Source: Cristatella mucedo (taxonomy: Eukaryota; Bryozoa; Phylactolaemata; Cristatellidae). Taken from it: a stretch of 64,000 nt of DNA. The stretch spans positions 7,627,501 through 7,691,500 of the forward strand of contig WPIO01000003.1 in NCBI GenBank assembly GCA_009760855.2, in the 5' to 3' direction. The notes below the pieces were generated by a model. That model was not told the DNA's origin. It saw only the letters and a list, made by a program, of their open reading frames with translations, and did not search any database. Shown piece by piece: positions 1-64,000 of the stretch; within the stretch, counting starts at the first letter, position 1, and the number at the start of each line of letters is the position of its first letter. Both the position numbers and the translations under genes were made by a program.

Positions 1-164
1 TCCCATTATAAAACAGCACGGCTTTGAGATTCGTGGATGAGCTGCCTATGAACAGGCACCATTCACTCGTGTTACGTATGATTCGTATAGCCTCGAATAG
101 ACTGGCCCCATTGTTGCAGAAGCTCGGCCCACCTTGCCGACTGAAGACTTGGAAAGTTATTGAT

Positions 165-242
<78 letters not shown>

Positions 243-2701
243 CTGTTACTTTAACACTTTCATCCAACAAGTTTATATCACCATAGATACCAGAAACTCA
301 GCAATGGACTGCATAAGACCAAAGTCTCTGATCAGATCGTTATGGCCTCTCAGGTCGGGGAAGTATGGCTTTCTCTGCCCAGTCTCATCTGTGAGTCTGG
401 ATCTGCAATATCTGGTCGCGGTCTGAGTTGCTGCTTTCTCCTGAAGATCTTGCTGATTCTCCTTCTTATGCCTGGCGATGGCAGCTCAGGAAGTGTGGTA
501 CTGGGGTGATGGATGGAGGAATGCAGATACACGATGGGAGGTGTGCTCTTGCAAGTTGACATTTGAAAGGGCCCATCATCCACAAGTAGCAGTTGCTGGA
601 GGACTGTTCAGTCGGTTCCGGACAACTTCTTGGGATAGCAAACTTTATTTTTCTCTTTTCTCATTAGTACCAGCCTGTAAACATGCAAGAGTTACCTAAA
701 TTGAAAAATTATATTTAGCGCATTACCTAGCATGAGAAATTCCATCTAAAGAGTGATAACTGATCACCTTACCTCTAAAAGTTCTCTTACAGTGTTTGCA
801 TGTGAAATGAGATGCTCAGGATCATGTCTTGATCACCGACAGTTATGCCGAAGTGTGCAGCTTTGTAACCCTCGCACATCTTAACAGGTACTTTCACGGA
901 ATACTTTTTTGCTCATGTCTTGGTAAACATCCACATAGCAAAATGCATCTGCTTGGTGCAAGCAACCTCTTGATGCCATGTAAATCGAATTTAGCTATTC
1001 ACTATCTCTTACTCTGCAAGAACGTCTGACCTATTAAAGAGATCGGAGCGTGTGACCTATCAAAGAGATTGGTGGGCTGTCATGTGCCTGGCATTGGAAC
1101 GTGTGGCCTTATCAATTTGGCTTCGAAGCCCGATAATTGCTGTAGGATAATTGCCAGCCTGCATCTGGAGCACAGAGATGGCTGACCTTATTAATCTAGG
1201 CAGCACACTGGTACTATGTTAGGCCGTTAGAGTGTGCCTGCCATTGGATGTCACGCTTGAGAATGTATCCTTCTGCGAAATTAGTTTAGTGTGCTTGGCT
1301 TTCACCTTCCTCAGCTGCGCGTTTCTCAGCAAGTTGCCCTTGAACCAACTGGGCAAGTATCGTAGCCCAACGCTGCGACTACCAGCGATGCACTCACACT
1401 CTAGCTCTTTTGCAGCTGTATACTGGCTGTGATTGTGCACGTGTGCATAGCGAGTGTCGCGTGCGCGTGCATGTTTGTGTGCCTGCAGGAGCGTGCGATT
1501 TAGTCGCGAATCAAGCCAGTGTGCCGTGGGATTTTGCCCTGCTCTCCTGGGACTCTCCTGGAAGTGCGACACTGAGGCGCATGAACCGAGGGATGGCTAG
1601 ACGTGCCGGGCTTAGCCCCCCCCCCCCCCGATGTGCCTCCTCCTGCGCTGCCCGCTATCGGGTCGAGTTTCACTGTCGTCGAGCTCAGAATGCCGCTTGA
1701 GCTGCATTTCGGGCCTCATGTAAGCGGTCGCCGGTCGCTTGCCACCTGTCGAGTCATCCACTCGGCACCATCGGCTCGTCACTGTTGCCCCCCCCCCTGT
1801 CAACGGTGAAGGAAAGCTTTCGTTCAAAGGTAAGGTACTCGCCTTTAACAACCTATGTCCTGAGCTCGAGCCCTTCAGCATATGTAAAGCGCCTGAATAG
1901 AGACAAAGTTCTCTTGGGTTGCTTAGCAAATAAAGTATGTATATTTTTTGTATCAGTTAGAAATTCCTCGATCGGGAGTGTGGCTATACATGGACTTGCT
2001 TTGCAACACGTTGATCAGGTGCCGGCCGTGAGACAGCAGCTGCAGCCGAGTGCATTGGGCTCCACAAGATCGAAGCGGCAACTCGTCAAATACCGGATGA
2101 AGGGGCTGGAAAACTGGACCCATTCTTAAGGGGCACGTGTGCCCTGCTTAAACATTCGGGTTGGTTGGTGGCTAATGCACAGAAATTAGTGTTCACGGAC
2201 GTGAATGTGAACTGCACTGGACAAACCGGTTGCATCGGTCCTCACAGGCCGTTAGGCTACTGCGTTACTAAGTTAGGCTTTAGCGGAAATTACAATGTTA
2301 GCCGTTTGGCCTTAGCAGAAATGGAATGACGTTGGGGAGTGATGGTGGTGGTGGGATGGGGGGTGGCAAGGCAGCCCCTGCCTGCCAACTTGGATGCCTA
2401 GCTATAGGCCGAAAGCCCAGTGTGTAAAGCCAACTGTGTCAGACAGTGCTACTGCTTGCTGGATGGCATCGACCTTGGCTGCCTCCTTTGCTGCCGTACT
2501 GAGCAGCACCTGAGCAGCATCTCATCCTGCCTCGCGTAGTGACAGCAACAAACGATGCTCGGTGCACGTCTTTAGCTAGCGCTGCAACTGTGTGGCTTTG
2601 CTCGGCCTCTTCGGCGGAAGCAAAGCTTCTGCCGGAGGCAACAAGCTACGCGACCATCGCAATAGTTTCAGGCTGCTGAGCTCTCTTTGCTCTCGTTGCA
2701 G
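1..2701. other. Non-coding: intron or 5' flank of the STK32-like gene
   Basis: I see no exon here. It holds a CT microsatellite (163-239), a SINE-A remnant (about 1825-1937) and C-runs near 1620 and 1790. The frames open across the CT tract are poly Ser-Leu and not genes. Confidence 0.6.
163..239. repeat. (CT)n microsatellite
   Basis: An almost pure CT dinucleotide run of about 77 bases. Confidence 0.98.
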
Positions 2702-2812
2702 CGGCCGTTTGAAGTACCGAACTCTCCTACGATGGCATGGGACATGTTCAAGATGGCAGAGATTCACTTCTCTTCGAACATGTCTGACGACATCAAGTCA
2801 GTGCTCAGCCGG
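2702..2812 (+). CDS. STK32: STK32-like exon (kinase domain, C-lobe)
   Basis: The acceptor tctcgttgcag precedes it and the donor cgg|gtgagt follows. It holds 37 codons, phase 0 at both ends, beginning RPFEVPNSP and ending SVLSR. No earlier kinase exon was found in 1-2700. Confidence 0.75.
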
Positions 2813-3624
2813 GTGAGTGCCGCTTCGGGCCGACTTCGGAGGAGCGCATTCTCCTTTCTCTCACTAGCCCAGCGTCCACTCCACCGCGCTTGCACGTGAC
2901 CTCGGCACTTGGGTCACATTTGCACTCCTCCTTGCCACATGCCTGCGAGCCGAGAGCTGGTTTTGTCTTGCATCGTGGCCGTCAGCTGTCTGGCTGGCCT
3001 GTGGCGTGTTTGCTTCGCTTGTCCTTGGCTCTTTTGTTAACCACTGTGCGCCGTGAGATGGCTGACTTGCGTTCGACGATGTATCGATGCCGAAGCAGAA
3101 CCCCCTAGCAGCAGGCTGGCAGCCGTGCTATCTGCAGTCCTCTCAGCCTCGCTGGCCGTCTCTCTTGTCGTTGACCTGTCCTTCACGCACGACGCCATGT
3201 GCCATGTCTCGTGCCTTTCAGCTGATTTGCGTTGACCCAGAGGCTCGACTGTGCAGCACAGCCAGCTTGGCTGCGTGTGTGCCGCATCTGGACTTGGATG
3301 CCGTGTTGCACAAGACACTCAAGCACTCCTTTATACCCTCGGTGAGGCGCTCGACGAAATCGAGCCCGGAATGCTGCCCTGAGCATGCATGCTTTCCGTC
3401 AGCGTTTGCGCCGCCAGGCGGCACACAACGGGGTGCCCTCTTATGCTTCCCGTTTGCCGTGTGACTACAGTTCGTCCTTGATGGTTGCTTTCTGCAGTGC
3501 ATTGCTACTTTAGCATTGCTGCTGGCATGCCCTTGAAGTGCAAGGGGAAAGGAGGGTCACTCGCCCTTAGGCCACCACCACTGAAACCGGCCACCACCGC
3601 CGAGCGGAATCCACCGCAGCTTCA

Positions 3625-3682
<58 letters not shown>

Positions 3683-6600
3683 ACCAATTATCTGCCGCTG
3701 CCGGGTTATTTTGCTTTTCGCCAGGTTGTCGTCTGCTCTTCCACTGGCTCTTTCTGCCGGTCGGAAGGGAAGCTCTTTCTGCCGGTTGGAGGGCTGGTTG
3801 GAAGCCCGGGGGTAGCGAGGGTGGCGGCCCCGGGTCGCGGCATGGCAGCGGCCCCGGGTCGCGGCAGCAGTAGCCCCTGCTTCGCGATCACGAGGTCACG
3901 ATGCCCTCGTGATCGCGAGCTGCTTCGTGTGCTTTGCTCGCAGACGAAGCAGCTCAACGTCGACCCCACCTACGAGCTGGAGGAGCTCATCATCGAGTCC
4001 AAGCCCATACACAAGAAGAAGCAGCGGTTGGCCAAGGTCTCGACCGACCCGGCACACACCGGCACCGAGCCGCAGGTACTGGGCAGCGGCACACGACCGG
4101 GCAAGAGCGCTCGGCGGCGGCGGCAGAGGCGTAGAGGGGCTTCGAGCTTCTTCGAGCAGCTCGAAGCTATGGGGCTGTGGCGACCTGTGGCGCCGGCGGC
4201 GCCACGCGCTCTGCAGGGCTGCGTTCCACTCTGCTGCAGGACGAGCATGTGGTGCAGCAGCTTCAGCAGCTGGAGGAAAAGTTTCTGCCATACAATTGGG
4301 AGAGGTGAGGCTTGCCGCCACGGCCTCCCGCCGCTGCAGCTGCCGGACGCTCTTGCGAGGCGCCGACTTCGCGCGTGTCGCAGCCGTTGCAGCCATCGGG
4401 TCTGTCATTGCGATTCTGCGTTTGCATGGCTCTTCCGTAGCCGCAGCAGCCACCTTCCCCGTTCGAGGGCGATCGTGCTTGGGTAGGCTGCTAGCTATGC
4501 GCTGGGAAGCTGCAATGCTAGCAAGGTATTGAAACCCAATTGGAGTTGTCGCTAGCATTTTATGAGGGAGTGGTTAGGAGGCTTCTTTGTATCGTTGCCA
4601 TTGGCCCGATTAGAGGTAGAGCTAGCGTGGGAAGGATCTGACACGTCAAGTCTCGACTTGATGAGCAGCTGCTGAAACAAAGATTCGTGTCCGCGCAAAA
4701 GCCCGAGGAGGTGTCGCCGAAGTACTCTCGGCAGTGGCAGGTATGTCAGCAGGCTTTGCCTTCGAAATCTATGGAGCATAGTGCTACCCACCAGCCCGAT
4801 GCTACGTAAAAGACTCGGAGCTAGAACGGATGGAGTTTCAATGCTCGTTATACGGCGCCACCCCTGTGCAGTAAACAAACAATTTCGCCAGCATACTGTG
4901 CGAGCTGCGAATATTCTAATGTTCTGAATGCTCTAATCAGCTGAGCGACGAGCTGTTAGTATTGTAGCTATTGTTTCATATTCTTTATTTGCCATATCAG
5001 AAGGCTCATTGGGTAACCTGCATCTGATGGTCGTGGTTATAGTGCATATCGTGGTACAGTAGTTGTTGAATTTAGTGGGTTTATGCCTGCTGGTATTTAT
5101 TATCAAAATATTGGTACAAGCAGCACTCTGACACTGGAGATTATAAAAAAAGGAAATTATTCTAATCTGGAGCAGTGCAGTGATATTCGGCAAGGCCACG
5201 GCACGTGGATGCTCTGTGTGTGTGTGTGTGTGTGTTTGTGTGTGTGAGGGGGGTGGCTACAGCTCCCCATCTAACGGCTCATAAGTGCTGCTTGTCATCC
5301 GGCTAGCTGTCCTACTTCTCATGTCGTGCCTTCCATTGTGTAGCTGCTTCAGTAAAGGTCAAGATTTAACCTTAGCCTGGAGTTCTTGACCGCAGTGCTG
5401 GTGTTGTAACCGCGCGACCCCGCAATTTGGGTAGCAGCACAACCCGTGCAATGTGCAGACTTCTCTCTCGCAATATGCGCCAACATTAACACACTAACAT
5501 CAACACTCACAGTGTTACATTACACCATTATTTTTATTTATTATTATTATTATTACACTATTACATAACACCACACTAACATTAACACTAACAATATGTA
5601 CAATAATACATCCTTCGCGCAGCTCAAACAGCTACACCGTTCTAGACAAGCATCAACAATAGCTTGTATATTTTTGCTGATACGGAAGGGGACTTCGAAC
5701 AGACTCGTTTACAGGCTTACAGCAGCTCACACTCAGCGTTAGAACCCACCCCGACCGGCAGACCGTTACTCGAGGAGAGCGACGCCGGTCAGGCCCATGT
5801 AGTGACCAGGTCGTTAGCTCTACAATAATCTTTTTCATACCTAGTAATACATCACCTGCTCGTGTGCCTCGGCTCGTAGTGGCTGTTTCATAAGCGGCTC
5901 TCAGTTCGAATTCAGCAGCCAAGCTCATACTTCGTTATCGAGGTTCATCTGTCAAGCTCTTAGTTCATAATCGAAGGACATTTCACTGGTACTAGTTGCA
6001 TGTCTTCGATGAAACTTGCATTTTATCAGTTGTTGGGGGCTGTTGAGCTAAAGGGCCTCTTTGCTTAGCATATGCAGGTACGCATGTAAGCGTAGCGTAC
6101 TGGCCTCGATGTGAGGAGTTACATGTTCAAATCTCCAAGACCCCTTGGTAGTTTTTAGCTGTGTATCGGCCATCTTCTTTCTCGGTCGATATTTCCATTG
6201 GGCAACTGTTAGCGGTCGAGCGATTGATATTTCCCTAAGCGATTATCGGCAATGAGAGATCGGTCTTGGATTGATCGTGTGAGGGCAGTGTTTACTTAGC
6301 CCTGGTGAGAACCAAGCTTGCCGAAGGCTTGCCATGCCTCGTGCAGTCTGTAACAACTCGAATGTAACTTGCACCGACGTTAGAGAGCCGCTGCCCTGTC
6401 TTTGCTGCTCGAAATTTCTTTTGACCTAGGGGCGTAGCTGGTAAGACGACGATACAACAGGGCTCTCTTTTTCTCTTTTCCCTTCTTCGTGAGTTTTCCC
6501 CGCGGCAACCGGCTGCAATGGCATTGCATCACTTGCCGCTCACTAGGTCACCGTCGTCGGTGGTTCTTGTAGTACCCTGAAGTCTGCCTCAAACGCAATC

Positions 6601-7692
6601 CTACCGTCCGTCCTTCTGGAGGAGGCTGCTGTGCACGCGGACGGTCACGTGGCAAACATGCCAGCCCAGCCGACCCCGGAGCAAGCTCCCCGGGCAGAGT
6701 CGAGGGCATCCTTGCTGCAGTCGGACAGCCGAGGTGGCTCGCCGCCTGAGAGGAGCAACCGGCGAAAAACGGGCGACAGCGGTGGCGCTGCCGACAAGCA
6801 TGGCGCTTCGTCGGCGGCGTCCGCCCCGACGTTAGCCCGAGACTCGGGCGAGTGCCTTGACAACGGCGTCTTGCCAAAGAGCGGTCCGGTAGAGGGGCGG
6901 CGCAGGAGTGCCATCGTCCAGGAGCTGTGCACCAGCACCATCATCTGCTCGGCTGCCATGATAGCGGACCACGAGCGGCCGCCGCTGCCATCGCTAGCGA
7001 TGCCCGCCCTGGCTGCCGAGAGCGCGCTCGTCTCACCTGCCGACGCCGACGAAGTGGGCGTTGCCGACGCGACCGTGCTCGCCAGCCGCTGCAACCCGTC
7101 TGAGCCGCACGACAGCCGCCGGCCGAGTGCAGCCACCGAGCCAGCCGCGACCGGATGCCGGCCAGCGCCGCTCGACGGCCGCTGCTTCGTCGTCGAGTCC
7201 GGCTGCAGAGGCATCAGCGGCCTCGATGCCCCGTCAGCCGCCACAAGCCTTGCCAAGGAGGAAGAGGGTTTGCCTTGCCAGCCCCGACGAGACGAGCGGT
7301 CCACTGCTGCCGCCGCTGCTACTGCTTCGGCGGCAGCAGCCTTCGAACGAAGCTGCCCGCGCTCGCCCTGCGCCAGCCTCGGCGGCTGCTGCAAAGTTCT
7401 TGGCCACGACGTCTCGACCGGATGCTCGCTGCCATCAGTGCCCGTCGCCAGTGGCGGCAGCGGCATAGAGGGCGCTGCCGCAGCCTGCGGCAGCGCCTGC
7501 GACTGTCCCGGCTGCTGCTGCCGCCTCCGCCGAGCGGACGACGGGATGCTCGCAGCGTCCGATGCTCGCGAGATGAGAGGCCCGGTTTGCTCGCCTTCTG
7601 CTGCTGACGCGTCGTCGCCGACAAGCTGCGGCGGTGTCGGTCACCGCTCGGCTAGCGGCTCAGTGGGAGCCAGCGTGGAGATCGCACAGTAG
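2702..7692 (+). CDS. STK32: STK32/YANK-type serine/threonine kinase, 3' part (exons 2702-2812, 3222-3341, 3944-4075, 4240-4304, probably 6573-7692)
   Basis: STK32 (YANK) proteins are Ser/Thr kinases of the AGC group with poorly known substrates. The exons cover the end of the kinase domain and the tail. The diagnostic stretch is in the third exon: FIPS joined to TKQLNVDPTYELEELIIES, then KPIHKKKQRLAK, close to the human tail [27 protein letters not shown]. The first exon (RPFEVPNSPT...) aligns with the RPYHIRSSTS region, and the second (CVDPEAR...LDLDAVLHK) with DPxxR...NWDAVFQK. The fourth (DEHVVQQLQQLEEKFLPYNW) matches the region before IIFNREK. The first three junctions are phase 0. The fourth exon ends in phase 2 and fits the acceptor at 6571-6572. 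The ATP-binding and catalytic-loop exons should lie left of the window. Uncertain: reading through the last donor gives a stop at 4306-4308, so the protein may end there. STK32A, B or C cannot be assigned. Confidence 0.8.
3222..3341 (+). CDS. STK32: STK32-like exon (kinase C-lobe end)
   Basis: The acceptor gtgcctttcag and donor tcg|gtgagg bound 40 codons, phase 0 at both ends. It carries the DPEAR motif (usual kinase DPxxR), then LDLDAVLHKTLKHSFIPS, matching the family's NWDAVF...IPGFIPN. Confidence 0.8.
3625..3681. repeat. (CT)n microsatellite in an STK32 intron
   Basis: A CT run between the exons at 3222 and 3944. It could act as an over-long pyrimidine tract, but the real acceptor lies 260 bases downstream. 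Confidence 0.97.
3944..4075 (+). CDS. STK32: STK32-like exon (conserved tail)
   Basis: The acceptor gctttgctcgcag and donor cag|gtactg bound 44 codons, phase 0. It contains NVDPTYELEELIIESKPIHK, the best family signature in the gene. Confidence 0.85.
4240..4304 (+). CDS. STK32: STK32-like exon (tail)
   Basis: The acceptor ctctgctgcag is followed by DEHVVQQLQQLEEKFLPYNW. The donor gagag|gtgagg leaves phase 2. If that donor is not used, the frame reads E-R-stop (TGA 4306-4308) and this is the last coding exon. Confidence 0.7.
4305..6572 (+). other. Non-coding: probable last intron of the STK32-like gene
   Basis: AT-rich sequence with a GT microsatellite (about 5213-5245) and ATT runs (about 5525-5560). 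No coding or repeat family was recognised apart from a weak tRNA-like stretch near 6090-6150. Confidence 0.45.
6573..7692 (+). CDS. Probable terminal exon of the STK32-like gene, Ser/Ala-rich tail
   Basis: A GC-rich open frame of 372 codons follows the acceptor ggttcttgtag and ends in TAG at 7690-7692. The first base completes the codon left open by the exon ending at 4304 (AG+T, Ser), so the phase fits. The protein is low complexity, rich in Ser, Ala, Pro and Cys, with basic patches such as PPERSNRRKTGD and GRRRSAIVQEL. It has no recognisable domain. Vertebrate STK32 proteins do not have a tail this long. It could instead belong to another gene or be a chance open frame in a GC island, since the opposite strand is also open at 7466-6645. 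Transcript evidence would decide. Confidence 0.45.
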
Positions 7693-8569
7693 CGATAAGT
7701 CTCGTCGTCGTAGCCGCCGAGAGCCTCTGATTGGCCGGACGGACTGGTCAGACCGGCTGGCTTGAGCGAGGCCTTGCGAGGGCTCGCGACACGCCCCTCT
7801 CACAACCTGGCCGCTAGTCTCGGTGCACGTGTCGCGCTCGGTCGGCGGCAGCGGCAGCACTGCTTGAGGCTTTGTTAGTGGGGGGCAGCGGCGACAGGTT
7901 TAGGGAAGCGGTGGGGTGGCCACCTGCTGGCTGTATCGTGATTAGGACGGCTCCATTAGAGGCCAGGCGGGCGACGTCATGACGGCAGCCACTGGACTAT
8001 GTTATAAGGCCGTTGCATCAGCAAGTGGCCGCCGCTACCCTGGCACCGGCCACTCGCCCGCACTGGCCACCGTTGAGGCTTGCTGGCCGCAGCACTTTGA
8101 GCGTCCGGCGAGCGCAACGCTGCCACAAGGCACCAGTGCACTGTCTTCTCTCAGCCGCTGCCTCGCGTGACGTCGCACGTCGATGTGATGCACGTCGATG
8201 TGACTCACGACGACGAACGGCTGCGCACCGAGCACAGTGCGCAGCCGTTCGTCGAGGTCGAGAGTTCATCGAGCCGGCATCGAGGCACATCCATCGAAGC
8301 CCTCGGCAGGCTGGACGAAAGGATGCGCCTGACGGAGGGAATCTTGGGCCGCTTTCCAGCCGCTTGGATAGTGCGAACTCGCTGGACTGCAGGGATGCAG
8401 GCGACTGTGCCAGCAGCAGGCCATCTCGATTGGAGGATAGGCTGAGGTGGTGCTGGAGCACCTGGGCCTACTAACCATTATCAGGCTCATCAATGTGTGA
8501 ATCTCAAACTTCGAAAGAGATGTCATAAAGCTATAAACATCAAAGCATGCATGATTGTCATGAGGTCAT
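7693..8569. other. Non-coding: flank downstream of the STK32-like gene
   Basis: GC content falls off through this stretch. It holds a perfect 18-bp hairpin (8211-8254) and two near-tandem copies of cacgtcgatgtga (about 8177-8205). I recognise no gene. Confidence 0.5.
8211..8254. repeat. Perfect inverted repeat (18-bp arms, 8-nt loop)
   Basis: Arm 8211-8228 (cgacgaacggctgcgcac) is exactly complementary to 8237-8254. The loop is cgagcaca. Confidence 0.95.
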
Positions 8570-8885
8570 GATTCCTCTGCAGGTCTTAGATTGTGGAACT
8601 CACACAATTTTTACGAAACGACATCTCCTGCTGCCGACGAGTGTGACACATCCATTCTAGCCGCCCTTTCTACATGTTCTTTCTAGCCTGCTACTTCTGT
8701 GCTACTCACTACCTCAACTGCTCTCCTGACTCTGCTATGCTTCTCACTTTCTCTTTGTTGCGTGAGATGAAGCCTGTTGGCTCCCGAATTCGTACCGAAA
8801 GTTGCTCAGGCTTTGAGTATGCTAAACAAAACACTCCCGTGTAACACCCATTTAGTCTTTTCGGAGTTAAAGACGGCGATACATG
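8570..8885 (+). mobile_element. 3' fragment of the second LINE family (ACATT-tailed)
   Basis: It shares ctgctacttctgtgctact, ctcaactgctctcctgactc and ttgcgtgagatgaagcctg with the copies at 13200-13588 and 22785-24195, and ends near gcgatacatgcac. Only the end of the reverse transcriptase region and the 3' UTR remain. Confidence 0.7.
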
Positions 8886-10350
8886 CACACATACATAGGG
8901 AAATGTGCCTCTTGTTTGTCAGGGTAGTTTGCACGTTATCACAAATTGAGAAAGTCGTGGCCGACTCCCATCACGGTCACCTATGCTTATGGATGTCATA
9001 TGAATAGTGCACAGATAGCAAGCTACAGAAGAGCACGAACTGCTCACAATCAGAAAAGAAGCACGTGTTCACGTCCCATCTTCCTCCGCCCCCTATTTAA
9101 TGGAGTACTATGGTGAACGGTCTCATTTGCACGAGCAGGGTGGGCTCGATGGGTGTGGCAGAATGTTATCACCATTTATATTAGTAGTACAACCAAACCA
9201 CGCGACATTCACCCAAATTTAGTCATGTATGAGCTGACGTGCACAATGTTACTTATCATTGATTCGTGGCCAGTTTGAAAACATCCCGATTTCGTTTCTG
9301 TTGCAGCAGTTAACTTTACTTCGATAGTCACTGACCAGCAGATTCGGCTGCAGTCATGGTAGGCTGCTTGAAATAAAGTGGCTACTTATAATCAATGCAA
9401 GGAAACAGGCTAGCCCTTTGCGGAGTTTCCTTAACGGGTCAAAATCAGTTCACTTTCCAGACATTTTTTGGGGATTTAGCGTAACCGATTTCCGGAGCCA
9501 AGCAGACTAATCGTTCAAGGTTCGCATGGTGCTTTGGAGGCGTTTTTGAGCTCCTCCTCCCGTGTCTGTCACTGGCAGGGCGAGAGCGTCTTGACAAGGG
9601 TTCAAAAACAGCTGCTGCTTTACTGTACTGACTGTGCGTATTGTAAAACAGTCTGGCCTCTTTTGAGAATGGATTACAGTAGGTAAGAGATTTACAATCA
9701 GGTAACATTTCGAATTTGTATGTATTTGTCTTGAAAGTGTACTCTTCTAATCCCGCATGCCTAAAATGAATAGAAAATAGCCATTATCTACAAATCTTTG
9801 TTGCTTTGTGATAATGATAACATTTTGAAATTATCAAGTTGTGCTGTTAGGCACTGTGCAGACAATCGGCTCCCACACAGCCCGCCTTACTGAGGGCTAT
9901 GCAGGCATTACGCTATAGAGTAGGATTTGTGAAAGTGCAACAATACAGATGCCTAAAAGGAACATTTTAGTTGGTGTTATTGCAGAGTAAGAGAACATTA
10001 AATAGCTGTATTTGATTCACATGACATCGAGATGTTGCTTAAACCCAGTAGATACATTTTGCTATCTGGGCAATTTATCAAGACGTGAGTGACAAAGTCT
10101 GGTAAGGCGTGTGAGACCTGCAAAGCATACCTCGACATCAATGCCGGGATTCAAGACCTGCGCACCTCACTTCCCATGCGAACACCGCAAAAGGGCTAGC
10201 TGGCAGGTAAGGTGAACAATCACCTCTCATGAGATGGAATTTTTTACGCATTATTAGGTCATGAGCGAAATATCATTCTCTCGTTTACATGATTATGGTA
10301 TTGTTTGTTTATTTCCTTATATGTTTCCACAGTATCTCCACTATGCTTTC
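8886..10350. other. Non-coding: nothing recognised
   Basis: AT-rich sequence with no convincing exon. An AATAAA at 9372-9377 on the + strand could be a distant poly(A) signal for the STK32-like gene, but nothing ties it to that transcript. Confidence 0.4.
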
Positions 10351-10354
10351 ACTG

Positions 10355-10690
10355 CAAAAGTCGCACGCAAAGGTCAAAGCTGGTGTCTTCGTCGGACCGA
10401 AGTTTAAGACTATCAAACAGTACGACGAATTTTCAATGAAGCTCTACTGGACAGATTAAAAGCGGATCGGAACACTTTTGTTGCAGAGGTTCGCGGCTTT
10501 GAAGGCAATCTCAAGACTGAGACTGGGAGCAGGTTCGCGCTGCTCATGAAGAAATATGCCAAAATGGTATTCAGAGTGTTCCTCGAAGTCTATATCCTCG
10601 ATGTCATCTTGAAAAATTCAATGCGAATATATGAGCTTACTCAGAAGAGGAAGACTAGCGCATCCACTAGGATATGTACTTTCAGCGTAG
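10355..10690 (+). pseudogene. Relic of a transposon-borne protein (KAGxFVGPxxK family)
   Basis: Reading over one stop and a frame change, it gives LSLQKSHAKVKAGVFVGPKF, then YDEFSMKLY, then a second segment with EVRGFEGN and RFALLMKKYAKM. This recalls a domain often seen in degraded invertebrate repeats (KAGIFVGPQIRKLLKD ... FLGN ... LL..Y...GC.MSLKVH). The family name is uncertain and it is certainly non-functional. Confidence 0.35.
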
Positions 10691-11079
10691 TTAACAGGCT
10701 AAGTATTACGACAGCATGAAGGGGAACTAAGTTCGTTTGGTTCTTCGAGGAAGTAATTTCAAGTTTAGCTGCAAATTGAGAACCTTTATTTAGATATGTC
10801 ACTTTTGTAATACTTCGGAAAACAAATAACTGTAATTTTTATTAATTTGCTGTTTTTTCTGACTAAATGCAACCCCTAGACGCGAATTTGTCATTTTAAT
10901 GTTCATAAGTGAGTTAATTTCGAGTTACTCGATCTCATGGTCGAAAAAGCAAAGTATATAGGGAATAAAAGTGTCCCATTCTATACTTTTGAAGCAATGA
11001 AGAAATACTACCAAGGCACAAAAATTGATTGTGTTACATAGTGCATAATTTGACTCCTTCGATGTCACCGGTACTATAT

Positions 11080-12003
11080 AATGTGTCATTCAGAAATTGG
11101 AAAGGCTGGCCCTGAAAATTGGCTCTGCCGGTATATCTCCAGTTGAATCAGCTCGAAATCTAGGTGTCATGCTCCAAATTGACCTCTCGTTAGACGACCA
11201 CATCAGCTCCTCAATCAAGTCTGCCTACTTTCAGCTACATAACATTGCTCAAATTTGGGCTTGTTTAGATAAGGATACCACGTTTAAGTTGGTCCATGCA
11301 TTTGTGACATCCCGTCTTGACTTCTGCAACTCACTGCTTGCTGGCCTACCGGCATGTGCAACCAGGCGATTACAGCTGGTACAAAACTCCGAAGCTAGGC
11401 TTTTCTGTCGTGAGCGTCGCAGTTGCCACATTACTCCACTTCTCGCCGACCTGCACTGGCTACCAGTCAAGCAACGGATTGACTTTAAGGTTTTGTCGCT
11501 CACTTTTAGGTCCCTTCATTCTATGGCTCCAACCTATCTCTCAGATATACTACCCCATCAGGCCAAGCATCGTACCACCCGCTTTTCGGAACCCAACAGT
11601 CTAGAAATACTTCATACAAACCTCAAATCCTTTGGAGACCGTGCATTTAGTTCGTGTGCTCCCAAAGCCAGGAACTCCCTCCCGACTTGCGTCAGAACAT
11701 CGCCTGACTTGACCACAATTAAAAAGAACTTGAAAACACCTATTTAGGACAGCATTTAGTGGGTCCCTGTGATTTGTCCTTCATGTGCTTATGCGTGCTG
11801 ACACTGTGCATGCTGCCACCAACCATACTTGCATGCTGACCCTGTGCATGTCACCCCTAACCATGTTATTCATGTTGTTTATCAAGCATGATATAACTCA
11901 CCATTCAATCGCGTTTCCCTTTGCAGCAAATGTAAAGCGCCTAGAAAGAGATGAGTTCTCTGAAGGCGCTTTTTTAAATGCATTACTATTATCATCATTA
12001 TTA
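11080..12003 (+). mobile_element. L2-like LINE, 5'-truncated copy
   Basis: A non-LTR retrotransposon 3' end. It encodes the end of the reverse transcriptase ORF (11097-11747), a 3' UTR containing gcatgctgacc and aaatgtaaagcgcctagaaa, and an ATT-rich tail near 12003. The protein has the L2/CR1-type signatures [30 protein letters not shown] and [20 protein letters not shown]. It is damaged relative to the copy at 42745: the frame ends early in KNLKTPI. Confidence 0.88.
11097..11747 (+). pseudogene. LINE reverse transcriptase, C-terminal fragment
   Basis: A 216-codon frame covering only the thumb and C-terminal part of an L2-like pol protein. The endonuclease and catalytic F/YADD regions are absent through 5' truncation, the usual fate of a LINE insertion. 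Confidence 0.85.
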
Positions 12004-12034
12004 TGCTTAACAAGGCCAAATCGAAGAGTCGATC

Positions 12035-12990
12035 TTACCCCATTGATGCTCTCAGATGAGACAGGATTATCTTCAGCTTGCTAAAAGAACGTTCATAACT
12101 GACAACTGATGTAGTAATGGTGAGAAGAACTTGTAAAGCAATATTGTGTTCGCCTGCGGCTTCTGCTGTGGTACTTAGCGAAGCTCCTGACACTAATGCA
12201 CATGCCTCACCTGTGGCCAATAGTTAAGCCGTTGAAGCGGCGCAGCGTCAGGCCACTAATGCACATTATATTTCTTGTCGTCTACTGCGATTGATTGGAC
12301 TCTCATAGATATGTGCCCGTTGAAAGTAATAAAGGAGAGTCTCGTTTACCGCGCGCGTTCGCCCCGCTGTGTCTCCGCGAGACTCCTACTAAAACAGCCG
12401 CCGCCGGAGACACTGTCATACGACAGCAAGTTTCAAATTAGGAAACACACCTCCATAACTGACAATGAAAGACAAGAGTTTCAGTGGGGTCTTTAGTACC
12501 GAGTCGTGAAGTGTGGCAAAAAGCATTTTGCAGTCACATATTCCGTTGTACAGCCCTGTTCCATCAACGTCTGAACAATGGAAACCTCCAAGATCTAGAC
12601 ATTGCTGGCGGAGTTTGATCTGGTCAAGTGTCTTCAAAAGCTTCTCAGCCTCCAACAAGAAATCAAATTTCGCATCAAGATCTGTGAGCTGGGAAAACCT
12701 AGTTGTAATTTCTTGCCGGAGATAGTCTATACAGCGTTTCATGATTATAAAAATCCTCTCCTTTACCATGAGACTAGCATCTTGAGGGAGTTCTCAAACA
12801 TCTGTGTTCTTCGGCGGATTCTCCGTTTAACTGCAACTCTCCACAATTCACTTCTCCTTTTGGCATCGAGTACCGATTCTTGGCACGGGTCATCTCGAAG
12901 TCTTGACAACTGAATCTCAAGAGAGTGGAAGTCACAAGAGGCGTCTTTGAAGTTCATCTTTGGACCATTCAGTCTTTTCTGATTGCGGTC
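12035..12990 (-). pseudogene. hAT-type transposase relic (ZMYM1-like), broken
   Basis: Read on the - strand, 12220-12035 gives NIALQVLLTITTSVVSYERS then FSKLKIILSHLRASM, the hAT C-terminal dimerisation signature (usual form ALRILLTLPVTVASAERSFSKLKLIK..LRSTM). Upstream, 12769-12416 gives EITTRFSQLTDLDAKFDFL and SFIVSYGGVFPNLKLA, matching the part just before it in intact elements. The two parts are separated by about 200 bp of unrelated sequence. A further piece may lie at 12990-12770. Confidence 0.7.
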
Positions 12991-13164
12991 AACATTCCGT
13001 AAGATGATATTGTGTGCGCCTGCTGCATCTGCTATTGTAATTAGCACAGCAGCATTGGCCAGTATTGTATGCCCCCATCTGCAGCATGTGGTTGGGCAAG
13101 TGACCTGGCGCAGCGTCCGGCCCTTGATGTAAGGATGTTGCCCGCCGCAGCTGCACACCCCCAT

Positions 13165-13588
13165 CCGCGGTGAGTCAACCAGCTGGCATATGTACGCACT
13201 GAGAGAATAGACAATAAATTAGCTGTCCCATTCCTCCGCTTAAAGACAGTTGGCGACAGAAGCTTTAGCTCTGCAGGTCCTAGACTGTGGAACTCGCTTC
13301 CACAATTCTTACGCAACGACATCTACTCTCCAACTGCCGACTATGGCACATCTTTTTCAGCGGTTCTGAACTGCTACTTCTATGCTACTCACTACCTCAA
13401 CTGCTCTCCTAACTCTGCTATGCTTCCCACTTTCTCTTTGTTGCGTGAGACGAAGTCTGTTGGCTACCGAATGCGTACCGAAAGTCGCTTAGGCTGTGAG
13501 TGCACTATACAAAACTCTCCTGCGTTAACACCCACATGGTCTTGATGACTTTGTGGAGTTACTGACGGAGATACATTACATTACATAG
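13165..13588 (+). mobile_element. 3' fragment of the second LINE family, tail (ACATT)n
   Basis: Matches the 3' part of the copy at 22785-24195: acaataaattagctgtccc, gacagaagctttagctc and agatacattacattacat. The coding part is degenerate. Confidence 0.75.
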
Positions 13589-15450
13589 ATCGAGTCTCGT
13601 TCACCGCTCACGTCCGCGTCAGTGCCTCTGCAAGAGACTCCACAAGAACAGTCACCACCGGAGCCTCATGTTACACAAGTGCTGTACAAAAATGGCAACA
13701 GAGCCAAAAAGTTAAATTTCAAAATACAATGTAGGAGACTGCCAGCTTCACTTCTCGTTTAAACTGTTCGAATGCTGTTCAGTCCACCATTGATAGCTTT
13801 CATAGCCTTCACTCATGCACTCCACCTTATCCGAGTTACGTTCGACAGTGATGGCTAAAAGGACTTTTCTCACTTCTTCCCACTTCAGAGCTTATCTTGA
13901 AAAGAATAATTAAGTGCTCTCTGCTGTTCTAAAAAACGTTATGACAACGGAATCTTGACTTGCAGCATGAACTCCGGCCAGGTGCAAGCTGTTTTTACGT
14001 TGACCTTAGCTGAAAAATTGCCGTCTGATCTCTTGATAATATTCTCTTCTGTACATCTGACTAGTGGCCAGACACGACTGCTGCGTTGTCGTAGCACAGC
14101 CAGTTAAGTAAGCCGAGCTTGTTTGGTCGGATAGCGTGTCGGTGCTCAGCCACGGCACTGGCTCGCCCTTGGCGCGACGCAGCCAGCCTGTGGCAGGCAG
14201 GAGATGAGCGGCCGGAGAGGGCACTTGGAACGCGGACAGAGTGGTGAACGGCCGTGTGCTTGTTGCGTTGCGCCACCCGAATACACGGTGGCTATAGCCC
14301 ACTCGGTGTTTCCGTGTCGTCGCGTGTGTGCCGCCAGAGCGTCAAGTCTGTAAACATGCCTAACTAGCTCAGCAAGGAATAGTCAAGTGCATTGAAATAA
14401 GGAATTTCTTGAAATTACGGTAGGTATTGTCGTTTTTAAAAAATATGCACAATCCATTTTCATTTCGACGTCCTTGGTCTTTTGAGTCCGAGGACCCATT
14501 TCCTTACTGTGCACCCTTGCTATGCCTCTACGGCTAGCGTCCGTGTGGAAATACACGTGTAGCAGCTCGCAACGCCGCTTTCGTTTGTCTCCCGTGTGCG
14601 CTGTTAGCATTCAACTTAAGGGTTCTGAGCGGATGCATAGCCCACGGTGTGGTACTACGCAATTAGCAATGGATCTTTCACAACGAACCTTGAAGTTCTA
14701 TCGCCTCCGTTGCAACTATAGCATAATTAATCCAAGTAGATTTGAAAAGTCTTAAGTATCTTGTCAAAATATTTTTAGCTCAAGTTCCCAATAAATGTCT
14801 CTTAACTAAAAAGTAGTGTGTGCAACTTAAGGCCCCTGTAAAATTATCCCCGGGCAAGGACAGTTCAAATTTGACGATCGTGTCTTTTGTCACTGCAAAT
14901 GGCACGCAATTTCTCCAAAAGATCTACGCTCCTTTAATTCCTAGCGAAAATTGAACCAAGCTGGCTTTGGGCAACCGATGCACATGTGGTACTGGTGAGC
15001 ACACACGCGGCACCGAAAGGATTTTCGTGGTAAAAATACAAAATACAGTAATAAAATTAAGCTACGCCGGTGAGCTGGTCACCTCACAAAGGTGCAAAGA
15101 CCGGTTATGTTCGCAGTGAGGGATATGTTCAGCTTACTTGCTTTTGCATTTTTCACCATATAAGCTTAATCGTTGGAGCACCTCTTTGAACGCTCCGACT
15201 CAGTTTTTACTACGTAGCAATTTCTCGGTGCAACATAAAAATTCCGTAACACTTTTAGCGATGGAAACTAAGTTCTTGTCTAATTTTAAGTCATTGAACT
15301 TGATGTTGGCGACATCTCAAACGTGTGACATGTCATATAACTTTTCCATTCCCTTCTTAGTACTTAGGGTTTAAAAGTAAGTATCCTGCATCTTTTGAGG
15401 AGTTTGGCATATTTGTACAGTGTATGTTATTAGACCTGTTGATTTAACGC
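13589..15450. other. Non-coding: nothing recognised
   Basis: Short open frames on both strands have no recognisable motif. Some degraded repeat sequence is likely but was not assigned. Confidence 0.4.
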
Positions 15451-15600
15451 CATGATAGGCCAGGATGTAAGGTGCTCGCTCTTCAGGACCTAGGTCGAGG
15501 GTTCGAATCCTGCAGTTGGTTGATTTTGTTGTTGCCAACTGCAAGCTGTGGTAACAGCCAATAAGGCTCTTCTGCCGCTTCACAAATGAGAAGATTAAAT
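15451..15600 (+). mobile_element. SINE-B, tRNA-derived copy
   Basis: A tRNA-like head (gtaaggtgctcgctcttc, with B box gggttcgaatcct at about 15499) is followed by a body ending ctcttctgccgcttcacaaa. The same unit recurs at 51338 and 54826 (+) and at 34581, 49298, 60290 and 60466 (-). Confidence 0.7.
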
Positions 15601-16137
15601 CAGCTACGATTGTTGTCTAACAAAAAAGCCATGTTTGGCCAATGACCAGTGGAAACGTGATCTTGACTTACAGGTCAACATGACAGCTATGATTACATCA
15701 AAAGATAGCTTATGTTACCCTTGTTTGTGCGATGTTGCATGCCGATCGGTTCACCAGTTCTTTAGAAATATCCATTAAATGTGCCGTCAGGAGAGCCAAG
15801 TCCTACAAGAGTGGGCATAACTCTAACCCTAATGGTCTTTCCATCTGAAGAATTTGAAGAAAAAATACTTCATTTGTATAGCGCCCCAGAATAACTTGTA
15901 TCCGGGTTAGGTTCGGTTGGCTGTAATGTGATAAGGGCCATATGCTTGACCAGGCCCTGACCTGTAGGCTTGCCCGGATGCGATGCCACCAAGTAACCTT
16001 GGCTTTCGGAGACCTGACATTGGCCGGATAGGTCATGAAATTGAATGCATAATCACAATCTATGCACAATCAAAAGATGCTGATGCCTACTATTAACCAT
16101 CTCCTTAACCTCCACCACCAGTTCAAAAATTATCAGA

Positions 16138-16520
16138 GCATGAATGTATCTCTGTTTGTAAGTCCACAAAAACCAAGTGGGTGTTACGAATGAGTTTTCT
16201 AATGCACACTTAAAAGTCTGGGGCTTTCGGTAGGCACAACGTCGCCATCAGATTTCATCTCAGTGAAGGAAGTAACGTAAAAGTAGTAGATCAGGACAGC
16301 TAGAAAGGATGTGCCACCATCGGCAGCTGGATAGATGTCATTGTGTAAGAATTGTGAAGTGAGTTCCACAGTTTAGGACCTGCTGAAGGAATGCAACAGC
16401 TAGACGACCTGAGGGTAAGATGAAGCTGAAACTGGTGAGAAGTTCAACTAGGTACGAATGAGCTAAGCCGTGGTTGGCCTTGTGGGTCAGCCTAAGAACT
16501 TTACTCTAGCTGTTGATCAA
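16138..16520 (-). mobile_element. Second LINE family, 3' fragment in reverse orientation
   Basis: It begins with the reversed 3' end (gaatgtatctctgtttgtaa) and continues through the reversed tccacagtttaggacctgc region seen in the + copies. Confidence 0.65.
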
Positions 16521-17160
16521 CCGGGAGCCATCGCAGCACCTTCGGCAAAGGAGACACATAGCTGAACCTCGGGGATTTGTTGACTACCCGTGCACCATCT
16601 GGGGTCGCATCAGTGGGAGGAAGGAGAGAGAGAGGAGGGAGAAGGCCAGGCAATTCGTCAATTTCGGCCAGGTCTCATTAAGAGCAAGAGCTCCACCGCA
16701 TATCAGGCTGCCAACAACTAACGGTTTATTGCACCAACATTGGGCATACATGTCGCACACATTCCAATCGATCCCCGATGTTGACGGTAGCATCAACAAG
16801 AAGCAGATCTCTAAGAAAGGCCCTAAGCTGCTCAGGGTAACCCATATGTGAGCAAAGCCACATAAGCTAGTATTGATCCATAGACTCTTTAAGCACCTTG
16901 ATGTAATCGTAAGTGGTGCAACGATGGAGGCTCCAGTTCATCTTAAACCGAACAGCACCTCTTCTTGGCCCCTAATGATTACCAAGTTTGCCAAAGGACA
17001 GGGTTCAACCGATCCCATTCGAAGGTTTGCCTCCAGCTATGAATTCTTGGCTAAGTCCATATTCTTGGCCATGCCCACGATCGCCTAAGGTCAGATCGGC
17101 CTTACTGCCTTAGAAGTGTGCATGCCCTATTTTCAGGCAAACAGATTGCAACTTCACAAC
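16521..17160. other. Non-coding: nothing recognised
   Basis: It may continue the LINE fragment to its left (reversed gccatcgcagcaccttcggcaaaggagac occurs again near 57730 and 60065). I see no gene. Confidence 0.4.
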
Positions 17161-17178
17161 AAGCATAAAATAACTATA

Positions 17179-17201
17179 TATAACTATAACTACAACTATA
17201 A

Positions 17202-17271
<70 letters not shown>

Positions 17272-17284
17272 TAGTTATAGTTAT
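17179..17284. repeat. (TA)n tract flanked by ATAACT inverted repeats
   Basis: Left arm about 17179-17203 (repeated ataact), TA run about 17204-17266, right arm about 17266-17284 (repeated agttat). The whole is self-complementary and could extrude as a cruciform. Confidence 0.9.
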
Positions 17285-17555
17285 ACACACACACAAGCGA
17301 ATCTTGTCAATTTCGTTTACACAGAGCAGAACAATGCAAAGACGCTTGGCTAAATGCCAGGCTTAAATAATTGTGTGTTTATAACAAAGCCAGAAGGTTA
17401 TGTGACACCGTTATCACAATTTTGAACTGCACCTTCGCACGAGCCGGCCTTGAGAACAGGCGAATATGCTTTCGCTAGGAGCACTCCAAATAATGTGACC
17501 AGAGTATGTGAGCACAGGGCGTGCCTTTGCCCAGGGTTCAAGCAGATAGTGGCAA

Positions 17556-17847
17556 TCAAATAAACAAAGGATGTATGCTTTTGGCAGTCAGTTTTCGACG
17601 GCACACCGGGCACGCCTTTGTAGTTTTGGCAGCATTTCTGATGCAGGGATCACAAAACACGTGTCCACAATTGGTTGAACTCAGCTGCCTCCCATCATTC
17701 CGGATCTGATTAGCATCGTCGAGACAAACCGTGCATAGTATTGCACTGCTTTGGCTGCTCACTGCCTCCGCCGGTGAATTCTTGCTTTCCGCGTTCACAA
17801 CTGCAGGTGATATGCCGGAACCCGGACTGCCTTCAACTTGCCTATGA
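17556..17847 (-). CDS. RNF4: RNF4-like exon 3 (RING domain)
   Basis: The acceptor cttttttag is followed by one base that completes a Thr codon, then 96 codons including the stop. It contains the whole RING with NCGHVFCDPC and CPVCRRK. Confidence 0.95.
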
Positions 17848-20800
17848 CTAAAAAAGGAACTTGTATCATCAAATGCTGTAAATATGGCTGAAAAAAGAAA
17901 ATCCGATCAGCACCACTGTTAGAACCCAAGAGCAAATTTTCTTCTTTTGGCATCTGCTTGTAAATAGAAGCAGTAAGGAAGATCTTGGAAGTTAAATAGG
18001 GCACCCAGCTGACAGGTAAACAGTCAAGAACAAGACAGCAGATCCTACCGACTGATACTTATAGATAACTGATGCAAAAAAATGCTAATGATGGAATGCT
18101 GGTCGATCGGACCACTGCAACGTCAGCAGCCCAATAAAGCTAGGCAATACTGCTGGGTTGACAGAGCCAACTTGCTGTTTTAAGAAGCCACCAATTTACC
18201 AACTTTGCACCGTTCACATAGTGGCAATGCCGTGCAGATTCTGCTACAGTGCCATGCCGACCCAAGCCCACCTAGCATAGGACGCAATTGCATTTGAATA
18301 TGTTCGGATTGTCTGAAATATGATAATAGCATCATCAACTATGCAAATCCGTAATGGTACCGTCAACGACCCTATGACAGGTAAGGTCCACGGGTATACA
18401 ACGAGTGAAAGCAGCTCAAAGTGGCTCTCGGCAAACCTTTACCGAAATCGAGCTTACAGCACCAGCCATGTCAGAGGCTCCAAAAATGGTGAAAATGTAA
18501 GAGCACGATAACAGGTGAACTGAACCTGGAGTGGGCCACCACAATCCAGCAACAACAGGCCAGTGAGTGGCCACGGTTGTTGCCGTGCCTATTAGTAATA
18601 GATCGCTGCCACTTGTGACTGATCGACTGAGCCGATTCAGCTGATTGACAGCAGCGCGGTCTACTAGGCAAGATGTCTGACTCCGTCCAGCTCATGGCAT
18701 TTTCTACCATCCCACGATTCTGGGTGATACAGCCAGTGGGAATCGGCTTCGGAAAAGGATGAGAAAACGTCACTGCAAGCCCAATTTGAGATTGTGAAAG
18801 AGTATGCTTACACTCTATGCTTTATTTCGTGAATCCCATAAATTGACGTCAAACTCACAACTCCGGAAGTTCTTTTACGTGCTGAAAGCATCTCGGGGGG
18901 GGGGGCTGTAAGCTAAGCAGCTATCTAGCTTGCTTACAAAAACCGAGGTCTCCAAGCATTCCTAAAGGGCATCAGTAGCATTGGCAACCCACATTACTCC
19001 AACTATCCTGCTCGAGTAATCAACTGAGCAATTGTATTGCACGTAAAAAAGTTTTGTTCCACCAAGTATGGGGATGCCACCTGCTGCTGGCTTTTGACTC
19101 AGCATACCGAGAACGCATTGTTAATTTCTGTGCACCATTTATAAAGTGTAGCTTAAGGTCTCACATAAGTAAAAATATTATTTAGGGAATTAATAAGTGC
19201 TCGGGCTTCAATTTGTTTAATAGCCTCTCTTAAACACTACGGCTCAGAGTCCATCAACCTCATCCATGTCTTGAGGTAATACTACCCCAGTAGTACTGCA
19301 ACCGGCTAAACAGCTCATCCCGAGTCCTAGCAGGAACACAATCGGACCTCAAGAAGACAGCGTTCCAACCTATTCCAAAGATGATCCGTGTAATTTAGGT
19401 CTGGCGAGTGCCTCACCGAATTCATGACTGACAACTGCTTCAGAAAAAAATCGCAACGAAGCTTTTGCAGTGTGCCTCGTGTCATGGTCCTGCTACCAAA
19501 TGCAGTCGTTCTCCAGAAGAGCTCTAGCACTTGAAATCCAAAATTTTTGTAACAGGTCGGCGTATACATGCTGGTAAATGAGCATGTTAATACGGTGAAG
19601 AACTCTTATTGACACCGAAGGAACAAAAGCAACACCATAGCATGACACTTTTGTCACCAAATTTAACGGGTAGCTGGAGACAGTCACCGAGGCACATTTC
19701 ATCTCTTGGCAGACTTACGAATGTTCTTTGCTTCCTGTTAGCAAAAAGCATAAATCTTGTCTTTTCGTCCAAAAATAATCCAACTCTAGTCGCCAGCCGT
19801 GTAGCTGGCACGGTCTCCTTTCTGTGCCACACGGTAAGGAAAGGCTTGCCGATTGGCGATTCTTCTCAATATGCCACGCCTGGCAAGCCTCCGGTGCACT
19901 GTATCAGTGCTTCTGACCACACCGGTAGTGGTTGCCAGCAACTGAGACAGCTTCTGGAATGCTGCCTTCCACCACCAAAGCACCAGCACCTTCAGGTGAA
20001 AGTCACCTTGCCGAGTAATCTTCCTTGGCCGACATGAATGCTGTCTAATAGCGATACTAGCATGCATTTTCAGCTTTTTAAGACAGCTCACCTCTTTATG
20101 GCTGATTTTAAGTCTGCGCCATTTTTTGGTTGCTTAGGCCCATTTCATGCATGCCCTGTAGTCGTCCTTTTAGAGCATTGTCAAGCGCTGACCTCATAAG
20201 CAAGTTATACTTAGTGTCAAACGAGCCGGGCTTCTGTCAGTGCATCAGGAAAACCCTCCCCTCGTGCCCTGTACAGCGACTGTACAGACAAGAGAGCTCG
20301 CATGGAGCAAAATGCTAAAACAAATTGCGGATTTTGTCAGTCCTAAGAAACGCCATGCTTAAATACCTACACCCCATAGCAACCGGAGGGTTTTTCGCAG
20401 TTTTAACGCAAACAATGTACTAATTACAAGCGACAGCTACTGCACTTTGACTGCAGACGTCACGGTTTACTGGATCGAGGCTGAGGTATTGATCTCTGAC
20501 TTTGTTTGCCCAATGTGTGATTTGTAGAGGAACAAGACTTTTGAGAAGTAGTGTACATACGCACGTGCACAAGGGCACCTGCATCTAAGCAGCAAATTCA
20601 CTTCAATGAGTGTGCAAGTAATCCCAAAGAGGATGCCACCATGTCATGCAACCTTCTGAATGGTAGTTTACTTGTCGGTCTGAGTAATTATATTCTGCCA
20701 TAAATCATAATCATGAAGCCCACTGCGATTCTCAACATAAAAATTCTGAAGTTTCGTAATTGCTCGAGAAGACAAGCAAATTACAGACTAGAGAATGACA

Positions 20801-23800
20801 TGATAAAGATCAAAGATGTAGAGAGATTGATTCCAACAGCTAGCAAAGGATAGAGATGAGGAAAGAGAGGACGTTGCAGCAGTCTTTACACACTTGTCAA
20901 GGGGGGAGGAGGCGGCGGGGAGGTGGGAACATCATCGAGCAACGAGTTTTGGACGACAGGTGTGTAGGATAAACCTACATTGGCAGACAGAACTAAAGGA
21001 AATCGGAAAAGATCCAGCATCTACAACGCCTTGGCAAGAAGAGCGAAGTTCGAAGAGGCAACCTGCCTATCACACCGGTGGTGAGGGAAATGCAGAGTAT
21101 GTGTAGGCTGTAACCTGTAAAAAAACTGGAAATAGCAGTCACATGCCATAACTAATGAATGAAAATCCAAACTAATAAACAACAACTATGGCCAAATAAC
21201 TTACGTGGACTGGCTGGTGGCAATCACTTCAACGTCCTCATCGGAATCCACCGGAAGAGCAGCATTCCGGGGTATCTTACGACTGGACATTCTCTGCACA
21301 GCTAAAGAAAAGGAGACTAGATTAACTTGCATGCCGACCGTGACCGTCATCCCTAACAATGTTATTTTTGTTGTTTATTGAGCATGCTACCACTAACCAT
21401 TCGATCGTGCTTCCTTTGCAGAAAATGTAAAGTGCCTACAAAGAGATTGAGTTCTCTAAGGGTGCTATATCAAGATTATTACTAATTATAACTATTGTAG
21501 CTAGGAGGATCTGCTTATCTTGTTCTTCACAACATTGGCTTGTAATCAAATCAATGACGAAACATTTGCACAAAATAGCATGATCGGCAAAGAATTGCTT
21601 CACAAGATTGCAAGAGATAACAGGACACTAACACTGCTCTAACCCAGTCATTGTTCTAAGGAGTGGCTCTTTGTCAGCCTTTGCCTTCTACTGGTTCGGA
21701 TGACGTACAACAGCCGAGGACAGCAGTGGAAGTCGGCCGGAATATACAGATTAACAAATGGCATTTGCTGAAGAATTTTAGAAGCTGGCAGCCGAATACA
21801 GTAAACTATAGCATTGAGGTACAACTTTGCAAATGCATGTTTTGCCTCGGATTCGGAGCTCGAAAATATTGACTACACAAGTGCTAGACCTATTATTTGC
21901 ACACAACTGTAACCCAGGCGATGGCGATGCATTGCAGGCAATATACTGAAGCATTATTCGACCTGACTATCCCTGAGGTAAGGCAACAGAGCCAAGTATT
22001 GAATGAGTTGATCACCCAATTGTCATATTTAACTATAGTGGCCGAGTTTCCCCGTCAATGCTCAAAAGGCCGGTAAGCATAAAGCTAAAGCAGTGGTTTG
22101 CTTAATCAAGTTCTTGAAAGCAAGATGTTTCGCAAGAGCAGATCATGTGCCTGCAGCAGCCAGGCTACTACTAAAATGAAATCGCCGAGAAATGAAAATT
22201 GCTGGTTTGGTCCAGCAGTTAAGGTACTCGCCCAAGGTCTGGCTGAGGTCGTGGGCTCGAGCACCGGCGCATATGTGAAGCGCCTGAATAGAGATTAAGT
22301 TCTCTTGGGGTGCTATACAAATGAATTATATTTTGTTTTTAAGTCAAGCTATGTAGGACGAATAGCTGGTTGTCCATGCTTTTGTCAGATTCTTGAAAAA
22401 ATTGTCGCTAAGCAGCTGGTAATAATAATAATAATAATGCACTTGATAAAGTGCGCTCAGAGAACTCAATCTCTTTCTAGGTGCTTTACATTTGCTGCAA
22501 AGGGAAACACGATTGAATGGTGAGTAATATGCTTGATAAACAACGTGAATAACATGGTTAGGGGTGACATGCACAGGTTCTGCATGCAAGTGTGGTTAGT
22601 GGCAGCATGCACAGTGTCAGCACGCATAAGCACGTGAAGGACAAATCACGGGGACCCACTACATGCTGTCCTAAATAGGTGTTTTTAAGTTCTTTTTAAA
22701 TGTGGTCAGGTCAGGGAATGTTCTGACGCAAGTCGGGAGCACACACTGAAAAGAATTAAATGCCAGAAAAATTTTAATCGAGGTTCAAGAGGCAGCACTC
22801 CACTGAAACTGCTTTCTTCCGCATTACCAATGACATCCTATGCAGCAACGATGACGGAAAAGTCACTGCCCTAGCGCTGCTAGATCTATCAGTTGCCTTC
22901 GACACCATTGATCACGATGTTCTACTTGAACGATTGAGAACAACGGTCAGGCAGACGAGGTACTGGCATGGTTTAAATCGTACTTGTCTGATCGTGTTTA
23001 ATCCATATCGTGTGGGGGTCAGGTCTCACACACGAGACCAGTCACCTGTAGAGTCCCTCAAGGGTTTGTCCTCGGTCCCTTGCTGCTCTCCATTTATACT
23101 CAAACTCTGGGAAAAGTTATTAAGGCCCATGGAATAGGATATCACTTTTATGGTAAAAGATACTCAGCTGTATTTGTCATTCAAACCGTCGGAATCTACT
23201 GCAGCAACTGATAAAGTGAATGCTTGCCTTGCCGACATTCGATCCTGGATGTCGAAAAATTTCTTGAAACTTGTATAAACTGAACTGCTACTCAGAGGAC
23301 ACCCTAAGCGTGTGACTGGATTAAAAGGCTTTGCTCTTCTAATAGGTGATGCTGCTGTGCAACCATCGTCACGTGCTCGAAATTTAAGTGTCGTTTTCAG
23401 CAACTGCTTCAATTTTAAAAGCGTCACTCGGAAGACTTCGTCTGCAGCTAGCCATCACGTCCGATCCCTATCTAAGAGTAGGAGCTGTCTTCCACAGTGG
23501 CTTGCAAAAATTTAACTAGCTCCTTAGTTCTGTCTCGGCTAGATTATTATAATTCCCTTTTGGCTGGGCTACCAAAAAAGGCAACTAGGCCACTGCAGCT
23601 GGCTATGAATATGGCTGCAAGGCTAGTTTTCAAGTCCCGGAGGTTTAACCAAGTGTCTCCTTTGCTAAAAGAGCTAAGATGGCTGCCGATTGATAAACGG
23701 ATACAGAGCAAAGTTCTTACGCTGACCCACAAGGCCCGCCACTTGGCTCCTCCATACCTAGCTGAACTTCTGCTGCACCAGTTTCAGCCTCCTCGTGCCC

Positions 23801-26204
23801 TCGGGTTCTTTATGGACAATAAATTGGCTGTTCCATTCCTCTTAAAGACCGTTGGCGACAGAAGCTTTAGCTCGACAGGTTCTAGACTGTGGAACTTGCT
23901 TCTACAATTCTTACGCAACGACAACTACTCTCCTGCTGCCGACTATGGCTATTCCTTTTCTGTGGTCCTGTGCTGCTACTTCCATGCTACTCACTACCTC
24001 CAACTACTTTCCTGACTCTGTTATGCTTCCCACTTTCTCATTGTTTGCATGAGATTAAGTCTGTTGGCTACCGAATGAGTATGAAAGCTGCTTAGGCCGT
24101 GAGCGAGCTATAAATCTCTCCTGGGTAATACCCAAATAGTCTTTGTGGCTTTGTGGAATTACAGATGGAGATACATCACATTACATTACATTAGCTAGGC
24201 CATGATGTTGGGGTAACCTTCAACAAGCCCATTGTACATGCAGTATGGTCAGTTATTATTACACGGCATTCATTATGTCCGTTTTCTAGTGGCCGGCATG
24301 AGTGCATTCAAAACCCCAGCTTGATTTGGTGAGTCAGGCTGGTGCTGCCTTCTCTGGTGCAAAAGCATCAACGCATATAAGTGTCAGCCTCTACTCTAAG
24401 AGATATAACGACTTCACGCTGTCTATCCTGTATGCAAGGAGCCGACCTAACGCTCCTCCTGCACAGTCACAACAGAGTGGTGGCATAACGGTATACTGGC
24501 ATGAGCCAAAATTAGGCACCAAGTACAATGGCCACCTGGACACATTGAAAACACCACATTACACTATGCTCTAAAGTGGCTCTACAACTTAATGAACAGT
24601 TTCAGAGGCTGTCTCGAGGACAGACACAAAACCAGCATGAAGCAGCCTTGCTAACTTAGTTCCTCACCTGATCTGAGGGCTTGTGCTTCGTGTGTCTACA
24701 AAAATAGTTATAAGAAAAATGGCAGGAACTCAGCCTATAGGCTACCGGCAAACAACACCTGCATAAAGAACTGCAGGCCCATGACAAAAACACTGCTGGA
24801 AGTTAAGATTAATATGCTCACACGACAGCATCTCACTGACTTTTCTAACTGCACGTGTCACTGCCTTACTGTGACTTACTTTTACTTAAAGGACAAAAAA
24901 GTCTGCAACAAGGTTTACGACCACGCAGCCCGAAAGGTGAGCCAAGCTGACAGCTATATCAGCAGCACCCCTGCCGCCCTGCCACATTGCCAGCAACCCG
25001 AAATAAGGGGGAGGGAACTGCAGCCCTCATTATGCCTCTGCATTGGGGGGGGGTAATCACAATCTGAGTAATGGAGCCATTTTTCTAAAAATGAACATAC
25101 AGCTCAGGAGTGAGACTGACTGTCTTCGCTTCAGGAGACTCAAAAATACAACCTGAAGCACCTAAAAAAAAGTGTCAACATCGATAATCTAGCTGCACAC
25201 AATTAGGGCAGGTCGCCCAATTTTGCACCAGCAACACATATATCTTTGCCACAAAATCGGTTCAGATTGAAGCATAGTATCATTCGGCTTTACTCTTTAC
25301 TAACAGAGAGATCAGCACAGGTTTTTACTGGTCCTGATTTGCAACCAGAATAGATGTGACAACTAACTTTGTGTTTCAACCCCTTGTAATCTTGGACAGC
25401 CCTACAGGCACATCGGGTGGTGCTTCTCTGAACTGGATACTCCAGCTGACTTCAGTTGACCCAAACATGACCTCAGTGCCAAGCCACATTCCCGACAATT
25501 CCAACAACTCTCCAACTACTGAAACCGGTGCACACATTTGCCGCACTCATTCGGCGATATGCTGCACCGAACCTTTATCAAGCTCTGAGCACAGGCATCG
25601 GGATGATCGCATAACAGATTTTAAGGAAATGTGCCGGAGTAGACGACAAGAACTACTAGAAAACCCGATTAAATATCACTGCTAATCGCAAAAGGATAGA
25701 TTAATGAACAGCTACCGCTGAAAAACAGCAAAAACATAGTGGCGACAAACCGCCAACAGATGTGGACTACTTACTGCTAGTGAGAGTTGACAACAGCACA
25801 GCTCCACTTAGGTAATACCGCACTCTCACTTCAGCAAGCTAGACGCTCAAAGACGATAAAACTGCCGTACTTACGAGCTGGGGATTGTTAGCGTTAGTTG
25901 GCACCACGGTGAGATCGATGACGGTAGCTTCGTCGTCTGTCAGGTCGATGCACGCAGAGCTCTGATAGCTATCGTCAACGACGATGGGCTCGTCACCGGC
26001 CGCGGCACCGCCCTCGGCACTAGCCTGACCTTGTGCTGCCGATACAGGTCCCTCGGCGCTAGCGCTGACGACTTCTTCCTCAGTCGATGCAACCGCCGCA
26101 GGGTCGTTGACAATGGGATGTGACACTTCAGTAAGGCCGGCCTGCATGGCCTCTCGATTTCGCCTTTGCCAATACAGAGGCACTCGATTGGGGCCCGTAC
26201 TCAT
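17556..26204 (-). CDS. RNF4: RNF4-like SUMO-targeted RING E3 ubiquitin ligase, complete (exons 26204-25875, 21293-21205, 17847-17556)
   Basis: RNF4 binds poly-SUMO chains and ubiquitylates the modified proteins in the nucleus, with roles in proteasomal turnover and DNA repair. The three exons total 711 nt and give 236 residues (human 190). The SUMO-interaction motifs lie in exon 1: IVVDD (74-78), CIDLTD (85-90) and VIDLTV (95-100). The RING is in exon 3: C178-x2-C181, C200-G-H202-x2-C205-x2-C208 and C219-P-V-C222. The protein ends KSIHPLFI, like the RNF4 end YHPIYI, where the C-terminal aromatic supports dimerisation and E2 activation. Junction phases are 0 and 2. The chosen ATG has the context gccacaATGag. 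A Met further upstream at 26375 is in frame but follows non-conserved sequence. Intron 2 holds a Tc1-like relic and intron 1 holds LINE and SINE copies. Confidence 0.92.
19041..20548 (-). mobile_element. Tc1-like DNA transposon relic in RNF4 intron 2
   Basis: The ends carry a decayed terminal inverted repeat: aaaaagttttgttcc near 19046 against the complement of ggaacaagacttttga near 20529. The broken transposase runs on the - strand. About 20091-19786 gives a helix-turn-helix part (RKITRQGDFHLK, then TGVVRSTDTVHRRLARRGI). About 19800-19330 gives the catalytic part: FLDEKTRF (first D), SVMLWCCF, QQDHDTRHTAK (second D) and SPDLNYTDHLWNRLE (third acidic region, altered from PDLNPIEHLW). Several frame breaks make it inactive. 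Confidence 0.82.
21205..21293 (-). CDS. RNF4: RNF4-like exon 2 (basic and acidic linker)
   Basis: The acceptor gctgtgcag and donor ccac|gtaagt bound 89 nt. It reads RMSSRKIPRNAALP then VDSDEDVEV, resembling the RRRPRRNARRLP and acidic SSDDEE part of vertebrate RNF4. It ends in phase 2 and fits exon 3. Confidence 0.82.
21330..21490 (+). mobile_element. L2-like LINE, 3' UTR fragment
   Basis: Contains ccctaacaatgttattttt, gaaaatgtaaagtgcctac and gagttctctaagggtgctat, the 3' end shared with the copies at 11080 and 42745. It sits just upstream of RNF4 exon 2, within intron 1. Confidence 0.82.
22200..22331 (+). mobile_element. SINE-A, L2-tailed tRNA-derived SINE
   Basis: A tRNA-like head (tggtccagcagttaaggt A-box region, then gtgggctcgagcac B-box region) is joined to catatgtgaagcgcctgaat and ttctcttggggtgctataca, the 3' tail of the L2-like LINE. 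Confidence 0.85.
22421..22745 (-). mobile_element. L2-like LINE, 3' fragment in reverse orientation
   Basis: It starts with the reversed tail (aataataataataatgcac), then the reversed conserved 3' end and 3' UTR (cataggttaggggtgacatg-type sequence), running into the reversed coding end near 22745. Confidence 0.85.
22785..24195 (+). mobile_element. Second LINE family, longest copy in the window, (ACATT)n tail
   Basis: Frame-broken reverse transcriptase: about 22860-22940 reads ALALLDLSVAFDTIDHDVLL, the conserved RT block with the AFDT(I)DH motif. The C-terminal part at 23497-24015 has [20 protein letters not shown] and LRWLPIDKRIQSKVLTLTHK. The 3' end is gagatacatcacattacattacatt. It is an L2/CR1-type element, distinct from the first family in sequence and tail. 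Confidence 0.85.
23497..24015 (+). pseudogene. LINE reverse transcriptase, C-terminal fragment (second family)
   Basis: A 172-codon frame with [31 protein letters not shown] and VGDRSFSSTGSRLWN. The upstream half of the RT is in other frames. Confidence 0.8.
24200..25868. other. Non-coding: RNF4 intron 1, proximal part
   Basis: Short open frames (for example 25356-25685 on the + strand) have no recognised motif. No further exon is needed, because RNF4 exons 1 and 2 join in phase. Confidence 0.5.
25875..26204 (-). CDS. RNF4: RNF4-like exon 1 (SUMO-interaction motifs)
   Basis: 110 codons from MSTGPNRVPL to NNPQL, followed by the donor gtaagt. It is acidic and alanine-rich with three hydrophobic SUMO-interaction motifs. 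Confidence 0.9.
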
Positions 26205-27590
26205 TGTGGCCAATATCGTCGGTAGCTGATAATAAAAAAAAACACGAGGTTCGACTGCCGTCAGAAGCGAACTTGAGCGCAGCAGCTCAACGTGAACTCG
26301 GTGCGCACACAAACGAACTGACATGCACAAATCGTAAAACGCAAGCTTAGGATACGGCTCTAGAAAGGTACCCACTACGACGCAGTGTTATTGTTAGCAA
26401 CGACTGAAACGAATGGCTTATTTCGCGGAATTATACGGCGGGGGCCAAGAAACGCTACCTGACAGGCGACCCAAACATAAGCAACTTGGCAGCACAATGG
26501 CTATACCTGACAAACGCGGCCAAGCAGCTACTTTATTCTCGACCGCAGAACTTATACCGCGAGTTATTAAGAGAAGAGCCACAGTTCAAAATCTTTCAGT
26601 CCCGACTACACTGAAACCAATCACGTTTTACTTCCGGAAAATACCGCGGAGTAAAGAGATGACGCACGGTAAGCGAAGGCAAATTCCTCCAACACCAGAG
26701 AGGGACGTCGGCGACGAGCCAATCCCAGCGATAGCAAAGAGGATAGCAGGAATGATAAAGACTGCACTTGACTGGCGAACCTAGACGACTAGACCATTCC
26801 TTGTGGAAGTGCGGCTCTCAGCATGACAACACCGAGTCTCTAGCACTTCGACGACGGATTAGTAGCCAGCAGCACCACCACTCTGGCAGTATAGTCCGTA
26901 TTCCTTCAGTACTAAAGAGCGTAGTCACGTGGTTATGTATCGCCCCTCCTTTTCCGCAAGTGTCTCGCTTCAAAAATAACAGATGAAACCCTTGCTTTAC
27001 GCAGAAAAATACGAGGGAATGTCATGTCACTGCTAGGTTTTTCGGTTCAAAATTTAGGCTCGTGTGGTCTCTATCCGCAGAGCTACTGCACCGCGAGAGA
27101 AGCAGAAGCGAGATCGAGATGTGGGGGCACAACTTCCCAAAGTGAGGCGGTCGGCCAACTGGCAGCAGCTCAGGTGGTTAATTCCGAGCGACCGTAGAGC
27201 TCCTCCGAAACCTACACGGCCGTGGCAGTGGCTTTACATTAAACGACACATAGAAGCTTCTAGTTACTTACCGATATGCATGAGTACAGTTGAAGTGCAT
27301 TGAAATGTAGGCCCTTCAAAATCGAACCGAGATAGCGATTACCACCATACTTCGCTACATGCCTTCACCTGCGTTTGTTGTAATAATTGATATTAATAAC
27401 TAAACATTCGTATAGCGTCCTAAGAGAGGTAAATTAATTTCTAGACACTTGACAGCATATACTAAAAGGGAATCTTACTGTAAAGGAAGCTGGTCAATTT
27501 GTTAAGTAAGTTAGCTTGTCAATTAGCGAACTGGTACGGTGTCAGAACGCGGAAGCGCACGAAGGACAAATTGCAAGGACCCAGCAATGT
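26205..27590. other. RNF4 upstream region, no confident gene
   Basis: It should contain the RNF4 promoter, but I see no clear TATA or initiator. A + strand open frame at 26413-26784 (123 codons, basic, starting MAYFAELYGGG) matches nothing I know and may be chance. Confidence 0.4.
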
Positions 27591-27594
27591 TGTG

Positions 27595-28005
27595 AATAAC
27601 AGGTGCATTTCAGCTTCTTTTTTAATGTCGTCAAGTCAGGGGTGCTGTGATGTCAGTCGGGAGGGAGCTTCAGCTTTTGGGAGTTTACTAACTAAAGGCG
27701 CGGTCTCCTGCGGATTTGAATGTAGTTGGAGACACATTTTAACGACTTGAGTCGGAAGAGCGGTTGGTACGATGTCTATCCCGATTGAGTAGTAGTTCGA
27801 GTAGGTAGGCTGGAGCTTGAGAATGAAGGTACTAAGAGTGAGTGACGCAGTCGTGAAGTAAATACGCTGCTTAATGGGAGCCATTGTAGTCGGCCAGAAG
27901 TGGTGTAGTGTGGTAGTAGCGACGTTCGCGAGAGACCTGGCTGCAGAGTTTGGTATTAATTGTAAGCGATTTATTGCACAGGCCTGAAGGCCTGCGAGCA
28001 TTGCG
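27595..28005 (-). mobile_element. L2-like LINE, decayed C-terminal RT fragment
   Basis: On the - strand it reads MLAGLQACAINRLQLIPNSA and HFWPTTMAPIKQRIYFTTAS, a mutated form of the first family's [20 protein letters not shown] and [19 protein letters not shown]. Confidence 0.7.
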
Positions 28006-28554
28006 TGGCAGTGTGTTCATTAGCAAATTAGTTTCGTAAGCTAAGGACCATGTTTTCTTAACTATGTGGTGACTGCAAAGATTATATAGTTAGTGAAACT
28101 GGCGGAATGCTAGCTGAGCCAGAGTATCACTACCAAAATATCATTTGTGGTTCCTGAATTATAAAGGCACCGGCTATGTGACAATCTACGATTGAGCGGG
28201 ATAAAGCCCGAGTCGTGTAATTGTCAGTGAAAAATGCTCCAGGATTTTAGCCAGGCAGCCATTGAGCTCTATACTTTGTGCAAAGCGGCATTTGCACCCG
28301 AGGCTTGGCGCCGGGTGGCAGTTCAGCGGCGGCGGCGGCCTGAGCGCCATTGAAGAGTTTTTGCTATACGCCACGCCCAATTCTGGACACGCCTGTGAAC
28401 GTGGACTTGTTATCAAAAGGCGTGGGTGCTCTGCATTGGTACCGCGGCGTCCCCTACTGCCGGCGTATCTATATGTACAGGTGCTGCACCGGCAAGTCTC
28501 TAGCCGCAATACAAGGTTCAGCACTTCACCGGTGAGCGTCGCGCGTCGGCAAGG

Positions 28555-28640
28555 ACCAGCTAGCACTGGCTCGAGCCCCGCGGCATTTGCGGAGTGCCCG
28601 AATAGAGACTGCTTAGCGCGCCGTACAAATACAATTTTTT
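28555..28640 (+). mobile_element. SINE-A fragment (B box and L2-like tail)
   Basis: ggctcgagccccgcggcat is followed by cccgaatagagactgct and a changed tail ending cgtacaaatacaat. Confidence 0.6.
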
Positions 28641-30375
28641 TTTAATATCTTAGCACTATTGCGAGCGCTGCCTCTGCGGCCTAGTTCTGTCTGGACGTGA
28701 AAGCCGCTGCGTGTCCCCGTATGTCTGTCGCAGTCGGCGTCGTAATTGGCCGAGGATAGATTGCCTGTGGATCCTTCGCAGTTGTCCTGTGTGCAAGCCT
28801 CATCGCATGTGAGTATTTTAGTGAGCATTGAACCTTGAAAGCTTTTTTCCTTTATTCGTACGATCGCTCGACGTGCTGAGCGCGATAGAGCGCTTGAACG
28901 CTGAAGTAGCTGCACGCTCCGCCGAAAAGAGGGATGCCGAAAAAAATCCCCGCCTAAACTTACTTCGGCGAAATTTTGTTGAAGCCGTGCTTTAACCTAA
29001 ATTAAGTAATTTGACGAGCAGCATTGGTCCGACCATGAGCGAATCATTAACACAGCATGTGGACAAACTAGTCTTGAGAGTATGGATTCATTGCAGACCG
29101 AGGTAAATCGATGTCTGACGCAAAAACTCAAAATATCTATCATAAATTCCACGGCTAATCAGCAGTCTGCTGAGAATTATGCCGAGACCGCAACGAGGCC
29201 GTAACTTGAGTGCGGTGGTAACAGGATTGAGCTCAAGAAAATATCAATCTAGATGAACTGAAGGGCAATAAGGCGACTGATGTAGCACAGGTATTGGCCG
29301 CAGTTTAAGCTTTTTGTGGTGAAATCGAAAAACTCGATATTTGGCTTAAACTTGAAAATCGCATTCAGCCCTGCCTGTTTACCATAGGGCTAGAATTATT
29401 TCTGATTTCGGCATAATAGGCTTTGTTATACATATCCATAATTGCAGAAAATAAAGTTCCAGTATGTTTGATTACATGTTTAGCAAAATGTGTCCAACCG
29501 AAATAAGAAATTTGAATGTGGGTGCCCTGACATGGCGGCGCGGCAGATCAGCCAGATTATGGATGAACAAATAGTATGGTGCCTCCTGAATTACAATGGT
29601 TAAGAGCCGCTACTGTACGAATGTATGTATGTACCTAATAGCCGCTAACGAGTGATCGCCTGGGCGAGCCAGCGACCGACTGCATTTCCTCTGACTGGCT
29701 TGGCCAATCTTAGTGGTACGGAGGCCGGAAGTGAGCACTTCTGTGTGCTCCCATTTAGAGACCTGGAGATCCTTTGCAAAGGAAGTCTTCTTAATATCTA
29801 CTCTCAGTAGAGCAATCGAGTTCTCGCTTTCGCCTCCTTTTGCTCCTCCGTTCACCGCTCCATTACAAAGTCACTTACAAACCTTTTGACTATCACAAAC
29901 CTTAATAGCAGTTTGAGCAGACCCCACGAACACTGAAAGGTAATAGTCCTGTGAAGCTCCACCGACCATCCGCTAACTGAATGAAGCTTCCGCTCCACGG
30001 TCAAATGGAAGACGTAAGGGGCAAACACCTCTAACAAACACCGGTGAGCACAACTCGCGATGATAGATCTTTGTAGTAGCTCTTTGACGATTCGGATGCT
30101 TGCGTGCCATTTCCATAGTTGGATTATGCATACATTCCAATGGCTTGCCGAAGTTCTATGCGTCCCTTGGTGCTACGTAGATTCGAACCGTATCCTTGCC
30201 TGAGCAAAGCACTCATAAAAAATACCTTCGACCTCGACAACTTCCCCTAGCATGTCGATGAGACTAGTCTCAAAAGGAAAAGTATAGCCAGTCCTTGCTA
30301 TTGTTGGTAGGTCGATGGCTTCGAGTGCCCATATAAACGATACTTGCCAACACTGCTCACAATACCGTCACGGTC
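28641..30375. other. Non-coding: nothing confidently recognised
   Basis: Possible faint remains of a LINE first ORF around 28990-29350 (charged, coiled-coil-like, many stops). I would not defend that call. Confidence 0.35.
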
Positions 30376-30530
30376 CCACGGCAGAGACCCACTAAATGCT
30401 GTTATTAAATAGATACGTTTTTAGTTTCTTTTTAAATGTGGATAAGTCGGGAGATGTCGTGACGCAAGTCGGGAGTCAGTTCCAGGCTTTGGGAGCATAC
30501 GAACTAACCCTACCCAGGTCCTCTTACGAC
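30376..30530 (-). mobile_element. L2-like LINE fragment, reverse orientation
   Basis: gacccactaaatgctgt, tttctttttaaatgtgg and gttccaggctttgggagca are the reverse of the coding-end and 3' UTR junction of the first LINE family. Confidence 0.72.
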
Positions 30531-31847
30531 CCGGGCTGCACACTGTTCAAGCTCGAAGACTTGGCGACAACTGCTGTTTGCCTGCAGTTTTGCTATTCCT
30601 GGGCCATCGATGCTACTCTATTTTCATGCCCCGTTTTACGTGCTAGCAACTTCACCACTCACGTCTTCAGTTACCTTCTTAATTCTGATGTCCTCTCAAC
30701 TTTGGCCGTACAGCATGAAAATGACAGTTTCGTCTACTTTCATTCGGGTATATTTTTCCACTCCCTTTCAAAACAAACGATTGAGAAATTGCCCAATGCT
30801 AAGTCTGCAGCGATGGACGTCAGAGCTATCCTACTTCCCTTGTGATCTGTTTGCAAAGAAGCGACAAAGTGGCCCATGGCCAACTGAACATGAACTCTTC
30901 GCCGTGCACACGGACAAAACGCTCCGTTTGCTTTGCAGCTCATCTGCTAGCCTGTACTGTTAGCCACAGTAGTAGCTCTGCCACATTGGTTAAGCCGTGC
31001 CGTAGAGCAGAACGAAACATTGCAACCCCCCCCCCAGGTCAGTAATATAAACGGTGTCATCATTCCTCACTTCACAAAGGAAGCTGTTTGAAACATGATA
31101 CAACTAGACGGCTTCGTTCCTGAGCTCAAGCTTCAGGGCCTGCTTCCGTGCCGCCCTGCCCACACTTCCTTGTGAAGTGGAGCAACGAGAAGCAGCTGAC
31201 ATCCGGTCAATTGAAGCATGTCGTTACAGCAGGTTCAAGACAGTTGCCATCCAGCAGGAGCAGGAGCAATGACGGGGCAGTAGCTGCAAACCCTTCTAGA
31301 TGCATAACTGCTCTATCTATGCTTTGTTCTATGGTGATCCAAAACTTGAACAATAAAAATGAGACAGTCAAAAATGCCATGGGAGAAAGCCACGGCATCT
31401 TGCTCACAGCTGCAGTCAAATTAAATTACCCCCCCCCCCAGCCTGAGCGTGCCAGTTCCATTAATACTCTCCCACGTCAGCATTGCGCTTCTATCGGCAG
31501 CAGGCTATCGGCATTATGCGATGGCACAAAGAGAAGTTTCTCATCCGACTACCAAAAACCTTCTTCACTGGGTAATACCTTCTTGCACAGCCACCGCCTT
31601 ACTGCCAGAAGGGAAACATAGATACGCTTTTCAAGCAATTAAATAATGGTTCATCAAGTTCATGCACGGGCATTCGTGCAGGTGGAGAAAAGCAAGCATG
31701 AGCATGAGCAGCTCAGCTCATGCTTGCAAACTGTCACCATTCGATTGTACGACTCGGACAAAGTCATTCGACTGATTGTACTCGCTGATACTGCTCGCTT
31801 GCTTCGACATTACGCGACGCAATGTGGTCTGCGCACCTTTCACAACT

Positions 31848-34153
31848 CTACCTATAAATAAGGCCCTGAGCAGCATAGTGCTGCGCTGCAGCTGGATACA
31901 AATCGACGATGCCGTCTGCGCTGCCGCCGTGCTGCTGCGCCGGCAGGCCGAGGCCGTGCTGCTGCACGATCTCCATGGTGGGATCCGTCGGCGGGGGTGC
32001 GGCAGTGGCGGCGCCTAGCACCTTCATAGCCTCCATGTAATCGCTCGTGGCTGAGCCAGCACAGGAGCCGTCTGCCTGTACTGCCTGTACTGCTGCCCCG
32101 CAAGTGGAGAAGTGCGCCGAGTTCGAAGCGTCGGCAGTCCCGGCAGCAGGCTGCAGTGGACGCAAGATGCAGCCGCCGCTGCCGCCGCCCTCGTCTTGGC
32201 CGACGGTCTGCTGCAGGGCGGCACCGGCGCAGTCCAGTATCACGGCACCGCCAGAGTTGCGGCCACACGGGGCCGACAGCAACGTGGCTGCTGTCATGCT
32301 CACCATCGCTGCGGATGACCTGTAGCGACCTTGGCCGTCTCCAGTGGCAACCATGGCCGCAGGGGCAGCGGTGGTGAAAAGCACTGGCTGCCACGTGGTG
32401 GGCAGCTGAGGGTCCATGCCACTGCTGCCGCCGGCAGTGCCTGTGTCCGGCCTGTCCTTGCCACGATCGATGGTGCTCCCCGAATGCACAGGTAAGCCTA
32501 CCTGGGCGGCGGCAGCAGCAGCTGCAGACATGCCAAAGCCGTTGAACAGAAAATACTGCTGGTGCTGGCCGCCTGGCGACATGGCGCCGGGAAAAACTGA
32601 AATGGAAACATATTCCGGTGGAGCGTGAGCGGGTCTGTCGACTGCGACGAGCTCGCCAGTGGTGGCAGCGGCCTCGACCCTGCCGCCGGGCTGCGCTTCG
32701 CCGCCGTGCAGCACCGGCAAGTGCTGATGATCCAGCGAGCCTGCCGCAGACGTGGCGGCCGCCGAGGAGCTCCGCGCTCGCACCAGACTGCGTGCGCCGA
32801 CCGCCGAAGGCGCCGCGGCCATCAGTATACCGCCGTTGTCGTCGCCGGCAGGCGACTTGGCTCCTACCGCCAATGCGGCGTCTGCAGCTGCCGCCGGCGT
32901 GGCTGTGGGGCAGTGGTTCTTTTTGAGGTGGCGCGTCAGATGATCCTGGCGCCCGAAGCGCTGCAAGCAGAGCGGGCACAGGTAGTTCTTCTCCTTCGTG
33001 TGCGTCACCTGGTGCCGCCGGACGTCCTTCTGCGTGAAGAAGCGCTTGTCGCACTCGCCGCAGCAGAACTTCTTCTCCGTGGCGCCGCGGACCGAGCGCG
33101 AGCCGGCGTGCGCCTTGACATGACCGACCAGCGCCTCGCGGCTGTCGAACTCCTTCAGGCATACGGAGCAGGCCAGCTCGCCGGCGAGCGCCCGGTGGTA
33201 GGCGACGTGCGCTCGGTAGGCGTGCAGCGTCGAGTACGACTTGCGGCAGTAGCTGCACACGTGCAGGCTTCGGTTGTCGTCGTGCAGCACCAGGTGGTTC
33301 TTCAGGTGGTCGCGCCGGCTGAACGGCTTGTCGCAGAAGCGGCAGCGGTAGCGCTTCTGCGGCTGGTGTATCAGCTCGTGCCGCATCAGCTTGAACTTGG
33401 AGCTGAAGCCCTTGCCGCAGCCCGCCTGGCCGCACCGGAAGGGCCGCTCGCCCGTGTGCGCGTAGCCGTGCGCCAGCAGCTTGCCTCGCGTGGCGAACTC
33501 GAGCGCACAGTGCTGGCACCTAAGAGGAGCGCGCGGAGCCGGTGCAGCGCCTGCACCTGGGGCGGCGGTGTGCGCAGCACGTCCTCTGCTGGCCGCTGAC
33601 GACACAGCGATGCAGGCCTGTGCGGCGACAGCGGCCACCGCCGCTGCCGTGCCTCCGGCAGCGGCGGTGGCCGCCGCCTCAGCTGCCGCAGCTGCGGCGG
33701 CGGCCACCGCCGCCGCAGCTCCCTTGCGACGCTTGCGGCCGCCGACCGTCATCACCTTCTTGGGTCGCCCTTTGCGCTTGTTCCGCGTCCGGCGGCCGCC
33801 GTCCCCAGCGGTGTCGCCGCTGCCACAGGCGCCGAACTCGCCTGCTAGTGCTGCTGCTGCTGCTTCGCTAATGCTGCCCGACTGTGTGCGGTCGCAGGGG
33901 TGCAGCTCCAGCTGACGGCTCGTGCTGAAGGCCAGCTCGCACGCATCGCAGGGCCAGCACGCCGCGCCGCCCGGCTGCCGATCGAGCGAGCACGCGGCGA
34001 CGGCTGGCAGCGGCCTTTGGTGGCGAAAAGAGCGCAGGCCGGCCTTGGTTCGTCCAGTGGGCGTCGGATCTGCAGCAGCAGCAGCAAAGATGGCGGCAGG
34101 CTTGCTCAGCAGTCGAGGCTGCACGGGAGCGGGCCGTAAGGGTGCAAGAACAG
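31848..34153 (-). CDS. PLAG1: PR-PLAG gene exon 5 (zinc fingers and C-terminus)
   Basis: The acceptor cgtcacttttcag opens a 768-codon frame that has no ATG before the basic patch, so it cannot be a first exon. It encodes the degenerate finger [11 protein letters not shown], poly-Ala, the seven PLAG-like fingers, and a low-complexity tail ending GLIYR. Confidence 0.93.
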
Positions 34154-34217
34154 CTGAAAAGTGACGGCTGGTGACTGCTTGCCGAAGAAAGCGTCGGCGA
34201 CTGCAAGCGAGCGGAAC

Positions 34218-34250
<33 letters not shown>

Positions 34251-37200
34251 TCACTTGATAAAGCGCCCTCAGAGAACTTAATCTCTCTCTAGGCGCTTTA
34301 CATTTGCTGTAAAGTGAAATGCAATTGAATGGTAAGTAAAATCATGCTTGAAAAAACAAACGTTGCTGAAGAACGCCTCGGCAGAGACTTGTGGATGAGC
34401 GCGGAAACTGCTAATCGCAGTGGCCGGCGCGCGGCATTCACACACATCGACGGCTGGCCAACGAGCGACGACCAAGGAGCAGTGCTCCGAACGTTTGACC
34501 CAGATGCCACCCGATACTACAGGGCTAAATGTAAGCGAACGAAGAGTGCAATGGATGAACAACAACTTCAAAAAATATTAGCTGATTTAACAGCTTCATT
34601 TTATGGCAGCAGACGAGCCTTATCGGCTATCACCACCACTTGCATTGGGTAATAAAGGATCGCCTTGTGCAGGATTCGAACCCACGACCTCGGTCGTGAG
34701 GAGCCTTACCTCCTGGGCTACCATGGCCCAAAAAGGCTGCACAGAAGCAACGGCGAGGCGCTCGTCATTTCCCGAGTGCCCATGTCACACAATCCGTGAA
34801 CGAGCATCTAAGGGATTTTGATGCAAGCGATATAAGGAGGGAAAAGAAAAAAATGGCAGGGAAGAGCAAGCGAATGCCAAGAGAGAAAAAGAGAGAACTG
34901 GAATGCAACCGAGGCAATCGGCAACCGAGCCTGATCGATCGGTTCAGCAAAGTGGTCAGCAACTATTCTTGCGGTATGCACAATGGCAACAGGCAAAGTG
35001 GATGTTGAACGGTCGGAGCAAGCCAGCTTCCCAGCCCTCACCGAGAGCACCCACACACGTCCAATATACGGCGCAAATGGGCCACCACCTAGACTCGAGG
35101 TGAGATTGTCAATTGAACTGTTAGCCTCACCTGGCACAGAGTAAGCAATTATTCGTAAGGCACTACACTACATTCTTACTTCTGCCTCCGAGACTATAGT
35201 GGAACGTACGGTGCCGGCAAAGCAAAGCACACTTGATGTGATGGACGATGATGTTTGAGCATATTTTGACAGCAACTGACGTTGGGTCAGACTCGTGCGT
35301 TTAGAATTCAGGTCACGAGGACCGATGCAGGACTAGGAATAGACTGGTCTGAAGCCTTTCGATCAGGCTTCAAAAAACTTCTTAAGAAGGCGTGATCACC
35401 TTTTGCTCTTTGCCCACTGACACCAGTGCCACATTGGGATCCTGCTTGGTCCCCAATCATACTAAACTACGGACCAAGTAGCTTTCAGTTATTCTACGAT
35501 TCCGGCACAGTCTAGGTCGGAAATGGCAGGTCAAGACGAACAGCAGTAAAATACTCTGCTGCTACGTCATACACTACTTGCTGCTTGAGCTGACCGACAG
35601 CCCTTCTTGTTATACATCTGTCCACCACGTTCGGCTATCCTCATGTTGCCACTAGGATGCACAAGTCAGCTTCGATTTCAAACCACATTTCGAAGCATGG
35701 TACACTGCTCTGGCGAAAAAAGCTTGACCTTCGATCCTGATCGATGGGGAAAAGTGTGCCGTCCTAGACATACTTCTTAGGAGCCCCCTTGATTCGGCTT
35801 CCCTGTGCACAGTTCAAGTTTGGCCACCCCTCAAGGTAATGCATTGCATCCCGGAGCAGGCTGTAAGGAAAGATAACCAAAAAGGAGAGCTGTTTCATGG
35901 CCTAAGCATTCCAAGTTATATCATTGTATATTTTCATGAGCTATGATGAGAGTTGCTACTCATTTGACGAATCCCGAAAACGATCTCAACAATAGAGCCT
36001 GCACAATGAGGCTAATAATAAGGTGAATGAGTAAAGAAAACCAGCAGTAGTAAAAACTAAGTTGAATTTATAAGGGAGGGAATAAATGAACAAGTGAGGT
36101 ACATTTTCTGTTGTGGTGCTTTGTTCCTTCGGATCGGCCCCGACTCAATAAAGGAGCCTAGCTAGATCCAGTGTAGATGGCTTTCTCGATAAGAGGCAAG
36201 AACACGTGCTCAAGCAAAGGTTGCAAAAATCTCAACTACTGGCTAGCAGGAGCCAATGGCAAATTGGAACCTGTGCCTGGTTTTTAAACGTCACCATGGT
36301 ATGAATGATTGTCACTTCTGATCTCAAGGGTTGCTGGCATCTCGACTAGTAAAAAAAGCAGCAGTCCTTTGCACACATTTTGACGGTGCCTCATTGACTG
36401 CTTGGTCTCTTGGCATGATTTTGCATGCGATTTCCTACTGGTATCCGGATGCAATGGAAAACCCAAGTATATATCAAATTAAATTTAATATCGCGGAGCT
36501 GGTTTGGCCCACTGGTTAAGGTGCTCGCCCCGATCAAGGTCTGGCCGAGGTCGTGGGCTCGAGCCCCGTGGCATATGTGAAGCGCCTTAATAGAGGTTGA
36601 GTTCTCTTAGGATGCTATACAAATTAACTATATTTATATTTATTACTGCTTTTCGGTTTCCGTTGAAAGAACACCGAACCACAAACTGACCGTAATAAAC
36701 AGTCCATATATTTTTTCAATGCCTACATGGAAAACAACCAACTTAGCAGTCGTGAATTTTGCAATCTATTGGTGCTAAGCTGCATGAAATGTGACGGCAA
36801 ATGGCAAGTCCAGATCTGCATCTACCATTAAACTAAAACTCGTGCATAAGGACAACACTCTAATGTACTGCCAATTGTTATCGCAATCAGCTTCTGCAGC
36901 AGGCACGCTTAGTATCTTTCAAACTTGCAATGTTCTGTATAACAACTACACGCATACATGCTCAGAAATAACGAAAAGCTTCGCACTTCGGGACGTGATT
37001 TTGCTTGCAGAGATAACTTATTCATAATTTCTTTTATTAATAATTATGAGCTTCTAAAGCATCCGAGAGTAACCCATATCATCAACGCTATGGAAGGCAA
37101 AGTTTCGAACTCCTATATCCTGATCAATTCGCATATGTGAATGTGCATTCGGCAGGCGACAAAGACTGCTATCTGTAGCAACGAGCAGCCCACTGCCTGT

Positions 37201-40200
37201 GGACTTAGCTGAGTCATAGTAGTTCTGTCACGGAAGACAACGCTGTGCAATCTTGCTGCGTGACAGAAGTGAGCCATCTGGTCGCTTGATGAAGGCAAGG
37301 ACAGACTTTCTCACTAAAGTAATGATAACACATTTGATGCAGGAAAAGGCTAGTCCTTCGGTGAAGCTTGCGATGCTGTTCATGTGGTTCAAGGCTTGAA
37401 ATCTAAACGCCGGATGCTTTCGCCAACTTTTAGAATTGGATTTCGAGCTATCTCACAAATAGCGCACAGAAAAAGTGCATGGCCCTCTACTTAGTGGGCA
37501 GTGTCTTTGGTGATGGTAAAGCCGACAAAGACCAAGCCTGGCCTCATAAAGCTAAGTTTTACATGGCTGTTTGGCAATCCTTATTCGTACACATGTAACC
37601 CATTAAAAGGACAGCAACTGACTCACTTGGCTTTTTCAAAGCCAACAGCCAGCAATACTTGGCATATAGAGTACAACACGTTCGTTTACATTTTAGCAGC
37701 TGGTTTGAGCTACGCTGGATTTACCAAAAATAGTAAGCTACAGCTACCCCATGGAAAAGTCGACCTGGTATAAAAAAAAACTACGGCAGCCAACAGGAAT
37801 ATACATAGGTAGGCCATATACTCAATTTCCAGGTGAGGTCTTGGAATGCACCCTGATTTTCTGTATGCTTTTACAAAAAAGCAGGGACAGCCTAAAAAAA
37901 CCGCAAAAGGCGTCTTCTCATATGCTGTCACTTACTACAGGGCTAAGAGAACCCAGCCAATTGTCTGGAAATATAGGTTCCTGCAGAGACAAATAATTAG
38001 GAACTTGCTCCATTCATACCATATAGGACGACACTCACTTTCCTTGGTCAAGAGGCTACCAGAGCCATTCAGAGTGGCCACATGTTTGCATTTTGCTTCA
38101 AGTGGTACCAAGCCGGCAGAGAGCAAGGCTTCTGAAATTCTCGAAACAATTTGCTCAGCAGCACAGCCGAGCAGAGATAATATCTTTAATATCTTGATAT
38201 TATATTATTATCATTATTATTACATAAGTATTGAAAGAGGGATATGCCGGTCAAGAATAGCCAAAGATATTCTGGCAGCCAGCATTCTGCATTAAAAAGT
38301 AAATCATCACAGCTTAAAACTGTCGAGAAATATTGTATGCTTAATTACATCCCTGATTGGATATCACGAACTAATTTCACATGTTTCCATAAAGCAGCAA
38401 AGTAAAAGCTGCCCGGCTGGCACAAGTCCACTTGCATTTTAATGTTGGGTATGCTTAGCTTTGCCTCTATCTTGCTATCGTGCCGAGTGGGGTGCTCTAT
38501 ATTTTCTGTGACGGTAGCAAAGCTGAACTTCCCACCTAGGAGCTGAGGCTATATATAGCCAGCAGATGTGTTCACAACAAGCCGCCGAGGTTCAACAGCA
38601 TTGATACACATATAGTAGGATTCCCACCGGCACGAGCTAGCGATCACAAGCCTGCTTGCTGGCCCTTGAGGCAAAGACAGGCTGCTCATAAAAAATGTGC
38701 ACTATCCCGTCGTCATCGAAGCTAAAATGCATATCTTGCAAGATCTAACCGAGCACAGGTGGTGGCAATGTGTGGCAAAAGCTTACTTTTTGTAGGATTA
38801 AGGTAATTACAAGGTAGAATCAAGCCGAGAAGAGTATCATGGGCTTGTAGTAACAGCAAGGAACGAGAGCCAAGTACTATTGGCCGACTAGGACTTTACT
38901 ACGAAGGGGTGACACAGGTGTTTTTCGAATATCCACAGTGGCTGGGCAGGCCTCACGAAACACGGCCTTTGCAGTGATCAGGTCATTACATTGCTCTACC
39001 TTGATGGAGGAGGAGGAGGAGGACTAAGCTCTAGATGATACAACATATAGCTCCAAAAGTTGCCAGACCATGCATCTGCTCTGCCGCATCACCAGTGCCA
39101 TCGTACGCACTTGTGCAATCTGCAAGCGCAGGCTCGAGCAGGCATCTCGGAAGCGACTTCCGCACCCGAGTCATTCTATTTTTGCCACTTTCGGGCACCA
39201 CGGCCATAGCTAAAATAAGGCAAACTGGTTCGCAGGCTACGGAAATGGCTACGAAAGGACCGATCCCGATTCGCTTAGCTCATCCGGTCAGTTCGTGCAC
39301 AGGGCATCAGAACATGCTCAGGGGTCTCCCTTTCACTCTTGCCATCTAGCGGCTGCTGCTTGCTCATGCGAATGTAAGGCAACTCACCGGAATTCCGTTG
39401 CTGCTGCTGCCTGCTAACGACAGCAGCAGCAGCCTCTGGCAGCGCTGCATTGCCGCCGGTAGAAGTAAGCATTCGGCAGGGCTGGGCTGCACCGTGGTCT
39501 GGCATTGCAGCATCAGCAGGAGCTCCGGTAAGCAAGGCCTTGCCAATAAGGCGGGCATAGTCTCTTGCGTACCAGAACTTTAATTCGGAGCCAGGGTGTA
39601 TGACCTAAAAGAGCCATAGAAGTAAGCTACCAGGCAGGCGCTAAGACTAATGAGCGGGCAGGGCAATGTAAGCGCTGCTGTCTCCTTCAGCAGTGCAATT
39701 AACCGGCCGATCGACCAATGAAGCAAAGCGAGACAGCGAGCGAATGAATGAGAGCAAGAGCCGCCTTCAAGGTACTCCATTTAGAATGTAGCACAAATTA
39801 CACACTACATCTCTCTCCTTCTGCGGCTGCTACTGCTTCGGATGTCAACGGATTTAGTAAAAAAAAAAAGGCTGCACGCACCCCAAGCACGGCAAATGTA
39901 CTTTCACTGTCTGGCTATGCTACAGAAGCGAATGCAAGCTAAGCCCAGGCACTGGAAGAGGAGCGTTGGCTACAACCGCCACGCTTGAAGTAAACTGCTT
40001 CGGGTATGGGCAGAAGCAAGACGATGAGCCGGCTTGCCAACTGCCACTCCGGTTGATCACGTGCAGGCCGGACGGTCAATGCCACGGCAATCGCCAACTG
40101 GGAAATAATAATAAGGTCAAGGGGGCATAACGACTTCTGTTTCACACTTGCCAATCTCCAGCATGGAGCTGAACGAGCAGTGCCACCTGAAACAAATAGT

Positions 40201-42440
40201 CATGTCATAACTAAGGCAACCGAGGCAGCACCCATAGCCGGCCTCATATAGCAGCATCGAACAAATTGAGCCACCAGGTGGCTGGCGCTTGCTGTGCTTT
40301 CCCCACGACCCTTCTACTCCTCGTCCTCCTCGCAACGACACGCCTCTCGATGGTCTTGCAAGTTTATCAAGGGCCGACGGCATCATCGAAGGCAATCGGT
40401 CAAACGATGGCCCCATGCCAACAGATGAATGGCCCACGATGCACATGAACTGTGACCAAAAAGTCGTAGCACAATTCGGTGAAGGAGGGAGGTTGTGTGA
40501 CATGTTCAGGCCACTGCATGCACACAAGCTGCTGCAGCTTTGCATTAACTAGTGTAATGTAATGTATCTCTGTCTGTAATTCCACAAAGCCCCAAGGACC
40601 AAGTGGATCTTGGGCTGGAGAGTTTTCTATAGAGCACTCAAAACTTAAGCGGCTTTCGGTGCCACTAGGGTCTTGAGTGCACTAAATGCAGCTTGCTAGC
40701 AACGAGCTGTCGAATCTTTCACCAGGAGCTTACTGAAAGTACACGGAAGGAAAATGGGTGTTCCACATGCAAAGTGTCCACAGCCCAGAGCATACAGGCT
40801 GATATGCTTGGGTTTTGGCAATTTCAAGCAGAACGGTTTACAAAGTGTGGCAGTTCAGACTGAAGATAGTCTTCCAGCTACTTGCCAGGTTGGGTTACTG
40901 GCAATGCGCATAAGAGAAGATGGCTAGCCAATACATAGCCACCTCTAACTTACTATTCCATGGCAAAATGCTGCTGCAAACTGGGATACTATGGCAAGAA
41001 ATTTCTGAACAGGCACTTCTCGGGAACGCTAAGCTGCCATTGAGAAATTTACCTTCGGCATGGCCTGGGAGCCAAAAATCACTGCTGGTATCCTGGGTGG
41101 AATGAATGGCAGTAGCAGCAACTCACGGGCTGGCTAGAAGCTCAATTGAAAAAGGCAGACTGCACCGGACGAACGCGACTTAAGACGGTCTACCGATATA
41201 GAAGCAGCAGCGGCGGCAAAAGTACAGGCAGCAGTAGCCAGGAGAAGACAAAAATGCTAGGACCACCAGCTAAGCAGACTCGAGGCAGATAAAGGAAATT
41301 TTATGAGGATTGTGGCAGCTGTCCTGAAAGAGTTTGCAGAGTATTTCCGTGAGCCCGTGACAGGCTTTGCGGGTGGGTGGGTGGGCGGGTGGGGCGCAAA
41401 GCAGATGGCTTGCTATCATACAGCTAGTGCTGCCAGGACAATCTTGACCACACGATTGTGGAATGTTGTTGCTGAACGCTTAAGAACAAAAACTGGCAAC
41501 TACCAGTACCCAAACAGTGAGCAGCAGCGTTGCAGTACCCGAGAGACAGCATGCAGTAGATGCCGTTATCGGTCACGTGAGTTTGCATGTGACTTCATGA
41601 CTCATGGTCCAACTCTCCCAGCCAACTTGCTGAGACAGCTGCCAATCTTTTTCCCCAGTCGAGTGCCATGGAAGAGAGACCAGCGGTAAGAAGTTTTTCG
41701 GGCTATCTCTGTGTATTCTTACTTATGGCTGGGTGCTAGCTTAGGTGTAGCCAACGGCTACCCAGCCATAAGTAAGAATACACAAGTAAGAATAAGAATA
41801 CATAAGCACGAATACACAAGTAAGAACGGCTACGATGCTCATGATCTGGGATCTATGTAACAACATTGGCCAGGGGTAGATGCTAACACATTAATGCTAA
41901 AAGGGTCAGAGACATGCTGAATCGATCCGGTAGCATTGCCGGCGCTTCCGGTGGGCTCCTTAATTGACCAAAGAGCAATTGCAGGCATGCAGTGCATGAG
42001 TGAGAAAGCTGCTACAAAACTGACCGTAGCGTACACCTTGAGAAAGTGCACTCAGGCAGAAGACTGCCAGCAAATGCATGCTGATTCGCTGGTCCTCACC
42101 TGACTAGCGGTCATGTAAATGCCACCATTATGCTGGTAGGCAACCAGGTTCTGCTCATTAGCATTAGCTGCGGGCCTCACAAACATCATCCAGTTGCAAG
42201 TCCCTTCATTCTGATTGTTCAAAAACTTGTAGGTTCCATCAGCACAATTAAATATCTGAAGAGTCAATCGAAGAAACCACTGATTGCTTCATGGTGAGAG
42301 ATACATTGTGAGGCAAGCAAGGGAGCACACCTAAACAACTCGAGCCCCCACAACGCTTGAGTACAGCATCAGCAAATAATGGGGCATATAATTATATAAT
42401 GTCTTGAGAATAGATAAAAGCAAAGTGCAGGCTATCCAGA

Positions 42441-42471
<31 letters not shown>

Positions 42472-45400
42472 GGCGGGTCGGTAGATAATGCGTTTCAGTA
42501 AACAGCAGCACTCTGAGGATGCAGCTTTAGACAAGTAGGCTAAACAACTTCTCAAGGTGTTCCACCGTTTGCCAGTAGAACATAAGACAGAATACTAAAC
42601 CGGAATACTTGCGTTCGTAAGATAAGCAAGACAAGAGCCCTCTATGCATTCTCGATATCCCTAAGGGAAAGATATAGTCAGGTAAGGGCTTGCAGGCTAT
42701 TTGACCTACTAAGCTTCCCTTGACAGTCATTACAAAACTAACTTACTAGTTATGGGCAAACCCAGTGTGATTCACAAATTGGAAAGGCTGACCCTCAAAA
42801 TTGGCTCTGCCTGCATATCTCCTGTCAAATCAGCTCGAAATCTAGGTGTCATATTCCAAAGCGACCTCTCGTTAGACGACCACATCAGCTCCACGGTCAA
42901 ATCTGCATATTTTCAGCTTCATAATATTGCTAAAATTCGGGCTTGTTTAGATAAGGATACCACATCTAAGTTGATCCATGCATTCGTGACATCTCGTCTC
43001 GACTTCTGCAACTCACTGCTTACTGGCCTACCAGCATGTGCGATCAGGCGATTGCAGCTGGTGCAAAACTCCGCAGCTAGGCTTGTCTGTCGTGAGAGTC
43101 GCAGTTGCCACATTACTCCACTTCTCGCCGACCTGCACTGGCTACCAGTCAAGCAACGGATTGACTTTAAGGTTTTGTCGCTCACTTTTAGGTCCCTTCA
43201 TTCTATGGCTCCAGCCTATCTCTCCGACATACTCCCCCATCAGGCCAAGCATCGTACCACCCGCTTTTCGGAATCCAACAGTCTAGAAATACCTCGTACA
43301 AACCTCAAATCCTTTGGAGACCGTGTATTTAGTTCGTATGCTCCCAAAGCCTGGAACTCCCTCCCGACCTGCGCCAGAACATCCACTGACCTGACCACAT
43401 TTAAAAGGAACTTAAAAACACACCTATTTAGGACAGCATTTAGTGGGTCCCTGTGATTCGTCCTTGATGTGCTTATGCGTGCTGACACTGTGCATGCTGC
43501 CACTAACCACATTTGCATGCTGACCCTGTGCATGTCACCCCTAACCATGTTATTCGTTGTGTTTGTTTTTCAAGCATGATTTTACTTACCATTTAATTGC
43601 ATTTCCCTTTGCAGCAAATGTAAAGCGCCTAGAAATAGATTAAGTTCTCTGAGGGTATCAAGTACATTATTATTATTATTATTATTAGGTTTCAAGGCTT
43701 CCACTTTGCAGGATTCGTTGCCTCTTCAAGACCTATTCCTTGCTGGATACATTGTAAAGTGTGGCTGAAGCTGCCTTTTAAAAGTACAGAGAAAATTGGC
43801 TTTGATCGGCGATCAGCGCCTAACACTTTGTGCCTTTGTCCACCCCGTGACAATTCAGTGGCTACTCTACCTTATGCTTAGGTCATGTTTTCATGTGCAA
43901 CGTGGCTATGGGCATGCTTTTCTTGTGCAGTTCGATGCAAAAACCAATCAAAGTCAGCTGATTAAACAACTTCATTTACCTTGTTGCAGAAGAACCTAAA
44001 TAACAACAACAAAAATAATAAGGCATTTGCATAGCACGCAAGAGAGCTAAATCTCTCGATGGCACTGGAATGGAAGCATGCCAATAGATTTGCTATAATA
44101 TGCACGGTGTCAGCCCCCAAAAGAAAGCAAAGGACAATTCACACGGACCCCGAAAATATCGTGAAAAACAGGTGGGAGTTTTGGCTTCTTTTTTGAAAGT
44201 CGCCAAATCAGGGGATGTCGTGAAGTCAGTCGGGAGTGAAAGCCAGGCTTTAGGCTATAGGAAGGCAGGCCGATGCATGCTGCCGGCTTGCTGCGACACT
44301 GCAGCCGAGATGCACAGTGGGGCAGTATATTTGCTTGTGCACAGCATCGAGTCCGAGTTAGCAGTCGAGGCTCACTGCGCAAGCTTTTTTAAAGGAAAAA
44401 CGCAGCTTCAGCAGCTCGGCTCTGCCAATTTAAACAGCACCTTGGCACGGCCGAGAGGGTGGGGCAGCGTGAACCAACAACCGACAGCGCTGAGGTCTCT
44501 CAGCTCTCGCCAGCCCGCTCGGCTGAGTCGGCTGCTCTGTCTGAACACGAGCTGCCAGTCAGCATTTCCCTATTCTGAGATATTTTATCTTAGCAAGTTC
44601 TTGGTAACCAGTGCTCGCTCACCTTCTTCACACAGCTTCATTTAGAGCAGATGTATAATTTCGCCCAAAGCACTTCCTAATGAGACAATAACGAGCAGCC
44701 GTGCATCTCTTAAGAAAAAAAGTCAAAATTCTAGTGCCGAGTTTATCTGCCGTTCGCAAAGTATTAGAGAAACAGCTCTGCAAACTTTTCAATAACTGTT
44801 TTGGCAGGCAAAGCACGCACACAGCCGTGCTTAGCCTGATGCTTCATGTCGGGGGGGGGGGGAGAAGGGGGATGCCTAAAAGCAGCGTGCCGGAGGCTGT
44901 GACAGCGATCGTTCCCTCCTCGTAAATAATGATGGCCTTGCATGGCTTGCATGTCCGCAAGCATTTTCAGGCCATTGACTGCTGCTTCGGCAGCTGATGT
45001 TTTGTGGTGCCACTGTGGCCACTGTGAGCCTACATTGACATCTACTAGCTGAGCCTACATCGACATCTACTACCCCTAGCAACGGGCAGAGTGGTCTGTC
45101 ATACGCTACTGACGAATGCAGTTGAGCTATTAGATGGCATAGCGGCACTCGCCTTCACAATAAAGTTACTGCATGCCGATTTTTTGCAGGCTATCAAAGT
45201 TAGTTAGGTACGTACTTCTTAAAGGGTGCTTATAGAGTCTGCTGGACTTGTACTGTGCACCAAAATGGCCACAGAAAACTGACGATGCACAAAATGCAAA
45301 GGACTAAGAGAACTATAAAGTCACAGAAGACAATTAAAACTGCAATAGCAATTGCCAATCTAGTATACATGAGTGTGAGGAGTCCTGTAGGCAGAATGCC

Positions 45401-48400
45401 TGTTCAGACAGAAATGTGTTGTCGCTTGACTAGTCCAGGCAGCATATGAATAATCTGGTACCTGATCGATGCAACAATTAATGTATCACTAAGGAATTAA
45501 TAAAAATAATAATAACACACTTGATAAAGTGCCCTCAGAGAACTCAATTTCATTCTAGGCACTTTACATTTGCTGCAAAGGAAACACGGTCGGATGGTTA
45601 GTGGTATCAAGCTCGATAAACAACAAGAATAAACATGGTTAGGGGTGACATGCACAGGGTCAGCATGCAAGTGTGGTTAGTGGCAGCATGCACAGTGTCA
45701 GCACGCACAAGCACATAAAGGTCGAATCACAGGGACCCACTAAATGCTGTCATAAATAGGTGTTTTTAATTTCTTTTTATATGAGGTCAAGTCAGGGGAT
45801 GTCTTTTTAAATGTGGTCAGGTCGGGAATGAGTTCCAGGCTTTGGGAGCATACGAGCGAAAGGCACGGTCTCCAAAGGATTTGAGATTTGGACGAGGTAT
45901 GGGTAAACAGCTATATTCCGAAAAGCAGGTGGTATGATGCTTAGCCTGATGGGGAGTTGATCTGATAGCTAGGCTGGAGCCAAAGAATGAAGGGACCTGA
46001 AAGTGAGTGATAGAACCTTGAAGTCGATGCATTAATTGACTGTGAGCCAGTGCAGGTCAGGTGATGTGATGTGGCAACTGCGATGCTTACGACAGACAAG
46101 CCTAGTAGCAGAGTTTTGGACCGCCTGTAAGTGCCTGATTGCAGAGACCGGTAGACCGGCAAGCAGTGAGTTATAGAAGCCAGACGGGATGTCATAAATG
46201 CATGGACCAACTTAGAGGTGGTATCCCTGTCAAAACAAGCCCGAATTTTAGCAATATTGTGTAGCTGAAAGTAGGCTGACTTGATTGTGGAGCTGATGTG
46301 GTCGTCTTTGAACGGAAGGTCACTTTGGAACATGGCACACAGATTTCGTGCAGATTCAACAGGAGATGCTGGCAGAACCGATTTTGAGCGTTAGCCTTTC
46401 CATTTCCGAATCACACTTGGTTTTCCCATAACTAGTAAGTTGGTTTTTTCATCATTCAATTTAAGAAAATTTGGTGCCATCCATGTGGGGAATTGTCAGC
46501 TGCTCGAGAAAGGCAAAAGTAGTGATAAACAATGCCGCCTGCAAAGCATACCATCATTGCTGCCGTTATTACTGCTGCCAACGGCCCTACTAAGTTCTTG
46601 CTCGCTTGAATGTATTTACACAAACACACTCGTGTAAATACAAGTAGCTACATATGCATAATTCTTTACTTACTTGGAGGCAGGAGGCACTTACAAGTAA
46701 TAATAATTTCGTATAGAACCCTCACAGAAGCTGCATCTCTTTCTAGGCAATTTGCATATGTTGTAGAAGAAGCACAGAATATACTTTCGTGTAAATACAA
46801 TATCTAATCTGCAATATCTAGTCCGAACGTGATCGCAGCTGGTCCACTTGCTTCAGCAATGAAAAGTAAGTTCCTTGTGCTATTATATCACCAGCAGGTA
46901 CACAAAGGCCAGGGGGCTGAGTTAATGCTACAGCACTGCTCATGGCCCTGCCGACGAATTCAGAAATGGGACAAGACTCAAGAAAGACATCGGCGGGCAC
47001 GTGGGCGATGCATAGCGGTTGCTTAGAACAGGTTGGTTCAGCTGCATTCTATAGAATCCTCCGAGCGCAAGCACCGCTCAGCAAATGAGTTGGCACGTGA
47101 TTAGCCTGGGTAGCCGCTATTATAGCCCTATTCAACAAGTGATAACTAACGAAAATGCAAAACGAAAATGTCGAGCGCTTCTTGTAGAAAAATGCTCTAA
47201 TTATGAGGTCGTCTTTTCGCCATCACTTTCAGATGGGCTTTGGAGCTCTTGCTTTTGTCGGGGTATGGCACGGCCGATACGTCTCTCCACACTCGAGTCG
47301 AGCGGTGACCCGGCTGCCAGCACGGCTAGCATCTGTTCATTGGCCTCAAGGATAGGTCACGCAAGTTGCAAGCATCAGACTAACGACAAAACACAAATAG
47401 CTGACCCATCGCATTGGCACGTGCTCGGTATACCCCTCGACTCGGTATGCCTTCGTGAGCGCTGGCGTCCACATGGCAGTGCTTCTGCATCGATGGGCAT
47501 AGCACAGTTGGGAGGGCGGAGTTGTCTCACCAGGCTGCACAGCCACGGCTTGAGAGGCATTTCATTGCCTCCGAGCCTTAGCCAAGGGAAGGGGGCAAGC
47601 TTGCTTGCACGTCACGACTCCGTGACACCTCCGGCCGTGGGTAGTCCTATGGCAGGCAATATTTTATTGCTGGCTTCTACAGCTCTATAAAAGTGGCTGT
47701 CAAATCAACCGACCTGTACTGTTTTGTGTTTTTTTTTTAATGCAGGCTGCAATGTCTGAGGGCCTCGCCGGGGAGCGAAAAAATCAAAGGCAGGAAGTAG
47801 ACGGAGAGAGAGTGTCATTCTGCTTGCTTTGATCTGCCGAATCAGGTGGGCATAGTGATTCTTACCTTTGCTTTCGAAGGTCGTGGGTTCAACTCCTGAG
47901 GACCAGAAGACCTATTCTTTCCTTCCAGTGCTATGATATGATATGAGTCTAGCATTTATAGAGTGACATAAATCACCCAAAGGTTCAGCCACCACTTTTT
48001 ATTTACTCGATTTTATTTTATTTATTTGCTGCCATGAGCTGCCGTGAGACACTTAGTGGTGACATCTTCCCCTCTACGGCCAATGCTTGAGCAGCAGCAG
48101 CGGTGGTGGCAGCAGCAGCAACAGCAAGGTCGTGCTGGTTAAGCGTGCAATACAAATCGCTGCCGTTGCCAACTGTCGATGCTCACAGCACAGAAATAAG
48201 AAACAACTAAAAAGGCCGTGATGGCCACGCACCTTGAAGTGGTAATGCTCGCAATCGGCAGCCCCTGCGGCCGCATCATCCACCAGCTCGCCCTCAGCTG
48301 GGCCGAAGTTGCTCAGCTTCTGTATCACTTTCTTGGCGAACACTCCGAAGTCGACCGGCACACTCTGCCCAGTCGCCTGCAGCTTCAGCGAGCAGGGCAG

Positions 48401-49890
48401 CGTCAGCCTGGCGTGCGACGGTATCACGCGGTCCACAACCCTGACGAGAGTGTGCAACGGGCAGACTCCTTGCACCGACCGACCGCACTCCTCGCACCCT
48501 GCGAACGTAAGTGGCACGATGCCTGGAATCACTGCAGTCAATGCACTGCAGCACTAACCATGACTCTGAAGCCCACTCGCTGTAGCAGCTGAGCAGTGGC
48601 ATCGTCAGCAGCAGCAGGTGGCAGCAGCAGTAGAGACCCAGAGAGGCAGAGAGACAGAGGCAGAGAGGCAGAGAGACAGGGAGGCAGAGAGACTGAGAGG
48701 CAGAGAGACTGAGAGGCAGAGAGACAGAGACAGAGAAACAGGGAGGCAGAGAGACTGAGAGATTGAGACTTTTTCTGCCATCTGAGCAACGTGTTCAGAA
48801 CACTGCTATTGCAACGCTAGCAGGAAGAACACCATTGCCCTGCAGGCTCCATTGCATAGCTGCAGCCATTCAATTGGTACAAGCGAAATGCTTTCACTTT
48901 CGATCTCAGACCCACCGACATGCAAACCTGGCCACGCCGTCCGTTACCATGGCAGTGGCTGGTCCAACCTTTAGATTTAGAGTTAAGGCAGGGAGGCAGA
49001 AACCGAGTCGGCAGCAGAAGCCAGAGTCGTGCACTCAGTCAGTACTCCCTCACTCAACCAGTGCTTTGCAGGCCCACCACGTGTGAACTGCCATCTCGAA
49101 GTTACACTGATAGTACCATATTTAGCTGACTGCCCTGACAGTGCTCATTAACAATAAGCTGGCCATCGTGACCAGTGCTCGGCTAGGTGGCCAGGCCCCA
49201 AGAATAAGAGAGAGAAAAGGTGAAGGTCGCCTGATTCAGCAGCCTCATTTGTATAGCGACAGAAGAGCCTCGGTAGCTATCCCCTAAAAAATTACTTGCT
49301 GATTTAACAGCTTGTTTTGTATAACGACAGAGGAGCATTTATGACTATAACCACCGCTTGCCGCGGCAATACAGGTTCACTCACAGTAGGATTCGAACCC
49401 ACGTTCTCGAGACCGAGGTCGTGGAAACCAACCGTCTCAATGGCAGTGGGCAATACAGGATTGACCCGAGTCGTGAAGCGGGAGTACCTCAGCCTTCGGC
49501 TAATCGCACCATCTCGCCAAGCATTTTATCGTGCATTTCCTTCCGTTCCTAAGATTTGGCTACGGGAGACGTGGTCATAATCATCGATCGCCTCACTTGC
49601 CGTTCGGTGACTTCGGGGCCGTCTGCGGCAGCTCCCAGAGCTGAGCACAGCGTTCTCATCGATCCCCTTGGATCCACACAGCATTCTGATCAATCTACTT
49701 TGGAGGCGACGGTATCTGCGGCACGAATTGGAGCGAAGCAAATGCTGACGTTAGGTAAAGCCTCGCTGGAGCTGCGACGATGCCGCCCCGCGAAGGCAGG
49801 AGCCGCTACTAAGGGGCCACAGCTGCAAAGTGCAGCGCGATCTTCCTCCTTACATGTGAGATCGTCGCTGAACAGCACCCGAGCAGCCAT
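31848..49890 (-). CDS. PLAG1: PR/SET-domain protein with a PLAG1-type seven-zinc-finger array (exons 49890-49854, 48498-48233, 42255-42100, 39604-39388, 34153-31848)
   Basis: Predicted nuclear DNA-binding regulator. The five exons total 2982 nt and join in one frame with phases 1, 0, 0, 1 (993 residues). Residues about 13-175 are a PR/SET domain of the PRDM4/10/15 group, with the entry motif WCEECGRS..GVCPLH, then [28 protein letters not shown] and [18 protein letters not shown] decayed finger follows (C294-x2-C297-x12-H310, second His lost), as after the PR domain of PRDM10. Then come a basic patch ([10 protein letters not shown]), poly-Ala, and seven C2H2 fingers (438-639). These match PLAG1 finger by finger, including RDHLKNH (third), KDVRRH (sixth) and [14 protein letters not shown] (seventh). 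The tail is Ala/Gly-rich. The fingers suggest binding to a GC-rich PLAG-like site. Histone methylation activity cannot be judged. CHCHD7 lies head to head, as beside human PLAG1. Confidence 0.88.
34215..34345 (-). mobile_element. L2-like LINE 3' end, reverse orientation
   Basis: A long aat repeat tail, then attcacttgataaagcgccc and taggcgctttacatttgctg, the reverse of the family 3' end. It lies about 60 bp from the acceptor of exon 5. Confidence 0.88.
34581..34740 (-). mobile_element. SINE-B copy, reverse orientation
   Basis: gctgatttaacagcttcatt, then tatcggctatcaccacca, then the reversed tRNA-like head aggattcgaacccacgacc and cctgggctaccatggccc. Confidence 0.8.
36495..36635 (+). mobile_element. 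SINE-A, best-preserved copy
   Basis: A box TGGCCCACTGG at 36505-36515 and B box GGCTCGAGCCC at 36556-36566 form the pol III promoter of a tRNA-like head. The tail catatgtgaagcgcctt then gttctcttaggatgctata matches the L2-like LINE 3' end. Confidence 0.88.
39388..39604 (-). CDS. PLAG1: PR-PLAG gene exon 4 (end of the PR domain and linker)
   Basis: The acceptor atggctcttttag is followed by [20 protein letters not shown], the final PR block (compare ELKVWYAASYAEF). An Ala/Gln-rich linker follows. The donor ccg|gtgagt leaves phase 1. Confidence 0.9.
40555..40700 (-). mobile_element. Second LINE family, 3' tip in reverse orientation
   Basis: aatgtaatgtatctctgtct, then tgtaattccacaaagcc and ctttcggtgcc, the reverse of the ACATT-tailed family end. 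It is in PR-PLAG intron 3. Confidence 0.75.
41710..41784. repeat. Perfect 25-bp inverted repeat with a 25-nt loop
   Basis: 41710-41734 is the exact reverse complement of 41760-41784. Three further short copies of aagtaagaa or aatacac motifs follow to about 41827. Confidence 0.95.
42100..42255 (-). CDS. PLAG1: PR-PLAG gene exon 3 (PR domain core)
   Basis: The acceptor gattgactcttcag and donor cag|gtgagg bound 52 codons, phase 0 at both ends. [20 protein letters not shown] and YQHNGGIY are near-identical to the PRDM10 core. Confidence 0.93.
42447..42472. repeat. (GA)n microsatellite
   Basis: A short GA run in PR-PLAG intron 2. Confidence 0.95.
42745..43690 (+). mobile_element. L2-like LINE, best-preserved copy
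   Basis: A 5'-truncated insertion in PR-PLAG intron 2. It has an intact 234-codon end of the pol frame, full 3' UTR, conserved tip (gcaaatgtaaagcgcctaga) and a tattattatt tail. Confidence 0.92.
42752..43456 (+). pseudogene. LINE reverse transcriptase, C-terminal part, frame intact
   Basis: Signatures [58 protein letters not shown] and [18 protein letters not shown]. It ends [12 protein letters not shown], the family's natural C-terminus. The catalytic half is missing. Confidence 0.88.
44005..44260 (-). mobile_element. L2-like LINE, decayed 3' fragment, reverse orientation
   Basis: Starts at aataacaacaacaaaaataa, then degraded tip, cacggtgtcag, and gggatgtcgtgaagtcagtc, the reverse of the coding end. 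Confidence 0.6.
44261..45502. other. PR-PLAG intron 2, unassigned stretch
   Basis: It includes a G/C run at about 44850 and a tandem duplication of a roughly 25-nt unit (gagcctacattgacatctac type) at about 45024-45078. No gene was seen. Confidence 0.5.
45503..46442 (-). mobile_element. L2-like LINE copy, reverse orientation
   Basis: Reverse tail at 45503, 3' UTR, then broken RT frames (46333-45941 and 46032-45817). It ends at the same internal position as the copy at 42745 (ccaagtgtgattcggaaat on the - strand), so both are truncated at nearly the same place. Confidence 0.88.
46443..48232. other. PR-PLAG intron 2, start-proximal part
   Basis: It contains a faint L2 tip (about 46690-46770, - strand) and a tRNA-like SINE remnant at about 47840-47915 (gtcgtgggttcaactcctga). 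The open frame at 47085-47690 (+) has no known motif. Confidence 0.45.
48233..48498 (-). CDS. PLAG1: PR-PLAG gene exon 2 (N-terminal half of the PR domain)
   Basis: The acceptor cttacgttcgcag and donor aag|gtgcgt bound it. It encodes [23 protein letters not shown]-like [26 protein letters not shown] and FGPAEGELV, typical of the first half of PRDM10/15 PR domains. Confidence 0.9.
48632..48768. repeat. Minisatellite, GACAGAGAGGCA-type units
   Basis: About 12-nt units (agagagacagggaggc, agagagactgagaggc variants) repeated about ten times within PR-PLAG intron 1. Confidence 0.9.
49222..49460 (-). mobile_element. SINE-B copies, reverse orientation (one truncated, one fuller)
   Basis: A truncated piece at about 49222-49285 is followed at about 49298 by gctgatttaacagcttg, then tataaccaccgcttgcc and the reversed head ggattcgaacccacg. 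Confidence 0.72.
49854..49890 (-). CDS. PLAG1: PR-PLAG gene exon 1 (start codon)
   Basis: ATG at 49890, then [12 protein letters not shown] plus one base before the donor cat|gtaagg. That base joins exon 2 to make the Trp codon of the conserved WCxxC. Confidence 0.75.
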
Positions 49891-50350
49891 AGCCACGTCT
49901 TACCTAAAAATACAACTTAGCCATCTTAGCAGCGCCATCGGCAGTGCCGGGAGCGCCGCGACGGCTAGCGACGGCCGTCTGCACGTGAGACGACGGCCGG
50001 CCCACCTCGCCGGGGCCCCTGCAGGGTTGGAGGGCCAGAGCCGATGGCAAAACGCGCCGCGCCGCCCGGCTGCCTCAAGGCACTTAGCGATGCGGGGATA
50101 GACAGCAACGGTAGCGCTATGCACGTTATACCATTTTAGAACGCTCATAGCAAGTACCGCGTCAGCTGGCGAGCGCAGCACAGTATAGAATAGCGCTCGC
50201 ATAACGGAAGTAATACCCGTACCCGACCCCCACTAAGCCGATGCATTGTGGGAGTGCGGGCGGCGCCATCACGCCGCCCGCTGCCTCGGTTCGCCAGCGG
50301 CTGGCGAAGCGAAGGCTGCGCTCGTCTTCGAGGGCGGCGTAGACCTCGCT
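49891..50350. promoter_or_regulatory. Shared head-to-head promoter of PR-PLAG (-) and CHCHD7 (+)
   Basis: Only 460 bp separate the two start codons, and the stretch is GC- and CpG-rich. It contains a perfect 10-bp hairpin (50256-50265 with 50272-50281, gcgggcggcg) and gcattgtgggag at about 50243. No TATA box is evident. Bidirectional use is inferred from gene layout. Confidence 0.7.
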
Positions 50351-50452
50351 ATGGACTTATTCGGCAAACCTTCCAAAACAGAGCAAGAAAAGCAGGAGAA
50401 AATTCTCAAGTCGAGCTTGCAGACGGACGAGGAGCGCAACCCTTGCACCCGG
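50351..50452 (+). CDS. CHCHD7: CHCHD7 exon 1
   Basis: 34 codons from MDLFGKPSKTEQ to NPCTR, followed by the donor cgg|gtgcgt. It supplies the first cysteine of CX9C motif 1. Confidence 0.92.
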
Positions 50453-52004
50453 GTGCGTGGTCGAGCGCAGCGTCGGCCGCTGGCCTGGCGGCGGCGGTTT
50501 CTGCTCGTTGCGCCGCGTTTTTGAGGGTGATTCTGTGGCGGAAGTCGATGAGGGACGTGCGCTTCGCCCTGCGCTGGGTTGCATAACGAATCCAGGACGT
50601 TTGGCTTTTAGGAGCAGCGTCTCTCGCTCAAGTGCCTTACCGATAGCGGATACAGTAAAGACGACTGCTCAGACTATTTTGAGAACTATCGGAACTGCAA
50701 GAAGTTCTGGGTACGAGCTTCATCGGGCGGAAAACGAGCCGCGCCGCCGGTTTGAGTGAGGATCGATAAGAAACGAAGCGGCTCTTGGCCGCCCGTCGCC
50801 GCTCATGCCGCTGTATATGCCTCTCGTGCCGCTGTATACGCCCCTCGTGCCGCTGTCCGAGAGCAGAATGAAGATGGCTGGGGCTACAAAATGCGGCTGA
50901 ACGCATCCCGCCCTACTCGCCGACCGCTGTGTGGGCTGCAACCTTGGTGGTCTAACCTGATAATCGAAAAATAAGCTCGACAGCGTCTCGACTGCTCAAT
51001 GTCGGTCCTGTACACTTGGGTCCCTAGGTTCCCTTTGGCATATCTGTACGCCGGAGGAAAGCGAACATGCCCAGCCGCTCTAGTTAGGCCCAGGACCCGT
51101 ATGCTTGCCTTTAGCTGCCCAGATAGTGGGCTCGAACCCCGAGGCTTATGGAAAGTTCGTGGTTAAAAGATTTGAGTTCTCTGCGTGCACTATGCAAATG
51201 AAGTATATTTTTATATGTAGCGGCACGTCAGTTTTAGCTTTTTTTTTTTACCTCCACTGTTGGGCAGTGACTGGCGCCTCCGAGCCTTGTCCAGCCGGCT
51301 CATTTCATTCGTTGGCGCATGCCTACCAGTGAGCAAGAACGAAGGGTAAGGTGCTCATGTTCTTCACGACCCAGGTTGTGGGTTTGAGACCTTCAGTGGG
51401 CGATCCTTCATGGCCCAGTGCAAGCGAAGGTGGTAGCTGTTAAGACCTTTCTGCCGCTGTACAAATGAAGCCGCAAAAATCAGCTATCCTTTTTTTGCAT
51501 TGCACAAGTAAGCATGCCATTTCACAGGATATCGTTTGTGATCTATCGTTCTCTCACTCTTTTTTTCTCCCTCTGGACATATTTCTCTTTCTTGCTCCTG
51601 CTGTCTTTCTGTCCTGCCCTAGTATCTCCTCGGCCTCTCCTCTCCCTTCCACCATCTTGTCTCTCCATCTGTCTATATGTATTTGTTTCTCTCCCCCCTC
51701 TCTGGATCTCTATGTGTATCTCTCTACGCACATGCGTTCGGCTCCTCCCACCTGCAAGCACTTGCTAGCACATTCGTGACTGTGGATGCTTTGTGTGCCA
51801 CGGGGTCAGGTAGTGCTGCTCTAAATCATCGGCAGACTCGTTCTGGCGCATTCAGATCTTAAGCTGACAGCTGCTGTCGCTGACTTTCAGGACTACATCG
51901 TACGAGAGCGTCGCAGGAAGGGCCTGCTGCCACACCTGCCAGCTGCTGGGGACCGCGACAAGATACGCTCCCAGTACAAGGACTACGTTCAGGCCAAGCA
52001 CTAG
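50351..52004 (+). CDS. CHCHD7: CHCHD7 homologue, twin CX9C protein, complete (exons 50351-50452, 50612-50710, 51891-52004)
   Basis: A small twin CX9C (CHCH) protein of the mitochondrial intermembrane space, imported and oxidised by the MIA40 pathway. Its exact role is poorly known. The three exons give 104 residues (human about 85). The two CX9C motifs are C32-x9-C42 and C53-x9-C63, and the first spans the exon 1/2 junction, which confirms the acceptor cttttag at 50605-50611. Family matches are YSKDDCSDYFENYRNCKKFW (human YDRERCSTYFLRYKNCRRFW) and IVRERRRKGLLPHLP (human IVMQRRKNGVKPFMP). All junctions are phase 0. No signal peptide is expected. It is head to head with the PLAG-type gene, as in human, and a second ORF begins 16 nt after its stop. 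Confidence 0.95.
50612..50710 (+). CDS. CHCHD7: CHCHD7 exon 2
   Basis: 33 codons between the acceptor ttggcttttag and donor tgg|gtacga. It supplies the other three CX9C cysteines. A later acceptor (ctcgctcaag) would destroy the nine-residue spacing. Confidence 0.93.
51084..51215 (+). mobile_element. SINE-A copy in CHCHD7 intron 2
   Basis: gtgggctcgaaccccgaggc (B box) is followed by an altered tail (ttgagttctctgcgtgcac, tatgcaaatgaagtatat). Confidence 0.68.
51338..51480 (+). mobile_element. SINE-B copy in CHCHD7 intron 2
   Basis: gtaaggtgctcatgttcttc, caggttgtgggtttgagac, then tggtagctgttaagacc and ctgccgctgtacaaatgaa. Confidence 0.75.
51891..52004 (+). CDS. CHCHD7: CHCHD7 exon 3
   Basis: The acceptor ctgactttcag is followed by 37 codons (DYIVRERRRKG ... 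DYVQAKH) and TAG. Confidence 0.92.
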   Translation, partial: DYIVRERRRKGLLPHLPAAGDRDKIRSQYKDYVQAKH

Positions 52005-52020
52005 CAGTGTCTCTCGGCTG

Positions 52021-52256
52021 ATGGCTACCACCGAGAAACAGTGCAACTCACCAGCCTGTGGATTCTCGTCGACGGAGAGCAGTGGCAGCAGTGTCGACCT
52101 GAGTGGCTCTGGCAGACAGCAGCTCGATAGATTCCTCAGATACAATTTCGTTGACGATGCCACATTTGTGGCGGGCTGGAAGAAAATCCGTGACAGGGCA
52201 CCGACTAGTGTTTCTGTTGACCAGTACTTGGAAGCTAAGCTCTATTACTATGGCTC
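52021..52256 (+). CDS. PEX39: PEX39-like exon 1
   Basis: MATTEKQCNSPACGF at the start, YLEAKLYYYG at the end, then the donor gtaaga. If unspliced, the frame stops two codons later. Confidence 0.65.
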
Positions 52257-54137
52257 GTAAGACGTCTGTTATTGTGCACGTGTGTGTATGACTGCATGTC
52301 TGTTCGTGCAAATAGTGATGGTTAGTTTAGGAGACCTCAGTGGGTTCGTACGATCGGTATTTACTCTTGCTGCATGATCCCAAAGGTTTTCGATATCGGT
52401 GTATACTCTTTTTGTTGTTTTGGCCAGTATTGTTTTGCGCATAGTGCCTCCATTAGTGTCTTTCCTTGCCTCTGCTTTTCACTGCCAATTGCAATTACTA
52501 TTGCTTCCCAGAAATCACTATCTTCGAACTACAGTTATTATCTCATGATAATTATCTCAGGCATGCTGTACTGAGGAATCTTGGTGAATGTATGCCAGAA
52601 CTTATTGACTAGCAATAACTTGAGAAAAGTAAATATGCCGTGCTTTGTGGTAGATGCAAAAAGCAACCATCAAACAGTCTGCAGACCTGCCTCCCAAACG
52701 GTAGTCCATCTTGCCGAAAAAAATGGGACAGATCCTTCCGGCTCAATAATAATATTTGTAAAACATTTATACAACACTTAAAGATAAATAAATCTCTTTC
52801 TTGGTACTTTGCATGTGCTCCACATTGCAAATGCAATTATGCCGATGCTCACTTTTTGTTGCTGTATACTGTATAGGAGAGTACCTAGATCTGCTAAGTC
52901 GAAAGCTCAGAGGCTTTGAATTTCCATCTGTTATGTGCTGGTCGTACACAATGTCTAGCCGGTGTGTTGGAAAGTTAGGCCATGTTTTGCGTGCTATCAC
53001 ATGATTGAGCTGACATTGTATTGTCATCCAGCCATGGCACAAGTGGTGATTGGTCTTTTTAATTTTCGCTGTGGAGGCTAGGTGCTTGGGTATCTCAAAA
53101 ATGCATCAAGACCCCTCCTTTCCCTCTTATTTTATTTATCTATCTCCCCCATGTGAATGTAATACAACAAACGTCGGAGACATGCCCTGAAGTATTCCAT
53201 TCGTTCCTTTTCGGTGCTCATTCCCTCGGCTGATGGCTTCCGGTCACTCTGTATTTTGAATTTGCTGCTTTGCATTCACCTCTTAAGGTCGCACGTGCAT
53301 ATTCAGTCATTTATGGGATGTTGGGGTGGCAGGACCGCTGGTTGGGGGAGGGGGGGGCTCCCCTGCTTACATGGACCCACGTAAGTCGTACGGGTTATAC
53401 CCGTTTTACACCTGAAGTCGGCTCGCGGTCAGGAATGAAGTTTAAAGCCTCGGCTTTAAAGCCCTGTGTTGAGAGCCGAGCGAAAGTAGTCTTGATAGCT
53501 CACTCAATCGAGTGCCGGACCGGTGGCCCAGCGTTGTGTGATCGGTCCCTACTCGAGGCAGCATTTGGTGCTCAGCCTCACTGCATAGGCGGTTGCTTTC
53601 AATAGGAAAGAAACTGGACACATTGATGCATCGATACTTATGCATATCATATGTGCATTGCTGCTGCAAGATATATATATGGGTCTCGTTTATTTTAGCA
53701 TTATCGAGCCAATCCCTGAAAATGTGCGGAAGAGCTGGAAAGGGCTGCTGAGCCATCAGCAGCAGGGTGGTACTGCTGAAATTCGGCCCTGCGGAAGCCT
53801 AGTTGATGCCGACAAATGTATTGACTCTGTCAGCTGTCGCACAGAAGAACGAACTGCCAGTCTGGATTCAGCTTGCCTTCTACCTCCTCCTGGGCATCTG
53901 CCGTCGTCGACCTTGGTCGATTCAGCTGAGCCTGATCTGTGCTTAGCCAACGTAGACAATACAGCAGCACCTTATCCGACGTCATTTGCTCAAGTTCTTA
54001 AGATAGTTTCTGCTGGACAGGAGCTGCCCGGAATTGAGCATTTAGCCATTGCTGCCACGAATAGTCCCCCTACTGCTTCGACGATGCAGCAGCCTTTGAA
54101 GCCGTGGGAGCGCATTGCATCATCTGCTGCCGACTGA
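52021..54137 (+). CDS. PEX39: KPWE-motif protein resembling C6orf226/PEX39 (exons 52021-52256, 53699-54137)
   Basis: C6orf226, more recently named PEX39, is a small peroxisomal factor that works with PEX7 in import of PTS2 cargo and carries a (K/R)PWE motif. The two exons give 224 residues. The donor ggctc|gtaaga leaves phase 2 and the acceptor tttattttag fits. The C-terminus has SFAQVLKIVSAGQELPGIEH and QQPLKPWERIASS (KPWE at 213-216), matching the human LAQLLQLVQQGQELPGLE ... RPKPWE. The N-terminal part (LDRFLRYNFVDD, FVAGWKKI, DQYLEAKLYYYGS) looks conserved, but I cannot name it. The protein is longer than human C6orf226 (about 100 residues). The ATG is 16 nt after the CHCHD7 stop, in another frame and in the same exon. 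An ATTAAA at 54302-54307 may be the poly(A) signal. Confidence 0.65.
52257..53698 (+). other. Intron of the PEX39-like gene
   Basis: It contains a decayed L2 tip in reverse (about 52742-52830, ataaatctctttcttggtac), which supplies an AATAAA at 52787-52792 that CHCHD7 transcripts could use. Nothing else was recognised. Confidence 0.5.
53699..54137 (+). CDS. PEX39: PEX39-like exon 2 (KPWE)
   Basis: The acceptor ctcgtttattttag is followed by IIEPIPENVRKSWKG, a variable Ser/Pro-rich stretch, then the conserved GQELPGIEHLAI and KPWE end. Confidence 0.72.
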
Positions 54138-54301
54138 ATCTTCGTGACTAAATGCACCCTTGCATCGGAGCTGACTGTCGTATAGTGACTAAAAACACCA
54201 GATTGGTAACATGCACCCTCTTTGCTGGGCTTTTGCCCATTTGAAGAATGCTCTTGCTGAAGTAGCTGCTAAATCGGTTACCGTGTCCTGTCTTTTGAGT
54301 C

Positions 54302-54307
54302 ATTAAA
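54302..54307 (+). promoter_or_regulatory. Possible poly(A) signal ATTAAA
   Basis: 165 nt after the stop of the PEX39-like frame. It is the first such hexamer I see downstream. Confidence 0.35.
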
Positions 54308-54825
54308 TGACCAGCGATAGTTGCTTCACTGCCCCTGCTTTGGATAGTCCTTGTGCTATTACTGTCTTAGATGGTTTATGCTGCCCCTGCCGTTGCCACT
54401 ACAGCCAGCTGCATTGGACAGCAGTAGTAATTAAATCGAGACACCACCGAGGAAAGGTGACTGTCACTTTTTACAAAAGTGAACATGTAAGGACCAGATT
54501 TGTCTGATCAGTAGCATGTTGAGGCAGCAGAATAAGCTTTACGTTCGGTACCCATTGGTAAGCATTGCAAAGAATCTGCCTGGTCTGTCTTTACTAAATC
54601 CTAAATAAGGGAGAACTATAACTATGCTGCGTCCTCCCTTGGTAGAATATATGCCAATGGTATTGACTACTAGAGGAGCAGCTGGGTGAAGCAGCAGGGT
54701 CATAGCCTCCGGTGGGACTGCGAATGAGTACTCTCTTTGCCTGGCCGTCAAGCCGGTGAGCTGCAAAACTAGCCAAAGCAAATGGATGATTTATTGGATC
54801 ACGCCTAGAACGACTTGCCGATGCA

Positions 54826-54985
54826 TCTTGGTGGGGCTGGGTCTTAGCTCATGAGGTAAGGTGCTCCCTCTTCACGACCCAGGTCATTGGTTTGAGGACT
54901 GAAATGGACGTTCCTTTATTGTTAACTGCAAGTGGTAGTGATAGCCGTGAAGACTCATCTGCTGCTATATAAATGAGGCAGTTAA
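54826..54985 (+). mobile_element. SINE-B copy
   Basis: gggtcttagctcatgaggta, ccctcttcacgacccagg, then tagtgatagccgtgaagac and gctgctatataaatgagg. Confidence 0.78.
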
Positions 54986-56244
54986 CTCAGCTTGCCTCGT
55001 ACGAGGGCGAGTTTGGGGTTTTCTCCTCTACGGGGGAGTTTTGTCCAACGCACGTCGGACACTTGTCTGTTGCACTTTGTAGGAGGTAAAATGCCTGACT
55101 ACCGGTCGGAGTAGCAAAACTGTGCGACTGACAAGCATTGCTAGCCGTTTGCCAGCGACGACTGAGATGTGGCAGCAAACTGGGCACCATGCAGGCTGTT
55201 TAATCACTTTTGAATGACCTTTATCTAATTTAACTTCAGAAAGTGTACTGGGGTAAAAACTAATCAAGCGAATTGTGGTGAGAGCAGGTCTGAATTTCAA
55301 TTTTTTGTGTGAGCCAAAACGTAGAGCAATAGGTATTGACTTCATATTGGGCGATGTATGTATTGATACAATATGCTGCCAGTTGCACATTAAGTAGTTC
55401 AAAGAAAAGAAACTGAGTCCTTCGTGCTGCTTCCGAAGATGTTATGGGATCTTTATCTGCCTGAGAGTGGTCCTACCGGAAGGAGTGATCTATCGTCGAT
55501 GAGTGTCAATTCTCTTAAGATGGACAGCTTAGCCACGTATCATCTTATTCTAATCTACCAGCATTACAATTTATGCATGATAATTAAAATCACTAAACTG
55601 GAATCTCAGCACTGCTCATTGGCACTGCCATGAGTAGGCCAGGGAGCTTTAGCTCCTTTTAAGGATAAGGAGACGATAAGCAGAGAATTCAAGGTGAGCT
55701 GCTTGACACGCCCTAATAGCCCCACCCTTTCTTAGATGCCTGTTGGTTCCCTCTCGGTTGGCTGTAATACTTCCTGAGGGGTGACTTGCAAGGTTCAGAA
55801 ATCTGCACCTGAGGCTTCTAGGGGATTCATCTTCTGCATAAAGATTGGAGGTCTGCCTCCATAGGGGCCTTACCAATTTTCAAAAGGAGATTAGGAAGAC
55901 CTACTGGACGGCAGCTCCAGGGTCGTTAAATGGAGTAGATGTCGTTTTATAATGTGGAGGGGCTATCACAATCAGTGGCGTTCCTTCGATATTGTGTAAC
56001 CGCGAAGAAGCTCGTCCCCCGGCTCTCTACCGGTGGACGGTATTGTGCAGCGCGGTTACGCGGCGCTCGCACACCGGACCGACGGAGTTAACTGCTGCGT
56101 GAGAACTCCCGAAGCCCGACTACAGTATGCCACCACACGCCTGCGTCCTAGCAGTGGTCCTGTCCCCGAAGGCGGACCGCTACAGCACCTCAAGATACGA
56201 GCCGCTAACTGAGTAGCCGGCAGAACACAACCGCGAAGCCTAAG
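54986..56244. other. Non-coding: nothing recognised
   Basis: Short open frames only. A short inverted relation, accgcgaagaagc against gcgcggttacgcggc near 56000-56060, was noted without further support. Confidence 0.4.
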
Positions 56245-56399
56245 TTGCACTTAGCTGCTCGTTGCCATAGGTTCGACTCTCGTGCTCTCGAGGCGTATTC
56301 TCCGATCGACTATCGAAGCTGCAGCCCTGAGCTCTGTCAGTCATGTCGTTTATACTCTGTCTATCTCTTTCTCTCTCTGTCTGTCTCTTTCTCTGTCTG

Positions 56400-56448
<49 letters not shown>

Positions 56449-56505
56449 CTCTATAATAGAGACTAGGTTCTCTTAGGGTGCTATACAGATGAATTATATA
56501 TAAAT
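56245..56505 (+). mobile_element. SINE-A copy split by a CT microsatellite
   Basis: A B-box-like ataggttcgactctcgtgc is followed by a CT/CTGT tract (about 56370-56443), then the tail aatagagactaggttctct and tagggtgctatacagatg. Confidence 0.6.
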
Positions 56506-56774
56506 TATATAAAAACCATTAATTGTTGCATATACTGCAACTGTTTATGCAATTTTTGATGTCGGTAACTGTAGTGCAAAAAATTTCCTAAAGAATTATA
56601 TATAACATATAAGGCTGATTATTATCATCGTCGTAATCATTATTTTCACTTGGTTAGATTTAGAGAACAGCACATTAATCATAATGCTTGCATTATCCGA
56701 GCCATACAATTCGAGTTGTTACTATATCCTGCAACGATGTTTTGGTGTGCTGAAGATAATCTCGTTAAGGATCC

Positions 56775-56880
56775 TATTCTAGTAATAATAACACTAGATA
56801 AAGCACCCTCAGAACAGTCTCTTTTTAGGCGCTTTACATTTACTGCAAAGGAAACATGATCGAAAGATTAATAGTAAAAA
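56775..56880 (-). mobile_element. L2-like LINE 3' tip, reverse orientation
   Basis: taataataacactagataaa, then ttttaggcgctttacattta and ctgcaaaggaaacatgatcg. Confidence 0.8.
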
Positions 56881-57264
56881 TATCGCAAATTATTAATTTG
56901 CTAATGTAAGCCTTTTTACTAGACCACGTTTCATTGATCGACTTATGTTCTTAGATCGACCTGATTTGTCCATGTTTTTGGTCTAATTCTGCTGCCACAT
57001 TCCATAGGTTGCTGATCTCTGAGCGTTTATGAGGCGATTTCTCCAATATACCATACTCGACGGTGCTGCTGCACCTTGAAAACACTCATCCAAAGAATGC
57101 ATGAGCATTTTGAAGCTAAGTATTACCATGCAAACTAATGAACTGCGATTTAATCGGCAGAAAATTATTTTCAATCGTGCCTTTCTTGAGTTTCATTGAA
57201 GAAATTCGCCAAAAGAGCCTAGTGCCCGGTCTGCAGCTGATCTAACTAGAAGCAAAAGTAGAGA

Positions 57265-58215
57265 TAGACCAAGTCAAGTGGGTGTTACGAAGAAGAGTTT
57301 TCTGTAGCTCGCTCCAAGCCTGAGCGTCTTTCGTTGGCCATTCGGCAGCCAACAGACTTCATCTCACGCAACAAAGAGATGATCAGAACCATAGCTGAGT
57401 CAGGAGAGCAGTTAAGGTAGCGAGTAGCATGGAAGTAGCACTATAGGACGGCTGGGAAATATGTGGGCAGCAGGAGAGTAGTTGCCGTTACTTAAGAATT
57501 GTGGAAGTGAGTTCCACAGCCAAGGACCTGCAGAGCAAAAGCTTCTGTCACCAACGTCTTTAAGCGGAGGAATATAATTGCTAATTATTGTCTATACAGG
57601 ACCCGAGGGTACGAGGAGGCTGAAACTGGTGCAGCCGTTCAGCCAGTTACGAAGGAGCCAAGCCGCGACGGGCCGTGTGAGTAAGTGTACAACTTTTATC
57701 TGTATCCGTCGATAAACCAGCAGTCATCCAAGCTCTTTCAGCAAAGGAGACACATGGTCAAACCTCTTAAGACTTGTAAACTAGCCTTGCAGCCATATTC
57801 ATCACCAGTTGCAATGGCCTGGGGGCTTTTCCCGGTAGCCCTACCAAAATATGATTGCAATATTCTAGCCGAGATAGAACCAGGGAGCCAGTTAAATCTC
57901 TTGCAAGCCACATCGGTGGCTAGCTGTGGAAGCAGTCTTTTTAACGAAGCTTTCAAAATGTAGGCAGCTACCAAAGACGAGCAAAGGTGGTGCTTGCTGA
58001 TCGCACAACAGCATCACCTATTAGAAGAGCTAAGTTTTCTATCCCAGCCACAAGCTTCGGGTGTCCTATGAGTAGCAGTTCCGTTTTATCATCGCTAACT
58101 TTAAGGAAATATGCTGACATCAGTAGCTACAGCAGATTCCGACGATTTAATGAACCCACTCCAGCTATTGCCGCCTGGTCGACTATTGCTGTAGTCAGTT
58201 TTAAAGTCCTCCTTG
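57265..58215 (-). mobile_element. Second LINE family, long reverse copy
   Basis: It begins caagtgggtgttacgaaga and continues through the reversed gtgagttccacagccaagg and cgtctttaagcggagga. It ends in the reversed region equivalent to 23320-23420 of the + copy. The coding part is broken. Confidence 0.75.
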
Positions 58216-58289
58216 GGTGTCCAAACGAGTGAAATTTATGCCTAAGTAAACAGAACAGTTAAGCACGCAATTTTTTAACACAACAGCAA

Positions 58290-59060
58290 CAATCCCTAAA
58301 TCAAGTAGGATGTGACCCCTCTCCAATTAGCGATTACTTCCGCTATTCGGGCTGGAATGGACTCGGGAGTTTCCGAGTTACGTCGGTTGGTGTAGCATGC
58401 CAGACCGCTTGCAATTTGTCGCATAATTCGGCCGGTAATCTTATGAAGTGTTTTAGAGCTCTCAGCCGACGCTGAACCTCGTCTCACAGATGTTCAATCG
58501 GGTTACGGCCTGGGCTCTGACTTGGCCACTACAAGCGTGCGAAATGAGGGGACCTGTCAAGAAACTGCAGTACAACTTTGACAGTATCCTTCGGATCGTT
58601 TTTCTGTTGATACATGAAATTAGTGCCTAGCAGTTGCAATGCACTGGGCACGCCATCGTCGTCCAGGATTAGCAGGTAGCCATCTTTATAAATCATTCCC
58701 TCAATGCGGTGAAGGACCTCTACACCGTCTGCTGCGAAGCCTCCCCACACCATCACTGATCCGGACCCGAACGTCACAGTATGTTGCAAGCAGACGTCAG
58801 CATTTGCTTCGTCACTCCTGTGGCGAACGTAGGATCGACGTTTGCAGCTGCCATACACTGTGTACCTACTTTTGTCGTCAAAGAATTACCGCGTCCAATC
58901 TTTGGTAGTCCAGAATCTAAGCTGTCGCACCCACCCATATAAGACACTACTCACAGCAGGTCGTGTGGCAAAACTTACAGCTGCTAGTGTACGTCTGGGC
59001 CACGTCTGTATGCCAGTGAAGACCACGGAGGGGGTGGTACAGGGAGGCCTCAGGAGATGA
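58290..59060 (-). mobile_element. Second Tc1-like transposase relic
   Basis: On the - strand it gives FGSGSVMVWGGFAADG, then QQKNDPKDTVKVVLQFLD (usual QQDNDPKHTAK), then SQSPGRNPIEHL and a C-terminus with IPARIAEVIANWRG (usual MPRRIQAVI...GG). At least one stop and the loss of the second catalytic Asp make it dead. It differs from the copy in the RNF4 intron. Confidence 0.78.
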
Positions 59061-60289
59061 GGCCTTTCTACTAGACTTTATTAAAGTAGCCACACCACAT
59101 TGCAGAAATCTCGGAAAATATCTCAAGGAAGGTTTTAGGTTGCGATTTAACAATTGGTTTAGTCGGAGGGGGCTTTGTGGGGGCTCGAATGTGCACAATT
59201 TTTCAGTGAAGAAGCCTGAAAACTTGTCGGTCGAGCTTCTAATATCTTAGGAATGCGGACACTCAGAATTAAACAGTAAATTGTTTACCGTCTTATTAAT
59301 CAGTTTTGGATCTGACTAGCAAGACTCAAGTTTTCGCGTAAAAATAGAGCTTTGGTTTTTCTCAGCTTCGAACTCAGCTGTAGACTCGAAGGACGTCTTT
59401 GAAATTGACTAGATCTTCATCAGACCCATATTTCTTTAAGCAGCGTTTAAGCCACGCTTGACATGGTGTATCTTTTGAAGTTTTTTCGTAAATTAAAAAA
59501 ATCACTATTCTGTACACGGATAGAATGTGCGGTAGCATGCTCGTCAAGGGCTCGTCAAGGTCACTGTAGTGACATGTTCACTACACCAGTGAAGAAATCG
59601 AGGCTGTCGGTCAAGTCTGGGTGCAGATCAAGAAGACCAGCCACGCATACAGACTTCAAAATGTTTTCCTGGTCAAGGCTTAAGTCGCGTCGCTGGACAA
59701 ACTCGACTTACCCCGCATAATACATAACAGAGCATGAACAGTAAACGAGACAGAACAAAGATCCGAGAAGTCAGCGGGCTGATCAAGAAGATCAGTGGAG
59801 CTGAAATCCTTAGTGACAAATAGATCTAGGATACGGCCACCGACGTGAGTGGTATGATTAACGTGTTGGACCAAACAAGATTTCTTCAGTCAGTCAAGAA
59901 ACGAACGGACCTAGCTATTGCTAGGGTTGTCAACGTGAATGCTGAAGCCTCCTGCAATCAGTAGCGGCCAGTCACACGCCAATATTGTATTGAGGGACTC
60001 CGGAAACTCTTCTATAAACGATGTTGGACAGCCAGAGTGGAGGTCAGTAGAATCAACAGAAAAAGCCATCGCAGCTCCTTCATCAAAGGAGACACGTGGC
60101 TCAATCTGTTACACTGGAGACAGGTACGTGCACGATAGTAGGGCAATTCTCGTGCATAGGGAAACGTTAAAGGTCTTCTAAAAATGTTGCTACCACGTAG
60201 CGGGATTGGGGCAATTTGTCTTCACCTTTTATTGAAGCCACTTATATTACTTTTGACAAGAACTGAAGAAAAAAGCAGCATTAAGAAAA
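59061..60289. other. Non-coding: nothing confidently recognised
   Basis: Weak coding-like frames such as 59874-59680 (-) (VNHTTHVGGRILDLFVTKD) resemble LINE endonuclease C-terminal sequence (THxxGxxLDLxxT), suggesting a further decayed LINE here. Confidence 0.45.
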
Positions 60290-60620
60290 GGTAGCTGATT
60301 CGACAGCCTCATTTGTTTAGCGGCAGAAGACCCTTAACGACTATCACCACCACTTTCAGTGGACAATAAGGGATCGCCTTCTGAACGGCTCGACGCCACG
60401 ACCTGGGTCGTGAAGAGGGAGCACCTTACCCCCCTAGGCTTAGACCTACTGTAGGGGCAAAAAAGGTTAGCTGACTTAAAAGCATCATTGATATAGTGGC
60501 AGGAGACCGACCCTTCACGGCTATTGCCACCGCTTGCAGAAGGCAACAATGAATCGCCCTACTGTAGGACTCAAACCACAACCCGGGTCGTGAGGACCGA
60601 GTACAGCGCATCACAAAAGA
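60290..60620 (-). mobile_element. Two SINE-B copies in tandem, reverse orientation
   Basis: The copy at about 60290-60450 and the copy at about 60466-60620 each run from agctgattcgacagcc or agctgacttaaaagcat to a reversed tRNA-like head with acgacctgggtcgtgaaga or acaacccgggtcgtgagga. Confidence 0.8.
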
Positions 60621-61169
60621 TGGTAAGCAGCCGGCTCAGCTAATCTCATTAAGAATGAAGTGAAAGATTTCCGAACTCGATCGCAACGGCTCAGTGAGAA
60701 AATGCCGCCGGGTCTTAAGCCAAGGTAATGCGGTCGAGCTTCGTAACTCATCGGTTCGGGTCATGCATGCTTGCCTCCTGTGAAAGTGCAAGCACCTGCC
60801 ACTGGGACATTTCGGGCAAGGCAATCTGAAGCTGCTCTAATCTACTTGCATACTAGCCGTCAGTGGAAAGACGTGAATCAGTGAAGGAGCTTTTATACAA
60901 CAGCTGCATCTGAGACGGCTCGTGCTGTTGGCAAATCGGGTGTGTAGCGGGTGAAAGTGCAAGCACCTGCCACCGAGATACTTGCACACATCGAGCAGAC
61001 AATCAGAAGCTGCCCTAATCTATTTGAATATTAGCTTTCAAGCGCCAGATGCTATGGCAGTTGTTCATCGATCGATACTAGAGTTCGACGGGCACTCGGC
61101 AATAATGCTTCAATTGACGTTAAGCAATCATGGAACATATCCTTCCTGTAGTTCGAATGCTAACAAAGA

Positions 61170-61495
61170 CTGGAACGTACTCCCGACTTTCGTCACGATA
61201 TCTACTGACTTGACCACATTTAAAAAGAGACTAAACACATCTATTTATCACAGCATTTAGTGGGTCCGTGTGATTCGTTCTTTACATGCTTTTTCGTGCT
61301 GACACTGCACATGGTACCACTAACCATACTTGCATGCTGACCTTGTGCATGCCACCCCTAACCATGTTATTCTTGTTTTTTATTGAGTATAATACCACTA
61401 TTTGATCGTGCGTCCTTTGCAGCAAATGTAAAGTGCCTAGAAAGAGATTGAGTTCCCTGAAGGTGCTATATCTAATTATTATTATTATTATTATC
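61170..61495 (+). mobile_element. L2-like LINE, 3' fragment
   Basis: ctactgacttgaccacattt, cagcatttagtgggtcc, then the 3' UTR and tip gcaaatgtaaagtgcctaga, with tail ttattattattattat. Confidence 0.85.
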
Positions 61496-64000
61496 CTTGC
61501 GTTTCGGTCATGCTTTGGTGCATACGTCACCAAGACTGGGGGCAGTCGAGTCCAATATTTTCGATAACAAATCATGATAAAATCAGGATTAAAATTATTG
61601 CACTAACCTTGGGATATCGTTACGAGTTCGTGACCCTCGATAGTTCGGGTAGCAGCGTACGTACGCTGAAGATTAGTTTACTTCCTAAAAGGGATTTGTC
61701 CAGCTAGCGGCGTACGGAACTGCATGCGGAAACCTTTGGACTAGCTGCACACTACAGAGCGAAGCCTGACATCACCAATGGGAAACTGAGCGAGACGGAC
61801 GATCCATAAACAGTACTTCGCGTTTACGCTATCGAGCATACGATATTTTTTATGCTCGAATGCTGCTTGCGAGTGATGGAAGATGCTAAAAAAACTGCCT
61901 TCTTGCTCATTAACTTTCTTATGCTCCTCGGCAGCTCCCGGAGAATGATTTCTCCGCAAACTGAGAGCCGGCCGACCGGCTGTCGCGAAGCTGTAGACTT
62001 CTTTGCGAAATCGAGAGAAAATCGTCGAAAAAACTGCCGAACAACTGCGTGGATTGTTCGAAAGCTGAAGCCAGCGATAGGCCGCTGATAAAGACGCAGC
62101 GCTACGGGAAAACTCAAGATTTTTTCATATAGGAATCAGATCGCGAGGCGGCGGGCGATAGAGGCAATCACGAAAAGTATTAAATTCACCGGGAAGTGCA
62201 TCGTGGGAAGGGTCCTTTCTACCTTCACGACGCAAGCAATTTTCCGACATCGCTCTGGGATTAAGCCAGTAGGTTGCACGAGCACTCTTGTGAAGAAGCT
62301 AAAAGGAATCAAGATGGAAGGTAAACCGACGGCGCACTTTTTCTCCAGGAAGCAGCACCGACGCACGACCGAAGCAAAGCGCTCGCTAGACATTAGCACA
62401 TTTCTTAGTAAAGGGAGATCACTTACAGCACGTAGACAATAGAGTTGCGTTCAAATACATTTTTATAATCTTTATCCAGCCTTGCATATTCTTGGAGTAG
62501 TTTGCATAATAAGAAATATCCTGAGAGTTATGAGACCTGAACAGAAACCTTACGAACGTAATGAAAGTTTTGTCATTTTACCGTCCTTCTGGAGGCCTAC
62601 AGCCAGATAAAAAAATGATGTGTATCAAAAAGCAACGCGGGACTATAAATTAAAATCATATAGCCATGTCATAATCATAATCATATAGCCATAGCCGTAG
62701 CCATCACATAGATAGCCAAAATTGTTCTGAAACTCATAGCGTCCACTTTTGTTATCCCACTGTTGCTGATCAACTAATACAGAATCGTTCGGGCATGGAA
62801 CCAGGTCAGTTTCTGTTATGGGCACTGTGCCCACAGCAGGCTGTTCAACTTGTTAGTCAGCGTCTGTTTATATTTCCGTTAAAACGTTGTAGGGATATCA
62901 CTTTAGCTTACGGTTTAGGATTTTGGGGGTAGTGTTTAGGGGTTGTAGGTCTTTTGGCTTATGGTTTAATAATGATATTTTCTCATTTTTGCGATTAAGT
63001 TTTGGGTTTAGTGTTTAGGTTTAGAGGAAAATCTAAACGGAAACGATGTCTCAAAACGTGTTTACTTAACGTAAATATATACAGACGCTGGCGACTGTAC
63101 GATAAGACACACCGCGGATGAACGGAGCACGTTTATTGGCGACCATCTTATATCTGCTCCCGGACCGCATGGTCAGCGAGGCCTCTCCTCATTGGTCACG
63201 TTGCTGTGACTCCGCCCGGTAGCTCTGCTATCGTTGCGACCGTGTTGAACAGTCTGCTATTGGCACTGTGCCCAAGGCAAAAACTGATCTGGGTCGATGC
63301 ACAAATGGCGCCGAATTAGCTTTGCTGGTATAACTAGTCGCTTTTCCGGGTCTTTAATTGCGGCGGAGGATGTATTTAGACGAGTAAGGTAAATATTTAT
63401 TATGGCGCTGTCAGGTAATTGCTGTAAGAGGGTTAAGAATGGCTCCCTATCGTTTAAGGATATTAATTATCCTTAAGCGACTATTATCCTTATTAAGGAT
63501 ATAGCGCTCGAAATTGGAGTGCTGAGTGAGCCACCCAGCACGCAATTTGTTTTCATCTGAACAAAGCAATATAGATAATAATATAATAAGCTTTATACAT
63601 CTATATTTTTATCCATATATATATATATTATCTATATATATCCTTATATATATAATATCTGCGGCAATTCCTAATTCGGCCAGTCAGGAAAGCTTTTAGC
63701 CACAGGACTTCCACAAGCACGCCCAAATAATTGGGGCATTGCAGAAATATTTCCGAGGACCTCTTCGCCTGGAGTTCAGAAAACCACCGCGGGACGGATT
63801 GGTGCAAAGTGCAACTGAATCATTTTGGGGTCAGTGCCGTCCGGTTACTCTCACACGTGCTGACAGTGTGGTATAGATAGATGCTGATAGTATAGATAGA
63901 TAGTGCCAACTTATTTTCAGCTTTCTCCATCAAAAAGATGGCACACATTCGGGCCGACATGACAACGTTACCTCCACCTGGTCCGAGCCTACCTGCGTCG
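61496..64000. other. Non-coding: no confident gene
   Basis: GC rises around 61900-62430, where open frames exist on both strands without recognised motifs. There is a short palindromic cluster at 63451-63510 and TA-rich tracts at about 63600-63655. Confidence 0.45.

Follow-up and report, generated by a model that had tools for sequence, protein, structure and literature searches.

The PLAG family of zinc-finger proteins (PLAG1, PLAGL1 and PLAGL2) has been studied in growth, imprinting and tumours, and PLAG1 itself is a vertebrate growth-control and cancer gene. These proteins recognize the site GRGGC(N)6-8RGGK, a G-rich core plus a G cluster, and PLAG1 makes its DNA contacts through fingers 3, 6 and 7 (F3, F6 and F7). 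Vertebrate PLAG proteins begin shortly before finger 1 and are not known to contain a PR domain. In the PRDM family, C2H2 fingers follow a PR domain in the same protein, and the PRDM3/16 genes yield both PR-plus and PR-minus isoforms. We found little on the origin of the PLAG family outside vertebrates in open-access titles and listings, and among these (for long listings, their best matches) there was no description of a PR domain joined to PLAG fingers. The main text of a paper on the clam PRDM family, in which one entry is an Ml-PRDM4-like protein (881 aa, four fingers), does not mention PLAG (PMC10451705), and the word is also absent from the main text of three C2H2 surveys (PMC3701560, PMC2889900 and PMC12513265).

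Here we describe a locus of the bryozoan Cristatella mucedo in which the two kinds of domain meet. The stretch of DNA that we analysed (the window, 64 kb) spans positions 7,627,501-7,691,500 of contig C332, in a genome of 572 Mb. On its minus strand, a PR domain and a seven-finger PLAG-type array stand in that order in one open frame, and the exon that bears the PLAG fingers also holds a motif of PRDM type. We consider it very probable that one gene encodes a joined PR and PLAG-finger protein, with or without a second, PR-less product.

Five exons in one open frame

As the earlier note on this DNA had proposed, five minus-strand exons (Table 1) join into 2982 nt encoding 993 aa with a single terminal stop. 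All five are bounded by GT-AG sites; the note had also called these sites good, a description that does not fit the exon 5 acceptor at 34153: under a generic scoring scheme, one not tuned to this genome, it is of middling strength, in the top 7.9% of AGs. By the same generic scoring, an alternative acceptor at 34069, also in frame, scores above 34153 and leaves an open frame of 965 aa. The exon 4 donor at 39388 is the only GT scoring >2 within the part scanned (39500 to 39276). Exons 2-4 are linked by PR homology, whereas homology does not extend to the exon 4-5 junction, whose acceptor is not a strong one, and a phase match at this junction is by itself a 1-in-3 coincidence. We infer the splice from exon 4 to exon 5, with the open frame running from exon 4 through a W-x-C motif to the fingers.

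At the start of the model, intron 1 splits a Trp codon (T|GG), and the completed Trp opens a WCEEC...CPLH stretch. That W is the only part of exon 1 with support from homology, and the model has only 12 residues upstream of the stretch. The DNA around and upstream of exon 1 (49.5-51.0 kb) is GC- and CpG-rich. At the other end of the gene, no polyA-like hexamer occurs within 2.3 kb after the stop; the nearest lies ~3 kb downstream, and five stand between 28.9 and 26.5 kb.

One statement about exon 5 had to be revised. Exon 5 had been thought to have no usable start codon, which is wrong: an in-frame ATG at 33752 (context GTGATGA, with a purine at -3) lies upstream of all seven fingers, so a PR-less isoform is possible. 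A join between contigs within intron 4, which would have refuted the gene, was rejected as an artefact: the window has no N and its contig is 14.77 Mb long, so the PR-PLAG join is not an assembly gap.

Other elements were seen around the gene. Fragments of reverse transcriptase from a single family, which we take to be LINE-like, occur at 11082-11747 (+), 42713-43456 (+) and 45941-46390 (-), the last two within intron 2. Downstream of the gene on the minus strand, 17556-17906 and 25839-26387 encode a RING domain (CTVCLDD...CPVCRRKL) and an acidic, SIM-like segment preceded by a Met; taken together, they presumably resemble both ends of a gene for a SUMO-targeted ubiquitin ligase of RNF4 type.

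Table 1 Features of the PR-PLAG locus, in window positions, and contigs of the further PR loci of the genome
Feature	Position or contig	Strand	Description
Exon 1	49854..49890	-	ATG at 49890, 12 codons and T of split Trp codon
Exon 2	48233..48498	-	Cys/His stretch (CEEC..CPLH) and N-terminal half of PR domain (17-residue segment)
Exon 3	42100..42255	-	PR core (23-residue segment)
Exon 4	39388..39604	-	End of PR domain (12-residue segment) and linker
Exon 5	31848..34153	-	W-x-C motif of PRDM type; basic stretch (AT-hook-like); seven fingers of PLAG type; C-terminal region and stop; acceptor 34153 or 34069
W-x-C finger-like motif (19 residues)	33900..33956	-	Resembles W-x-C fingers of PRDM10-like and PRDM15-like loci; without standard second His
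Basic stretch, taken to be AT-hook/NLS-like	33756..33779	-	Read from sequence and translation
In-frame ATG	33750..33752	-	Precedes all seven fingers; possible start of PR-less isoform
Seven C2H2 fingers	32910..33524	-	In the same order as PLAG1 fingers 1-7; first cysteines at 33518, 33434, 33344, 33257, 33170, 33062, 32978
PRDM9-like locus	C653		Identical to PRDM9 at 57% of 65 residues; 8 tandem fingers in an exon
PRDM10-like locus	C685		Nearest PDB chain PRDM10 (5.4e-18)
PRDM15-like locus, by elimination	C45		PRDM10 first in PDB, PRDM4 only 7.8e-7
PRDM14 locus	C88		PDB 8.8e-48
PRDM3/16 locus	C387		PDB MECOM 1.1e-28

The finger array is of PLAG type

Human PLAG1 entered every comparison as a provisional sequence rather than a database entry. 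Against this sequence, the window's array resembles the PLAG family in having seven fingers in the same order, an unusual finger 2 with two extra residues between its cysteines and a long linker between fingers 5 and 6, and it is 51% identical to PLAG1 with one 1-residue gap. All seven window fingers have their best score with the finger of the same number in the provisional PLAG1 (7/7); in the reverse direction this holds for 5/7, a different window finger outscoring the expected one for PLAG1 F1 and F4. The true finger order is the best of 5040 permutations. The contact residues at helix positions -1, 2, 3 and 6 are identical to those of the provisional PLAG1 in F3, F6 and F7 (4/4 in each), with 6/16 agreeing in F1, F2, F4 and F5 together. 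As F3, F6 and F7 are the fingers through which PLAG1 contacts DNA, the conservation falls where function would place it. The earlier note had described seven fingers matching PLAG1 in order, spacing and helix residues; for the helix contacts, the agreement is 12/12 over F3, F6 and F7.

In a genome search with the provisional PLAG1 as query, 150 of 551 candidates were scored, this locus reaching 225 bits and the runner-up 103; with the window's own array (150 of 376 scored) the values were 471 and 91.5. Among these best candidates of the 572 Mb, no second PLAG-like array was found. No PLAG-named match was present among the best 60 of 163 PDB matches of the array. In viral contigs, the array gave 11 pattern matches, and in prokaryote genome contigs a two-row alignment gave 59, none of which was confirmed in either set. 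Outside exon 5, the finger pattern occurs in the window at +2688 (an open frame of 78 codons), +5229 (40 codons) and -9063 (39 codons); judged by eye, these do not resemble fingers and were rejected as chance matches. Elsewhere in the genome, C2H2 arrays cluster on contig C686 (about 1.08-1.40 Mb) and also on C15, C18 and C93, which suggests a lineage-specific expansion of tandem zinc-finger genes.

The PR domain and its PRDM relatives

Exons 2-4 had been read as a PR domain of the PRDM4/10/15 type, and our analyses bear this out. The domain matches Pfam PF21549 at 8.3e-31 (score 106.7, where the cut-off is 27 bits) and SET at 6.1e-6. All 15 PDB matches at E<=0.01 are PRDM proteins, MECOM counted in, the best being PRDM4 (5.6e-23), PRDM10 (3.3e-21) and PRDM9 (1.5e-20), with no PRDM15 chain among the matches listed. 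In PRDM9 (4c1q), the Cys/His stretch before the domain aligns at the equivalent position. In a phylogeny of PR domains, an analysis that the earlier note had proposed, this domain joins PRDM4, PRDM10 and the C685 and C45 loci (94/88) rather than PRDM3/5/9/12/14; the tree has 13 rows, leaves out PRDM1, 2, 11 and 16 and includes two rows that cover half of the domain. Within the five-row group, PRDM4 lies outside a fork (93/92) that holds this domain, PRDM10, the PRDM10-like C685 and the PRDM15-like C45. We therefore dropped an outright naming as PRDM4, which is the best PDB match but not the nearest in the tree. It is plausible that the domain is PRDM4 by elimination, because separate PRDM10-like and PRDM15-like genes exist in the genome.

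A search with this PR domain led to further places in the genome on C45, C685 and C653 (8 of 8 candidates scored), and it brought up no PR domain closer to this one. The Pfam PR model recovered five further loci (12 of 12 candidates scored), whose identities in Table 1 were read from their nearest PDB chains and their fingers. The PRDM9-like gene (C653:5556001-5586000) has its eight fingers, very similar to one another and of THTGEKPY type, in an invertebrate genome. The PRDM10-like gene (C685:134001-164000) has a 746-codon open frame with nine pattern fingers, a W-x-C finger standing first. The latter interval also includes 2500 N, which means that some of the 'contigs' in this genome are scaffolds.

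The genome includes a mitochondrial contig (C688; 21,008 bases, of which 17,000 were read) with eight recognised protein genes on one strand. COX1 was identified by Pfam and contains 11 in-frame TGA codons; its frame breaks under the vertebrate code, in which AGR is a stop, and is open under codes 4, 5, 9 and 13. The remaining genes, on the same strand as COX1, are those we take to be ND3, ND1, ND6, CYTB, ND4L, ND4 and ND5. The code indicates a non-chordate animal, and the gene order tentatively suggests a lophotrochozoan.

A PRDM-type motif inside the finger exon

Independent evidence for a single gene comes from the W-x-C motif, which stands before the PLAG fingers in the same exon and the same frame. 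Among 186 distinct fingers, only three have a Trp two residues before the first Cys, and all three are in the C685 and C45 loci. A looser form of the pattern was matched six times in 668,606 six-frame residues (overlapping loci counted), and as two matches (in L009 and L048) repeat the window's own, these amount to four distinct places: one in exon 5, one in C685 and two in C45. These counts gauge the rarity of the motif only roughly, as the screen mainly covered DNA selected around genes for fingers or PR domains, and the motif itself has no standard second His. Aligned with the three W-x-C fingers, the exon 5 segment scored 48, 52 and 52, and 0 of 2000 shuffles reached each score. The motif is shared with the PRDM10-like and PRDM15-like loci, so exon 5 bears a mark of PR genes together with PLAG fingers. 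In the C685 locus likewise, the W-x-C finger precedes the array in one open frame.

The locus resembles PRDM4, PRDM10 and PRDM15 in the order of its Cys/His stretch, PR domain and W-x-C motif, and resembles the PRDM10-like gene of its own genome in having the array in the same open frame as the motif, but differs from them in that the DNA-binding array is of PLAG type and not of PRDM4 or PRDM10 type. From the PLAG family it differs in carrying a PR domain and a W-x-C motif upstream of the array: where PLAG proteins start just before finger 1, here PR exons lie upstream in frame, although ATG 33752 could give a PR-less product. That C2H2 fingers follow PR in the same protein, as in the PRDM family, is suggested by the shared frame, the compatible GT-AG sites and the W-x-C motif.

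One gene or two

The locus might instead comprise two neighbours on the same strand, a PR-only gene made of exons 1-4 and an unseen end, followed by a stand-alone PLAG gene beginning at ATG 33752. The position of this ATG would let exon 5 stand alone, the CpG observed/expected ratio of 1.17 at 34.0-34.5 kb would permit a promoter, and the minus strand of intron 4 contains five polyA-like hexamers (2 AATAAA and 3 ATTAAA), though their number is close to the 4.2 expected from the strand average. We nevertheless think this arrangement improbable. Since the window offers no other credible finger, a PR gene on its own would be fingerless here; the PRDM-type W-x-C motif would fall, in frame, in the 5' untranslated part of the PLAG gene; and the reading frame stays open from exon 4 to the fingers, motif included.

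A single locus could also use two promoters: the upstream one would yield a PLAG protein with the PR domain, and a second one near exon 5 a PLAG protein without it. This reading overlaps that of a joined gene and does not exclude it. The in-frame ATG and the CpG-rich stretch are consistent with it, and the PRDM3/16 genes (MECOM and PRDM16) are a model of one locus with both kinds of product, although in this genome PRDM3/16 is a separate gene (C387) with other fingers. The CpG signal, however, is weak because the coding sequence of exon 5 is rich in GC and CpG anyway, and we hold a second promoter to be possible but tentative. A joined PR-PLAG gene remains the reading that we prefer. The earlier note had placed PR and PLAG in one gene, and this now draws on evidence beyond that of the note, namely the W-x-C motif, the lack of credible fingers elsewhere in the window and the failure to find, among the best genome candidates scored, a second PLAG-like array or a closer PR domain; the exon 4-5 splice is a predicted one.

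Origin of the join

How a PR domain came to precede PLAG fingers can be explained in two ways. A lineage-specific fusion or shuffle may have set a PLAG array behind a PRDM4-type PR domain, replacing the fingers that the domain had before, or the joined form may be ancestral, with the vertebrate PLAG genes descending from a PRDM4/10/15-type gene that lost its PR domain. The genome searches bear on both. No clear PRDM4-type array was found elsewhere in the genome: a provisional human PRDM4 array scored best at 127.7 bits, then 121.4 and 121.0 with a long tail, and the array of this gene, which is not of the six-finger PRDM4 type, scored 75.8 bits, behind many other arrays of the genome. The want of a stand-out PRDM4-type array can be counted for either account. 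That PR genes in general arose when a PR domain became attached to arrays of fingers speaks for a fusion; that no donor PLAG copy was found speaks against it, since a fusion would then have consumed the only copy. The ancestral account gains from the same result, no other PLAG-like array having been found among the best candidates scored, and from the finding that no other PR domain of the genome is nearer to this one.

Shared ancestry of the PRDM4 and PLAG arrays themselves found no support in a finger-order permutation test: 30% of permutations of PLAG1 against PRDM4 do as well as the true order (both sequences provisional), a negative result that counts against an ancestral join. For the window's array against the provisional PRDM4 the figure was 2.5% of permutations, and 1 of 10 control arrays reached 0.3% (nine distinct arrays, L006 and L013 being the same; the first seven fingers of each were used). 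One genome, moreover, is unable to date the join. We weakly favour a fusion or shuffle, which seems somewhat more probable than an ancestral join, and regard descent of the vertebrate PLAG genes from a PR-losing gene as doubtful. The fuller proposal, that the joined form is the ancestral one of animals and that the PLAG family (PLAG1, PLAGL1/ZAC and PLAGL2) is a PRDM branch without PR, perhaps by way of a PR-less isoform such as that from ATG 33752, is in our view unlikely.

A predicted PR-PLAG transcription factor

The product of the gene would be a transcription factor of about 965-993 residues, with an N-terminal PR/SET domain of the PRDM4/10/15 group followed by a W-x-C finger in degenerate form, a basic stretch resembling an AT-hook and a complete seven-finger array of PLAG type. 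F3, F6 and F7, with contacts identical to those of the provisional PLAG1, are predicted to bind a PLAG1-type site (G-rich core plus G cluster), at which the PR domain may serve as a docking module for chromatin or co-factors. A second product starting at ATG 33752 would be PR-less and PLAG1-like, comparable to the isoforms of PRDM3/16.

A gene that couples a PR domain to a whole PLAG array would connect two cancer-related gene families that have been treated as unrelated, and would predict a direct coupling of PLAG-type sites to the co-factors of PR domains. The gene also supplies sequence with which to ask whether PR or PLAG came first.
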